Below the pieces are notes generated by a model. It was given only the letters and a program-made list of their open reading frames with translations. It had not been told where the DNA came from and ran no database searches. From positions 1-55,773 of IMG/VR virus record IMGVR_UViG_3300047564_005519: 55,773 bases of DNA; one strand, given 5' to 3'. The stretch comes from a virus. How positions within the stretch are numbered: the first letter of the stretch is position 1; the number at the start of each line of letters is the position of its first letter. Position numbers and translations under genes: made by a program. This document shows positions 1 through 55,773 of the stretch, piece after piece.

Positions 1-1790
1 AACAAGGTTTAGGATCACTTGATGAAAGTGGCGTAGCTAAAGCTATTGCAGAAGTTTATAAAATAGCTGGCACTGGTGCAGATATAGATTTAGAAAAACT
101 CGGTAGAGCTCCAGTTGCAGCAATGGGTAGAATGATGGGGTTTACTAGAGCAATTGGATCTATGGATCAAGATACTATTTTAGGTCTTGATCAATTTCTC
201 TTAGAAGGAAAACTTAATAAACACGATGCAGAGCTAACTATTAGGGAAATGATTGCTGGCATGGAAGATGCTTTGAAAGGTGTTTCAGACGGACGTTTTT
301 CTGCAATTCGAGACAGAGCTGAAGTTGAAGCTGAATTAACAAAATTTAAGACAGCTTTAAATGATGGTGATGACGCAATTAGAAAAGCTTTATCAGATAG
401 TATAGCATTAAATAAAAATCATAAGTTTGCAACCCTATCAAAATTAAACGCAATTGCTGAAACTACTGATCTTAATTTAGGAATAATAGCAAAAGGTGGA
501 TATGGAAGAATGGCTTCCAATCCAATTCTTGCTACAGTGAGAACTTCATTGGAAGAAGATACCTTAGCTGATTTTATTGTCAAAAAACATGCTGACTCAT
601 TAGCTGAAGCAAATGCATTAACAGCTAAAATGATGAAAGAGCTTTCTGATCCGGATATTGCAAATCATGCTGCGAGGATGATGGCTATAGGTGAAGAGAT
701 TTTTGCTGATATCGACAGGGCTGCTCAGCTGAGGGGAGTAACCCGTAGAGGACTATTTGATGCGTTGGATCAACAGGGTGCAAAACTTGGATTCGATGTT
801 GCTTCGTTAAGATATGTGGCAAGTGCAGTTGGAGTTGACGAGATGAGCACTAAAGCTCACCAATTGCACAGGGAAATGATGGCAAATAGGCAATTAAGAA
901 GAATAAATTATTATACTTCTATGGATCAAAGTAATGCTAATAATATTTTTATGGGATCTCTTCAAGGAGATCCTGAATTCTATCAATATAATGATGATAT
1001 TTTAAGAAGTCAAGCTAGAGAAGCATTAGACTCAACATATGATACTACAGAAAGAAATATATTAAAAGTATTAGCTGATCAAAGTGAAGAAATTTCTGAT
1101 CCAGCAGAATTGAGATTCGCTAATCTGCAAGCAGATATTATTAGATCTAGAATTGAGCAAGCTAAACTTCAGGCAGAAGGATTCAGAGATGCTGGAGCTG
1201 GAACCGATATAACAGCGGATGAGATGAGAAATCTACTTGACACTGAAGGAGCAGTCGATAGCGTTGACAACATCGCTGGCACAGCTGATGACACTCGTGT
1301 TACAAGAGATATGTTACGTTCGATTACACCTGATGATGAAGGTAATCTTCCGTCAATATTTAATAAAGCAAATTATAAAAGATTTTCTAAAGATATGTTT
1401 AAAGATGGTGGTGACTTAGCTGATCTTGTCACTAACCCATTGGTCAGGAAAGGTGCTGCTGGTTTAGGGGCACTAGTAGTTGGCAGCTTTGCTTATTCGG
1501 CATTTAAAGATAGATCCAATGATGACGTAGAAGGTCCTCCATTGCTACCTGGTGGCTCATCTTATGAAGGTAATTTTCCTTCTAGGGCACCTGAAATTGG
1601 AGATTTTGCTGGACAAGGCTATTCTCCTGGTGTCAATTATAAGGTTTCATTATATGGTAATAGGAAGGCTGTCCAGCAGTTTACAAATGAGGCTGGCGGG
1701 CTTGTAAATGGTAATATTGATACTACTATGTATAACAGGATTTCAAGCATGAAGCAAGACCCATATTCTGCGTTAGCTTCTTCATATTAG
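1..1790 (+). CDS. Large helical virion protein, C-terminal part (5' truncated)
   Basis: The frame is open from position 3, so the gene begins before the window; 595 residues are visible and the ATG at 123 is probably internal. The protein is alanine-, aspartate- and lysine-rich and predicted mostly helical. One hydrophobic Gly/Ala/Val segment lies near visible residues 476-500, followed by a Gly/Pro-rich tail. I see no enzymatic motif. It lies directly upstream of a small Ser/Lys/Asn-rich gene and the giant baseplate hub gene, which in contractile-tailed phages is where tape-measure or internal virion proteins sit. A tape-measure C-terminus or another structural protein is therefore the best guess. 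This rests on position and composition, not on family recognition. Confidence 0.5.
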   Translation, partial: QGLGSLDESGVAKAIAEVYKIAGTGADIDLEKLGRAPVAAMGRMMGFTRAIGSMDQDTILGLDQFLLEGKLNKHDAELTIREMIAGMEDALKGVSDGRFSAIRDRAEVEAELTKFKTALNDGDDAIRKALSDSIALNKNHKFATLSKLNAIAETTDLNLGIIAKGGYGRMASNPILATVRTSLEEDTLADFIVKKHADSLAEANALTAKMMKELSDPDIANHAARMMAIGEEIFADIDRAAQLRGVTRRGLFDALDQQGAKLGFDVASLRYVASAVGVDEMSTKAHQLHREMMANRQLRRINYYTSMDQSNANNIFMGSLQGDPEFYQYNDDILRSQAREALDSTYDTTERNILKVLADQSEEISDPAELRFANLQADIIRSRIEQAKLQAEGFRDAGAGTDITADEMRNLLDTEGAVDSVDNIAGTADDTRVTRDMLRSITPDDEGNLPSIFNKANYKRFSKDMFKDGGDLADLVTNPLVRKGAAGLGALVVGSFAYSAFKDRSNDDVEGPPLLPGGSSYEGNFPSRAPEIGDFAGQGYSPGVNYKVSLYGNRKAVQQFTNEAGGLVNGNIDTTMYNRISSMKQDPYSALASSY

Positions 1791-1801
1791 GTTGGGATTA
1801 G

Positions 1802-2242
1802 ATGATTGGTAGTATTGTTCAGCAGAACAAATCTTTAAGCGACGCTGGAAAAACGCCAAAAGATACATCACCGAGATTAGATGCCGCAAAAAAGGCTTCA
1901 GCTAAAGTATCATCTGAAAAAGTTACAGCTAAAGAAGCCGTTGGCGATTCTCGTGGACAAGTTTCCAGAAGTACAAATAATAAAATGAAAGGTTCTTTCC
2001 AGGGTCTAAACACTAGCCCTGGAACAGTTCTTCAGTTTAAAAATACTGGTTATGATTCAAAGATTAATCAATTAAAAAGATATAATAAATCTTTCCAGTC
2101 TATTTCTAATGGAAATTTTGGTTCTAATTCTTTTACTTCTAATAAAAGTTATAGTATAATGAACAATTATAGTTCTGTGTCAGCTGAGAATTCTTCTAGT
2201 GACAGATTAGGTAAAATAGTTAAAAATAATATGATGTTTTAA
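1802..2242 (+). CDS. Small Ser/Lys/Asn-rich protein of the tail operon
   Basis: The product has 146 residues, is basic and low in complexity, and is rich in serine, lysine, asparagine and threonine. It has no membrane segment and no motif I recognise. The gene starts 11 bases after the previous stop and ends 14 bases before the hub gene, so it is surely co-transcribed with the tail genes. The N-terminal third (Lys/Ala/Ser) and the C-terminal third (Asn/Ser/Tyr) differ in composition, and the protein may be partly disordered. A connector, chaperone or minor virion protein is possible. Nothing in the sequence settles this. Confidence 0.6.
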   Translation: MIGSIVQQNKSLSDAGKTPKDTSPRLDAAKKASAKVSSEKVTAKEAVGDSRGQVSRSTNNKMKGSFQGLNTSPGTVLQFKNTGYDSKINQLKRYNKSFQSISNGNFGSNSFTSNKSYSIMNNYSSVSAENSSSDRLGKIVKNNMMF

Positions 2243-2256
2243 GCGGAGCAATTTGA

Positions 2257-5200
2257 ATGCCAGCAAATAATGATACTACTCTCTATATTCTAAGTATGCT
2301 CTATACATATAATGCTTTTGGCGTTGAAGATGAGCAGTATATTAAACAAGTAATAGATATACTTGAGTTGAAAAATAACTATTTCTTCGATGTAGAAGCC
2401 GATAATGCTGGACTTAGAGCTAGAAGGAAAAGCTTTTTACAGGGAACCTATAGCCCACCATCTGAGGCGTCAGCTACCGCCGCTCCTGCGCTGTCAGAGA
2501 ATGGTTCTAAAATATTCTTTACAACGACAATGGAAGCCCCTAAAACTGATGAGTTTGCTAGATTTGCACTTAGTACAGTTATAACTAAATGGCTAGGATT
2601 AAGCACTCTTTTTAGTGAAGCAAATTTAGCTGAACTTGAAGATAAAACTGGTACAACTGGATCAGGATGGAATATAGATCAAGCCTTCCAAAACTTTATA
2701 TTTCAAGAATACTATTTATTAGATGAAAATATTGATTTATTTAGTTTATTATGTGTTAATAGATTAAAAATTTGGTTAGGAATTTGGCAACAAAATGGCA
2801 CGGTAAGTCCTGATCTAGCATTTGTAGAAGAATCAAAAACTATTAGTGAATTTACAGTAATAGAAGGAGAAGATGAACAATCTGATCCTACAGGTTCCAC
2901 TAATACTACAACCGCTAATAATCTTTCCTTTGATGGTTCTAATAATCTTATTTTTATATGGGATAAAGTATTTAGCACTCAAGTAACAGGTTATGAAGCT
3001 GGATTTGATAATATTCACAAAGTTTCTTTTATTAATAGATCTCCATCTTCAGATCAAAAAAATTCATTCTATCGTGTTTTTTCTAAGATAAGTTCTGATA
3101 TTTTAGATGAAAATCAACCAACAAAAGCAATGTTGTCTTCTTTTGGCGGAATTGTAAATAGACTTATTTCTTTTGGATTTTTTGAACTAGCTTCATATGC
3201 GTATGAAATTTCAGAATTCGCTAAGAAAAGATCTGCCAATGTATCCTCTGTCCAAAAGTCCGCTTTTGAATTTATAGATCCAGCAGTCGATCAAGTTTGG
3301 ATAGATAAACTTATTCAAGTTGAATATATAATAAGGAAAGATCCTGTTTTATTCTATAACATTATTAATTATTTCCCAAGTTTAGCAATATTCATATTAG
3401 ATGCACTCACTATAACATCAGACTACTCAAATGGTGGTTTAGGTGGTGGATCTGAAGATATCTTAAATGATCCTGAAGCATTCTTAGATTCTTTAGAAAA
3501 AGCTTTTGGAATGGAAAATGGTAAAGCAGTTTTTACATTAGCTAATCGTTTTACGAATACAGCTAAAAGGATTAAGGATGTCATTGAGAGTTCCCCATAT
3601 CGTGACAATACTCCTCCAGAAAATCCTGATATCTTTCATTTGCGTCTAGGTGCTGCTAACTTTTATGTTCCACCATTAACAATTGATATTAATTCTAGTT
3701 TTAAAGCTGGAAGTTTAATGGGAGCTGCATTACGTCAGAGGAGTAGCCCTAAGTTTAATTCTGGCTATAAAGAAACAACTATTAGAATGAAATTGTTTTT
3801 CCCTAATTATGAAGAGATATGGGGAATCACAATAGACGATGCTTCTAGTATAACTTTAAATGAAGATTTTAAAATTGATTTTAGAGCTAATGGCGATTCT
3901 GACGCAAAGATAGATAAGTTCTTGTCTTCTCTTCGTGGACTTGTAGCTGCTTTTAAGTATTCTCCATTCCTACCTATTAAGAATCACTACCTTAACAGTG
4001 TTCATGGGATTACGGCTGTTGGATTGTCATCAATGACAATTGCAACTATCCCGAATTTCCCATTTGCTCTTGCTGTTGATTTAGAGCTTGTAAACTTTAA
4101 TCATAAACCATTCTTGCCGATGATAACTGATTTTAATCAAGCAATTCATTGGGGTAAATATCGCCAATATATGGGTAAGGCAGCTGGGCATTTAAGTAAA
4201 TATGTTAGTGAAGAATTTTTGTTAAAAACAACCGATCTAAAAGAAACAGATGCTTTCCCATCTGAGGGAATACTAGACGGAAGTGCTATTGATCCAGATA
4301 ATCCTCCTGATTCTAATGATATTGTTATAACAGAAGCTGGTGAATATAGACCATTTCAGGCATTAGATAGCACTACACTAAAGGAGAGCTTGTTACTACC
4401 GGAACTTTTAGCTGCAGAAGCAGCTGGTGATGTATTGAAAACAAATATTCTTAGTGAATGGCGAAATGGTAATCACTTAACATTATTCTCTCCAGCTGAA
4501 GCACAAACTAAGATGTATTTGCCAAGCACTTCTTCTTTTAGAAATGAAGAAGAAAAGATTATGACTGATCTTGGTGAAAGTTTTTGGGATTCACTTTTAA
4601 AGAAGATTGGCATTGATGTTAATCAATCCGCATCATATGGAATTTCATTAGCAGAGACAGTAGATATTTCTAGGGAGAATGCGTACAATCCTTCTATTTT
4701 TAAAACTATTACAGATTTAAATCAAATATGGACTGCAGGTGCAAATCCAAATTCTCAACAAGATTCAATTTACGAATTTTTAACAACTACATTCATTCAA
4801 CAAAACTCTTCTACTTTTCCAAATACAGATGAAGGAAAAGCAGTTAAAGCATGGTTTAAGGATAGAAATAACCCGTACGACGCTGGCTATACGGAACAAC
4901 TTAGTTATATTTTCCAGGGTCAATATATCACAGCTTCCCTATACGCCGTTAAGAATGCTTTTGAGGAAACGGCTAATAATCCAAAGAGTATGCTAGATTT
5001 CTTGATTGATAATCATATAGCTAATATTGAAGGAACAACTGGTCAAGCACCAGACTACGATAAAGTGAAGCAAGAATTTTCTCGAGCTTTCAATGTTGTT
5101 ATGTATGAAAATTTCTTTAGGAGTGGCCCTGTACAAGCTTTGATGGAAGCTTCTAGACTTAAATCTGGACATATTCTTTTTAGAGAATGGGAAGTACCAA

Positions 5201-8200
5201 TGTTGCGGGTCGATTTAGACCCAAATTCAGTTATCATTAATGGTGTCACAGTTTCACTTGGTAATAGTTTAGTAAAACTTCAAGTCCAAATGTTAGATGA
5301 ACCAACTTATCAGCACATTGGCGGCAGAGATAGCTACATCAATATTTCAATGACGGTTATTGGTGAAAAAGAATTGGTTAAACTTAAAAAAGTTTTTGAT
5401 CATATTTCTGGATTAGCTAGATTAGAGCACAGTACTGGTGTTATTGGATTCTTAGGTATTAAAAATATTATTACGGCCTTAGCTGGAATTAAGTATGTGA
5501 TGCCGCTTAACTATAGTGTTAATACTCGACCCAACTTTCCGCATGTTTATGATGTTGAATTATCTTTAGTAGACTTTGATGTTTTCCAGCAAAAAAGAGA
5601 AGAATTAAGCTCGAAGCAGCAAAGAGATTTAGTTGATCATTTTGGCACAAAGAGAAATCCATTTTTAAGAATCAAACAGCTTTGGGGATCGTTTAATGCA
5701 TATCCCGATTTCCCTCTTTCAGTTGTAGATAATTCTGGAGAGATTGTTGGTCATTTAGATCCTGACTTCTATTTCAGAAGTTTCCAAATGTTTGATCAAG
5801 ATGTGGTAAATAATCTAAGCGGACAAATTCCTAAAATTCAGAACTACGCTTTTGAAGATCCAGTTAGTACTGCTGATATTGGATTTGTCGCAACTGCAAC
5901 TGAAAAAATCAAAGAATTCATGAGACTATATAACGATAATGTTAATGGTACAAATTCTCCAGAGGTAAAAAATTCTATTCTTGAAGATATTGTTTCATGG
6001 ATGGATGAAAATCAGGTTAATAAACAAAGATTTGTTAACATTTTTTATACTATAGTTAAATCTGAGGCAGCAGATTATGCTTCTCCAACTGTTAAATATC
6101 AGCTTTTAACAGATTTTATTTCTTTTGACAGTGGCATCAATGAAGACAATCCATATGGAATGCAAGAGTTACAAGGATCGCAATTCCAGGTTGGAGACTA
6201 TTCGCCCAATGATGCATCGATGCTTTCCTCTATCGAGGCTGCTTTAGAGGGTAAATATAATTTAGTTTATTACGATGAACAATTTGGCGCTTATAAGCAG
6301 GAAGACTTTGTTAGTTTCCATCCAGATGAAGTTGATTTTCATAAGCAAATTTTCTCTATTCCAGCTTCGGATCCAAAAGCAATTGAATCAGGCAAGATAC
6401 CTTCAATACTCCATACGGCAATAGGCGTTTACTACGGATACATTGATAAAAAGAATGGAAGATTCTATTTAACTATTGCTGGTAATAATGTTAAAATGGA
6501 TGAAAATAAAAATATCCAATTTGGAACTAACTATTTCTTAGATACTCAAACTCCAGATAAGGGAACAACTCAGCCACTTAGCGGAGTTAGTGGGGTATCT
6601 GCGCTTTCCGAGTACCAGAAGCCAAATAAGGGTGATGAACCTGGTCACTGGGAAACTATGATGGTTGATACCCAGTACCGTGATGTTTCTGGTCGGATGA
6701 TCAGAGCATTCCCAACGTATATGTTATGGCTGATTGATGAAGGCGGATATTTCGCGGGAGCTAAATTATTTGACAACTTCTACGGACTCCAGTCCATTAT
6801 AGATTTTTCTGTTGTCACATCTGAAGATTTATTAGGCGATACTCTTATCTTCAGGGTTTCTAACCTTTACTCCAAGTTAACAACTAAGCCTTCTACTGAG
6901 CTATTTTCTTCAGAAGATTATAGTGGAGATAATGGTCCATTGAATCTTTCTCAGGGCATGACTGGAATTTTGGATAGATCAATAAATATGGCACGCAATA
7001 TCGCGTCAGGTATGAATGACTATGTTCCAGATATCATGAACATAAGATTAAAGCCTGGAGTAAGAGTTCACCTTAGAATGGGCTATGGTGCCAACCCTAA
7101 TGCCCTGCAGACAGTTTTTAATGGAATTATTACCAATGTTGAGCAAGGTGAAATTGTTACAGTTACTGCACAGTCTGATGCAATAGAACTTGGAGCAGTT
7201 GTTAATTCAACTGATCAAAAAGGTAGTTCAGGGAAAATAGACGGCGGAGTAGATACTGGGATGTATCTTTCTGAGCCAAGAGATTTAATGGTAAGACTTT
7301 TGTCAATGGGGGCATCTCGAGTTCGAGAAGCATTTGCTCATGCAACTAGAGGAACAGTTTTTTCTCAGAACAAATTTGGCATTAGACATTTTGGATCCAT
7401 TCTATATGAACCTCTCTCAGAAGGCGAAGCAGCAAAGAGTGATGCCATTAGAGAAAGTATTACTGGAGCAATGGGATATCATTCCACCGAAAATGGAGGA
7501 AATACATCTGATCCATCATTAGGCGCTGCTGCCGGTTTTTCCTTTAATCTTAGAAGTGGACTAGTTCCTTTGATGTCTCAAATGTGGTCTAATTTTGCTT
7601 CTCAAACAGATCTAGAAATTTTCAAAAGAAATATTTATCCAGGAAACGGTTTAGGTGTAGCACAATTCCTTGGTGGAGATATCGATGATGGGTGGTCTAC
7701 TGTATCGTCAATTGTTGAAACACAAGAAGCTAATGATAGAACTTCTGGATATTTAGGTAGATTATCTGATCAATCTTATAACGAACTGCTAATCAGATAT
7801 CAGCAAGATGATAAGAGCGCCCAAGAAACAGTGGCAAATCTTACGGCTGGTAATGCCTTAAATACTGAAGGTCACTCCTTCATGAACTTTGCTGCAAAAG
7901 GTGTTGTAGGCGGTGCTGCAGTAGCTGGTGTTGCTGCACTTTTTGGTCCAATCAGTGGAGCTGTTGCAGGCGCTGGACTTCTCGGTGTTTTAAGTGGTCG
8001 TGGCGGAACTAATCTTTTTAGAACGATGGGAATTCTTTCTGCAAATCCAGATGATGATCTTCCTGGTTTTGATGAAATTTCATTCAGAGCTCAAACATAT
8101 ATGAGAACAGTCTGGGACCTATTCCAAACCTGTGCGCGTCTACTTCCTAATTATATTGTTGCGGTTAGACCTTTCGAAGATAGATCTACAGTCTTTTATG

Positions 8201-11200
8201 GTAAACCACACTGGCTTTATACATCTGGAGTTGTTCCAGTAACAACTGGTTATCCAACAAAAGAAAAAGCTGAGGAATTAGGTTTAACCAAAGGTCCAAA
8301 AGAAATCACTCCTAATGAAGTTTTAAATAAGATTTTGGATACAATTAACAGAGATACTAATCCGTTAAGTGACTACTCTGCATTTTTTGAGGCATTTGAG
8401 CCCAATGAAACTCTTAGCTCAATGGCTAATGATATAGTTAATTCAAGTGGCATTTATGCTCCTACCCAGTATCTTGCTGGTAAAGTTATTAACTTCATGT
8501 CTTATCAATGCAAGAATTATATATCAGATAACTATGAAAAGAATTCTGATTCACAGGAAGATGGTGTTGTTATCTATCCGGAAACAAGCCTAAGAGCACA
8601 GATGCCTTTGAATAAAGCTAAAGTATATATTGGTACTCACCTTCCAGTCATACCAAGGAAAGAAGCTAGAGAAGATTCTCAAGTATGGACAAAAGTTACG
8701 GATACAATTGAGTCTCAACGTTCACTTCATAAGCAAATACCAAATCTTACTCCAAGATATCAATTCCCATATTTCTCAACAACTGAAAAAACTTTTTTAC
8801 CAAGTGGTCCAGATCTTGTCCCATTAATTGGTGGTGTTTATTTGAAGGATTTTCTTGGTGATGTTGATTTAACTCAATCTGGAGATTATCTCAAATTATC
8901 AGTAATGGAATTAGAGGAATTTCAGATAAGTAAATTTTCGTTAGCACCTGGAATTGGTGGGGATAGTCCATCAATTCAGTTAGACGTTCCTTTGAATTTT
9001 TCTGATCTTAATCAGAAAATTGAAGGAGCTTTTCCAATTGACACAACATACGTAACGATGCCTATCCCACAAACTCAAATTGGTTTTGAATTAGCTAACG
9101 CTGCGACTATTGCTGATGGAACATATAATGATTTTGAATTTCAATCAGAAAACTTTGATTTAGATTATTCAGAATGGGGCGCTCCGGAAACTCCTGAAGA
9201 TGAACAGTTTTATATTGCGATGAGATGGCCTTATCAGCCATCTGGAGTTGATCAAGATACCTTGAATGTTTGGACTTCAACATATGGACTAGATCCAGCT
9301 GGACTGTATGGAACAGCTCAAGAATATAAGGATAGAAAAGTTTTAGTTTATAACCCAAAGAATGGAAGAGCTGTTGTTTGTAGACCAGCTTATTTCTTGT
9401 GGGGCAATAATACGGCAGCAATTGGAGGATATTTTAGCGGTACAGAAATGCAAATCCAAGCGTCAGAATATGACGCTTTAGTCTCACCCGATGCGGCGTA
9501 TTTCCTTGGTGTTATTACTTATAATACAATTGAAGAAATAACCGGTCAAGCACCAATGGCTGTAGAGGAGAGTGAGGTAGTTTCTGCTGCTAGAAGGTCT
9601 GGATATAGATTTGGTCCATCTATACAAGAATGCTATATGGGCTGGGTTCCAGATTATGTGCCTGTTGGGGTAGTGGCAACGGTAGTTGCTCCAGTTGAAA
9701 CATTTAAAGAAGTAGATCCAACTACTGGTGAAGAAAAAACATTGCAAACTACAATAACTGCGGATGGTAGAACAATAACTGCTCCTGGTGCAAATAAAGC
9801 TAAAGAATTAATGATAGGCTCTGCTCCATATATTATTGGATTTGGAGGATTTAGTTCAACATCAAACACTTCAGTAGAAGTAGAAGACACAGTTGCTACA
9901 CGTCTAGCAAAACAGGGGGGAACATCCCCAACTGAGCTAACCGTTATTCGTAATCCAATGTTGGGTGATGGAAGAGGCGGAATTTCAACAAATGACCCAT
10001 TTGCTGTTATGTCATTGTTTAATGTTGAGTATTATGATGTGCAAGAATTTTATGAGTATGCCGGTAATCCAGTTAATATAGGTGATCATAAAACTTTCTT
10101 TGATGCAGTTGTTCAGGCCGATTATGGGGTTATCTCAAAAGATAAATTAAATGAATTCAAATCTGAAGATATTAGTCTTAATGCAGATAAAAGAACTAAA
10201 TTCCTTAGTGTATGGAATGTTGCTGATCTGATCAGTGTACAGGCCCGTCAATACTATGATGAAGACTATGATCCTAATGTTTCGGTAATTGCTGGTAATG
10301 GAAGAACTCTGATGGAAGCTCAGGAAATTTGGGATCAATTTAGAGCAGAATATCACACTTATGAAAGTGTAAAAAAAATCTTTGCAGATATCTTTGGATT
10401 AAATCCTGACAGTGAAGAAGAGTTTCCTCAATTATTTAAAGCTATTATCACTGGTGATGACACTCGTGATACTGGGTTAAGTACTTTATATAATAGTAAA
10501 GATGGATTACAGGATGAATTTGGAATTCTACTTGGATCAGATTATGTAAGCGGACTTTCTGTTGGTAGTCCGACTTCTCACATTGAAAATGATTATCAAA
10601 ATCAATATCTTGAGGCATTAGATTTTATGGCCAGAAATTTAGTTGACGCACCATTAGATAAGGGTGGGTTAATTAAATATTATGAAAATATTATGAAAAC
10701 TAATTTCTTAAGAATTTATGAAAACTTTTTCTCTGGACAAAACATCGAAAATATTTTTGGGTTTAGTTTAGAAGCTGAAGATGGCGCCCTTAATGCTCCC
10801 GTTAATGCTAAAACTTTATTGCACGATAATATTAATAGTCCTAAGCAACTTTTCTTGTTGATGGTTGGTATCTTCCGTCAAAGAATGTGGGAAGATCCTT
10901 ATGCAAGAGCATGGCTAGTTTTGAAGCCAGACAGAATCAGTAGTTGGGCTCCATGGAGCGATGGTAACGGCTGGTCATTTAGACCTGTAGATAAGATTTT
11001 CAGAGCATTTATTGATCCTTATCAAGACTATGCTAAATCCAGTAAGAAGGCAAAGTTTTTGGAACTTCTCGTTAAAACAAGGGGTGAAGGAAATAGTTCT
11101 GGAACTGTATATGGTGAGGTTCTCAATGATGTTGGAACTTTTGTAAATAGAACAGTTGGACCATTAGTTGGTGCATTAGGCGGTGCTTTAGGCGGACTAT

Positions 11201-13566
11201 TGTCTATGTTTAAAACCTCAATGCAACAGTTGGGTTATGCTCTTTCTGAAGTTGGAAACTTCAAAAAGCAAGCAAATATTTTAAATAAAGTTCTAAATGA
11301 TTCTATCTATTATTCTTTAGGTAGACCGGGATCTATTTTACGAGCTGTTGATAATCCATTTACTAGAGAGTATGGCGAACCAGTTATTGAGATACGTGAG
11401 CCATTCCAAAGAATTCATTATATTAGCTCTTTTTCTCATATTTTATCTAATCAAATTCAAGAAAATATCAACGGTGTTGCAACATCGATCACCGCTGTAT
11501 CTGATGGAAAATATCCTGTAACTGTTGCTTTAGATAAAGGTGCGCCAGCAGAACGTCAAGTAGAAAAAACAATTGAAACTGGAATATATTACGATAATAT
11601 GACTGGATCTGGATTCTTTGGATCTATCTTACACCCCTTATTCCATCCTTTAGAAACAATCAGGGGAATCGCAAAGAATGCTCAAGGTGCTCCTGATGAA
11701 TTAAGTGCTCGACGTATTGCTTTAGCGCACTTAAAGGAATCTATTAAAGATATCTATCAAGGAGAATTAATTGTTATAGGCAGCCCTGATATTAGACCTC
11801 ATGACTTAGTGTATCTTTCGGATATTTATGAAAGAATGTATGGAATTTTTGAAGTTGAACAAGTTATCCATCACTTTACTCCAGAGCTCGGATTCATTAC
11901 ATCGATTACCCCTAATGCATTGGTAACTGTAAATGATCCAGCTAGATGGTTTGCTACCTCGTGGATGCAATCTTGGATGCATGTCCAAAACATAAGAAAT
12001 GATACAAGAATCTATTTGGATAGAGCTCGGTCTTCAAGCTCTGGAATTTCTTATGGTGGAAATATCTCTATTGATAGATTAAATGAAGTTTTATCCCCAG
12101 AACTGATTGGTGGATTCCAGTATACTCATGGATCTAGCGCCTTAGTTAAAGATATTATGGCTAATCAGAGTGCGATGGATATGCCCGGTCAGTTTGCTTC
12201 CAAATTGGATCAAGCAGCACAAGAAAATGGTGGTGTGCCAACTCCAGTATTAATGGCATCAGCTATTCCTCTAATAGGCGGAATGGTATGGGATGGTTGG
12301 AAATGGATACGCGATAATGTTCTCGATCAGCATGGTTGTTACGTTCAATATTTGAATAAAAATGGTCAGCCTATGGATGCGGGACTGTCATACAATCAAG
12401 GTATGGCTGTCGGGCAGCATCACAGTAAAGTTTTATTGCCAGGTATATTGGGCGTTCGAGTTAAGGCTAGAACTCCTGAAGGATATGGATATATTAGAAC
12501 TGATGATCTTTTTAAGAGTCTTGGTTGGAGAGAGTCTGAAATTAATGATCTAAATAGATACATATCATATGAAGCAGCTTTGACTCATTCTCGAGTTTTG
12601 GGAATTGCTGGCATTGGTCCAGATAAAGCTGAATTTGAATGGAAGTTTAGGGTAATCTGTAAAGTCGTAGACGTCCTAGACGGTGACACCATAGATGTAA
12701 TTGATGTCATCTCTGGAGCCCAGTTTAGAATTCGTTTTGATGGAGTCAATACATCTGAGACGAATACTATGGGAGGAAAAATTACTGTTCCAGATACTCG
12801 TACTCCTGGTGGTGAGCTTGATTATGAAGCAACTTTTAGCTTGTTAGATGTAACAACTCCTGGCGGTAAAGCAAAATTGTATGTTAAGAATGCACTTAAG
12901 GACAAAATTATTATTGTTAGGATTAATCAGACTAGAACTGATGCTGGTTCAGGTTCTGGTGGTAGAGCTGTATTCGAGGATGATTTTGAAGCTGGTGCAG
13001 CTCTGAATGTTAAGGAAAACTATCAATTAGACATTTTTGGTAGAACATCTACTGGTGAACTGGAAGATGGGAATTCTCGTGTTCTTGGTTCTATTATGTA
13101 TTATTTCACTGATGAAATGATTGATAAGAGTTCAGTGTATATTGCCAACATATTTAGACAATTTGCGATGGATGTTGATGTTATTAAAAATAAAGTAATT
13201 GAAGATATCTATGATAAATCTCCTTTTGCCATTCATTTTGGAAAAATTTATGATGCGATTGATCAAACGATTGGCACTCAATTCTATAATATAGTTAGTC
13301 CATCAGATATGTTGTATGATCTTCCAGAGGATCAAGCAAAAGCTTTTTCTGTTTTAGTTTATTTTAAGGTACTAGAAGAAATATATGAAGCAGCTTCTCA
13401 ATGGCCGCAAATGTCTTGGGATGAGTATTATCCTGATGGATATCCAATAACTTTAAACTGGGAATTAGTTGTTAATAATTTAGCTAAAGTTTTCGTTAAA
13501 GATCTCCAGAAAGAATCACAGTCAGTAATAACTGCTAATGAATCTTCTGGACTACCTGTAGTATAA
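2257..13566 (+). CDS. Giant multidomain baseplate hub protein with embedded SNase-like nuclease domain
   Basis: This 3769-residue protein is several times the usual length of a phage hub. Two related beta-rich domains occur at about 456-650 and 978-1118; both contain an Ile-Lys-Asn element followed by Pro-Asn-Phe-Pro and a Val-x-Leu-x-Leu-Val strand. Residues about 1504-1655 look like the late-control D/gp27 hub fold, with a Gly-Tyr-Gly turn and a 'FNGIITNVE' strand. A hub-like 'FYGKPHWLY' stretch follows at about 1943-1992. Residues about 3167-3228 resemble the hub C-terminal barrel ('GELIVIGSPDIRPHDLVYL'). Glycine/alanine-rich hydrophobic segments lie near 1871-1925 and 2962-2990. Residues about 3464-3620 form a staphylococcal-nuclease-like domain (D3475, D3477, R3493, E3501, R3596). 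The start has a GCGGAGC ribosome site. The hub role is inferred from these motifs and from the lysin, spike and wedge genes downstream. The first 450 residues are unassigned. Confidence 0.85.
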   Translation: MPANNDTTLYILSMLYTYNAFGVEDEQYIKQVIDILELKNNYFFDVEADNAGLRARRKSFLQGTYSPPSEASATAAPALSENGSKIFFTTTMEAPKTDEFARFALSTVITKWLGLSTLFSEANLAELEDKTGTTGSGWNIDQAFQNFIFQEYYLLDENIDLFSLLCVNRLKIWLGIWQQNGTVSPDLAFVEESKTISEFTVIEGEDEQSDPTGSTNTTTANNLSFDGSNNLIFIWDKVFSTQVTGYEAGFDNIHKVSFINRSPSSDQKNSFYRVFSKISSDILDENQPTKAMLSSFGGIVNRLISFGFFELASYAYEISEFAKKRSANVSSVQKSAFEFIDPAVDQVWIDKLIQVEYIIRKDPVLFYNIINYFPSLAIFILDALTITSDYSNGGLGGGSEDILNDPEAFLDSLEKAFGMENGKAVFTLANRFTNTAKRIKDVIESSPYRDNTPPENPDIFHLRLGAANFYVPPLTIDINSSFKAGSLMGAALRQRSSPKFNSGYKETTIRMKLFFPNYEEIWGITIDDASSITLNEDFKIDFRANGDSDAKIDKFLSSLRGLVAAFKYSPFLPIKNHYLNSVHGITAVGLSSMTIATIPNFPFALAVDLELVNFNHKPFLPMITDFNQAIHWGKYRQYMGKAAGHLSKYVSEEFLLKTTDLKETDAFPSEGILDGSAIDPDNPPDSNDIVITEAGEYRPFQALDSTTLKESLLLPELLAAEAAGDVLKTNILSEWRNGNHLTLFSPAEAQTKMYLPSTSSFRNEEEKIMTDLGESFWDSLLKKIGIDVNQSASYGISLAETVDISRENAYNPSIFKTITDLNQIWTAGANPNSQQDSIYEFLTTTFIQQNSSTFPNTDEGKAVKAWFKDRNNPYDAGYTEQLSYIFQGQYITASLYAVKNAFEETANNPKSMLDFLIDNHIANIEGTTGQAPDYDKVKQEFSRAFNVVMYENFFRSGPVQALMEASRLKSGHILFREWEVPMLRVDLDPNSVIINGVTVSLGNSLVKLQVQMLDEPTYQHIGGRDSYINISMTVIGEKELVKLKKVFDHISGLARLEHSTGVIGFLGIKNIITALAGIKYVMPLNYSVNTRPNFPHVYDVELSLVDFDVFQQKREELSSKQQRDLVDHFGTKRNPFLRIKQLWGSFNAYPDFPLSVVDNSGEIVGHLDPDFYFRSFQMFDQDVVNNLSGQIPKIQNYAFEDPVSTADIGFVATATEKIKEFMRLYNDNVNGTNSPEVKNSILEDIVSWMDENQVNKQRFVNIFYTIVKSEAADYASPTVKYQLLTDFISFDSGINEDNPYGMQELQGSQFQVGDYSPNDASMLSSIEAALEGKYNLVYYDEQFGAYKQEDFVSFHPDEVDFHKQIFSIPASDPKAIESGKIPSILHTAIGVYYGYIDKKNGRFYLTIAGNNVKMDENKNIQFGTNYFLDTQTPDKGTTQPLSGVSGVSALSEYQKPNKGDEPGHWETMMVDTQYRDVSGRMIRAFPTYMLWLIDEGGYFAGAKLFDNFYGLQSIIDFSVVTSEDLLGDTLIFRVSNLYSKLTTKPSTELFSSEDYSGDNGPLNLSQGMTGILDRSINMARNIASGMNDYVPDIMNIRLKPGVRVHLRMGYGANPNALQTVFNGIITNVEQGEIVTVTAQSDAIELGAVVNSTDQKGSSGKIDGGVDTGMYLSEPRDLMVRLLSMGASRVREAFAHATRGTVFSQNKFGIRHFGSILYEPLSEGEAAKSDAIRESITGAMGYHSTENGGNTSDPSLGAAAGFSFNLRSGLVPLMSQMWSNFASQTDLEIFKRNIYPGNGLGVAQFLGGDIDDGWSTVSSIVETQEANDRTSGYLGRLSDQSYNELLIRYQQDDKSAQETVANLTAGNALNTEGHSFMNFAAKGVVGGAAVAGVAALFGPISGAVAGAGLLGVLSGRGGTNLFRTMGILSANPDDDLPGFDEISFRAQTYMRTVWDLFQTCARLLPNYIVAVRPFEDRSTVFYGKPHWLYTSGVVPVTTGYPTKEKAEELGLTKGPKEITPNEVLNKILDTINRDTNPLSDYSAFFEAFEPNETLSSMANDIVNSSGIYAPTQYLAGKVINFMSYQCKNYISDNYEKNSDSQEDGVVIYPETSLRAQMPLNKAKVYIGTHLPVIPRKEAREDSQVWTKVTDTIESQRSLHKQIPNLTPRYQFPYFSTTEKTFLPSGPDLVPLIGGVYLKDFLGDVDLTQSGDYLKLSVMELEEFQISKFSLAPGIGGDSPSIQLDVPLNFSDLNQKIEGAFPIDTTYVTMPIPQTQIGFELANAATIADGTYNDFEFQSENFDLDYSEWGAPETPEDEQFYIAMRWPYQPSGVDQDTLNVWTSTYGLDPAGLYGTAQEYKDRKVLVYNPKNGRAVVCRPAYFLWGNNTAAIGGYFSGTEMQIQASEYDALVSPDAAYFLGVITYNTIEEITGQAPMAVEESEVVSAARRSGYRFGPSIQECYMGWVPDYVPVGVVATVVAPVETFKEVDPTTGEEKTLQTTITADGRTITAPGANKAKELMIGSAPYIIGFGGFSSTSNTSVEVEDTVATRLAKQGGTSPTELTVIRNPMLGDGRGGISTNDPFAVMSLFNVEYYDVQEFYEYAGNPVNIGDHKTFFDAVVQADYGVISKDKLNEFKSEDISLNADKRTKFLSVWNVADLISVQARQYYDEDYDPNVSVIAGNGRTLMEAQEIWDQFRAEYHTYESVKKIFADIFGLNPDSEEEFPQLFKAIITGDDTRDTGLSTLYNSKDGLQDEFGILLGSDYVSGLSVGSPTSHIENDYQNQYLEALDFMARNLVDAPLDKGGLIKYYENIMKTNFLRIYENFFSGQNIENIFGFSLEAEDGALNAPVNAKTLLHDNINSPKQLFLLMVGIFRQRMWEDPYARAWLVLKPDRISSWAPWSDGNGWSFRPVDKIFRAFIDPYQDYAKSSKKAKFLELLVKTRGEGNSSGTVYGEVLNDVGTFVNRTVGPLVGALGGALGGLLSMFKTSMQQLGYALSEVGNFKKQANILNKVLNDSIYYSLGRPGSILRAVDNPFTREYGEPVIEIREPFQRIHYISSFSHILSNQIQENINGVATSITAVSDGKYPVTVALDKGAPAERQVEKTIETGIYYDNMTGSGFFGSILHPLFHPLETIRGIAKNAQGAPDELSARRIALAHLKESIKDIYQGELIVIGSPDIRPHDLVYLSDIYERMYGIFEVEQVIHHFTPELGFITSITPNALVTVNDPARWFATSWMQSWMHVQNIRNDTRIYLDRARSSSSGISYGGNISIDRLNEVLSPELIGGFQYTHGSSALVKDIMANQSAMDMPGQFASKLDQAAQENGGVPTPVLMASAIPLIGGMVWDGWKWIRDNVLDQHGCYVQYLNKNGQPMDAGLSYNQGMAVGQHHSKVLLPGILGVRVKARTPEGYGYIRTDDLFKSLGWRESEINDLNRYISYEAALTHSRVLGIAGIGPDKAEFEWKFRVICKVVDVLDGDTIDVIDVISGAQFRIRFDGVNTSETNTMGGKITVPDTRTPGGELDYEATFSLLDVTTPGGKAKLYVKNALKDKIIIVRINQTRTDAGSGSGGRAVFEDDFEAGAALNVKENYQLDIFGRTSTGELEDGNSRVLGSIMYYFTDEMIDKSSVYIANIFRQFAMDVDVIKNKVIEDIYDKSPFAIHFGKIYDAIDQTIGTQFYNIVSPSDMLYDLPEDQAKAFSVLVYFKVLEEIYEAASQWPQMSWDEYYPDGYPITLNWELVVNNLAKVFVKDLQKESQSVITANESSGLPVV

Positions 13567-13577
13567 GGATAGAATTT

Positions 13578-16016
13578 ATGTCTACTTTCAATTTTAATAC
13601 CGATTCCATATCTAGCTCCGCTAGTATTGCGGCCTCAATATCGGAGGCTTATAATCCTGGTGGCAAAACTATAGTTAAAAATACATCTCTTTCTGAAACA
13701 GCATTTTCAAGAGATAGAACTCTGACAACTAGATCTTTAGCCGATGTCATGAGTGGTGATTTTCTTTTCAGGAGTGCTAAATTTTCGGCAACCTATCATA
13801 ATAAAAGTGTAAATAGTTCTATTAATAGCTTGATTACGGGTGGTGCGGCAGCTGCTTTTTCAACTGGTGATACTTTTAAGATAACTGATCCAGAAGGAAT
13901 TACATCTGAATCAGAAATTTCTGGTGGAACAGCGTTTCTTAAAGTTATAAGTCAAAGCGCGCTAGGAAGAAAAGGTGTTGCTGATTTTGTTAAATTCGGA
14001 ACTAGCGCACTTGCAAATACTATGTCTTCTTATAACTCCTATGATCAAACATTGGAGCCAGGATCCGTAGAAACCGGTCCTGGCGTAGATAATCTTCCAT
14101 CTACAGGATTAAGTAGTGGGGCTAGATATGTCGTGGTTGATTCAAATTTGTCCGAAGAAGAGAAAACATGGATGTTCGCTAGAGCACACATGCTAGAGGG
14201 CAAATCTGTTGCTGGGGACGCCTCTGCAATGTATGGATTTAGATTTGATTTAGATAATGCTTTAGCTAAATCTGATACTAATCGTGTTGCTATATTTAGT
14301 TCACAAAGTCATTTTCCAGGGTCTTCACTTTCTCACGAAGTTCCTAATGAAATTATTTTGCAAGCTGAGCAAACTGCATATGTGTGTCCAGCTATGATAG
14401 AACTTTTACTATATTTAGCTTCTAAAATACATATTGTTGGAGGATTTGGTACACACCGAGCCGCTAATCCTCAGACTCAGGGTTCAAACATGAGCGCAGT
14501 GCAACCTGGTAGTTTTGTTAGTGATCATGTTTTTGGAAGAGCATTTGACATTGGTGCAACAGGTGATATTAATAAATCAGAAGTAATCAATTTTAACTCT
14601 CAAGGATCAGATGCAAATATCTATAGAAAAGGTTTAGACTATCTTCTTTTAGCATTAAATTCCGCTCCCGCTAATCTTATTCCTGATTCGATTGCAATTC
14701 ATGGTGGATTGGCAGCTGAGTTTGGTGTTCAATCTGGACAAGAGGATATTAATGGACCACTTTTGACATTATATCCAAATCTAAAATATACCAATTTTAG
14801 CGGTGACGATCAACATAAGAGTCATATTCATATGAGCTTCAGTGGAGCCAGAGGCGGCATTTATACTGGTCCAAATGGAGAACTCGGTGTTGAAGTTGGC
14901 TCTACTAATGCGCCAGTAGTTGCTTCTCCTGGAACTAATACTCCAGGTGGAACAAGCACCTCTACGACTCCAACAGATGCAGAGGGCAACCCTCTGGAAC
15001 AAGGAGACGGGGCCGAAACTGCTACAGTATCTGAATCTGATACTGTTTCAACAGTTGCCCCAATAGAAACAACTACTAGCACGACAACTTATGGTAATAC
15101 ATTTCTTGAGTATGTTAATAAAATTAATGCTAGTAACCCATTTCGCCCTAAGGCAAAAAGTGGTGATGCAGCTACCGGAACAACTGGAGTAAGTGTATCA
15201 GTAACTGGATCGTATACAGTTCCAGCTGGTATTGATGATGAGAAATTTAAGAAGAACTATTCTACAGATACTTCAGGTGCGCTAGGCATTCCCGATTTAT
15301 ACGCTCTGCTAAGGGGAACTATACTAGCAGATGAACCGGCTGCTATATTTACTGGCATTGCAGGTAGAGAAGGCGGTTTGAGGCCAGCAGCGATTTGTCT
15401 CAATCAAGATAGTGGAGATTATTCTATTGGAATGTTTCAAGCGAACATGCTTTTAGGCGCACATGGATTAAAGACATATGTTCTTCCAGTTCCAAATCAG
15501 CAGACAATTCTTGGATGGCAAATAGCATATAAGGATTGGCAAAAAGATGGAGTATATGTAAATAGCAAAGATGATCAAAACTTTACTACAATAATATGGC
15601 CAAAAGTTGAAGCTCTAGAAAAAGCTGATCATATTACCTTAATTGATCCTAATGTCTTTGTTCCGATCAATCAAGCATATATGTTGTATACAGTTATAAC
15701 TGGAAGACCTTGGGATGGAAATAAACTTGGAACTGAACCAGAAGGTGGATATATCTTTTTCCCTTGGGGAGATTATGGTGGTGGATCACCATATGGTTTT
15801 ATCTCAGGCATAAAATACTCAAACGTTAAAGATATTTATGTTAGTGGCGGAGGAAACGGTGATGCTTTAGACGCCTGGGTCTTAAAAATGTTTGAAACAT
15901 CAGGAAAAAATTCAAAAGCAGCAGTTAATGCCCAAAGATGGATAGAAGGTTGGGTATTTAAATCTCGTTGGAGCAGGGATGGTTGGAGAGATAATGAAGA
16001 GATTCCACCAGAGTAA
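13578..16016 (+). CDS. Tail-associated lysin: M15 peptidase plus lysozyme-like domain
   Basis: This 812-residue virion enzyme probably opens the host wall during DNA injection. Residues about 284-425 match the zinc M15/hedgehog DD-peptidase fold: S-x-H-x2-G-x-A-x-D places H317 and D324, and 'HIHMS' supplies H418. A Ser/Thr/Pro/Gly-rich linker follows at about 445-510. Residues about 575-760 look like a lytic transglycosylase/lysozyme domain, with candidate catalytic Glu598 in 'GREGG' and the 'YSIGMFQAN' motif at 615-623. The N-terminal 280 residues are unassigned and probably anchor the protein to the hub. The start follows an AAGGAT ribosome site 11 bases after the hub gene. Phage tail lysins commonly pair two wall-cleaving activities; the exact bonds cut here are inferred. 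Confidence 0.85.
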   Translation: MSTFNFNTDSISSSASIAASISEAYNPGGKTIVKNTSLSETAFSRDRTLTTRSLADVMSGDFLFRSAKFSATYHNKSVNSSINSLITGGAAAAFSTGDTFKITDPEGITSESEISGGTAFLKVISQSALGRKGVADFVKFGTSALANTMSSYNSYDQTLEPGSVETGPGVDNLPSTGLSSGARYVVVDSNLSEEEKTWMFARAHMLEGKSVAGDASAMYGFRFDLDNALAKSDTNRVAIFSSQSHFPGSSLSHEVPNEIILQAEQTAYVCPAMIELLLYLASKIHIVGGFGTHRAANPQTQGSNMSAVQPGSFVSDHVFGRAFDIGATGDINKSEVINFNSQGSDANIYRKGLDYLLLALNSAPANLIPDSIAIHGGLAAEFGVQSGQEDINGPLLTLYPNLKYTNFSGDDQHKSHIHMSFSGARGGIYTGPNGELGVEVGSTNAPVVASPGTNTPGGTSTSTTPTDAEGNPLEQGDGAETATVSESDTVSTVAPIETTTSTTTYGNTFLEYVNKINASNPFRPKAKSGDAATGTTGVSVSVTGSYTVPAGIDDEKFKKNYSTDTSGALGIPDLYALLRGTILADEPAAIFTGIAGREGGLRPAAICLNQDSGDYSIGMFQANMLLGAHGLKTYVLPVPNQQTILGWQIAYKDWQKDGVYVNSKDDQNFTTIIWPKVEALEKADHITLIDPNVFVPINQAYMLYTVITGRPWDGNKLGTEPEGGYIFFPWGDYGGGSPYGFISGIKYSNVKDIYVSGGGNGDALDAWVLKMFETSGKNSKAAVNAQRWIEGWVFKSRWSRDGWRDNEEIPPE

Positions 16017-16025
16017 GGAGAAGAA

Positions 16026-16394
16026 ATGCCCGTAAATTATCCTAAATTTGATAAAAAAATACAAGACCAGATTGACAATACAGGTTTTAGAACTTCTAGG
16101 ACTAGACCTGGAGTAGTAATGTCATATGATAAGGTGTCCAATACCGCTGTAGTTGCCTTAGATGAACAGTTTTCAGATGCAGTTGGAAACATAATCAGAA
16201 ACGTTCCTTGCCCATTCGTTCGTGGTGTTCAAGTTGTAGCTCCTACAATGGGCACTAGATGCCTTGTTGGGTTCAGGGATAATAATGAAACTAATCCTTA
16301 TATTATCAACTATTTTGATGATGGATATTCTAAATTAAATCATTATCATAATACAGTTGTTAGAACTGGCATTCCTAGATACATGGTGCACTGA
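16026..16394 (+). CDS. Baseplate spike OB-fold protein (gp5/gpV N-terminal-like)
   Basis: This protein of 122 residues is predicted all-beta. The central part has the strand pattern of the OB-fold N-terminal domain of phage spike proteins (P2 gpV, T4 gp5): 'PGVVMSYD', then 'AVVALDEQ', a 'VPCPFVRG' segment, and 'MGTRCLVGFRDNN' leading to 'PYIINYF'. In those families the domain sits below the hub and carries the membrane-puncturing needle. There is no long C-terminal beta-helix here; the next gene, which overlaps by one base (TGATG), may supply it. An AAGGAG ribosome site precedes the ATG. The fold assignment is by motif and context. Confidence 0.75.
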   Translation: MPVNYPKFDKKIQDQIDNTGFRTSRTRPGVVMSYDKVSNTAVVALDEQFSDAVGNIIRNVPCPFVRGVQVVAPTMGTRCLVGFRDNNETNPYIINYFDDGYSKLNHYHNTVVRTGIPRYMVH

Positions 16395-16996
16395 TGTTAT
16401 CTGTAGAAAACGAATTAAAAAATAGAAAGTTATATTCTGATCGAGAAGTGGGATTAACTCATCCAGATTTATCTTCATTTATTAGATTAAATGATCATGG
16501 TGATATAGAAATTTTTGCTGCTCCTGGTGTTGGAATCATTATTAGTGGACGGTCTAAGACAATATCTTTATTTGGAGATTCAATTAATCTTCATTGTAAA
16601 GAAAATGGATTAAGATGGAATAGCTATAAGTTTAATTACGCTGCCTCTAAATTTTCAGAACCAACTTTGGTAAAAATTAAATTAAAAGATATTCATTCAG
16701 CTCAAAATGGAGCTACATATTTTCTGGATACTATAAAAGTAATGGAAGAGGAAGAAAAGAAGAATTCAATTACTATTATGGCGGAGAATTCTTTTTCTAC
16801 AAAAAATACAATTACTCAACAAAAATATGTAGCTGATAACGATATATCTGATCTAGGTTTCGAAAACGCTGGTCTCTTAGAGGCATATTCGTCATCGTAC
16901 TCTCAGGAGCATATTACCTTGATGATTGCGTACATTAGAAAAGGAATGAGCTTTAATCAAGCACATCAACAAGCTTTAGAGGATTTAAATGAGTGA
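16394..16996 (+). CDS. Probable second spike component with short beta-helix-like repeats
   Basis: Residues about 25-70 of this 200-residue protein contain alternating short strands ('GDIEIFAAPGVGIIISG', 'KTISLFGDSINLH'), the pattern seen in beta-helical needles attached to OB-fold spike proteins. The remainder is charged and helical, with an acidic EEEEKK stretch and a C-terminal segment that may be a small helical domain. Its ATG overlaps the stop of the OB-fold spike gene by one base, which suggests tight co-translation. I infer that it completes a two-gene spike. An alternative is an unrelated baseplate protein. No catalytic motif is visible. Confidence 0.55.
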   Translation: MLSVENELKNRKLYSDREVGLTHPDLSSFIRLNDHGDIEIFAAPGVGIIISGRSKTISLFGDSINLHCKENGLRWNSYKFNYAASKFSEPTLVKIKLKDIHSAQNGATYFLDTIKVMEEEEKKNSITIMAENSFSTKNTITQQKYVADNDISDLGFENAGLLEAYSSSYSQEHITLMIAYIRKGMSFNQAHQQALEDLNE

Positions 16997-17369
16997 TTTA
17001 TATTTTACACTTGATGGAGATATTGCTATTAATGGCAATAAAGATATAGCGATGCTCTCTAAGCCCATTCAAGCTGATGTGCAGCAGATTTATTTAAGGC
17101 TAATGACTGAACCAGGCGATTTTTATACATATCCATCCTTAGGAATCGATCTATCATTGCTTTATGGAATGCCTCAAACTCCAGAGACTGGTGAGTATGG
17201 TAAGAAATTAATCAGAGCTGGACTTTTAAGAGAAGGAATCTTTAAAGGAAGAAATATTCGTATTGATGCAGTTCCAACTAGTTTAGATACAATTAGATTT
17301 GATATTCACATTTTGAGTAATGTTGACGAACCAATTACTCTTTCAGTAACACAGAATTTGGGAGCATAA
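16989..17369 (+). CDS. Baseplate wedge protein, gp25/gpW-like
   Basis: At 126 residues this is about the usual length of the T4 gp25/P2 gpW family. It shows the family layout: an N-terminal 'DGDIAINGNKDIAML' hairpin, a central helix ending in 'QIYLRLMTEPGDF', then 'YPSLGIDLSLLYG', and a C-terminal beta-rich half. In contractile tails this protein joins the wedge to the hub and initiates sheath assembly. Its ATG lies within the end of the preceding gene (8-base overlap), and the next gene, baseplate J, begins directly after its stop. That order is the classical gp25-J arrangement and supports the call. Confidence 0.85.
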   Translation: MSDLYFTLDGDIAINGNKDIAMLSKPIQADVQQIYLRLMTEPGDFYTYPSLGIDLSLLYGMPQTPETGEYGKKLIRAGLLREGIFKGRNIRIDAVPTSLDTIRFDIHILSNVDEPITLSVTQNLGA

Positions 17370-18539
17370 ATGGCAATTTATGGAGTTAAAACTAAATCAG
17401 ATATTTTAGTATCTGTTTTAAATTCACTAGAAAAAAATGCAGGAGTAAGTGCTGTTTATCCAGGTTCAATTGCTAGAGCTTTCGCAGAAGCTTTTAGTTC
17501 AGAGGTATCAGATTTGTATGAATCTTTAAAATATTCTATTAATCAGAACAATTTAAGTACCGCATCTGGTAGAAACTTAGACTTAATTGGTTCCCTGTAT
17601 GGTATTCCCAGAAAGTCTATATCAACAGCAGCAACTCAAGATAGACAGTCTTATAACATCCAATTTGCGTTAGCTAAACCCCACAGTGGAGATGTGACAA
17701 TACCAAAAGGAACTCTGGTTTATACTGATGTTTCTGAATTTATGACAAGACAATATAGCTACAAATTAGCAGATGCCGTAATTATCCCTGCCGGATCTAC
17801 TCGTGCATATGGTCGGGTAGAGTCTAATTTTACCGATAATTCACACGTTGCTGCTGTTAACAGTCTTACAAAACACAATTTCATTGCCCCACCTACAGTT
17901 ATGGTTTTCTGCTCTAATCCAAAAGAGGTTTATTCTAACATCAATTCTGAATCAGATGGAAACTACCGTCGTAGAATAATTGGTTCTTTAAAGTCAAGAA
18001 CTGTTGGGACATCTGAATCAGTGAGGCTTGCAGCCTTATCTGTAAAAGGCGTTAGAGATGTTCGAATCAGAGAAGCTAGTTTTGGAATTGGATCTTGTGA
18101 TATTATTGTCATCCCAGAAGCGTCAACAAATTTAAAAGCATTACCTGATGCGGTATTGATGGCAGTTAGTCAAGTAAAGCCAGTCGGTGTAAGATTCAAT
18201 ATAAGAATCGCAGAAAAAATATATATCAATGTTGGCGCAACTATTACAATCCCGGCAGGAAATTCGAATACCGTAACAACAGGTATTAGACGACAAGCGG
18301 AACTTTTTATTGGAAGATATCTTAACTCATTGACTGTGGGAGATACGGTTTCACTATCAGAAATTGAACGTCAGATCAGGTTATCTTCTGATATAATTCG
18401 TGGAGTCAGTATTAGCACTTTTGCCGCAGATGGTGTTGAGTTGGCTTTAGAAGATTTTATGTTAAATAGTGTAACTAAATATGCAGTTGCTGGAAATATC
18501 AATGTAAATGCTGTTATAATAGGTTCATCTACTTACTGA
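17370..18539 (+). CDS. Baseplate J-like protein (T4 gp6-like wedge)
   Basis: This 389-residue protein has the recognisable J-family layout. A helical N-terminus contains 'ASGRNLDLIGSLYGIPR' near 64-80. A beta domain with 'TIPKGTLVYTD' follows, then the conserved 'GTSESVRLAALSVKGVRDV' segment near 211-229, a strand pair with 'SCDIIVIPE', and the C-terminal 'IRLSSDIIRGVSIS' region. In phage P2 and T4 these proteins polymerise into the wedge ring of the baseplate. The ATG abuts the stop of the gp25-like gene. Length and neighbours agree fully with the family. Confidence 0.9.
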   Translation: MAIYGVKTKSDILVSVLNSLEKNAGVSAVYPGSIARAFAEAFSSEVSDLYESLKYSINQNNLSTASGRNLDLIGSLYGIPRKSISTAATQDRQSYNIQFALAKPHSGDVTIPKGTLVYTDVSEFMTRQYSYKLADAVIIPAGSTRAYGRVESNFTDNSHVAAVNSLTKHNFIAPPTVMVFCSNPKEVYSNINSESDGNYRRRIIGSLKSRTVGTSESVRLAALSVKGVRDVRIREASFGIGSCDIIVIPEASTNLKALPDAVLMAVSQVKPVGVRFNIRIAEKIYINVGATITIPAGNSNTVTTGIRRQAELFIGRYLNSLTVGDTVSLSEIERQIRLSSDIIRGVSISTFAADGVELALEDFMLNSVTKYAVAGNINVNAVIIGSSTY

Positions 18540-18554
18540 TAGAACAGGTGAATA

Positions 18555-19757
18555 ATGACAAATAGTTATACTGTAGTTCAGCGTACTATTGTGCGAGCTC
18601 CAAATATGGCAGAAGCTAAAAAACTTTCTGAAGGAGCAGCTGGCGTAGGTGAAATCTTATCGAATGAATCTTCGATAGAAGAGTCTACTGATAGGGCTCA
18701 GAAAGCTCTTGCTTTAGAATTATGGGCAGACGAAATTGAGGAATCTAATCCAGTTATTGATGGATCTATTACTCTAGATTTCTTAAGAGCTGAAAATAAG
18801 AGATTAAGCAGACTAGCTGATAAGTATAAGAATGTTTCAAATGAAGCTACTGCAGCTGTTTATGGCGCTGCTTTTGACGCATTTAGCAGCTTTGAGCTAC
18901 CAAAGATTAAAAAGCCACTTTTTGCTAGAAGCTCAAAAGTTTCAGAAACTGCAGTAGCCGTTTTTGCCGACTGGCAATTAGGTAAGGTTACGCCAGATTA
19001 CAATTCTGAAGTAGCAGCAAAAAGAATTGAACAGTATACTGAAAAGCTATTAGAGATAACTGAGATTCAGCGAGCTCATCATCCAGTAAAAGACCTACAT
19101 GTTTGGCTACTTGGCGATATCGTTGAGGGTGAGGAAATCTTTCCGGGCCAAAGTCATCTAATTGATTCGGGACTATATCGTCAAGTTGGCGTAAATGGTC
19201 CTGATATTCTATGCAATTTCTTAGCTACAGCATTAGAAAATTTTGAACATGTTCATGTTACTGGCGTAATTGGAAACCATGGTTCAGTTGGTGGCAGAAA
19301 TCGTCGTCAGTATGATCCGGAAACCAATATGGATAGACTTCTATATAAGATTGTGAGCCTTGTCTTTAATAAAGAAGACAGAATTTCTTTTAATATTCCA
19401 GATGGTCGTGGTGAAAGAAATTGGTATGCAGTAGATGATATTGGAAACTATAGTACCTTACTAATACATGGTGATCAACTTCCACATCCTAGCTCGGTAT
19501 CTGGTTACTATAAAAGAGTATTGGGCTGGAAAGATGGTGCAATCCCAGAGCATTTTGATGATGTTTTTATGGGTCATTATCATCAGCAATTTAAGATTAC
19601 TATAGGTTCAACTGTTTTACGTGTTTCAGGATCTCCTGAAAGCTACAACACATATGCGCAAGAGTATTTTAATTCCATGAGCAGACCATGCCAACATCTA
19701 ATGTTTGTGCACCCTGATCAGGGAATTACATCAGAATATTCTATTTGGTTAGATTGA
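18555..19757 (+). CDS. Calcineurin-like metallophosphoesterase with N-terminal small module
   Basis: This 400-residue protein has the full set of metallophosphoesterase motifs: D139-x-Q141 ('FADWQLG'), D188 ('LGDIVEG'), N241-H242 ('GNHG'), H305 ('HGDQ') and H341-x-H343 ('GHYHQ'). This class hydrolyses phosphodiesters or phosphomonoesters with two metal ions; Mre11/SbcD nucleases are relatives. The first 30 residues ('YTVVQRTIVRAPNMAEAKKL') resemble the start of the 66-residue protein at 46966-47166. The enzyme sits between baseplate J and the next large structural gene, with a CAGGTGA ribosome site. An enzyme here is unexpected; it could be virion-associated or simply transcribed late. The substrate is unknown. 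Confidence 0.85.
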   Translation: MTNSYTVVQRTIVRAPNMAEAKKLSEGAAGVGEILSNESSIEESTDRAQKALALELWADEIEESNPVIDGSITLDFLRAENKRLSRLADKYKNVSNEATAAVYGAAFDAFSSFELPKIKKPLFARSSKVSETAVAVFADWQLGKVTPDYNSEVAAKRIEQYTEKLLEITEIQRAHHPVKDLHVWLLGDIVEGEEIFPGQSHLIDSGLYRQVGVNGPDILCNFLATALENFEHVHVTGVIGNHGSVGGRNRRQYDPETNMDRLLYKIVSLVFNKEDRISFNIPDGRGERNWYAVDDIGNYSTLLIHGDQLPHPSSVSGYYKRVLGWKDGAIPEHFDDVFMGHYHQQFKITIGSTVLRVSGSPESYNTYAQEYFNSMSRPCQHLMFVHPDQGITSEYSIWLD

Positions 19758-19776
19758 TTAATAAGTTAGGATTATA

Positions 19777-22700
19777 ATGAAGCAATATCTATTACTTCTT
19801 AAAAGTTCAGATTTTAATAAAGTAGGAAATATCTGGACAAGTAATCCTATTAATCTTTATGTCAATAGCCAATACAATAATTATTCAAGCGTCAGGTCAA
19901 TTTACGGTTTAAATCTTATTGGTGACAGAACTTATGTTGGAGTGGAACAAACATCACCCTCACTAGTAGGTGATGAAAGCACTCCTTATTCGCAATATGC
20001 GACTTATGTCACCGATGCCGGTGAGGTTGTGTATGATCCAGCAACACCAGAAATTGTTAGATTTGTTGATACCACTTCTCGTATTGATATATTAAGCTAT
20101 CGACATGCGTTCACTAATCTTACTGGGAATATTGTACCAACTTTTAATTTAACGGTTTACGAATCTGATGAAGAAAATGGTCCTTGGATGATCTCATCCA
20201 TTTCTTCAGATTCTAATATTATTTTTATCCGTAATTCAAAACCATTCATTAAGATCGAGTTAGAGATCTTCGCTGATGAACTAGATCTAACAACAATTGG
20301 TCTTGTATTCTACCTGGAAATAGGTATATATGAAATAACTTCACCAGTTATTTCTAAGTCAGCTAAAAATATTTTAAAAAGATTTCCTTCATGGACCAGC
20401 ATATACGCTGACTCTGTTGATTCGACACCTTCTTTGCAAGTTCCAAATTCTGTCGGTGGAAAACTTATAACTTCACTCTTGCAAGAAAGTCTAGATGACA
20501 TCAATAGTGAAATTGAATTATATAATATAAATAATTTTATTGACAGCGCCAATGAAAGTCAAATAGCTTGGGCTTATGTATCATATAACGTTCCTCAAAA
20601 TGTAAACACAATTTTTGGGGATGGAGTTGAGCTTTCAAGAGTTAGTACCTTTAATGAGTTACTTGACTCAAGGATCACAGATTATATCTTCTACTATAGT
20701 CCATTTGATCGTCAATTATTTACGATTAGAAACTTTGGAATATTATTAGTTAATGGTAGCTCTTTTGAGCAGGAGCCTATTAATATCTTTAATGATTTTG
20801 ATGAGTTTGGAGCCAGAGTCGGCTTGCCACGACTTTATCTAGAATCTAATTCTAATTTTAAGAAGAGAATTTTTGACGTAACCGCTAATATCCCTGCTGC
20901 TAATTCTGAAGGATTTAAAAGAACTCTTAGAAGAGAGTTAGATTTATGGAGAGCCTATGGAGCTACTCCTGATTCAAACTATCTTGGAGCCACTCCAGAA
21001 GTTTTAGAGATTTCTGATCTTGAGTTGTCAACACCATATTTCAACGATGCCGGTGTTCCACAAAAAGAGTTTAAAACATTTGTTAAGAATTTGAATGAAA
21101 AATATCCATCAAATTGGGGCTACGTTAGTTGGGGTAATGGTATTTGGGACTACGCTGGCAAAATTGGAGACGGTGTTGCTCGTGTACCAGCTGTGTATGA
21201 TACTAATTTAGAAACACTTGGAGATCTTTATCAGCCAGGTGTTGGCGATTTTGATGACGCTAAGATAATGCTAGTTCCTTCAGAAGCAGCTACTGTATCT
21301 TTTGAAGGTAACGCAAAAATTGATGGATGGATTAGAACATCTCTTAAAGATGTTTATTCACCCATCTTAGTAGAATATTCTTGGTATGTGAACTATACGG
21401 CTATTGTTCCTGATTATGAGGCAAGTAAAACTGGTGTTGCTTTAGTTTATGAGGTGAGTCTTCCTCCTCATGGCAATTCTGCTACACCTAGTGTTTTTTA
21501 TTCAAATTTGAATTATCAAGACAGATCAGACTTTTATGTTGGTAATCATTTCTTTGACACCTCGACAGCTAGTCCTGAGGGGTCTTTTATAAGAATCTTT
21601 GATGATGAGGGAATGAGTTTAGACGAAATAGTCTTTAGAGATAAAGTTTACGATCAAGTATATCTCAACACCTCAACATCGCCATCGTATTCTAATATTA
21701 ACGTGTATGATGCGGCGTCTGTTAATTTAGTTTTTGGTAAGAAATGGAATGGATCAACATATGATGATGTTGTCTCTAATGACTATAGAGTATCTTTCTC
21801 GGATTATATTTTAGATTATCATCTAAATCCAATTGCAGGTAGTTCGATAGAACTTTCTTCTCCCAACATTAATAATCTAAATTCATCTATTGTTATAGGC
21901 TCAGATTTATATCCAACTACTCCACAAATTTTTTCTACCAATGTTTTGTCTTCAAGTTTTGTCATCAATGAGCTAAATGATTTAGGATTAAACGGTCGTT
22001 CTACACCAGTTATTTATCCTTCTAATCTTATTAATGGCATTATTATTCCTCACACTGGTGCTACTCCTCATAATCTATATCTTAATACAAAGATTCCAGT
22101 TGTTAGAGCATCAGAGAATACTCAAACAATGCTGCCAGGTGGCATAACTAAGGGTCCGAATGATGTATCTAATACCTTTATTCCATCTTCACCAAATATT
22201 AGGTGGGTTGGATACAATGTTTCTGATGTTGCGGTCACTTCAGAAGATTATTTTGATAGCGCAACAATTAACTATTCAGCTACTCCAGAATACATAAAGG
22301 TATATTCGTCTGATGGAGATCTATATCCACGTACGAGATACTTCTATACTCCATTTACAGCGCAAACAACTCCAAATTTATATAATGGATATATTGATGA
22401 AATTGGAAGAGTTTATAAGGATGAGGATGATTATCAAAATAGCGTTTACTTGATACAGGATAAATATTTAGAAACAATTTCTTTAAATAGGGAATCTTTT
22501 GGGTTATCTGCAGATGTGGACTATATTGTTAACTCATTGTATCTTTCCGCTACACCTGACTATATTATTCCAGAATTCGATAATTTAAACACCGCGTTGA
22601 CTTCTGTTAATGATGGCATATCTAACGATTCATCAAGTGATTTTGATGTATATGTTAATATAAATAACGAGAAAAAGAATCGATATGGTGTTGGAGTTCA

Positions 22701-24321
22701 TTCTGGTTGGATTTCAATTAAAGAAGAAGACGAATATATTTATGTGAACCCAGAAAGTGCAACTGTTAATGGTCAATTCTTTGAAATTGAATTAGATCAT
22801 GAACCAAGAATGTTTGCTCCGTTCATTGCAAAAGTTAATGATACACCTCTAAGAAAGGTTGTCTTTGAGGATTCTGCTACTCCCGGTAAAGCGTCATTCT
22901 GGAATACTGAACTAGTTGATGGTAATTTGAGTAATTCTCTTTATTTAGCTTATGAAAATTTGAGCAATATTTCCGTTAAAGATTCTTATACTGGATATAC
23001 TTTATTTAGTGGATTATCAACTTCAAGTAATATTGTGACACCCTTTAGTGAAGCTACGCCTTCTATTAGTGGACGTGAATATGAAGTAACATATTATGTC
23101 AATGACGCATTCTATGTAGATAAAGATGAGTACGATTCGATTAATGGCACATATTCGTCAAAGGTCTATTTTAGTTCTACTCCAAATATGGCCTCTAACT
23201 ATTATCTTACATATGAAAAAGATTATCAAAATGATTTCATTCCATCCGAACTTTTGATTAATCAAATTGATTTATCAATATATGAAGGATTTATCTATTT
23301 AACAAAAGATGAATTTAACTTTAATGCAGCTGAAGTACATGTAACACCTAAGTTAATATCAGATAATTTAGATGATCTATTATATGTTTCTATTATTTCG
23401 TATGATGAAAACGGAAACTTTAAACCATATCAAACCTTTAGGGTATACGGTGACAATATCACCGCTGAAGATGAATACTTAACTACTAATGTCAATGGTT
23501 TTGCTACAACTGTCGTTAGATATTCTGGCCCAATTCCAGCTGTGATAGACGATGACGTAATTTATGTTGAGGGAATTGGTTCGGCCACTCCTAATGGACA
23601 TGCCAATAGCATGTCTGCCGGATTCTGGAATACTACTAGTTACCAAATTCAAAAATCTAGATCTTTTGATCTTAAGCTTAGAGCAGTTCCTGGTACATTT
23701 AAGTCAGAAACTAATGATACTAATATCATAGGTTTCCAGGGAATAATTGAATGGAAAGATAAGCCATTCGCTCATCAGGTTAATATTTCTTGGTCTCAAG
23801 CAAGAACTCTTTATGATCTTTTTAATTCTCCAATGACAAACAATATTGTTTCTAATTCTGATGGAACTTTTGTTGTTAATGAAGATTTGTTAGCTCATTC
23901 CATTGAAGATCCTGGTCATTGGTTTGTTAGAATTGAAATTACAGATACAGCATCAACAATTTCTTCCATGCTAGCTCTTGATGGTGAGACAATTGATCCT
24001 ACAGATATTACTATTACAGGTGATATTATTTATTGGAATGAAAGATACGATAGTGTCGAGTTTGCTTCAGAAGATGTTCCTCTTCCATATACATTTGTTC
24101 ACGAAAAGCAAGCCAATTCTAATCTTATTGCCACTCCAAACTTTGTATATCAATATTATAATAATGATGGTCCAGTTTTTATTGATGCAACGCCAAATTG
24201 GGAGCCACCACAGTGGGTTCCCTTAAGAAAGTTTGATCAGTATCAAATGCAGATTTTAGGTACTACACCTAGCTATATAGTGGATTATGGAATAATTCAT
24301 CCTGATGGTGGAGAAGAATAA
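19777..24321 (+). CDS. Large baseplate/tail protein with recurrent Thr-Pro motifs
   Basis: The protein has 1514 residues and is predicted mostly beta. Residues about 190-270 ('NILKRFPSWTSIYAD' followed by 'GGKLITSLLQ') have the layout of phage tail protein I-type wedge proteins, and the gene lies where that protein is expected after baseplate J. The rest looks like repeated beta-sandwich units rich in Tyr, Asn, Ser and Asp. By hand count it has about two dozen Thr-Pro dipeptides, most as Ala/Ser/Thr-Thr-Pro, spread along the chain and commonly at apparent strand boundaries. The start has an AGGAT ribosome site. A wedge-to-fibre or receptor-contact role is inferred; no enzyme motif is visible. 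Confidence 0.65.
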   Translation: MKQYLLLLKSSDFNKVGNIWTSNPINLYVNSQYNNYSSVRSIYGLNLIGDRTYVGVEQTSPSLVGDESTPYSQYATYVTDAGEVVYDPATPEIVRFVDTTSRIDILSYRHAFTNLTGNIVPTFNLTVYESDEENGPWMISSISSDSNIIFIRNSKPFIKIELEIFADELDLTTIGLVFYLEIGIYEITSPVISKSAKNILKRFPSWTSIYADSVDSTPSLQVPNSVGGKLITSLLQESLDDINSEIELYNINNFIDSANESQIAWAYVSYNVPQNVNTIFGDGVELSRVSTFNELLDSRITDYIFYYSPFDRQLFTIRNFGILLVNGSSFEQEPINIFNDFDEFGARVGLPRLYLESNSNFKKRIFDVTANIPAANSEGFKRTLRRELDLWRAYGATPDSNYLGATPEVLEISDLELSTPYFNDAGVPQKEFKTFVKNLNEKYPSNWGYVSWGNGIWDYAGKIGDGVARVPAVYDTNLETLGDLYQPGVGDFDDAKIMLVPSEAATVSFEGNAKIDGWIRTSLKDVYSPILVEYSWYVNYTAIVPDYEASKTGVALVYEVSLPPHGNSATPSVFYSNLNYQDRSDFYVGNHFFDTSTASPEGSFIRIFDDEGMSLDEIVFRDKVYDQVYLNTSTSPSYSNINVYDAASVNLVFGKKWNGSTYDDVVSNDYRVSFSDYILDYHLNPIAGSSIELSSPNINNLNSSIVIGSDLYPTTPQIFSTNVLSSSFVINELNDLGLNGRSTPVIYPSNLINGIIIPHTGATPHNLYLNTKIPVVRASENTQTMLPGGITKGPNDVSNTFIPSSPNIRWVGYNVSDVAVTSEDYFDSATINYSATPEYIKVYSSDGDLYPRTRYFYTPFTAQTTPNLYNGYIDEIGRVYKDEDDYQNSVYLIQDKYLETISLNRESFGLSADVDYIVNSLYLSATPDYIIPEFDNLNTALTSVNDGISNDSSSDFDVYVNINNEKKNRYGVGVHSGWISIKEEDEYIYVNPESATVNGQFFEIELDHEPRMFAPFIAKVNDTPLRKVVFEDSATPGKASFWNTELVDGNLSNSLYLAYENLSNISVKDSYTGYTLFSGLSTSSNIVTPFSEATPSISGREYEVTYYVNDAFYVDKDEYDSINGTYSSKVYFSSTPNMASNYYLTYEKDYQNDFIPSELLINQIDLSIYEGFIYLTKDEFNFNAAEVHVTPKLISDNLDDLLYVSIISYDENGNFKPYQTFRVYGDNITAEDEYLTTNVNGFATTVVRYSGPIPAVIDDDVIYVEGIGSATPNGHANSMSAGFWNTTSYQIQKSRSFDLKLRAVPGTFKSETNDTNIIGFQGIIEWKDKPFAHQVNISWSQARTLYDLFNSPMTNNIVSNSDGTFVVNEDLLAHSIEDPGHWFVRIEITDTASTISSMLALDGETIDPTDITITGDIIYWNERYDSVEFASEDVPLPYTFVHEKQANSNLIATPNFVYQYYNNDGPVFIDATPNWEPPQWVPLRKFDQYQMQILGTTPSYIVDYGIIHPDGGEE

Positions 24322-27300
24322 ATGAAGAAATTTGAAAATATTACTTTAGTAGGCAATGAAAAATCTATTAAAGTTGGGAAAAATGTTCCAAATGGATCAA
24401 TAGGTCTTGGACTTTTCTCTATGAAAGATATATCTCCATCTAATAATATTATAATGACTGATTTATCTCAGACTATTCCTGAAAATAAGATTGTTTTAGA
24501 TGGCATTTCTGATCAGGCTAAGATATACATGGCTGATGAACTTGGTTTTCTTCATGATAAAAATGGTAATTATAATTTTCCAACTAATGATTTAACTATT
24601 GGTGATTCTTTTATTAGCAAAAAAATGGAACCTTCAAAATACTTGATTGACGAGTTGATTCCTGAAGATTTTGCTCATCACTATTATATAAGTAGATATT
24701 TTATTCCTTGTCCACCAGCTTTTTCTCTTCTATCTTTGGATCAATGGATTAATACTGATAATTTACAGGGATTAAATTTGAAGGTATTAAATGAGAATGG
24801 ATTTGACTATATAGATCAAGTAACTAAGAGGAGAAAATATAGATTCTTATTGGAGCCATTTAATACGATATCAAATTCAGAAAAATCAGAAATTCCATAT
24901 CGTGTTATTATCCTATTTGATGCAGATAAGCCTTTGAATTTAAAGCTTGTTTACGATAAGGTTGAATGTGATGAAAATGGAGATATGTTTAATATCTTCC
25001 TTAACTATACCGAAACAATTAATTCTATTCCATTGTATACTTCTATTCCAGAGGAATCTTTTGTAATAGATGACAATTATCGAAATGATAAAATTTTTTC
25101 TGTCAAAAAGATTCAAGATAAGTATAACGAAATTGCCTTAAATAAAAATACAGATAGTGGATATCAAGTTGTTGTTCCTAAAAAAGCTTTAGATGATTAT
25201 AGAAGGTTTGAAGGTTTTAACTGGAGATATATTGCCAGAACACGTAAGTCTCTTAATTATCTGAGTATGGATAATTCTGATGAACTTGATTCTTCTATTA
25301 ATGGATTGGCTAAAACTATTAATGTTGGTATTTTGTACAGTAGTCTTTTATCTGATGATGATACAACTATTGGCGCGTATGCATTAAATAGATTAATGAA
25401 TTCTCCCTTTAACTTTGTTAACTACAATTTTGTTAATCCAATTTCTGAACAAAATATTTTAAATGGAACGTTAGACATTGATAAGAATTATAAAGAATAT
25501 TGGAAGTTAGACATAGATGATATTGATAATGATTTAAGTTTATTTGATGTGCTAGTGTGGGTTCCGTCAGCAGCAATTAATGATAATCAGGCCTCTAGAT
25601 TGAGTTCTTTTGTTCAAGCAAATGGAACGTTGATTTTAGATTTTTCTAAAATGTCTACTGGGACTGATGCCTTAGAGACACAAGTTGCAAGTGGAACATC
25701 GATCGATATGCAATTAGTTATAGGTGGAACTTTAACTGGTGAAATTTCAGAATTATCAACCACTTCTGTATTAACGGATTACACAAAGAATGGTGGTTGG
25801 AATTTAGCAACTACAGCTTTTGAAAAAGAATATTATGGAATCTTTGGTTCTAATAAAATTGAAGATGATAGGGCTTATAAGACATATCGCTATTTTGACG
25901 ACACAATAGTTACATCGGAAGAAAACATCTTTCTCAAGATGGGACCAGATACTGAATCTTTAAAGCCTGTTGGAGTAATCATTCCTTATAACTCTAATAC
26001 ATCTTCAGCTCTTGTTCGTGGAAATATTATTGCAACTACTTTCCCATTAATTGACTACTGTAACTCGATATATCAATTAAATAACTATGATAGAGTACAG
26101 GATATAAATAGTGGATTAGTTGATGGCTCAGCCGAAAATGCGGTATATTCCGGAGTCGTTGAAGGTCCAATGAAGTTCCTATTTAACTGCATAACATTCG
26201 CCGCCTACTGTCGTTTACAGGCAAGTTCTGAACTAAGGACTAATAGTAGTCTTTATAATTTTGTGTCAAACTGGAATTCAGGTTGGACATTAAATCAAAA
26301 TGTCTTATTAGACGAGGAAAGAGAAAAATATTTTCTCCCAGTGCCTGATTCAGATGGATTTGGATTTGATATTTTAAAGCAGGATAAACTATTTGATAGA
26401 TATCTTAAAGATATTGAAACTATTTTGCCAGATTATCAGCGTGACAGACTTTCTGATTTAAATTCAGATAATATTGAATTCTTTATTGAAATAACTAATC
26501 CTGATGTGTTTTTGTCCAACTGTATCAGAATAGATCCAAATTCTTTAACTGAAGAGTATAATATTCCAAGCGCATATGATATATATCAGGTTCAAAATCC
26601 AAATATAAAAATTTTAGCACAAACTTTATCAGATTCTCCCTCATTAGAAGTTCCATCTGGTTATGGTGCTTATGTAATTCATGAAAAATCTTTATTAGCA
26701 GCAGATAAAAATCCTCTTCAAAATAGAATGAATGTACTTAATTCATTTAAGGAGTATCCATATTCTTTTGCTACTAGTTATTCTGCTTATCAGGGAACAG
26801 ATAGACCATCTAGCTTCAGTGTAAATAGTACATTAACATATGATGTTGTTTTTAAAGGAACTCATGCTATAAAGACTATAGTATATGGTGCTCCTACTAC
26901 TGAAACTATAAAAGTAACTACTAATAAATTGTGTAAAAATTTTGTTTCTTCAGTTGACAGTGGAACTAAGGTATATGATTCAAGTAATCCATTGAATACA
27001 TTTATTTATACTGGTGACATTAATATACATAAGGATCCAAGAAGCTGGAAAACAACTGCTCCGCTAAAATCTCATGAGTATGTTAAATATATACAATTTA
27101 CTCTCAATAATGCTATTTCTTCTAAACTTGATGTTGATGGATATTATGGTCCAGCAACGACAGCCGCTGCGAAACAGTTTCAAACCTCTAATTCTTTAAG
27201 ATATAAAGATGGAAGCGTAGACAGTGAAACTAAATCTTATTTAGCGTGGTGGTGGAAAAATCTTAAGTCATCAGATTCGGCTAGATATACCAGTATTATA

Positions 27301-29868
27301 ACAGCCATTCAAAACGACGCTAATCTTTCTCCTATTGCCAAGTATATTCAGGCTGTAATTGACGCTGGTACTGCATCTGAAATAGGTAAAAAGACATATA
27401 AAAAATTGACATTCTCTGGATTCAGGGGACCAAGTCAAGCAACTGATATTCTATTTTTTGAAATATCAGATAGTTTTCTTAATTTAAATAGCATTATCAT
27501 TGAAGCTGGTGGTGATAAATCTTGGCAAAATTTCTCTGTTGATATTTATGGATATTCATCAACTCCAATCACTGATATATTTAAAACTACAAATAAACCT
27601 GGACCTGGAGCAGTTGTTGACGGAAAAATTGTTATTCCTTTTAATAAAATACAAGCATCTAAAGCGAAATATATTTGGATTCAGGTAACTGGTGGATCTT
27701 TATCTAATTTTGGATCAGATTATGGTCAAGCAGAAGGATTCGCAATCAAGTCAATTAAAGCTCGTGGGATTGTGAATGCCGATAAAGAAGTGCCTGGAGA
27801 TCCAATCGAGGTGCCTGACACTGAGGATGTGTGGTGTTTAGCTACGGTAGAAGCTCCTATCTATAATAGTGAAGTTTCTATTGATAGAGAGTGGATTAAA
27901 ACTTTTAGAAGAAGAACAATCCCAAGAATTGATTCATTAATTACAAGCTTAAAGATTGGGTGCGATAGCTCTGGCAGTTTTGAAAATGGAAGTCCTTTCC
28001 AAGATGGTCAACCATATATAGCAGACGTAAGTGCTGCGACATTATCCTTAGATCCATCCAGTGGTACATCAACGTTCTCTGAAAATGGTATTGAAATAGA
28101 TTTTAATAGAGTTCCAAGTTTTCTTACGCTTCAAAGTATAGTGGTTGATTCTGTCGATGAACGCGGTACACTCAGGTCAACGAATGTCATCGATGCATCC
28201 CTACTTAATAAAACTGTTACCTTGCAAACATCAGCAGTTGAATTTGCTGGATCTACCTTTATAAGAGAAATTGCTGATATCAATTCTGGTTTCTTTTTAA
28301 GAAAAGCATCTAGTCAACTTGATATTTATCAGAGGGTGCCAAATACAATAAATATTAATGATGGAATCTTACTTCTTTGCAATCAAGATGGATCACCATA
28401 TGGACTAATGGGTCAATTAAGTCAATATATCCAATCTGTTCAGTCCGATATGGATGGTGAGGACTTTGACGCTAGAGTGGGTAAAATATCTGTTACAAGT
28501 AAAATAGGTGAAATAGACGGTATGATATACGGTTTATATGACCTTAATAGCAGACAATTTATTGGCAAATCAATATCTTATTCAGATCTAGTTAGAAGAG
28601 GAATTGATAATATTTTCATTGGAATGGCAGCCTTTGATGCAGATGGAAATATTCATGACAATAATGAATTTTTTGGTCCAAAATCTGATCAAACTTTTTT
28701 CCCAGTTCAAGTTCCAAAAAAGGTAATTTCACCAATATATTCAGTTAAATTAAATAATTCTACATTTATTAAGGTTGGGCAGATAGATCCATTCATCTCT
28801 AAGTTTGAAGCTTGGACACTTCCAATATCTAGCGGTCAATTTAACAAATCTGTTAAAATATCAGATTCTATAAATTGGTCAACATGGCATGCAAATTATA
28901 TGGGGCAGACTCTCGACGCATACTATGACTCAGAAAATCAGGGAAGCGTTTATTGGTCAAAGATTCATGGAAGAGGATATTATGATGTTCTTGATGAATC
29001 TCCAATTATTGTGGACAATAGAACAATTCAGTTAAGAAGAGTTCCTATTCTTAATATTGCATATCCTACTGACAGAGCAAGTTTAGTTGGCGTTATTAAG
29101 CATGATCTATTTATCTACACTAGAGCTTCGGTTGACTCACCATGGGAACAGGTTCAAGAAAATATAATAAGAGATATTAATTCGGAAACCGGAACAATTC
29201 TATTTAATAATTTAATAGTTCCATCTAATCCAGATCTCATCAAAGTCTCTTATGTAGCCAAAGATAACTTTTCTCAACTTAAACAAATAGGTGGAAATCC
29301 AATTCCACTTAATCCTCTTTTAAATAAAAATAGTATTGATTTTGATTCTCCACTATATATTTACTTGATGCCGAAAGCAATATTCAAGAAAGTTAGCGGA
29401 ACCATTTCTAATTCTGGAGAGATAATTCCTTCTTCAGCTTCATATGCTTTGGTTACAGAATATTCAAACAGTAATCAAATCAATTTTACTTATGACAAGA
29501 CAATCTTTGATTCCAGATCAATATACTATGAACCATTTGCACTTCCTATCGCGATTATTCAAGTTATAAATAATCCATATAAAGATAAGCCAACATTGAC
29601 CGATGTTAGATTGCGTGGTGGTGGAGTAGTTAATGATAAGACTATTCTTGAGTTAGAAGAAGAGGCTAATGAGGTACTATCTTACTGGGATGTATACCCG
29701 CCAATGGGAGAAGCCTATACTAAGGGTGGATATGTTATAATTAGAATCCCAGAATCTGTTAAAGATCATTTCTTGGATGAAAAAGAAATATATCAGATTA
29801 TTTCTAATAATTTAACAGCTGGTATAGCATACGAATTGCAAGACATGGATGGAAATAGTTGGAACTAA
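24322..29868 (+). CDS. Giant tail/baseplate protein with peptidoglycan-binding domain
   Basis: This 1848-residue protein includes, at about 915-980, a PG_binding_1-type domain: a helix starting 'YVKYIQFTLN', then 'DVDGYYGPATTAAAKQFQ' and a final 'SVDSETKSYL'. Such domains hold virion proteins on cell-wall peptidoglycan. A beta domain at about 1030-1130 looks like a discoidin-type carbohydrate-binding fold. Residues about 340-450 contain 'FDVLVWVPSAAINDNQ' and 'VQANGTLILDFS', which recall the class I glutamine-amidotransferase-like Rossmann fold without its catalytic Cys. The start codon follows the previous stop directly, with a GGTGGAGAAG ribosome site. It probably contacts the cell surface from the baseplate. 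The domain assignments outside the PG-binding part are tentative. Confidence 0.7.
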   Translation: MKKFENITLVGNEKSIKVGKNVPNGSIGLGLFSMKDISPSNNIIMTDLSQTIPENKIVLDGISDQAKIYMADELGFLHDKNGNYNFPTNDLTIGDSFISKKMEPSKYLIDELIPEDFAHHYYISRYFIPCPPAFSLLSLDQWINTDNLQGLNLKVLNENGFDYIDQVTKRRKYRFLLEPFNTISNSEKSEIPYRVIILFDADKPLNLKLVYDKVECDENGDMFNIFLNYTETINSIPLYTSIPEESFVIDDNYRNDKIFSVKKIQDKYNEIALNKNTDSGYQVVVPKKALDDYRRFEGFNWRYIARTRKSLNYLSMDNSDELDSSINGLAKTINVGILYSSLLSDDDTTIGAYALNRLMNSPFNFVNYNFVNPISEQNILNGTLDIDKNYKEYWKLDIDDIDNDLSLFDVLVWVPSAAINDNQASRLSSFVQANGTLILDFSKMSTGTDALETQVASGTSIDMQLVIGGTLTGEISELSTTSVLTDYTKNGGWNLATTAFEKEYYGIFGSNKIEDDRAYKTYRYFDDTIVTSEENIFLKMGPDTESLKPVGVIIPYNSNTSSALVRGNIIATTFPLIDYCNSIYQLNNYDRVQDINSGLVDGSAENAVYSGVVEGPMKFLFNCITFAAYCRLQASSELRTNSSLYNFVSNWNSGWTLNQNVLLDEEREKYFLPVPDSDGFGFDILKQDKLFDRYLKDIETILPDYQRDRLSDLNSDNIEFFIEITNPDVFLSNCIRIDPNSLTEEYNIPSAYDIYQVQNPNIKILAQTLSDSPSLEVPSGYGAYVIHEKSLLAADKNPLQNRMNVLNSFKEYPYSFATSYSAYQGTDRPSSFSVNSTLTYDVVFKGTHAIKTIVYGAPTTETIKVTTNKLCKNFVSSVDSGTKVYDSSNPLNTFIYTGDINIHKDPRSWKTTAPLKSHEYVKYIQFTLNNAISSKLDVDGYYGPATTAAAKQFQTSNSLRYKDGSVDSETKSYLAWWWKNLKSSDSARYTSIITAIQNDANLSPIAKYIQAVIDAGTASEIGKKTYKKLTFSGFRGPSQATDILFFEISDSFLNLNSIIIEAGGDKSWQNFSVDIYGYSSTPITDIFKTTNKPGPGAVVDGKIVIPFNKIQASKAKYIWIQVTGGSLSNFGSDYGQAEGFAIKSIKARGIVNADKEVPGDPIEVPDTEDVWCLATVEAPIYNSEVSIDREWIKTFRRRTIPRIDSLITSLKIGCDSSGSFENGSPFQDGQPYIADVSAATLSLDPSSGTSTFSENGIEIDFNRVPSFLTLQSIVVDSVDERGTLRSTNVIDASLLNKTVTLQTSAVEFAGSTFIREIADINSGFFLRKASSQLDIYQRVPNTININDGILLLCNQDGSPYGLMGQLSQYIQSVQSDMDGEDFDARVGKISVTSKIGEIDGMIYGLYDLNSRQFIGKSISYSDLVRRGIDNIFIGMAAFDADGNIHDNNEFFGPKSDQTFFPVQVPKKVISPIYSVKLNNSTFIKVGQIDPFISKFEAWTLPISSGQFNKSVKISDSINWSTWHANYMGQTLDAYYDSENQGSVYWSKIHGRGYYDVLDESPIIVDNRTIQLRRVPILNIAYPTDRASLVGVIKHDLFIYTRASVDSPWEQVQENIIRDINSETGTILFNNLIVPSNPDLIKVSYVAKDNFSQLKQIGGNPIPLNPLLNKNSIDFDSPLYIYLMPKAIFKKVSGTISNSGEIIPSSASYALVTEYSNSNQINFTYDKTIFDSRSIYYEPFALPIAIIQVINNPYKDKPTLTDVRLRGGGVVNDKTILELEEEANEVLSYWDVYPPMGEAYTKGGYVIIRIPESVKDHFLDEKEIYQIISNNLTAGIAYELQDMDGNSWN

Positions 29869-29869
29869 T

Positions 29870-32470
29870 ATGCAAGATAAACTTTCAAGTTCTTTAGGTA
29901 CTTTTTCTCAATCTTCTAGAAAAACTGTTTCTAGTCTAATTAGAGATATGAAATTAGATAAAATAGATTTTAAATCTCTGTTAGATAAGCTGTCTTCTTC
30001 TGATATAATCAGCGAATTTCGTGTTGCGCAAATGCGAGAACTTTCTTTTCTTAATAGAGAAAACGTAATGGAGCTCTTTCGAAATTCTTCTCTAAAATTA
30101 GATCAGCTTTTTACATCAGCTAATGCAGCTGGAGTAATAATTGATTCAATGGTAAATATATTTTCTGCGGATATTGCCAAATTAGAAGAAGAATTAAAAA
30201 ATTTAGAGCTATTTATTAACAACTATGAGTTTTTAGCTGGTAAAGATGATTTATATAATGCAAACTATATAGAAAGATTTGATAACTCTAATAATGACTA
30301 TAGATTTGACAATTATAATTTTGCAATTCCAGATAGAAATAATGTTTCATTCCCTGATAGCGGAAATGCTTTTGTTGACTCTTCTACTGGTACGTTAAAG
30401 ATTGGATCAAGTCAAAGAGTAGTAAATATATTAGATAATATTAAATCTATTAAAAGAATGAGTAATTACGATAATTTTATCACCAGTCAAACTTCGTTTG
30501 ATGGAGTTTTTACTCAAATTCTAACTGATTCTTGGGCAACTACAATTAAATCTCCAACGATTCTAACGAGCGCCTTATCAGATTATGCCAAGTATATTCC
30601 ATATAATGATTCCTCATATAATGGAGCAAGAACTGCTGTTGAGGTAGAGCTTTTGGTTCCAATTAGTATGGATACAATTAAATTGACTCCAACTATTGGT
30701 AATGGACTAGCCTTAATGCAAGTAGTTATATTTAACTCCCCAATGAGTGACTCATCTGGCTCTAATCCATCTGAATCATATCAAACATTATTGTTAGAGC
30801 CTAAATATCTTTCTAAAGATTTAGAAATATCTTTTGAATCAACTTTTGTTTCTAAATTAATATTTATTTTCAATCAAACTTCTTATGTAAGATCTAAGTC
30901 TTTGCCGATTATATCTGAATTGAATTCTAAAGCTCTACAAAGTTATATTAATGATAGAATAACTGAAAATCGCACAACTTTTAGTGTCAATCAAGATATT
31001 GCCTATTTCTATTTTGCAAACAAATATTTGATTGAAGGAATTAAGAAAAATAAAAATCAAAATATGAACTATTATAGTTATAGATTCCCATTTGAAGCTT
31101 TTTCATATGATCGTATTATCGAAAACGAAATCTATAAGGCTTCTACAGTTGATTTGGGAGATCGTCCGGATTTTATTAATTCTCCTATTTTTACTAGTCT
31201 TGTTAGAAATATGTTATCAGCAATGAATGTCGATGATAAATTCTTTGAGGCCAATTTCTATATTCAGTCTGCCGGAAATTCTAAGTTTAATTTCTTAAAT
31301 TCTCCTGGATTTATGTCAGTCAAGCCAGTTAATGCTAATGATGATCACAAGAGTCAATTCTACAAGGATAATGTTGGTGTCGGCAACGCATCTATCGCTG
31401 TAAAAGATCTGCTTATCAATGAGCAAAAAGATATATATGAATATACTTTTTCTATTAAATCTATTAGCTTTATTGAGACAATAGAAGATTTTGCGGAGAG
31501 AGCTTGTTTTGTCAGTCGTAAAATTCCAGTTGATGGAGAAATTGCAGCGGTCAAGGCTAAGCTTGAGTCTTTGGATCAAAATATAACAGTAAGTTCGGAT
31601 GGATATGATTTAAAGGAATCTGTATCATTTGAATTATCTATATCAAACATTGATACCCCATCTTCTGAATCAGATTGGATACCTTTAAGTTTTAATAACA
31701 AAAGTACAGTTGATTCTGAGGTAGTCTTTTTTGATCCTAATTCATTTTTTGCTACTTTAAGATTTGTTCCAAAAGCTGATTCAATTATTCTTTATCAAAA
31801 TGGAAAAGTTGTTCATCCTGATTCCTATATTTTTAGAGTAAATTCTCAAAGACTAGAATTAACTGCTCCGATATTTTCTAGAACAGACATTTTTTGTGCG
31901 TCCTATGAAATTGACTCTTCTCTAATAAATCCTTTTGAATTAGATCTTATTAAGAATAATCAGTATAAAGAATCTACTAAGCAGTTTAAAACATCAAATG
32001 GTCTTGGTGAGCCGTTTAGTAGAACATCATCTAGTGCATCTATAACGCTTTCTGAGGTTCCTTATTTAAATAGATCTTTTGTTAGTTCGGCAAGATATGA
32101 TAAGTATTATGGAACTTTATTTTCTGGAGTTGGATATGGATATTCTCCAGTAAGAGTGAAATTGAATGATGGAACATATGCCGTGAACGTGACTAATTAT
32201 ACTCCTAAGGCTCAACAGGTTGAATTTCAGAATGGTAGTAGCACACAATTTATTCACAATGGAAAAAATATAGTTTTTAATAAAGTTATTGATAATGGTT
32301 TCACTGTCGAGTATGAATATATTCCTCATAATCTTAGATTTAGACTTGTAATGAGAAAAAATATTCCTGGTATCAGTATTCCAGCTAAAGCTGATTCAGT
32401 TATTTTAAAAATGAAAACTATGTTTTTTGATACTTATTATGATAAACTTAATAATATTTCTTTGAATTGA
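29870..32470 (+). CDS. Tail fibre/baseplate structural protein (866 aa)
   Basis: I chose the ATG at 29870, one base after the previous stop; an in-frame ATG at 29849 would add seven residues inside the upstream gene. The N-terminal ~130 residues are helical, with coiled-coil character and an acidic EEELKNLE stretch. The rest is beta-rich, Asn/Ser/Asp/Tyr-rich and repetitive in texture. A segment near residues 310-345 ('SKLIFIFNQTSY') resembles one in the next gene product, suggesting the two are related. There is no catalytic motif. The position within a row of large co-directional structural genes after the wedge proteins suggests a baseplate-peripheral or fibre protein. Confidence 0.6.
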   Translation: MQDKLSSSLGTFSQSSRKTVSSLIRDMKLDKIDFKSLLDKLSSSDIISEFRVAQMRELSFLNRENVMELFRNSSLKLDQLFTSANAAGVIIDSMVNIFSADIAKLEEELKNLELFINNYEFLAGKDDLYNANYIERFDNSNNDYRFDNYNFAIPDRNNVSFPDSGNAFVDSSTGTLKIGSSQRVVNILDNIKSIKRMSNYDNFITSQTSFDGVFTQILTDSWATTIKSPTILTSALSDYAKYIPYNDSSYNGARTAVEVELLVPISMDTIKLTPTIGNGLALMQVVIFNSPMSDSSGSNPSESYQTLLLEPKYLSKDLEISFESTFVSKLIFIFNQTSYVRSKSLPIISELNSKALQSYINDRITENRTTFSVNQDIAYFYFANKYLIEGIKKNKNQNMNYYSYRFPFEAFSYDRIIENEIYKASTVDLGDRPDFINSPIFTSLVRNMLSAMNVDDKFFEANFYIQSAGNSKFNFLNSPGFMSVKPVNANDDHKSQFYKDNVGVGNASIAVKDLLINEQKDIYEYTFSIKSISFIETIEDFAERACFVSRKIPVDGEIAAVKAKLESLDQNITVSSDGYDLKESVSFELSISNIDTPSSESDWIPLSFNNKSTVDSEVVFFDPNSFFATLRFVPKADSIILYQNGKVVHPDSYIFRVNSQRLELTAPIFSRTDIFCASYEIDSSLINPFELDLIKNNQYKESTKQFKTSNGLGEPFSRTSSSASITLSEVPYLNRSFVSSARYDKYYGTLFSGVGYGYSPVRVKLNDGTYAVNVTNYTPKAQQVEFQNGSSTQFIHNGKNIVFNKVIDNGFTVEYEYIPHNLRFRLVMRKNIPGISIPAKADSVILKMKTMFFDTYYDKLNNISLN

Positions 32471-32482
32471 TAGGCAATAGCA

Positions 32483-34687
32483 ATGGCACAAGTTTCTTCT
32501 AATACTTTAACTTATGATCAAATTTTTATAAAGATTAAAGATTTCTATACTAAAAATTTGAGAAATGAATTTCCAACTAGTGATGATAAATTAAAAGCCT
32601 ATCAGTCACTTCTGTCAGATATTCAAACTAATATTTTAAAACCTACTGTCAAATTTGATCCAGTTATAAAAGGTGAACCACCTTCTGCTATCAAGATGAA
32701 TAAGTTTATTGATGGTCTAAGTAGTGATGTTTTAACTATATCTAAACAAATCGATTATTTAAGTGCTAAAGTTATTAATACTTTTAATCTATTTAACAGT
32801 GAAATCGGTGCAGAAAAGAAATATTTAGAAAGAATCGCTTCTAAAGCAAGAATTTTACAGATGTATTCTAAAGCACCTGCAGAAAATATTATTTATGTCG
32901 GTGATTCATTTGATAATGCTGATTTTGTTGAAGTGGAATCTATTCCAATCGGTCAAAATCCTCATATTGAAAATGGTGTTTTTACACTTCCTATCAATAA
33001 TTCTCGAGCATGGAATGCTAGAACTATTAGTATTGATACATTGAATTCTAACGGATTTATGGGCAATGATCATCAAGCAATAATTAATCCAGATCAAAAT
33101 ACCCAACAATCATATACGTATGTATATAAAAGTAATCCTAGCATTTCTTCGACTTCCGCAATCGCTGATTCAAATATTCTGACATATTTTGAATATGAAG
33201 GTTTAAATGTAGATTTAGATAGCAATCCGAATGTGGATAAATCTTTGCTATCTGAATTTGAGTTTTCATATTTGGCCAATAAAAAAATCGTTAATGATAA
33301 AACGACTGGAGATTTAGTAAACTGGTCAAAATTTGATTTAGACAAACCTTTGAAATTAGTTGTAAAGATAGAGTCCGCTGTTGAAAGCAATGCTAATACT
33401 TTAACAATAGTTCCATATTTTGGGTCATGTAAATTAGTTAAAGTAACATCCGTTAAAGCTATCAGGAGTAATGGCAGCATTACTGAGATATTGAGTAATC
33501 CAATTTATATTGGTTCATCTTTCGTTCCTACAAATGGGCAAATTATGAACCAATATTTTTATGATAAGGCTATTTTAAGATTTGCAGATATTAAGGTTGT
33601 AAGATTTGAGGTTTCTTTTGAGCAAGATTCCTATGAGCAAATCGATATAATGCATTCGTATTGGAAACCAATTTTTCCTTTAAATCCATCAGCTGAAGAT
33701 ATTTTAAATCCTTTTTATGGAAAAACCAGATTTAACCCTGACGCTCTGAGCTCGGACACATATGAGCTTATTGAGTACGATAAATATATTGTTACTCCTC
33801 TTATAACTACTCCTAATCAGTTTAAAAATTTGGATAGACCATCTAAACTAGTTAATGTTGCCCTTAAGCGTAGGCCATTGACACAGTCTGGTTATATCAT
33901 CACTGTTAAAGGATATAAAATAGATACAGATGATGAAGGTAATATAATACAGGAGTATCCAAATAATAAACATGAGATGTATTTTAAAAATTTTGATTTA
34001 AGTAATAATTTTATTTTCGATTATCCAAAATCTGTTATTTTTGAAGAACAAGGAAAAGTTTATGCTTCCGCCGAAGATGCCGCAGCTGACGTTCAAGCGA
34101 TACAAGATGTATTTACTGCAGATCCCAAGCAATATGTTGGTACTACTTTTTGTTATGTTTATGAGGTAGTTGCCGAATTTTCTACGGTGACTGTTCCGCA
34201 AAGAAAAAGATTTTATCCAGTTAGATTGGGTCTAGAATACGAAAGATATCAAGCGAAGAGAAAAGCAATTGGCATCAGAGATGTCAGCGCCTCTTATGAT
34301 CTATATACTCATAGTTCTACTTTGGTATCTAAAGTTTTTAATTTTGATTCTCAGATTGAAAGTTTAATGTTAGATGTTGACGCAACTATTGATAATCAAT
34401 ATTTAGATTCTATTGATATTCAGTATTTTGTATCTTTAAACGATTCTAGATGGATAAAACTTTCCCCGATTCAATCACCAACAAGTGGTGTAGCTGAGGT
34501 TTTGATCTTTAATAAAAATATTTCAAATGAATATAAAATTGCTGGTGTTGGATACTTGAATTATCCAGAAATTCCATCTACAATTAATTCTGTTAAAGTT
34601 AAAATTGAAATATCTAAAAGTAGGAATGTTAATTATACTCCTACTATTCGCTCTTTTAAACTTATTGCGGGGATTAAGCAAGTATGA
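32483..34687 (+). CDS. Tail fibre/baseplate structural protein (734 aa)
   Basis: The N-terminal ~135 residues are predicted helical and may form a coiled coil. A long beta-rich region follows. Near residues 370-390 a strand pair ('VVRFEVSFEQDSY') matches the pattern seen in the preceding gene product, and the C-terminal ~110 residues look like another beta sandwich. Composition is the same as in its neighbours: Asn, Ser, Asp, Tyr and Lys. The start has a weak AGG ribosome site, and the gene's stop overlaps the ATG of the next gene. I do not recognise a family. Role is inferred from operon position. Confidence 0.6.
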   Translation: MAQVSSNTLTYDQIFIKIKDFYTKNLRNEFPTSDDKLKAYQSLLSDIQTNILKPTVKFDPVIKGEPPSAIKMNKFIDGLSSDVLTISKQIDYLSAKVINTFNLFNSEIGAEKKYLERIASKARILQMYSKAPAENIIYVGDSFDNADFVEVESIPIGQNPHIENGVFTLPINNSRAWNARTISIDTLNSNGFMGNDHQAIINPDQNTQQSYTYVYKSNPSISSTSAIADSNILTYFEYEGLNVDLDSNPNVDKSLLSEFEFSYLANKKIVNDKTTGDLVNWSKFDLDKPLKLVVKIESAVESNANTLTIVPYFGSCKLVKVTSVKAIRSNGSITEILSNPIYIGSSFVPTNGQIMNQYFYDKAILRFADIKVVRFEVSFEQDSYEQIDIMHSYWKPIFPLNPSAEDILNPFYGKTRFNPDALSSDTYELIEYDKYIVTPLITTPNQFKNLDRPSKLVNVALKRRPLTQSGYIITVKGYKIDTDDEGNIIQEYPNNKHEMYFKNFDLSNNFIFDYPKSVIFEEQGKVYASAEDAAADVQAIQDVFTADPKQYVGTTFCYVYEVVAEFSTVTVPQRKRFYPVRLGLEYERYQAKRKAIGIRDVSASYDLYTHSSTLVSKVFNFDSQIESLMLDVDATIDNQYLDSIDIQYFVSLNDSRWIKLSPIQSPTSGVAEVLIFNKNISNEYKIAGVGYLNYPEIPSTINSVKVKIEISKSRNVNYTPTIRSFKLIAGIKQV

Positions 34688-36822
34688 ATATTTCAACAGT
34701 TCAAAAAAGAAAATTCTTGAATAATATATATAAATTATTTTATTCAACAGGCAAGACTCCTACCGAGTTTGAGGTAAGAAACGCTTTCAATCAGTATTTT
34801 CAAGTAAATAAACCAGGATATCCCGCTATTATTGACTATAATTCTTTGGCTACAGAGTCTATAGCTAATCCAGATACTATAAATGAATTGATGATCAATA
34901 CAATTCTTAATTTAGAGGTATTATTTGATTGTGTAACAGAAACTAATGAAGAAATCTTTAATGTTGTTCACACGATTAATGATAAGATAGAAAATCTTAG
35001 AGCTAGACGTAAAGAGCTAGAATCAAAAATAGATCAGTTAACTTTCGCTAATGCAAATAGTGATGGATTTTTCTATTCTTTCTTAGATAACTTTTCAACT
35101 CTTAATAATATAGATTTAAATATCACTAGTGCATTTGTTGATTTGGTAAATAATAATGTTAGTTTACCAAAGATCACATCGCTTTATTCTAACCAAAATA
35201 ATCTAAGCCAACTCTCTCTTGCCGGTATTACCAATACGGTAACTTTTGATGGCAGAGTAGTGGCAGAAAGGCAGAATGTAACAGATTTTGATGCCACTTT
35301 TGATGGATTAAACGATACTTATTGGAATTATGATCTTTCTACCGAGTCAATTGGAGTCGCGTCTATCACTCTGAGTATTCCAATAGGCGGAGTAATTGGA
35401 GTGTCAAAGGTGAGTGGTTCTTTGATGTCGAAAAGTCCTTGTTCAGTATATTTGAAGGCGATTCCTTCATCGGTATCTGAACAACCAGTAATAGTTACTA
35501 AGAATTCTACGGAAGATTATAATAGATTTAGTTTTATAATACCTTCACAAAATTATAGCAATATTCAATTAACAATTTATAAAACAGAGCCTGATTCAGT
35601 TATTAGAAGCGCAACTAAACCATATCTATATTCATTTGGCATTAGGGATCTTGTTATTGGTTCGGATTACCATGACACAGAAGCATCTATAGTTTCTAAA
35701 CCTATTGCTATACCCACTGCAGATAATAAATTATTAGCTATTTCTTCTGTTGCCCTTGACGTTAAGCAGCAAATAGTTAGTGGAACTAATATTACTTACT
35801 ATGTTGCAGCTGACAATCCTGATGGAGAAAATATTAATGACTTTGATTGGATACCTATCGAAGTTAATGAATTTGATAGTTCAGCTGAATCTAAATCTAT
35901 AAATTTAACTAGCTCACCATATAAAACAATTTATATTGATCGAGATTACTTTAATGATGGACTTAAATTAATACCCATCAATGAGAATGCAACTAATTCA
36001 AATGAACTCAATCCAATTGCGCTCCCGTATACGGGTCGCTCAGCCTACCGAGTAACTAGCGTTGGATCAACTAGGGAATATTTACAACCATATATTTTAA
36101 GTAGTCTCAATTGCTATCGTCACTACTCACTTTATAACGACAATGCTAAGGTTGATTTGCAACTGTATAAGTCATTAACTCAATGGTCATCTTACATAGC
36201 AGATACCACTAATCTGAGTATTAATAGAGATGTTTTATCTAATCTAGATAGCCTTATTAATATTACGATTAATAGTCCGTCAGTTGGATTCTTGGATACC
36301 AAAATCTTAGCCGAAGATATTAAAACTGGTTCTCACATTATCTCTAAAAGCAGAGATGACATCAATCTTTCAGTTTATTTAAATGGTGTTCTTATTGCCG
36401 ATATTCCAAGTGGGCAAAAAGACGCTAAAGTGGATTGGGAGTTTATTAAAGGAGTTAATAATCTTTCAATTCTATACGATAAGAATTTTGTTGGTTCTGT
36501 TTCAATTGATTTAATGCAGGGAGTGAAGCTATCAGATTATGGAATTATATTCTTAGATTATTTTAATTATTTAGATCCAATTGAATTCAGCATGAGAACG
36601 AGTTCCGACATCAATGCTTTTACAATTGATACTATTTTTGGAAGCAGGGAAGTTTTAGCTTCAAAAGAAATTTCTAATAAAAGTATTTTCAGGTACTATT
36701 CCAGTCAAAGTGAATTAATTACAGCAGTAAGATATCGCGCTGACTTATTAAGATTTAATAATCCTAATCAGACTCCGATTTTAGATGGAGTAAGGGTTAA
36801 GTTTAAGCATAGCGATATGTGA
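34684..36822 (+). CDS. Tail fibre/baseplate structural protein (712 aa)
   Basis: The N-terminal ~125 residues are helical and end in a charged coiled-coil stretch ('IENLRARRKELESKIDQL'). The remainder is beta-rich. Near residues 310-330 a motif 'YLYSFGIRDLVIG' is nearly repeated in the product of 37228-38481 as 'YIYTYGLSDLDIR', so the two share a beta domain. The start codon overlaps the previous stop (ATGA), and a GGGGATTAAG sequence lies upstream. No enzyme motif is visible. It is probably a homotrimeric fibre or baseplate-arm component. That is inference from composition, coiled coil and location. Confidence 0.6.
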   Translation: MNISTVQKRKFLNNIYKLFYSTGKTPTEFEVRNAFNQYFQVNKPGYPAIIDYNSLATESIANPDTINELMINTILNLEVLFDCVTETNEEIFNVVHTINDKIENLRARRKELESKIDQLTFANANSDGFFYSFLDNFSTLNNIDLNITSAFVDLVNNNVSLPKITSLYSNQNNLSQLSLAGITNTVTFDGRVVAERQNVTDFDATFDGLNDTYWNYDLSTESIGVASITLSIPIGGVIGVSKVSGSLMSKSPCSVYLKAIPSSVSEQPVIVTKNSTEDYNRFSFIIPSQNYSNIQLTIYKTEPDSVIRSATKPYLYSFGIRDLVIGSDYHDTEASIVSKPIAIPTADNKLLAISSVALDVKQQIVSGTNITYYVAADNPDGENINDFDWIPIEVNEFDSSAESKSINLTSSPYKTIYIDRDYFNDGLKLIPINENATNSNELNPIALPYTGRSAYRVTSVGSTREYLQPYILSSLNCYRHYSLYNDNAKVDLQLYKSLTQWSSYIADTTNLSINRDVLSNLDSLINITINSPSVGFLDTKILAEDIKTGSHIISKSRDDINLSVYLNGVLIADIPSGQKDAKVDWEFIKGVNNLSILYDKNFVGSVSIDLMQGVKLSDYGIIFLDYFNYLDPIEFSMRTSSDINAFTIDTIFGSREVLASKEISNKSIFRYYSSQSELITAVRYRADLLRFNNPNQTPILDGVRVKFKHSDM

Positions 36823-36836
36823 TTAGAGGGGCATTA

Positions 36837-37226
36837 ATGTCTAAAACATTTAAATTAAGTAACACATCCAGAATTAAAGAACCACTTTTTAGTAAAGATA
36901 GGACTAAATATAGGGCTCCACGAAATTCGGAAAAAGAAAACGCAGAAACCAATCTTTTAAAATTAGATTTATCTAGACTTTATAATCAAATGAACGCAAT
37001 CGATGCTAGTATCCTTGAGAATCTAAAATATGCAATTGGTGATATAGGGGATGTTGATACTTCTGTGCTTCTTGATGATGGTTTGTCTTATCTAATAGAT
37101 GGTGTGGAAATATATTTGGATGATATATCAGTTACTCAAGATGTTGAAATTGATACTATTAGTAAAATAAGTGGTAGATTATCCAGACTTTTAGCAAAAG
37201 TAAATAGATTGGAAATTGGTAATTAG
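36837..37226 (+). CDS. Small tail protein (129 aa)
   Basis: The ATG at 36837 is preferred over an in-frame GTG at 36819 because a GAGGGG ribosome site ends five bases before it. The protein has a basic, Lys/Arg/Ser-rich N-terminus (~40 residues). It continues with a helical part and an acidic segment containing 'DIGDVDTSVLLDDG'. It ends in a probable helix ('RLSRLLAKVNRLE') with heptad character. It is embedded between two structural genes that share a beta domain, so it may be an adaptor, chaperone or trimerisation partner for them. I do not recognise the family. Confidence 0.55.
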   Translation: MSKTFKLSNTSRIKEPLFSKDRTKYRAPRNSEKENAETNLLKLDLSRLYNQMNAIDASILENLKYAIGDIGDVDTSVLLDDGLSYLIDGVEIYLDDISVTQDVEIDTISKISGRLSRLLAKVNRLEIGN

Positions 37227-37227
37227 A

Positions 37228-38481
37228 ATGGTAGATATATTAAATACGAAAAAAAGAGATTATCAATACAACGGTCCTGTTGATAGTTCTGATTACAACT
37301 TAAGAATAGATGAAAACTACAGAGATCTTGTTTATCTATATAATAAAATTGGCGTAATTGACAATAAGTTATATCAGGCATTCGAAAGAGTTATCAAAGA
37401 GAATCAGTTTCTTATAGCTGCACTAGTTGATATGGAAGATAGAGTAAAGGCACTTGAATCTGCGAGTAACTTAGTTTCCATCCATTCCTACAATCAGTTG
37501 GATTACGCTTCGTTTACTGGAACATCTTTTGCTATTACAGCTAATGAATTACTTTCTTTTGATCCAGTATATAATGTGATTACCTTGCCAAAAGTATCAA
37601 CTAGCTCTTATTCTAAGCTTAAATTTTCTAACTCAGTTGCTGGTCAAATAGTTCCAGATTTTTTCAAAGCCAAGATTGTTAATAATTATAGTGGTGTAGA
37701 CACGACTGGAGCAGTACTTGATAGTACTCCAATTTATAACTGCATTCTAGATTCAATGGATAAAGTTTGGAAAAGAACTATAATTTCCGATATAGCCTCT
37801 CCTGCTGGAGCTCAAATGATGGTATATATTAAGGTACCAGCTGAGGCAGCCGGATCTTTAAAGGCTAATTTCTTTAAAATTAATCCATATCCAGCTTTTG
37901 GTACAGATGTTCTGTCTATAGAATATACTACCAATATCAATCCAACTCTGTCCGATTCAGATGGTTGGACTCCACTTAATAGGTTTGGATATTATAATAA
38001 TACATCTGAGGCAATAGGTAAAGTTCCACCAGGTGGTTGGACCACAATTGCCGCTGATGCTATCCGTAATTCTGGTCCACTAGCTTTCGTTTTCCCAGAT
38101 ACTGATATCACTGCTTTCAGAGTAAAGTTGGTTCAAAGAAATTATTTTATGGAATCCGGCAAATATATTTATACCTATGGGCTATCTGATCTTGATATAA
38201 GATATGATAAATTTATGCCTAATGGCAGAATGATGATAAAATATACTCCTCCAAATGGAGATACGATTTCTGATGTTCTTAATGTAACACCTAAGATTTA
38301 TAATGTTCCCTTAAGCTCATTGTCAGAAGCATTTAGTTATAGAGTGATATATGATGACGCTGGAACTTATACTTTATCTAATCCTGGCATTTCTACAAGC
38401 GTGTGGATTGAAGTTACTCTCAATATGCTTTCGGACAAAACTGCACCAGTTTTGAGTGATTTAATTATTGAATATATATAG
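37228..38481 (+). CDS. Tail fibre/baseplate structural protein (417 aa)
   Basis: The ATG at 37228 is preferred to an in-frame TTG at 37216, which lies inside the upstream gene. Residues 1-85 are helical and include a probable coiled coil ('NQFLIAALVDMEDRVKALE'). The remainder is beta-rich with a 'YIYTYGLSDLDIR' strand motif near residue 315, shared with the 712-residue protein at 34684-36822. This is the last and smallest of the related structural genes, and a 57-base intergenic gap follows it. A fibre or receptor-contact role is possible. No catalytic residues are apparent. Confidence 0.6.
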   Translation: MVDILNTKKRDYQYNGPVDSSDYNLRIDENYRDLVYLYNKIGVIDNKLYQAFERVIKENQFLIAALVDMEDRVKALESASNLVSIHSYNQLDYASFTGTSFAITANELLSFDPVYNVITLPKVSTSSYSKLKFSNSVAGQIVPDFFKAKIVNNYSGVDTTGAVLDSTPIYNCILDSMDKVWKRTIISDIASPAGAQMMVYIKVPAEAAGSLKANFFKINPYPAFGTDVLSIEYTTNINPTLSDSDGWTPLNRFGYYNNTSEAIGKVPPGGWTTIAADAIRNSGPLAFVFPDTDITAFRVKLVQRNYFMESGKYIYTYGLSDLDIRYDKFMPNGRMMIKYTPPNGDTISDVLNVTPKIYNVPLSSLSEAFSYRVIYDDAGTYTLSNPGISTSVWIEVTLNMLSDKTAPVLSDLIIEYI

Positions 38482-38538
38482 TTTATTAGTTTATTTTCGC
38501 TGCTACTATAAAGATAGTTTTTTTATTAAGGAGAAAAA
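38482..38538 (+). promoter_or_regulatory. Intergenic leader with strong ribosome site; possible weak promoter
   Basis: This 57-base AT-rich gap contains an extended -10-like TGCTACTAT at 38501-38509 without a convincing -35 box. A strong AAGGAG ribosome site follows at about 38527-38532. It may raise expression of the repeat protein downstream. The promoter part is weak and could be chance in DNA this AT-rich. Confidence 0.3.
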
Positions 38539-39159
38539 ATGACTACCTTTTACGTAGGCCCTCGGCCTGTTCTCAAGGGCCAGAACTCAAATGAGATGGT
38601 CAACACATATAAAGGCACAGCTGGTACTTACTCTTTCTATCCACTGTTTAGTACTAGTCATGTTTTAGATGGTGCACCAGATAATCATTTTAATCCTGGT
38701 ACTGGTGATTTCCCTGGAAATAGATTCCTTTCACAAATTTTCAATGGCTCAACCCTCTATGTACATCCTCTTTCTGGCACTTTTGCTGATGGCGCTGGAT
38801 ATGATGGTGCAAGATTCAAGCCAAAAGAGTTCAAAGGTCTAGCTGGCGCAGCAGCCTTCCCCTCTAACTTTGGTCACGCATACAATAGAGGCAATGACTA
38901 CGAATACTATGATAACTGGCTTTTTGATGGCGTACCTTCAGCCAATGTGATGACTAACCTTGGCCATGGCCAGAGAACAGAAGCTCAAGGTGCCCCAAGC
39001 TCCTTCGGATATTTTGCCCCTACAGAATTCAATGGCGTTACCAGCACCACTGTATTTACATCTGGATACGGTCAGGCTTATCCAACAGGCTATGATAACG
39101 AATATGGCAAAAACAGAGTTCAAGAGTTCAGAGGTGTCCCTTCTGCAAAAGCTCTATGA
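38539..39159 (+). CDS. Repeat-containing virion protein (206 aa), probably abundant
   Basis: The protein carries a recurring core of the form aromatic/acidic-Phe-x-Gly-Val/Leu-x-Ser-Ala. Copies start near residues 67, 97, 128, 163 and 196, with spacings of 30-35; the last copy is the C-terminus ('EFRGVPSAKAL'). Intervening segments share Gly-His/Gln-Ala turns and 'NEY'/'YEY' ends. It is rich in Gly, Phe, Tyr and Pro and looks like an all-beta fibrous or decoration protein. Codon choice is richer in C/G-ending codons than in the neighbours, and the ribosome site is strong, both consistent with high expression. It ends the structural cluster and precedes the lysis genes. I do not recognise the family. 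Confidence 0.65.
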   Translation: MTTFYVGPRPVLKGQNSNEMVNTYKGTAGTYSFYPLFSTSHVLDGAPDNHFNPGTGDFPGNRFLSQIFNGSTLYVHPLSGTFADGAGYDGARFKPKEFKGLAGAAAFPSNFGHAYNRGNDYEYYDNWLFDGVPSANVMTNLGHGQRTEAQGAPSSFGYFAPTEFNGVTSTTVFTSGYGQAYPTGYDNEYGKNRVQEFRGVPSAKAL

Positions 39160-39424
39160 TTTTACGATAAAACCACCAGTTCTTGATAAAGATAGAACTA
39201 GTGGTTTTGTCGCATGGGCTAGTTTAGCAGCTGGGATAGTCGCATATGAAGTATATGCGATTAGGTCCAAAAAGATCGAAACTTTAACAAGAGCTTTTTG
39301 GAGAATTACAGACAAAAAAATTCACGGAAGCATATTCACTGGAGCGTGGTTAGGTTTAACCTTTCATCTTCTTATAGAGAAGTCATTTCGAAGATTTATT
39401 TCAGGAAAAAAGGATGCAATATGA
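39134..39424 (+). CDS. Two-TM membrane protein of the lysis cassette
   Basis: The frame extends far upstream inside the repeat-protein gene. The likely start is the GTG at 39134, giving 96 residues and a 26-base overlap. Residues about 20-42 ('GFVAWASLAAGIVAYEVYAI') and about 64-82 ('GSIFTGAWLGLTFHLLIE') are hydrophobic and probably cross the membrane, separated by a basic loop. The stop overlaps the holin ATG (ATGA). Small two-TM proteins of this pattern commonly sit next to holins in actinophages. They may be a second holin, an antiholin or a lysis accessory. The start codon is uncertain because no clear ribosome site precedes it. Confidence 0.6.
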   Translation: MSLLQKLYDFTIKPPVLDKDRTSGFVAWASLAAGIVAYEVYAIRSKKIETLTRAFWRITDKKIHGSIFTGAWLGLTFHLLIEKSFRRFISGKKDAI

Positions 39425-39621
39425 GTAAATTAACTAAAGATATTATCGAAAGAGCACTTTGGACAGCCGTTCAATCCTTCTTAGCCGTTTGGGTAATCGG
39501 CGATGTAGCGTCACTAAAGTCCGCAGCTGTTGCCGCTGGTGCAGCAGTCATCTCAGTGGTCAAGGGCGTCGCTGCCTCTAAGGTTGGAGATCCAGAAAGT
39601 GCAGCTACTTTAAAAGCCTAA
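39421..39621 (+). CDS. Holin, phage r1t type
   Basis: This 66-residue protein has the r1t-holin layout: a short amphipathic start with 'IIERALWTAVQSFLAVWVI' forming the first membrane segment, then an Ala/Val-rich second segment ('SAAVAAGAAVISVVKGVAAS'), then a short polar tail. Holins collect in the inner membrane and open it at a set time so that a muralytic enzyme can reach the wall. The ATG overlaps the stop of the upstream membrane protein, and a terminator follows. A longer in-frame start at 39298 would lie within the neighbour and is unlikely. No endolysin gene lies beside it in this window. Confidence 0.8.
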   Translation: MSKLTKDIIERALWTAVQSFLAVWVIGDVASLKSAAVAAGAAVISVVKGVAASKVGDPESAATLKA

Positions 39622-39626
39622 ATAAT

Positions 39627-39657
39627 TAGACATTGTTCTTCTTCTTCATGGTATAAT
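39627..39657 (+). promoter_or_regulatory. Sigma-70/sigma-A type promoter with extended -10
   Basis: A perfect extended -10 element, TGGTATAAT, lies at 39649-39657. A -35 candidate, TAGACA (five of six matches to consensus), lies at 39627-39632 with a 19-base spacer. Initiation would fall near 39664, only about 16 bases before the hairpin at 39680. It should drive the early/middle genes that start at 39735, provided that RNA polymerase reads through the hairpin. Confidence 0.55.
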
Positions 39658-39679
39658 TACCAAGAAGGTGAACTCCAAG

Positions 39680-39712
39680 AAGTCCCGCCTTTTTGGCGGG
39701 ACTTTCTTTTTT
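39680..39712 (+). terminator. Rho-independent terminator ending the late operon
   Basis: A perfect 10-bp stem (AAGTCCCGCC / GGCGGGACTT) encloses a five-T loop and is followed by a T-rich run to 39712. The tract is on the plus strand only; the reverse strand has no T-run, so it acts in one direction. It lies 58 bases after the holin stop. Confidence 0.9.
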
Positions 39713-39734
39713 CAGCAATAGGAAAGTTGGAATA

Positions 39735-40442
39735 ATGTCTATCGAAGACATCAAAAAAGCAGTAGCCGATAAGTCTCTTCCAATGGAAGTCGCAGAAAAG
39801 TATTTAAAACTTTATGTTGCAGATATTGAGTGGCAACAGCATATCACTAGATTGTGGAATAATTCTTTAAACAAACTTAAAGACATAGATCACACTAAAC
39901 AGCATCTGAAAAATGCTATCGCATGCACTACTATATTACCCCTGGTGGAAAAAACGCCAATCCCTGATCCACCACAAAACCTATTATTTTGGTGTCCTGG
40001 ATGGCATCAATTTAAAGAACAGGATTGGTTTGAATCTCTTATGGAAATTATGAGAGAAGATATAATAATTTCCGAAAATAGAAATAAAATAATTAAAGTT
40101 GGAGTTATAGATCCCATTGATGTTAGTCCAGTTACTCGTCAAGCATACAATTGGCTTTACGATAAGGTTCTCGCAACTGAAAACATAGACTCTTTAAATA
40201 AAAAGGATTTAGAACTAAAACTAGCTAATCTAGTTCGAGCATATGGTGGATCTGTTATTTGCAGTATGTTTATGAACTATAAGCTTAATGTAGATAAAGT
40301 ATTAAATTGGCGAAGTGGTTATTTTTTTGAAAAGCAGATCTATAAGGTATATAATATAGATCAAATCTTAAAGATCAAAACCACTGAATTAAATAAAACA
40401 AATCAAAAGTATATTAAAAAAATTGGAGCTAATAATGGTTGA
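39735..40442 (+). CDS. Hypothetical protein upstream of ribonucleotide reductase
   Basis: The chosen ATG at 39735 has an AGGAAAG ribosome site; an upstream in-frame TTG at 39693 lies inside the terminator hairpin and is rejected. The 235-residue product is soluble and predicted mostly helical. It has a Trp/Pro-rich middle ('LLFWCPGWHQF') near residues 95-105 and a basic C-terminus. I recognise no family. It is the first gene after the late terminator and overlaps the reductase gene by eight bases, so it belongs to the nucleotide-metabolism transcript. A regulatory or accessory role is possible but unsupported. Confidence 0.7.
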   Translation: MSIEDIKKAVADKSLPMEVAEKYLKLYVADIEWQQHITRLWNNSLNKLKDIDHTKQHLKNAIACTTILPLVEKTPIPDPPQNLLFWCPGWHQFKEQDWFESLMEIMREDIIISENRNKIIKVGVIDPIDVSPVTRQAYNWLYDKVLATENIDSLNKKDLELKLANLVRAYGGSVICSMFMNYKLNVDKVLNWRSGYFFEKQIYKVYNIDQILKIKTTELNKTNQKYIKKIGANNG

Positions 40443-42537
40443 ATCGATTCTTCTCAACAGTGATACAAATAATTCTAAGGTATCAACTTTTCTATTTAAA
40501 TTAAGTGAAGAATTTGTTGATTCATATAGAAGTAAACCCAGTCCATTTGGTTATCGGGACGCAGTTGGTAACTCTGTTGGAGAGATAACTTTTCTCAGAA
40601 CATATTCTAGAATAAAAGAAGATGGAACAAAAGAGACCTGGGTAGATGTCTGCGAGAGAGTTATTAATGGAATGTACTCTCTCCAAAAAGAGCACTGTAA
40701 AAAGAATAGATTACCATGGAACGATTTAAAGGCTCAGGCATCAGCTAAGGAAGCTTTCGATAGATTATTTAACCTTAAGTGGACACCTCCTGGGCGTGGT
40801 CTTTGGGTCATGGGAACTCCAATCGTAATGGTTCAAAAGAACTCAGCAGCTCTTCAGAACTGCGCGTTTGTTAGCACTGGAGAGATGACTAAGAATAATC
40901 CCGCAAAGCCCTTCGGCTTCCTCATGGAGGCCTCGATGCTGGGTGTCGGTGTAGGATTCGATGACAAAGGCGCTGATAAAGATTTTACTATCTACGAGCC
41001 AAATAGACCTACAATTGTTGAGAATATTGAAGACTCACGTGAAGGCTGGGTTAACTCAACGACACAGCTCATTAATTCATATTTAAAGCCAGATCAGAAT
41101 CCAATTGAATTTGACTATAGCTCGATCAGACCTGCTGGCACTCCTATTAAAACCTTTGGTGGCACTGCAGCTGGTGCTGATCCATTGATCAAGCTTCATA
41201 AGCATATTCGCAGAATGTTCGATGGCCGCAATGGAGAAAAGCTCACTAGAGTAGACATTGCTGACATTGGCAATACAATCGGCGTATGTGTAGTATCTGG
41301 CAATGTTCGTAGATCCGCAGAACTTCTTATCGGAAGAATTGATGATGACAATTTCTTAAATCTAAAGAATGCGGAGCGTTTTCCTGAGAGAAACTCTTAT
41401 GATTCTTCCGCTCCTGGGTGGGGATGGATGTCAAATAACTCAGTAGAAGTTTCGGTTGGTACCGATCTATCTTCTATTGTCGATGGCATTTCTAGAAACG
41501 GTGAACCAGGAGTTATCTGGATGGATATGTCACGTAAATATGGTCGCCTCGCAGATGCCCCAAACAATAAGGATTGGCGAGTCGCTGGGTATAATCCATG
41601 CGCTGAGCAGTCACTCGAGTCATACGAATGCTGCACGCTTGTGGAGACCTATCTCAATAGACATGATTCTTTAGATGATTTTAAGCGCACATTAAAGTTT
41701 GCTTATCTTTACGCTAAGACTGTCACATTACTTCCAACTCACTGGGAAGAGACTAATGCTATCATGCAAAGAAATAGAAGAATTGGAACTTCTGTTTCTG
41801 GTGTCGCTAACTTTGCAGACAGACTTGGTATGCCTACATTAAGAGAGTGGTTAAATGATGGCTATTTAACAGTTCAGCGTTATGACAATATTTATTCAGA
41901 ATGGCTTGGCATTAGAGAGTCTATTAAGACAACTACTGTAAAGCCTTCTGGTACGGTATCAATCCTTGCTGGAGAATCTCCTGGCGTTCACTGGACTCCT
42001 GGTGGCAAGTATTTTATGCGAGCTATCCGATTCTCAAATGATGATCCAATGCTACCATTATTTAGAATGGCAAACTATAGAGTAGAGCCAGCTTCAGAGT
42101 CACCAGATACCACGTCTGTAGTATTTTTCCCAATCAAGTCTGACGCTTCTAGATCTGAAAAAGATGTTACCATATTCGAGAAAATGTCTCTTGCTGCTGT
42201 GGCTCAAAGATATTGGTCAGACAATTCAGTTTCTGTTACAATTTCCTTTGATTCAGAAAAAGAAAAAGATCATGTTGGAACTGTTCTTCATATGTATGAT
42301 GGACAGCTAAAGACTGTTTCTTTCCTTCCACAAGGTAATTTCACATATCCCCAGATGCCATATACTCAGATTAGTGAGGAAGAATATACAGAAAGTTCTC
42401 TCAATCTGTTGCCAATTGATCTATCTGGTGTATACTCTGGTCTGGCAGCAGATGCGATAGGCGAAAACTACTGTACAACATCAGCATGTGAGGTCAAATT
42501 TATAATAGATAATCAAAAACCTCTCAATGAAAAGTAG
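40435..42537 (+). CDS. rtpR: Adenosylcobalamin-dependent (class II) ribonucleoside triphosphate reductase
   Basis: This 700-residue monomeric reductase converts ribonucleotides to deoxyribonucleotides for phage DNA synthesis. It matches the Lactobacillus leichmannii RTPR type. C143 ('NCAFVST') and C400 ('YECCTLVE') would form the active-site redox pair. C389 and E391 in 'NPCAEQ' are the thiyl-radical Cys and catalytic Glu; the 11-residue C389-C400 spacing equals C408-C419 of the Lactobacillus enzyme. A C-terminal CxxxxC (C680, C685) would re-reduce the active site. The ATG at 40435 has a GGAGC ribosome site; an in-frame TTG at 40423 is less likely. The last ~16 codons are duplicated, in diverged form, beyond the HNH gene that follows. 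Confidence 0.92.
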   Translation: MVESILLNSDTNNSKVSTFLFKLSEEFVDSYRSKPSPFGYRDAVGNSVGEITFLRTYSRIKEDGTKETWVDVCERVINGMYSLQKEHCKKNRLPWNDLKAQASAKEAFDRLFNLKWTPPGRGLWVMGTPIVMVQKNSAALQNCAFVSTGEMTKNNPAKPFGFLMEASMLGVGVGFDDKGADKDFTIYEPNRPTIVENIEDSREGWVNSTTQLINSYLKPDQNPIEFDYSSIRPAGTPIKTFGGTAAGADPLIKLHKHIRRMFDGRNGEKLTRVDIADIGNTIGVCVVSGNVRRSAELLIGRIDDDNFLNLKNAERFPERNSYDSSAPGWGWMSNNSVEVSVGTDLSSIVDGISRNGEPGVIWMDMSRKYGRLADAPNNKDWRVAGYNPCAEQSLESYECCTLVETYLNRHDSLDDFKRTLKFAYLYAKTVTLLPTHWEETNAIMQRNRRIGTSVSGVANFADRLGMPTLREWLNDGYLTVQRYDNIYSEWLGIRESIKTTTVKPSGTVSILAGESPGVHWTPGGKYFMRAIRFSNDDPMLPLFRMANYRVEPASESPDTTSVVFFPIKSDASRSEKDVTIFEKMSLAAVAQRYWSDNSVSVTISFDSEKEKDHVGTVLHMYDGQLKTVSFLPQGNFTYPQMPYTQISEEEYTESSLNLLPIDLSGVYSGLAADAIGENYCTTSACEVKFIIDNQKPLNEK

Positions 42538-42568
42538 TTTTTACTTTTTGTTGTGTTACTAAATTCAT

Positions 42569-43021
42569 ATGAAAAATAAAACAACAACCAGATTATGTCG
42601 TCAATGCAAAATAGATAAACCATTACAAGACTTCTATGAAGATAGTCGTGTCAAAAAAGATGGACGTCGATCCAAATGTAAAGAGTGCCTAACTAATGGT
42701 AAGCCACCTGGCCCAGTGCCAATGAATCCTCTTACTCGCTATGAGGTTGATCAAAAAGGATGCTGGATCTGGAAAGGCGCAGTACATGCTACTGGCTATG
42801 GACAAATTAAATGGAAAGGGCAGTCTACCGTTGCTCATCGTGTTGTCTATGAGTTAACTAAGGGAGCAATACCTAAGGGTCTCTATTTGGATCATTTATG
42901 TAGTGTTAAGCTTTGCGTTAATCCGGAACATCTTGAACCGGTGACTCAAAAAGTAAATATTCAACGAGCATGGAATCGCAACCACTGTGCCACATGTACC
43001 TGTTTTTTAGAGGAAAAATGA
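42569..43021 (+). CDS. HNH homing-type endonuclease inserted after the reductase gene
   Basis: The 150-residue protein has an N-terminal CxxC...CxxC zinc finger (residues about 9-40). A tryptophan-bearing 'GCWIWKGA' strand follows. Residues about 89-122 carry the HNH_3-type core 'AHRVVYELTKG', 'LDHLC' and 'CVNPEHLEPV'. A further Cys cluster lies at the C-terminus ('HCATCTC'). Such free-standing phage endonucleases nick or cut cognate alleles lacking the element and spread by repair. There is no clear ribosome site. Its stop overlaps the ATG of a 17-codon reductase-tail remnant, and codons matching the reductase C-terminus flank it on both sides. This marks it as a recent arrival between the reductase and the next gene. 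Confidence 0.85.
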   Translation: MKNKTTTRLCRQCKIDKPLQDFYEDSRVKKDGRRSKCKECLTNGKPPGPVPMNPLTRYEVDQKGCWIWKGAVHATGYGQIKWKGQSTVAHRVVYELTKGAIPKGLYLDHLCSVKLCVNPEHLEPVTQKVNIQRAWNRNHCATCTCFLEEK

Positions 43022-43071
43022 CAACAGACAGCTGTGAAGTAAAGTTCATCAAGGAAAACGTTAAAGGATAA
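43018..43071 (+). pseudogene. Displaced remnant of the reductase C-terminal coding segment
   Basis: This 17-codon stretch reads MTTDSCEVKFIKENVKG and stops. It aligns with the intact reductase tail at 42475-42504, which reads TTSACEVKFI. Five adjacent codons (Glu, Val, Lys, Phe, Ile) differ only at the third base, so the two copies share protein-level ancestry but are not a recent exact duplication. The final codons contain the AAAGGA ribosome site of the next gene, starting two bases later. This implies that the reductase originally ended here, directly before that gene. The ATG overlaps the HNH stop (ATGA), so a short peptide might still be made, but it lacks the first Cys of the redox pair. 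Confidence 0.75.
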
Positions 43072-43072
43072 A

Positions 43073-43435
43073 ATGTCAGACGAAAATAATGACCACGATT
43101 TTGACAAAGTTTTTGAAGAAATTGTGAATTCAGATGATTTGAAGCAGATCAAGGAAAATTATGACACAGATGTTCGTCATGGTGTTAAAGAGTTGATATT
43201 AATTCAGCAATCTTTGGCTGACGTTTCTGGTCATATTTCTGAGATTCTTCTTCGTTCATTGTCCGAAAATACTATGGTTTTTGGTGACGATAATGTTTAT
43301 CATAATTTATTATCTTCGATTTATAAAATCTCTGAAGATTTTAACGAATATATGGTAGATTATTATATTGTGATCGATGACGATATGGACATAGATCTTT
43401 TTGATGAAGATGAAGATGGAGGCGAAGATGAGTGA
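43073..43435 (+). CDS. Acidic hypothetical protein
   Basis: This 120-residue protein is strongly acidic: the N-terminus is Asp/Glu/Asn-rich, and the C-terminal ~20 residues are nearly all Asp and Glu. The middle is predicted helical, with a hydrophobic face typical of a helical bundle. It has no membrane segment or catalytic motif. The AAAGGA ribosome site lies within the reductase-tail remnant, and its 3' end overlaps the thyX start by eight bases. A regulatory, DNA-mimic or protein-binding role is conceivable from the charge alone, but I cannot assign a function. Confidence 0.7.
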   Translation: MSDENNDHDFDKVFEEIVNSDDLKQIKENYDTDVRHGVKELILIQQSLADVSGHISEILLRSLSENTMVFGDDNVYHNLLSSIYKISEDFNEYMVDYYIVIDDDMDIDLFDEDEDGGEDE

Positions 43436-44108
43436 GATCATTAATGTACTAGATAATGGGTATGTCAGATTAGTTGATATCATGGGCAATGATCTTTCTG
43501 TTGCCAATGCCGCCAGAGCATCATTCGCTAAAGAATCGACAGAATTAACACCTGGAGATGAAAGACTAATTAATTTCTTGGTTAGAGAAAATCATATGTC
43601 ACCATTCCGACATGCCTTTATGACATTTGAGTTTAAGGCTCCACTCATGGTCGCTCGCCAACATTGGAAGTATATTGTTGGCAGTGACCATACAATGGAT
43701 GGTTGGAATGAATCTAGTCGTCGGTACGTAACATCGGATCCAGAGTTTTATACGCCTAGTATATGGCGTTCTGCTCCAGAAAATAAAAAGCAGGGATCTG
43801 GTGCTCCAGTTGATCAGGTAATTGCAAATCAATTAACACTAGATTTAGTTAAGTATTATTCTGAAGGAATACATCTTTACGAACAGGCTATGGAAAATGG
43901 TGTTGCTGCAGAACAAGCTAGACTGTTCCTCCCTGCGTATGGGATGTATGTTAATTACAGATGGTCATGCAGTCTTCAATCCGTGATGCTATTCCTCAAT
44001 CAACGCTTAGCTGAGGATTCTCAAGTTGAAATTCAAGAATATGCAAAAGCAGTTAAAGATTTAATCGAAGATAAGTTTCCTATTTCTATTTCTCTTTTAG
44101 TTGGTTAA
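43428..44108 (+). CDS. thyX: FAD-dependent thymidylate synthase ThyX, with atypical signature
   Basis: The 226-residue protein converts dUMP to dTMP with FAD and methylenetetrahydrofolate. Family features visible are 'ENHMSPFRHAFMTFEFKAP' near 50-73, R77-Q78, 'WNESSRRY' at 93-100, and the C-terminal 'ARLFLPAYGMYVNYRWS' region near 163-185. The classical RHRx7S signature is altered: where RHR is expected the chain reads KYIVG or DHT, depending on alignment, with about five or six extra residues. The ATG at 43428 overlaps the preceding stop and has a GAAG ribosome site. It works with the dCMP deaminase two genes downstream, which would supply dUMP. Confidence 0.9.
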   Translation: MSEIINVLDNGYVRLVDIMGNDLSVANAARASFAKESTELTPGDERLINFLVRENHMSPFRHAFMTFEFKAPLMVARQHWKYIVGSDHTMDGWNESSRRYVTSDPEFYTPSIWRSAPENKKQGSGAPVDQVIANQLTLDLVKYYSEGIHLYEQAMENGVAAEQARLFLPAYGMYVNYRWSCSLQSVMLFLNQRLAEDSQVEIQEYAKAVKDLIEDKFPISISLLVG

Positions 44109-44109
44109 T

Positions 44110-44271
44110 ATGGAATTCCTTATTAAATTAATTCTTTTTATCATTTTTGGTAATTGGTGGATAGCTATGAATATATTCATTACCAATTCTGAAACTAAAA
44201 GAATCAAGTATATTGCGCTAGCTTGGGCAATAGCTTTTTCTGTAATAGTAGGATTCATAGTTATTCCATGA
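44110..44271 (+). CDS. Small two-TM membrane protein (53 aa)
   Basis: The frame runs from the ATG one base after the thyX stop to a TGA that overlaps the next ATG (ATGA). Two hydrophobic segments, about residues 3-22 ('FLIKLILFIIFGNWWIAM') and 34-52 ('YIALAWAIAFSVIVGFIV'), are joined by a short polar, basic loop. Tight packing between two nucleotide-metabolism genes supports a real gene. Function is unknown; accessory holin or superinfection-exclusion proteins can look like this, but nothing specific points to either. Confidence 0.65.
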   Translation: MEFLIKLILFIIFGNWWIAMNIFITNSETKRIKYIALAWAIAFSVIVGFIVIP

Positions 44272-44726
44272 TTTCAAGAAAAGATATTCAATTTATGCGC
44301 ACATGTGTAGCAATGTCTGGTATTTTTGCTACTTGTGCCAAACGACAGTACGCAGCTATATTGACTGATAATTTGGGTCATATCGTTGGCACCGGATATA
44401 ATGGTGGGCCTAGAGGCGCAAAACATTGTATCGATGGAGGATGTCCAAGATTGATTGAGAATTCTCCACATGGAAGCAACTACGATAATTGTATAGCAAT
44501 CCATGCAGAAGCTAATGCCTTCTTGCATTCAGACTATAGTTCTAGACCTACTAAAATTTATGTCAATGGACCACCATGTTTTTCTTGCGCTAAACTAATT
44601 GCAAATTCAACAGTCACTGATGTATACTATCTAGCAGATACTGCATATCTAGATTGGGATAATGTTAATGCATTTCTTACTAACTCAAACATTGCGACTT
44701 GGGAGATAGATCGTGCCAGCATCTAA
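44268..44726 (+). CDS. dCMP deaminase
   Basis: This 152-residue enzyme of the cytidine/deoxycytidylate deaminase family makes dUMP from dCMP. The zinc site is complete: H79 with catalytic E81 ('HAEANAF') and C104/C107 ('PPCFSCAK'). A substrate-side 'GTGYNGGPRGAKHC' stretch near 43-56 fits deoxycytidylate deaminases, which can be allosterically regulated by dCTP and dTTP. The start overlaps the small membrane protein, and the stop lies within the next gene. With ThyX it forms a short route from dCMP to dTMP, useful for an AT-rich genome. Confidence 0.9.
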   Translation: MISRKDIQFMRTCVAMSGIFATCAKRQYAAILTDNLGHIVGTGYNGGPRGAKHCIDGGCPRLIENSPHGSNYDNCIAIHAEANAFLHSDYSSRPTKIYVNGPPCFSCAKLIANSTVTDVYYLADTAYLDWDNVNAFLTNSNIATWEIDRASI

Positions 44727-44934
44727 ATTAAACTATTTGGTAGTTTACAAAAACCATAGTCAAGTTTATGGTTCAGCATCAAAGAAAATAGCTGAAGATA
44801 GTCCTCCGCCAGAGGGCTTTACATCAGATGATAAAAACATTTTTTTTGTAACGTTTGAACCAGACTCAGATAATATTTGTTTATATAAAGTAACCGATCA
44901 GGAACAGGAAGATGACCAAGAAGCAGATGAATAA
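44713..44934 (+). CDS. Small acidic hypothetical protein (73 aa)
   Basis: It starts at a GTG at 44713 inside the end of the deaminase gene, with a GGGAGAT ribosome site six bases before it; there is no internal Met alternative. It has a beta-like N-terminal half ('LNYLVVYKNHSQVYG'), a middle 'IFFVTFEPDSDNICLYKV' that may form two strands, and a very acidic C-terminal tail. It overlaps both neighbours by a few codons. I do not recognise a family. Confidence 0.6.
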   Translation: MPASKLNYLVVYKNHSQVYGSASKKIAEDSPPPEGFTSDDKNIFFVTFEPDSDNICLYKVTDQEQEDDQEADE

Positions 44935-45148
44935 GAAGAAGATTAGCCTCAAATTAAACGAAGGCGAATCAGCTTTAGTATTGCATTATGATAATTTAAT
45001 GCACATAGCAGAAAGCTATGACTACTTTGCCTCACAAGAAAAAGATCCAGATACTGGAAATTGGTATAGAGAATTGGCAGACTCAATTAGATATCAAGCT
45101 GGTATAAATCATTTTGAAGGTCCGGATGAAGAATACGACTGGTACTAA
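44912..45148 (+). CDS. Small hypothetical protein (78 aa)
   Basis: The ATG at 44912 has AGGAAG directly upstream; a second in-frame ATG at 44927 is possible. The protein has a basic start ('MTKKQMNKKK'), then a helical, acidic remainder with several Tyr and Trp residues. It has no membrane segment or known motif. It overlaps both neighbours, as most genes in this stretch do, which supports expression as part of one operon. Confidence 0.6.
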   Translation: MTKKQMNKKKISLKLNEGESALVLHYDNLMHIAESYDYFASQEKDPDTGNWYRELADSIRYQAGINHFEGPDEEYDWY

Positions 45149-45380
45149 ACTAGCTTTTTTAGGGTTAGCATGTACAATTCTTTATTTCAGATATAGGTCT
45201 TCTTTTATGTTAGATAGGTATAACTCAAAACCTGAAATTCGTCATTATTTAAATAGACTTATTGAGTTCTATGATTTGTCTGTTTTGGATAATGTGCGGC
45301 AATCTTTTTTCGAAATGCTTGATTATGGCCTCGATGCAGACCAAGCATTTCATCTTTTAATATCAAAGGTAACGAAATGA
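45126..45380 (+). CDS. Small N-terminally membrane-anchored protein (84 aa)
   Basis: I chose the ATG at 45126, with a GAAGG ribosome site, over the in-frame TTG at 45114. Residues about 7-22 ('KLAFLGLACTILYFRYR') are hydrophobic followed by positive charges, a typical single N-terminal membrane anchor or signal anchor. The remainder is soluble and helical, with 'LDYGLDADQAFHLLI' near the end. Its stop overlaps the glycosyltransferase start (ATGA). It may recruit something to the membrane; no function can be assigned. Confidence 0.6.
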   Translation: MKNTTGTKLAFLGLACTILYFRYRSSFMLDRYNSKPEIRHYLNRLIEFYDLSVLDNVRQSFFEMLDYGLDADQAFHLLISKVTK

Positions 45381-46180
45381 TTGATTTATGTATCATCAAC
45401 TATAATACTAGGGACAAGTTAGAAAGACTTATTAATATTTTACATTCAGATGTAAATGGAAAAAATAAGAAATGGTGTCTATATGTGGCTGATAATGGTT
45501 CGCAAGATGACTCTCTTGAATATCTTCAAAGCGTTGCTAGTCGGACTCTTATTAACAAGATTTTTGTTAATCCAAATATTGGATATTCTGCAGCATGCAA
45601 CCAGTTAGCTGCTTTTGGAACCGGTGAAGTTATTGCATTACTCAATGCAGATGTATGGTTCACTAGTGAAGATATTTTAAATATTCATAATATCTTCGAA
45701 AATAATCCAGATATACACATTCTAGGACCAAAGCAGCGTGATGAGAATGGATTTATCACACATGCTGGAATAATTGGAACCAATACTGCACCTAGACATC
45801 GTGGTTGGAGAGAATATGATCCTAGTGATGTAATGTATAGAGATAGAATTGAATGCGTTACAGTTTCTGGATCAGCCTATTTTATTAGGCGTGAAGTCTG
45901 GAATGCATTATGGAACGATCCCCAGTATCGGGAGCTAGTTCCAGATGCTACAGGAGCATTCTTGCCAACACCTCATTATTATGAGGAAACATGGTGTTCA
46001 TATTTTGCTAGACATCGTGGATACAACATTGTTTATGATGGATCTGTATCAATTGGGCACAGCTGGCACGCATCATCACCTAAACCTGGAGAAGGATTTA
46101 GTGAAGCTGACTCTAAGTTTCCTATCAGTAGAGAAATTTTTAGAAAAGCATGCGATTTTATAGGGATAGAAAGAGACTGA
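45377..46180 (+). CDS. Family 2 (GT-A) glycosyltransferase
   Basis: The 267-residue protein begins with 'DLCIINYNTRDKLERLI', the nucleotide-sugar-binding strand and helix of GT-A enzymes. 'VADNGSQDDSLEYL' follows near 38-51, 'NIGYSAACNQL' near 67-77, and 'LLNADVWF' near 90-97, where Asp-x-Asp or its variant binds the metal. Later parts resemble rhamnosyltransferase-type family 2 enzymes ('TVSGSAYFIRREVW', a mid-chain 'YYEETW' acid pair). It would transfer a sugar to an unknown acceptor: DNA, a virion protein or a cell-surface glycan. It sits in the nucleotide operon, and a second GT-A gene lies about 1 kb downstream. Confidence 0.85.
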   Translation: MIDLCIINYNTRDKLERLINILHSDVNGKNKKWCLYVADNGSQDDSLEYLQSVASRTLINKIFVNPNIGYSAACNQLAAFGTGEVIALLNADVWFTSEDILNIHNIFENNPDIHILGPKQRDENGFITHAGIIGTNTAPRHRGWREYDPSDVMYRDRIECVTVSGSAYFIRREVWNALWNDPQYRELVPDATGAFLPTPHYYEETWCSYFARHRGYNIVYDGSVSIGHSWHASSPKPGEGFSEADSKFPISREIFRKACDFIGIERD

Positions 46181-46181
46181 T

Positions 46182-46544
46182 ATGGAATTATATTGGTATA
46201 GGGGATCTGTTGTAAAAATTATAGATGGAGATACTCTTGATATAGATATCGATCTGGGTTTCGATATCTGGCACTCTATTAGAGTTCGTCTTAATGGCTT
46301 AAATGCACCAGAAACAAGAACTTCTTCACTTGAAGAAAAAGAGGCTGGTCTACGGTCTAAAGAATTTGTTAAAAGTTGGCTCGATAATAGAGGATATAAG
46401 GTTCTTTTACACACTATAAAAGATGGTACTGAGAAGTATGGAAGAATTTTAGCCGAAGTCTATGATTCAACCGGATACGATAATCTAAATAACGATCTAA
46501 TAAAAGAAGGGTTTGCTGTTCCATATAATGGTGGACACAAATAA
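46182..46544 (+). CDS. Staphylococcal-nuclease-like (TNase) protein
   Basis: This 120-residue, single-domain nuclease has all the family signature residues. 'IIDGDTLDIDID' holds the calcium-binding Asp. 'VRLNGLNAPE' places the catalytic Arg and Glu eight residues apart, as in S. aureus Arg35/Glu43. 'EKYGRILAEV' carries the third catalytic Arg, and 'LIKEGFAVPYNGG' closes the domain. There is no signal peptide, so it acts in the cytoplasm unless packaged. It may degrade host DNA or RNA to recycle nucleotides, in keeping with its operon. A second copy of this fold is embedded in the giant hub at 2257-13566. Confidence 0.88.
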   Translation: MELYWYRGSVVKIIDGDTLDIDIDLGFDIWHSIRVRLNGLNAPETRTSSLEEKEAGLRSKEFVKSWLDNRGYKVLLHTIKDGTEKYGRILAEVYDSTGYDNLNNDLIKEGFAVPYNGGHK

Positions 46545-46547
46545 TAT

Positions 46548-46952
46548 ATGGGACTAAAAATTTTTTTATCAGGAGCCATGGAAGATGTTGGCGACTACAG
46601 TTTAAATTGGAGAAAAACAGCCACTCATCAATTAACTGCGATGGGATATACCGTCTTAGATCCAACATTAATACCTGATGTTGGATTCGAGACCCCTGAA
46701 GAAATCGTTCAAAAAAATCTTTTCTTACAGAAGAAAGCTGATCTTCTTTTAGTTGAATACATGCTGCCAGGGCGTGCATATATTGGTACCGATTTTGAGC
46801 TAGCATGGGCAAAATTTCATGGTCAGCCAACAATAGTATTTTGTTCTGAAAAACACAAACATCGTGTTTATCTGAAATATATGGCAACTAAGCTTGCATC
46901 TAGTATGACTGATGCGCTAGAATATCTAGCGACAACTTATCCAACTAATTGA
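46548..46952 (+). CDS. Nucleoside 2-deoxyribosyltransferase-like protein
   Basis: At 134 residues this is the normal length for the family. It starts with 'KIFLSGAMED', the first strand and nucleotide-binding loop of the nucleoside deoxyribosyltransferase/DUF4406 fold. 'KADLLLVEYMLPGRAYIGTD' follows, and E84 in 'GTDFELAWA' is the likely catalytic glutamate that forms the deoxyribosyl intermediate. Family members swap or cleave the base of deoxynucleosides or their 5'-phosphates. The neighbours (nuclease, ThyX, deaminase, reductase) suggest salvage of host nucleotides or production of a modified nucleotide. Whether it transfers or merely hydrolyses cannot be judged from sequence. Confidence 0.75.
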   Translation: MGLKIFLSGAMEDVGDYSLNWRKTATHQLTAMGYTVLDPTLIPDVGFETPEEIVQKNLFLQKKADLLLVEYMLPGRAYIGTDFELAWAKFHGQPTIVFCSEKHKHRVYLKYMATKLASSMTDALEYLATTYPTN

Positions 46953-46965
46953 CGAGAAAGGTCAA

Positions 46966-47166
46966 ATGATGTCAAACAACAAGTTCAAGTATTTTGCAGT
47001 CACCACCACTACTGTAGTTAAGGCTAAGAACAAGGCTGATGCAGAGAAGATTGCAATGAGCACCAAGCGTACAGCTAACCTTAATCAGATTGGTGAGCTC
47101 CTTTTCAAGGATGTCGAGGTAGAGCGTATCACTGCTCTGCAGGCTCACGAGCAGACCGCTGTCTGA
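46966..47166 (+). CDS. Small GC-richer, probably highly expressed protein (66 aa)
   Basis: The protein has 66 residues. The first ~32 ('YFAVTTTTVVKAKNKADAEK') resemble the start of the metallophosphoesterase at 18555, with the same spacing of the Thr-x-Val strand, Ala-x-Asn and Ala-x-Lys helix. The rest is helical ('QIGELLFKDVEVERITALQ'). Hand counting gives about 46% GC against roughly 35% around it, with many C/G-ending codons, which suggests selection for high expression. A GAAAGG ribosome site precedes the ATG, and a very strong terminator follows the stop. The second Met (46969) could be the start. A small DNA- or protein-binding role is possible. Confidence 0.7.
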   Translation: MMSNNKFKYFAVTTTTVVKAKNKADAEKIAMSTKRTANLNQIGELLFKDVEVERITALQAHEQTAV

Positions 47167-47182
47167 TTAGTCATATTGGATT

Positions 47183-47224
47183 GGAACTGGGGAAGGATAT
47201 TAACCTTCCCCAGTTCCTATTTTT
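47183..47224 (+). terminator. Strong rho-independent terminator
   Basis: A perfect 14-bp stem (GGAACTGGGGAAGG / CCTTCCCCAGTTCC) with a seven-base loop is followed by TATTTTT. It closes the nucleotide-metabolism transcript 16 bases after the stop of the 66-residue protein. Genes resume at 47240 with their own ribosome site, so a promoter for them may lie in, or overlap, this short gap. Confidence 0.93.
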
Positions 47225-47239
47225 AAATAGGAGTATATT

Positions 47240-47932
47240 ATGATATACGCTCAAATGATTGGACGTAATGAGTCTAGTCGATTTCTAGAAGAAGTACTAC
47301 AAAGATTATCAACTCAAGTTGACAAAATCATTTTTACAGATGACTGTTCTGATGATAATACTCCAGAAATTGCAGCTAAGTACGCTGAAGTTTTTAGAAC
47401 AGATAAGCCAACATTTACCGAGCATGAGGGACAATTAAGAGCCTTTGCTTGGGGCAATATGGAGAAATTTGCAAGTGTTGGCGATTGGATTATTGCAATT
47501 GATTGCGATGAAATGTTATTTCATGTAGATGATCTTGATATTAGATCAGTCTTGGCAAAGTCTCCATTTGACGTTGTCAACGTCAGATTCTATCATATGT
47601 GGAATGAGACACAGTATCGTGTAGATAAGTTATGGGCACCGAATAATAGCTCACGCATTTTCCGTTATGTTAGCAATGGTGGTTTTGCTAATCGTAGATT
47701 GGCCTGTGGTTCAGAACCTACTTATGTGGGAGAGTGGATTTCTAAGCGTAATTTTTGGTTAGATTCTGGACTAGTTATGCAGCATCTTGGCTATATTAGA
47801 GATGAAGATAAGAAGGCTAAGTTTGAAAGATATTCTCATTTAGATGGTGGAGAATTTCACAATCTAAATCATATTAATTCTATTGTTGACGATAATCCAG
47901 TTCTTATTAACTGGGGAACTTTTGGTATCTGA
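47240..47932 (+). CDS. Second family 2-like glycosyltransferase
   Basis: The 230-residue protein starts 'MIYAQMIGRNESSRFLEEVL', the pattern of GT-A enzymes of the family 2/'core-2-like' group. It continues with 'VDKIIFTDDCSDDNT' near 27-41 and 'WIIAIDCDEML' near 83-93, whose Asp-x-Asp is the metal/nucleotide-sugar site. Late aromatic residues and a His ('VMQHLGY') fit the acceptor side. It is unlike the first glycosyltransferase in sequence, so it is probably not a recent duplicate. It is preceded by a TAGGAG ribosome site just after the terminator. The acceptor is unknown. Confidence 0.8.
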   Translation: MIYAQMIGRNESSRFLEEVLQRLSTQVDKIIFTDDCSDDNTPEIAAKYAEVFRTDKPTFTEHEGQLRAFAWGNMEKFASVGDWIIAIDCDEMLFHVDDLDIRSVLAKSPFDVVNVRFYHMWNETQYRVDKLWAPNNSSRIFRYVSNGGFANRRLACGSEPTYVGEWISKRNFWLDSGLVMQHLGYIRDEDKKAKFERYSHLDGGEFHNLNHINSIVDDNPVLINWGTFGI

Positions 47933-47941
47933 GGAGATAAA

Positions 47942-48568
47942 ATGTCTTTTTTAAATCAAACTGAATCTATTATTAAGCTAACGAAAGCGATGCAAGGCAA
48001 TGAGAAGTTTAGTTATATTAATGTTCCAAAGTCTGCTATTGTGGGACTAAGCAAAAATAGTGAAAATGCGTTCCCTGCCAATTTTGCTCGTAACGTTATC
48101 AATTCGTTAAAGAACGCAGATAAAAATGTGATGAAGGCTATTTCTCATACTTTGGTATCTGATGTTGAGGCAGGAAAGCATTTTAAGATAGGTCTTAATA
48201 AGCATTCGGAATATTATTATTCAAATGTATTTGAGTATTATTACATGAACAACAGAGATCTTTATAATACAATCCTAGATTTCTTTATTAAGAATACTAA
48301 AACAGTAACTGTTTCTTTCCATGATAAGAAATTAGTTCAAAAACATCTGGGATATAATACTCATGTTATCAATGTGCCGTTTATGTCGCAGTATGATAAG
48401 CTTGATAGCGTTTACGCACAGCTAAGCGAATTTGAGGGTGGAGTTGATTACTGCATTATGGACTGTGGAGTTTTTGGTTTAGCATTGATGTCTAAGATGT
48501 GGAATGACTCTAAGATGTCAATTATTGACCTTGGTAAGACTATAAACATGGTGAAAGCTTCGACGTGA
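47942..48568 (+). CDS. Possible GT-D-like glycosyltransferase-related protein
   Basis: In this 208-residue protein the C-terminal third ('VDYCIMDCGVFGLAL' then 'MSIIDLGKTI') resembles the end of GT-D/DUF1792-type enzymes, where a Gly-rich turn is followed by an 'iDiGh'-like strand. The N-terminal half lacks the Asp-Gly-Glu motif I would expect, so activity is uncertain. A GAGGAGA ribosome site precedes it, and the glycosyltransferase upstream is ten bases away, which supports a shared glycosylation role. Alternatively it is an unrelated Rossmann-fold protein. Confidence 0.45.
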   Translation: MSFLNQTESIIKLTKAMQGNEKFSYINVPKSAIVGLSKNSENAFPANFARNVINSLKNADKNVMKAISHTLVSDVEAGKHFKIGLNKHSEYYYSNVFEYYYMNNRDLYNTILDFFIKNTKTVTVSFHDKKLVQKHLGYNTHVINVPFMSQYDKLDSVYAQLSEFEGGVDYCIMDCGVFGLALMSKMWNDSKMSIIDLGKTINMVKAST

Positions 48569-48572
48569 TAGA

Positions 48573-49199
48573 ATGAAAAATCGTAAAAAGATAGAAGATG
48601 ATGATGTTGAATTTCTAACAGATCTTTTGTTTGATACGAATCTTTCACTATCAGATATAGCTAAAGAGTTAAATACTGATATTTCTGAAGTAAATAAGAA
48701 GATTAATTTACTTGGATTAAATTGGCTGAAGACCTCTAGACGAAAAATGTCTAGAGGTCAAACAGCTTTAACTCTGCTGTTGAAAAAACTTATTCCAGGT
48801 GAAGAAATTGTTAACGAATATCATATTGGCGATAAATTAAAGCTAGACATTTATTGTCCAAGTTATAAGTTGGCAATTGAATTTCATGGTCGTCAACATT
48901 TCTATTACACTAGTAGATTTTTTGAATCTAAATATGAGTTTGAAGAAGCACAAAAGCGTGATATCAAAAAAGCAGACTGGTGCAAAGAGAATGATATTGC
49001 ACTAGTTGTGTTTCGATATAATGATTCGTTAACAGAGCAAAATGTTTGTGATAGAATATTGGATGCGATTAGAAATAGTCCGACTCCAAAAACTGATAAA
49101 CAGGGGAAGTCGATCACTTCATCTGATTTTTATCAGAGTATGAAGAAGAAGAATTCGCAATACAGAAAAGATCTATATAGGAAAATGAAGGGTAAATAA
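48573..49199 (+). CDS. HTH-linked restriction-fold (VSR/DUF559-like) endonuclease
   Basis: The 208-residue protein has two parts. Residues about 10-50 ('LSLSDIAKELNTDISEVNKKI') form a helix-turn-helix of the type that reads DNA. Residues about 75-165 match the PD-(D/E)XK endonuclease fold of VSR/DUF559 proteins: D92 ('LKLDIYCP'), then E103-x-H105-G-R-Q-H109 ('IEFHGRQHF'), a long helix, and 'DIALVVFRYND'. It may be a recombination or replication-fork nuclease, or cut specific sites through its HTH. It directly precedes the helicase gene in the replication module. The basic C-terminus could bind DNA. Confidence 0.7.
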   Translation: MKNRKKIEDDDVEFLTDLLFDTNLSLSDIAKELNTDISEVNKKINLLGLNWLKTSRRKMSRGQTALTLLLKKLIPGEEIVNEYHIGDKLKLDIYCPSYKLAIEFHGRQHFYYTSRFFESKYEFEEAQKRDIKKADWCKENDIALVVFRYNDSLTEQNVCDRILDAIRNSPTPKTDKQGKSITSSDFYQSMKKKNSQYRKDLYRKMKGK

Positions 49200-49200
49200 A

Positions 49201-50664
49201 TTGATCATTCTAGATGAGATGGAAGAGACTAAAGAGATTCCATTAGAATATCAGATTTTTGCTTTAGCTTTAAAAGAGCCAGGAGCTATCGCCTATTTCA
49301 ATGACAATCTTCCTCAGGACATTGTTGGAATAATCCATGGAGAAAAGGGTATTCATGAGTTCTATGGTGCCCTTCTAGGCTTCTATCGTGGCACTAATTT
49401 AGATCATGTTGATCCTGTAGCCTTTAAGTCTTGGTTGAGTTCTGAGACTGACATCTATGATGCTCTTGGTGGTCAATCCGGTGTGTCAATCATGCTGGAT
49501 TTGATCACTAAGGTAGAGGTTTCTAATAAAGAATCTGTCACTGAGTTAGTTAAGCATAAAGCAAATAAGCGTAAGCAAATCAATTATCTTCAGGAGCTAC
49601 AACTTCTTATTAATAAGAAGGGACTTAAATCCGAAGAAGATGTAAATAGAATTAATATTCTTACATCTCATATTAAAGATCTAGAAAATCAAATTAAGTA
49701 TGATCCTTTTTCCAAGATCACTACTGGTTTAGATATTATCTCTCACGCATCTAATCTGTTAGAGATTCCAGACTTTATTCCAACTCAATTTAAGGCTTTA
49801 AATAGAGCTATGGGATATACCGATGAGGGCGGATTTTTCCGTGGAGCAGTTCATGCTGTAATTGCACCATCTGGTAAGGGTAAAAGCACTTTTGCCAAAT
49901 GCTTAGCTAATCATTGGTTGGATACTGGTTACCGCGTCCTTTATGTTAACTTTGAGGAAGCATTAGGTCACTGGGAACGCATTCTAATGACTCAAATTAT
50001 AGGTAAAAATGTTTACTCTGAAGCTGATAAATGGTCCGCATCAGAAAAGGATTTTTATCTTAAAAAGTTCAAGGAAAGACTTGAACAGTGGGGCGATAGA
50101 TTGATGGTTCGCCATGATCCCGAAACTCCATATTTTGAGGATCTTGAATTCTGGTTACGTGATTTAATCGGTCACAATGAGAAGATTCCGGACATTGTGA
50201 TTATTGATACCATTCAGTCAATGTTTACTCGCGGAAGCGGTAAGGGTAAGCCACGATGGGGTGAATTTGAGGAAATGATGGTCAAGTTAGAGAAACTTGC
50301 CCGTGACATGAACTGTGCATTGATCATTACTGCTCAAGAAAACTCTAATAGAATGAAGGAAAAGCGAGAAGTTGTACAACAGTCTGATACGGGTGGTTCG
50401 TTAGCTATTCAGCAGAAGTGTGCAGTAACTATTTTCATTACTGAAAAGAAGTTAGCAACAAATGACGAGACAGAAGATGATAATGTCATGCAGTTGCAAA
50501 TACCGAAAAACAGAATCACTGGATCAGCTTTTACATATGATCCTCCGCTAGTTAGATATGTTGATTCTAAGAAAATTTATGAAGAGTATGAGGTTGTGAA
50601 TTCTGATTCATATTTAGAGTCATCAGAATTAAACGATCTATTAAATGGAGAGGGATTTGACTGA
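49201..50664 (+). CDS. DnaB-like replicative helicase
   Basis: The 487-residue protein has a helical N-terminal region (to about residue 180) and a RecA-type core. The core holds Walker A 'APSGKGKST' at 222-230 (K228), Walker B 'IVIIDT' at 332-337 (D336), and a sensor-like 'ALIITAQEN' near 378. The end carries an arginine-finger-like 'IPKNRITGS' region. DnaB-type rings unwind the fork ahead of the polymerase. The TTG start at 49201 has a well-placed GAAGGG ribosome site; the first in-frame ATG (49219) has none. The C-terminal ~50 residues are acidic, possibly a partner-binding tail. Confidence 0.88.
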   Translation: MIILDEMEETKEIPLEYQIFALALKEPGAIAYFNDNLPQDIVGIIHGEKGIHEFYGALLGFYRGTNLDHVDPVAFKSWLSSETDIYDALGGQSGVSIMLDLITKVEVSNKESVTELVKHKANKRKQINYLQELQLLINKKGLKSEEDVNRINILTSHIKDLENQIKYDPFSKITTGLDIISHASNLLEIPDFIPTQFKALNRAMGYTDEGGFFRGAVHAVIAPSGKGKSTFAKCLANHWLDTGYRVLYVNFEEALGHWERILMTQIIGKNVYSEADKWSASEKDFYLKKFKERLEQWGDRLMVRHDPETPYFEDLEFWLRDLIGHNEKIPDIVIIDTIQSMFTRGSGKGKPRWGEFEEMMVKLEKLARDMNCALIITAQENSNRMKEKREVVQQSDTGGSLAIQQKCAVTIFITEKKLATNDETEDDNVMQLQIPKNRITGSAFTYDPPLVRYVDSKKIYEEYEVVNSDSYLESSELNDLLNGEGFD

Positions 50665-51440
50665 TGCTAAATCTTACAGTTAATTCTATTAAGGACTTTC
50701 AGCTTTGTGAAAGATTATATGACTATCGTCATAATGAAAAACTTCCGGAAAAAATATATTCTAGAGATATCTATTCCGCAAAATTTGAATCAACCATAAA
50801 AAATATATTGTATTTCTTTTGGTATAAGAAGCAGGGTGGAATTACTCCATCGTATAATTCGCTATTAAATAGATGGGAGAAACTTTGGTTTCCCAAAGAT
50901 GTTGACTCATATGATTTAATAACTGAACAGCATGAAAGTGTTTATGGAAATATGTCTAGTTTAACAACTAAGGCAGCATCAATACTTTTGGAGTTTTATG
51001 AAAAGTACTCTGAGATAGATTTAATTCCACTAGCTATTAGTGATGACTATGTCGCAATTGTTAACAAAAATATTAAGATAGAAGATCGATTCGATCTAAT
51101 TTATCGACATGATGATAAAAATTATGTTGTCAAATTTATGTTTAACTATAAGACAAATTATAGTTATATGTATCAAATTGATTTTTCAACTATGTACTTA
51201 GGTTTTAAATTGCGCCATCCTTCTAGAATGCGAAATACAGTATTCGGATACATTGACTTACTGAGTAACAATATGAAATTTGTTGAGTATGAAATTAATC
51301 AAGAAGACCTTGATGCTCTAGAGTACTGGTGTGATACAATAGAGTCCAAAGAAGTGCTTGTTCCGAAAAGAGGAATGACACTGCACTGTAAAAAATGTCA
51401 GTTTGATGATATTTGTTCAAAATGGAAATTCCCAACTTAG
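50664..51440 (+). CDS. Cas4-like Fe-S protein with degenerate nuclease motif
   Basis: This 258-residue protein has the cysteine plan of Cas4/AddB-type 4Fe-4S nucleases: C15 near the N-terminus and C242, C245 and C251 near the end. The nuclease core has D144 ('RFDLIY'). The next motif, usually an acidic residue-x-Lys, reads N161-Y-K163 after 'VVKFMF', so the acid is replaced. 'YQIDFSTMY' follows, as in the family QxxxY motif. It may be catalytically weakened, or it may bind DNA ends through the cluster. It overlaps the helicase stop (TGATG) and has a GAGAGGG ribosome site. No CRISPR locus is nearby; phage Cas4-like proteins usually act in recombination. Confidence 0.7.
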   Translation: MLNLTVNSIKDFQLCERLYDYRHNEKLPEKIYSRDIYSAKFESTIKNILYFFWYKKQGGITPSYNSLLNRWEKLWFPKDVDSYDLITEQHESVYGNMSSLTTKAASILLEFYEKYSEIDLIPLAISDDYVAIVNKNIKIEDRFDLIYRHDDKNYVVKFMFNYKTNYSYMYQIDFSTMYLGFKLRHPSRMRNTVFGYIDLLSNNMKFVEYEINQEDLDALEYWCDTIESKEVLVPKRGMTLHCKKCQFDDICSKWKFPT

Positions 51441-51449
51441 GAAGTAGAA

Positions 51450-52100
51450 ATGACTAAAAAAAGTTTATTAGATGATATCTTAGTTGACAACAAGGGCTCC
51501 TCTATCAATGAGGAGAATCAGATTCTACAGCCTCTATTGGATGAGATTAATCTGATTGTTGATGAGGGAGTTAGATCATTTGTTAGATCAGTTTTATTAA
51601 AGGCTGATCTTTTTTGGATTATTCCATCAGCATTTGCTAGCAATCATCATCCTAAAGATGAACATAATCAGGGTGGCAATGTTTTGCACACTAAGCGAGT
51701 TGCTAGAATAGCTGATACGATTAGTGAATCATATTCGCTGTCTTCTGATGAGCGAGATCTAGTTATCGCTGCCGCCCTTATTCATGATATTACCAAGGGT
51801 ATTCCGACTGAAGATAACGTTTCTTTTCAGTTTGACCCAATGCATGCGTATACAGTTAATAGTTTTGTGATCGAATGTCAAAAATATGACAAAGAATTTG
51901 GTAATGATGGACTATCTTCTTCTCTGTTTATCACAGAAGATGCAATGCAAACAATACTAAGACTTGTTCGATGCCATCTTGGGCCATGGTCTCCCGTTCC
52001 TGAAACATTTCCGATTACATATTTAGACTATATTCTGCATGTTGCAGATAATATCGCAGCAAATCTTCACAACTTTACTGGATTAAGTATTGATGGATGA
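51450..52100 (+). CDS. HD-domain phosphohydrolase
   Basis: The 216-residue protein has the metal-binding set of HD enzymes: H80 ('LHTKRV'), H112-D113 ('ALIHDITKG') and D200 ('LHVADNIA'). HD proteins hydrolyse nucleotides or cyclic nucleotides; in phage replication modules they may act on dNTPs or signalling nucleotides. The N-terminal ~60 residues are acidic and helical. An AGGAAG ribosome site lies nine bases after the Cas4-like gene. Its stop overlaps a small gene downstream. The substrate is not predictable from the sequence; HD phosphodiesterase activity against defence signals is one untested possibility. Confidence 0.8.
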   Translation: MTKKSLLDDILVDNKGSSINEENQILQPLLDEINLIVDEGVRSFVRSVLLKADLFWIIPSAFASNHHPKDEHNQGGNVLHTKRVARIADTISESYSLSSDERDLVIAAALIHDITKGIPTEDNVSFQFDPMHAYTVNSFVIECQKYDKEFGNDGLSSSLFITEDAMQTILRLVRCHLGPWSPVPETFPITYLDYILHVADNIAANLHNFTGLSIDG

Positions 52101-52260
52101 TGTTCCCGCAAAAATTAGTAAACGTCTTTTAATATCCTCTAGATTAGAAGATATTTTGAAAGAATCAATCTACCATCGTACCCATTCGATCAACTTTGGG
52201 TGTGATAAAATAGTTATTGGCAACATCAAAAGCAAAGAGTTAAAAGTCAAATTATTATGA
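52093..52260 (+). CDS. Small basic hypothetical protein (55 aa)
   Basis: The frame starts at an ATG eight bases inside the HD gene and ends with a TGA that overlaps the primase ATG. It encodes a 55-residue, basic, probably alpha/beta protein ('ISKRLLISSRLEDIL' helix, 'CDKIVIGNI' strand) ending Lys-Val-Lys-Leu-Leu. Overlaps on both sides and filling of an otherwise empty 156-base gap support it. It is too short for confident family assignment; a small replication accessory factor is possible. Confidence 0.55.
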   Translation: MDDVPAKISKRLLISSRLEDILKESIYHRTHSINFGCDKIVIGNIKSKELKVKLL

Positions 52261-53465
52261 AGACCGTTTCTGATCCAAATAAATATCTATACAAATGGAG
52301 ATATGTTGAGTTAGCCAAATATATTCCTTCTCTAGATAAAGTCAGTAGAATTAAAAAGGACGGAAATACTGTTCTTATTGATTTAGATGACATTGATAAA
52401 TTTCGATCAGACAATAATAATGTTGGACTTTATACGTCAATCTGGTTGTACGATTCCTTAGATATTGACACCGCTGTAAGATTTGGTCCTCTATATTTTG
52501 ATATAGATAGTTCAGATATTTCGATTGCATATGAAGAGTGCTTGAAGCTTTATAGATATCTTCTTAAGAATATTCCTGACGAGGCTATCTCTGTCTTCTT
52601 TACTGGTAAAAAAGGATTCCATATTGAATGTGATCCTATTGCTATTGGCATTAATCCATCGAATAATCTTCCAAACATCTATCGGTTTATTGCTAATACA
52701 ATTGCAAAAAATCTGAATCTAAATTGCGTGGATTTTAGTGTCTACGATGCAAGAAGAATGTGGAGACTTGAAGGTAGTCAGCATCAGTCAACTGGTTTGT
52801 TTAAGAATGAGATTCCAAAAGAAATCTTCATCGATGGTGTTGAGAATATTGTTTCTTTTTGTAAAGAAAGAGTAGTAAGCGAGAGAACTGATCCAGCTTT
52901 CAATGCGAAAGCTAATGAATGGTTTAGAAATTTCACATATGAATTAGAAATTGAAAAAGAACGTTCTAAAGATTTTATTGGCTACTTCAATAAGTTTGGT
53001 TCTTCTGTTTTTAAGAATCTAGAAGAAAAAGACAAGAAGTTCACCAAAGACAAACTGCTAAATGGATGTCCAGCCATTGCCGAGTTGCATAAGCAAGCTA
53101 TTGAAAAGAAATGGTTAGATCATGAAGCTAGACTTTTTCTATGTTCAATTCTGACTTATACAGATGAAGCTATTGAATATCTGCATGAGATTCTTTCAAA
53201 TTGTGAAGATTACAATGTAGAAAAGAGTACTAGTCATATTAATGATTGGATCAATAGACGTCGACTTGGTATTGGTGGAAGACCATATACTTGCGAAAGA
53301 GCTAATGCGGCAGGTGTAGGTTGCGGTGAATGCCATCTGGACAAGAGAAAGAAATGGATTCAAATAGGCAATAGGTATGTCGAATCTGATGAGCTGTCAT
53401 CTCCTTCTGCTATCCGTTTTGCGTATACGAGCATAAATAAAGGAGGTGAAGATGCCAGCTATTGA
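52257..53465 (+). CDS. Archaeo-eukaryotic-type (AEP) DNA primase with cysteine-rich C-terminus
   Basis: This 402-residue protein has the three AEP primase motifs: D82-x-D84 ('YFDIDSSD'), H122 in 'GKKGFHIE', and D159 within 'VDFSVYDARRMW', which also provides the conserved basic residues. A C-terminal region (residues about 270-360) carries C271, C346, C356 and C359, resembling the Fe-S or zinc centres attached to primases (PriL-like). It would make primers for the DnaE polymerase downstream. The start overlaps the small gene before it. Whether the Cys set binds iron-sulfur or zinc cannot be told from sequence. Confidence 0.8.
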   Translation: MKTVSDPNKYLYKWRYVELAKYIPSLDKVSRIKKDGNTVLIDLDDIDKFRSDNNNVGLYTSIWLYDSLDIDTAVRFGPLYFDIDSSDISIAYEECLKLYRYLLKNIPDEAISVFFTGKKGFHIECDPIAIGINPSNNLPNIYRFIANTIAKNLNLNCVDFSVYDARRMWRLEGSQHQSTGLFKNEIPKEIFIDGVENIVSFCKERVVSERTDPAFNAKANEWFRNFTYELEIEKERSKDFIGYFNKFGSSVFKNLEEKDKKFTKDKLLNGCPAIAELHKQAIEKKWLDHEARLFLCSILTYTDEAIEYLHEILSNCEDYNVEKSTSHINDWINRRRLGIGGRPYTCERANAAGVGCGECHLDKRKKWIQIGNRYVESDELSSPSAIRFAYTSINKGGEDASY

Positions 53466-53658
53466 CGATCCCGATGATGTAATTGGTGTTTGTTCAGAAT
53501 GTAAATCTGATCAACCAGATTCTTATATGGAGAAAAGTCCTTTTGCGCAAGCAGGGTCTCCCGTCCCATGTAAGTTCTGTGGTGGAGTAGTAATTATTGC
53601 GTATAGAGAGCAGAGAGATCAGGTACTTAAAGGTTCTGATCGTTCGAGAGGTATTTGA
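53452..53658 (+). CDS. Zinc-ribbon-like small protein (68 aa)
   Basis: The ATG at 53452 has a near-perfect AAAGGAGGTG ribosome site; an in-frame GTG six bases earlier is less likely. The protein holds CxxC ('VCSECKSD') and CxxC ('VPCKFCGG') pairs about 25 residues apart, a typical zinc ribbon. A basic tail follows. It lies between the primase and polymerase genes and overlaps both, so it may be a primase/polymerase accessory or a small DNA-binding factor. Confidence 0.7.
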   Translation: MPAIDDPDDVIGVCSECKSDQPDSYMEKSPFAQAGSPVPCKFCGGVVIIAYREQRDQVLKGSDRSRGI

Positions 53659-55773
53659 TGAAGAACTGGACAAATCTACATAATCACACCATTTTCTCAA
53701 TGTTAGATGGACATGGTGATGTAGAGAAGTATCTAAGTAGAGCTAAGTCACTTGGAATGAGTGGCTTAGCTACTACTGACCATGGAAATATTCATTCATG
53801 GCTAGATTTTTATGATGCAGGTCAGGCAACTGGTGTAAAGCCAATTCTTGGTTCTGAGTTTTATCAAGCTAGAAAAACCAGATTTGATCGCGATGATGAA
53901 GAAAGATCTGGCCCAGCAAAGAATGAATGGGAGCAACGTGGACCATATCACATTACAGTTCTAGCTAAGAATTTTAACGGCTATCAGAATATTATCAAGA
54001 TGTCGTCCAAGGCGTTCTTGCAGGGATACTACGTTAAGCCACGTATCGATCACGACCTCATTGCAGAGCATTCCGATGGAATCATTGTTCTATCCGGATG
54101 CTTAAATGGCGAGGTCTCACAGGCATTGTTACGTGGAGATTTTGATTTTGCGTTGGCTACAGCTAAGAAAATGCAAGATATTGTCGGTAAAGAAAACTAC
54201 TTTATCGAAGTGCAAAATCATGGATTAGAAGAACAGACTCGAGTGTTCTCTGATCTCGTTAGAATTGCTAATATTATTGGAGCACCAGTAGTTCCAACTG
54301 GTGACTGCCATTATGTCCATAGAGAAGACTCTAGGGCTCATGACATCATGTTATGTGTTGCTACTAACGCAAACGTCAATACTCCTAACAGATTCTCCTT
54401 TACTGGAGATCATTTTTATCTTCAGTCTTATGAAGAAATGTCTAAAATCTTTGAAGAAAAGTGGCTAGACAACACAATGAAGATCTGTGATATGGTTGAT
54501 CTAAAGCTTGATTTTGGTGACCATTTCTTTCCAAACTTTCCAATTCCAACCAATGAAACCTCTGTAGATTATTTTGAGCGTTTAGCTTGGCAGGGCCTAA
54601 AAGAGCGATATGGTGATCCCCTTCCAGGACATATTATCGATAGAGCAAACCACGAACTACGAGTAGTAAAGGAAATGGGTTTTCCAGAGTACTTCCTAGT
54701 TGTATCTGACCTCGTGCAATGGGCTAAAAACAATGATGTTAGAGTAGGCTGGGGTAGAGGTTCTGCAGCAGGTAGCATTCTGTCTTATGCTTTTAAGATT
54801 ACTAATCTAGATCCAATCAAATTTGGATTGATGTTCGAACGCTTCTTAGTTGAAGGCCGTAAGTCAATGCCTGATATCGATCTCGATTTTGATGATAGAT
54901 ATCGTGATAAGGTTATCGACTATGCGAGATCAAAATATGGCAACGATCATGTCGCACATATCTGTACATTTAACAGAACTGGGGCTAGACAGTCTATCAG
55001 AGATGCTGCTAGAGCTTTAGGGCACGATTATAACGATGGTGACTCAGTTGCAAAACTAGTTCCTCCTCCGGTTCTTGGTATTTCCAAGTCTCTTGCAGAA
55101 TGCATGGAAGTAGAAGAATTTAGCAAAGCTTATAAGAGTAGCGAAATCACTAAAGAGATTATTGATACTGCTTTTGGTCTAGAGGGAGTTGTTCGACAGA
55201 CTGGTATTCATGCAGCTGGAATTGTTATTTCGAAAGAAGAACTGACAAACTATCTTCCCGTCATGCAAAAGGGTGTCGACAATCCTATAGTTACACAATG
55301 GGACATGGGAAGAGTCGAACAATGTGGGCTTCTAAAGATTGACTTCCTTGGACTTCGTAACCTTGGAGTTATTGACTCATGTGTGAAACTAGTTGAAAAG
55401 CATCGTGGTATCAAATTAGAAATTGATCAAATTCCTATTGATGATAAACTTACTTTTGACGAATTGTGCAAAGGAAATAGTATTGGCGTTTTCCAGTTGG
55501 AATCATCTGGAATGCGTAGCATGATGATTTCAATTCAGCCAAGAACGATTGAGGACATCATGGCCTTGATTTCATTATATCGTCCTGGTCCTATGGGATC
55601 TGGGATGGATAAACAATATATCGATAGAAAACATGGTCGTAGCAAAATTAAATATGATCATCCTAAATTAGAAACTGTTCTTGCTCCATCACTTGGGATT
55701 ATGCTGTATCAGGAGGATGTTCTTGGTGTAGCTAGAGAATTAGCTGGTTTTTCATCTGGTGAAGCTGATGACT
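53658..55773 (+). CDS. dnaE: DNA polymerase III alpha subunit, DnaE-like (3' truncated by window)
   Basis: The ATG overlaps the preceding stop (TGATG), and the frame stays open to the window end, giving about 705 codons. The N-terminal PHP domain shows H8-x-H10 ('NLHNHT') and D41-H42 ('TTDHGN'), usually a metal-dependent proofreading site. The C-family palm has 'GSAAGSILSYAF' and 'MPDIDLDFDD' with D406 and D408, equivalent to E. coli D401/D403. D562 in 'KIDFLGLRNL' would be the third catalytic Asp. It replicates the phage DNA with the helicase and primase encoded upstream. The rest of the fingers, the beta-binding region and the OB domain lie beyond the window. Confidence 0.93.
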   Translation, partial: MKNWTNLHNHTIFSMLDGHGDVEKYLSRAKSLGMSGLATTDHGNIHSWLDFYDAGQATGVKPILGSEFYQARKTRFDRDDEERSGPAKNEWEQRGPYHITVLAKNFNGYQNIIKMSSKAFLQGYYVKPRIDHDLIAEHSDGIIVLSGCLNGEVSQALLRGDFDFALATAKKMQDIVGKENYFIEVQNHGLEEQTRVFSDLVRIANIIGAPVVPTGDCHYVHREDSRAHDIMLCVATNANVNTPNRFSFTGDHFYLQSYEEMSKIFEEKWLDNTMKICDMVDLKLDFGDHFFPNFPIPTNETSVDYFERLAWQGLKERYGDPLPGHIIDRANHELRVVKEMGFPEYFLVVSDLVQWAKNNDVRVGWGRGSAAGSILSYAFKITNLDPIKFGLMFERFLVEGRKSMPDIDLDFDDRYRDKVIDYARSKYGNDHVAHICTFNRTGARQSIRDAARALGHDYNDGDSVAKLVPPPVLGISKSLAECMEVEEFSKAYKSSEITKEIIDTAFGLEGVVRQTGIHAAGIVISKEELTNYLPVMQKGVDNPIVTQWDMGRVEQCGLLKIDFLGLRNLGVIDSCVKLVEKHRGIKLEIDQIPIDDKLTFDELCKGNSIGVFQLESSGMRSMMISIQPRTIEDIMALISLYRPGPMGSGMDKQYIDRKHGRSKIKYDHPKLETVLAPSLGIMLYQEDVLGVARELAGFSSGEADD

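Follow-up and report, generated by a model that had tools for sequence, protein, structure and literature searches.

The window, a 55.8 kb IMG/VR virus record that is a metagenomic contig, carries an HNH endonuclease gene between two diverged copies of the 3′ end of a ribonucleotide reductase (RNR) gene. We consider it very probable, on the basis of comparisons with related viral contigs, that the codons for the RNR cysteine motif are the target of a free-standing HNH homing endonuclease, which imports a recoded, presumably uncuttable 3′ end of the gene. We will show that the displaced copy matches the RNR ends of relatives in which the HNH gene is missing, and that change of the cysteine motif goes with gain of the endonuclease on independent branches.

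Layout of the reductase locus

The locus consists of the following features.

40435..42537, + strand: class II (adenosylcobalamin-type) RNR, 700 aa, with a chimeric 3′ end (Pfam RNR_Alpha and RNR-II insertion domain; 90-92% identical to L050-L052)
42472..42489, + strand: recoded Cys-motif codons TGT ACA ACA TCA GCA TGT (C680 T T S A C685); the HNH-less consensus is C-T-T-D-x-C
42475..42537, + strand: imported replacement RNR tail with the stop TAG; its right end is certain, its left boundary inside the RNR is not placed, and the same allele is present in L449
42554..42562, + strand: extended -10-like element TGT-TACTAA, 6 nt 5′ of the HNH ATG, with a TANNNT equivalent in relatives
42569..43021, + strand: HNH_3 endonuclease, 150 aa, with two N-terminal CxxC pairs (Pfam PF13392, E=1.2e-11; PHROGs HNH endonuclease, 5e-33)
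43018..43071, + strand: displaced ancestral RNR 3′ end, M-TTDSCEVKFIKENVKG-stop, with homology to the uninserted RNR from 43021
43063..43068, + strand: AAAGGA, judged by its sequence presumably the ribosome-binding site for the following gene, within the remnant
43073..43435, + strand: next gene, 120 aa, no assigned function, directly 3′ of the RNR in uninserted relatives
43431..44108, + strand: ThyX thymidylate synthase, a conserved downstream neighbour (Pfam Thy1, E=4.8e-31)

The reductase ends in ...GENYC(680)TTSAC(685)EVKFIIDNQKPLNEK, with the codons of Cys680 and Cys685 at 42472-42474 and 42487-42489 and the stop at 42535-42537, and the HNH gene starts 31 bases further on. It is followed by a scrap frame of 17 codons, from ATG to TAA, whose ATG overlaps the TGA stop of the HNH gene (ATGA). 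The original prediction had described this succession of a reductase ending in TTSACEVKFI, an HNH gene and a 17-codon second end, and all of its coordinates and codon statements hold in the sequence. The five codons after the second cysteine are indeed different only synonymously (GAG GTC AAA TTT ATA / GAA GTA AAG TTC ATC), the presumed ribosome site of the next gene does lie inside the remnant, ahead of the ATG at 43073, and the C680/C685 pair said to be intact is retained in the reductase of the window. Judged from the sequences, the likeness of the RNR end and the scrap is more than chance.

The nearest RNR relatives, L050, L051 and L052, are without the HNH gene and have in common with the window the gene order unknown-RNR-120 aa gene-ThyX-deaminase. 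In L050 and L051 the RNR ends in CTTDSCEIKFVKENAK(Q), immediately 5′ of the next gene, while L052 has TTSAC there. The DNA alignment with L050/L051 is interrupted at the upstream tail and the HNH gene and resumes exactly at the scrap ACAACAGAC, from which point through the next gene the identity is 73-74% over ca 1 kb. The upstream motif DNA of the window, on the other hand, is just 56-59% identical to L050/L051, whereas the remnant matches them. Since the RNR ends of the uninserted relatives sit right before the next gene and match the scrap, the proposal that the scrap represents the original end of the gene is borne out. The left end of the imported tract is not resolvable in the window because the nearest relatives are too diverged.

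As the window is a metagenomic contig, an assembly artefact or a sequencing error might have made the upstream stop and the second copy, but the probability of this is negligible. L449, which comes from another sample, shares the RNR end, its stop and the start of the HNH gene, with 99.9% identity over 2727 bases, to window position 42611, and this excludes a sequencing error as the origin of the stop; L005 and L142 (see below) are moreover independent versions. L449 and the HNH-less T-T-S alleles discussed below were retrieved with a 50 aa protein query.

Another option considered was that the HNH gene is carried by a self-splicing intron, or an intein, such that RNR codon 680 is spliced to the remnant. 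The sequence ACAAC is common to both junctions, so that joining at this point would give back CTTDSCEVKFIKENVKG without change. However, an Rfam search of 42200-43400 returned no intron match, a group I core could not be accommodated in the ca 80-90 nt outside the HNH frame, the upstream copy encodes a full RNR end terminated by a stop of its own, and 15 HNH-carrying relatives, being without a full second RNR end, offer none for splicing. We regard splicing as extremely improbable, and the distinction from an intron or a split gene that had been drawn initially is thus upheld.

The endonuclease family in other contigs

Another 17 viral contigs contain homologues 65-80% identical to the HNH protein of the window, and all 18 genes of the family are located directly behind an RNR gene. 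Among close relatives, presence or absence of the HNH gene varies at this single site. No relatives were found in 84,980 prokaryote genomes; isolated phages contain HNH homologues of less than 60% identity only, and the listed ones are not annotated beside an RNR gene. The search for a close donor of the tail and HNH gene of the window returned none. The RNR and HNH lineages disagree, in that L004 and L142 are 93.5% identical in the RNR core and 72% in the HNH, and the acquisitions were therefore separate.

The gene is under purifying selection, with dN/dS of 0.04-0.09 in homologous pairs, and the HNH residues H90, D108/H109, N118 and H121 are invariant in an alignment of 12 homologues. An AlphaFold model based on 12 homologues had a mean pLDDT of 43 and was set aside. 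A TANNNT is present 6-7 nt 5′ of the HNH ATG in all 17 relatives (17/17), mostly with TGn in front, which has one mismatch in the window; this promoter-like element suggests leaderless transcription of the HNH gene.

A second full layout is seen in L005, with CTTSSCEIKFVIENSK-stop, the HNH gene and then the remnant STDSCEIKFVKDNAQKA, the homology of which starts within 1 nt of the junction in the window. A full second copy is exceptional, and most related insertions retain no remnant or a few codons. In L004 and L012 the junction lies 3′ of the RNR stop and the remnant is zero. The HNH proteins of L142 and L141 end in RIKIG* and RVKIV*, while the uninserted RNR of L294 ends in CEIKIG*, so that in these two contigs the displaced RNR tail supplies the C-terminus and the stop codon of the HNH protein. 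In the L142 gene (935-1390) the last codons (RIKIG-stop) are those of the displaced RNR C-terminus, in an in-frame fusion. The right junctions were placed where a close relative existed on that side, L001, L007 and L144 being left out.

Some further genes of the window can be mentioned here. A second putative homing endonuclease (48573-49199; PHROGs homing/HNH endonuclease matches, no Pfam match) lies directly 5′ of a helicase-like gene. A stretch of a 3769-aa protein (2257-13566) resembles staphylococcal nuclease by eye (DGDTIDVIDVISGAQFRIRFDGVNTSET), although Pfam found no family there, and a separate SNase-family gene is located at 46182-46544. A probable tail protein of 1514 aa (19777-24321) contains, by eye, many scattered S/A-T-P tripeptides (SATP, TATP).

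Co-conversion and recoding of the cysteine motif

We now turn our attention to the origin of the upstream tail. The RNR DNA of L004, which carries the HNH gene, is 100% identical to that of the HNH-less L308 over 700 bases, up to ca 170 bases before the Cys motif; from there to the HNH gene the identity is ca 82%, and beyond the HNH gene it is 95.9% over 1 kb. This pattern is a co-conversion tract. Together with the motif divergence in tight pairs with and without the HNH gene (see below), the foreign flank in L004/L308 supports the earlier suggestion that the element came with a replacement, recoded 3′ end.

The same comparison bears on the scenario in which a local duplication of the RNR end came first, the HNH gene landed later between the copies, and the copies drifted. 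Two copies in direct orientation do flank the HNH gene. They are strongly diverged, yet the downstream one still matches the uninserted relatives; the upstream one resembles other HNH-carrying ends, with the TTS motif also in L001 and L005, and the L004/L308 tract is foreign and not a duplicate. We find duplication followed by drift very unlikely.

In a tree of 281 RNR genes, from which the 70 residues preceding the motif were left out, the HNH state changes at least 10 times. In nine independent pairs, loss of C-T-T-D accompanies the HNH gene in ca 6.5 on average, and the opposite direction is seen in 0.2. The C-T-T-D is altered, to V-T-D, S-T-D or T-T-S, in 14 of the 18 HNH-carrying alleles vs 21 of the ca 265 HNH-less ones. 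Over the 27 nt of the motif, the identity in tight pairs and in the pairs of the window itself is below that of ca 99-100% of HNH-free control pairs with equal identity of the RNR body, fractions that were obtained from pairs which are not independent and should not be read as p-values. For the more distant pairs (L005, L007, L008, L147), the divergence of the motif mostly stays within what the controls show.

It is important to point out that four HNH-carrying alleles (L002, L004, L141 and L142) keep C-T-T-D, and that three of the four are changed solely at codons further downstream. Either the target thus reaches beyond the Asp codon, or resistance has a different basis. These alleles would also fit a conventional free-standing homing endonuclease that sits between genes and cuts at a remote site, in which case the recoded tail would reflect passive divergence or hitch-hiking and confer no protection; free-standing endonucleases of phage T4 usually cut hundreds to thousands of bases off (PMC2988022). 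However, both long remnants start at one place inside the motif, the motif changes together with HNH gain on branches that are independent of each other, and in the tight pairs this change exceeds the control divergence. We therefore judge a distant cut site to be unlikely. That the recoding destroys the cleavage target, as first put forward, is supported indirectly by the association over ca 10 events and by the two remnant junctions at one place.

As a further point against the proposed reading, altered motifs also occur in some HNH-less phages, namely L052, L452 and an STD clade, with T-T-S in L052/L450/L451 and in L452 (TTSAC/TTSSC). The L052 tail resembles a hybrid of the two tails of the window (TCAGCATGT... 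then GAAAACGCTAAATAA); it could have arisen by loss of the HNH gene through deletion between the repeats, or could represent an escape allele. In another case, the RNRs of L120 and L421 are 97% identical, yet their C-terminal tails are entirely unlike each other (CETDACEIKFVIENMKDVAPSNVEQADQASS vs CTTDACEIKFIANSQ). No HNH gene of the family of the window was found in L120, and the tails may be scars of another element.

Proposed mechanism and relation to known systems

The mechanism that we propose starts with a co-infection, in which the HNH endonuclease would cleave an RNR allele that has no HNH gene, at the first Thr codon or next to it, within a target formed by the C-terminal cysteine-motif codons, around TGY ACN ACN GAY. 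In the donor-templated repair, the left side would join by homology within the RNR, and through this joining the recoded RNR 3′ end of the donor would be carried along. On the right side, where homology is scarce or absent, the junction would form at varying positions shortly after the last conserved HNH codons, for which reason the HNH C-terminal tails vary. The product would be a complete reductase with both active-site cysteines and an altered, presumably uncuttable site, and whatever lay to the right of the break would stay as a remnant. In the window the remnant is 51 nt, including the presumed ribosome site of the next gene. Cleavage at the first Thr codon is the simplest reading, because both long remnants begin there and most HNH-carrying alleles are altered there or at the Asp two codons on. 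The cutting, its exact position, the resistance of the recoded site and the one-sided repair are what we infer from these patterns.

The same arrangement is found in the C-terminus-swapping mobile endonuclease ORFs of fungal mitochondria, in atp6 of Allomyces macrogynus and in atp6, atp9, cox2 and nad3 of Glomus sp. (PMC3630166). There too, a foreign recoded C-terminus is fused to the host gene with the endonuclease ORF behind it, and the native C-terminus is displaced downstream and matches uninserted relatives, as in the window and L005. The fungal elements reside in mitochondria and in other host genes, while the present one is in the RNR of dsDNA phages, is an HNH_3 with its own leaderless promoter-like element, and has left hardly any native remnant, or none, in the majority of related insertions.

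Homing endonuclease genes are common near phage RNR genes (PMC10448857). The seg and mob genes of T4, e.g. mobE at nrdA/nrdB (PMC2988022), resemble the present case as free-standing phage endonuclease genes, beside an RNR gene, in belonging to the HNH family (mob) and in co-conversion of the flanks. They lie mostly between genes and cut far away (PMC2988022), and mobE of Aeh1 divides nrdA in two; in the present system, the insertion junction falls within the codons presumed to be the target, and the host gene is given a new 3′ end. Prophage e14 in icd of E. coli (PMC11148124) likewise restores the interrupted gene by providing a 3′ end itself, and the former end (icdC) remains beyond the prophage, but this is prophage integration at an attachment site and is not endonuclease-driven. 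No phage case of a C-terminus swap was found in the searchable open literature.

More tentatively, and with somewhat less than even confidence, we suggest that the mobile unit may comprise the endonuclease together with the recoded RNR tail, the latter as a dedicated immunity part that would rescue the essential gene and block re-cutting. Such a unit could have moved into many related phage lineages, driven the evolution of the RNR active-site tail and provoked the HNH-less escape alleles (TTS in L052/L450/L451 and L452).

For practical purposes, L308 and L004 form a natural before/after pair for mapping the cut site and the co-conversion, and in annotation some caution is needed, since a short frame that follows an HNH gene can be the displaced end of another gene. 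In the proposed mechanism, a homing element would settle at those codons of an essential gene that are most conserved and required for catalysis, bringing a repaired copy of them, without an intron or intein, and selfish-gene pressure would thereby be linked to sequence change in the active-site tail of the enzyme.
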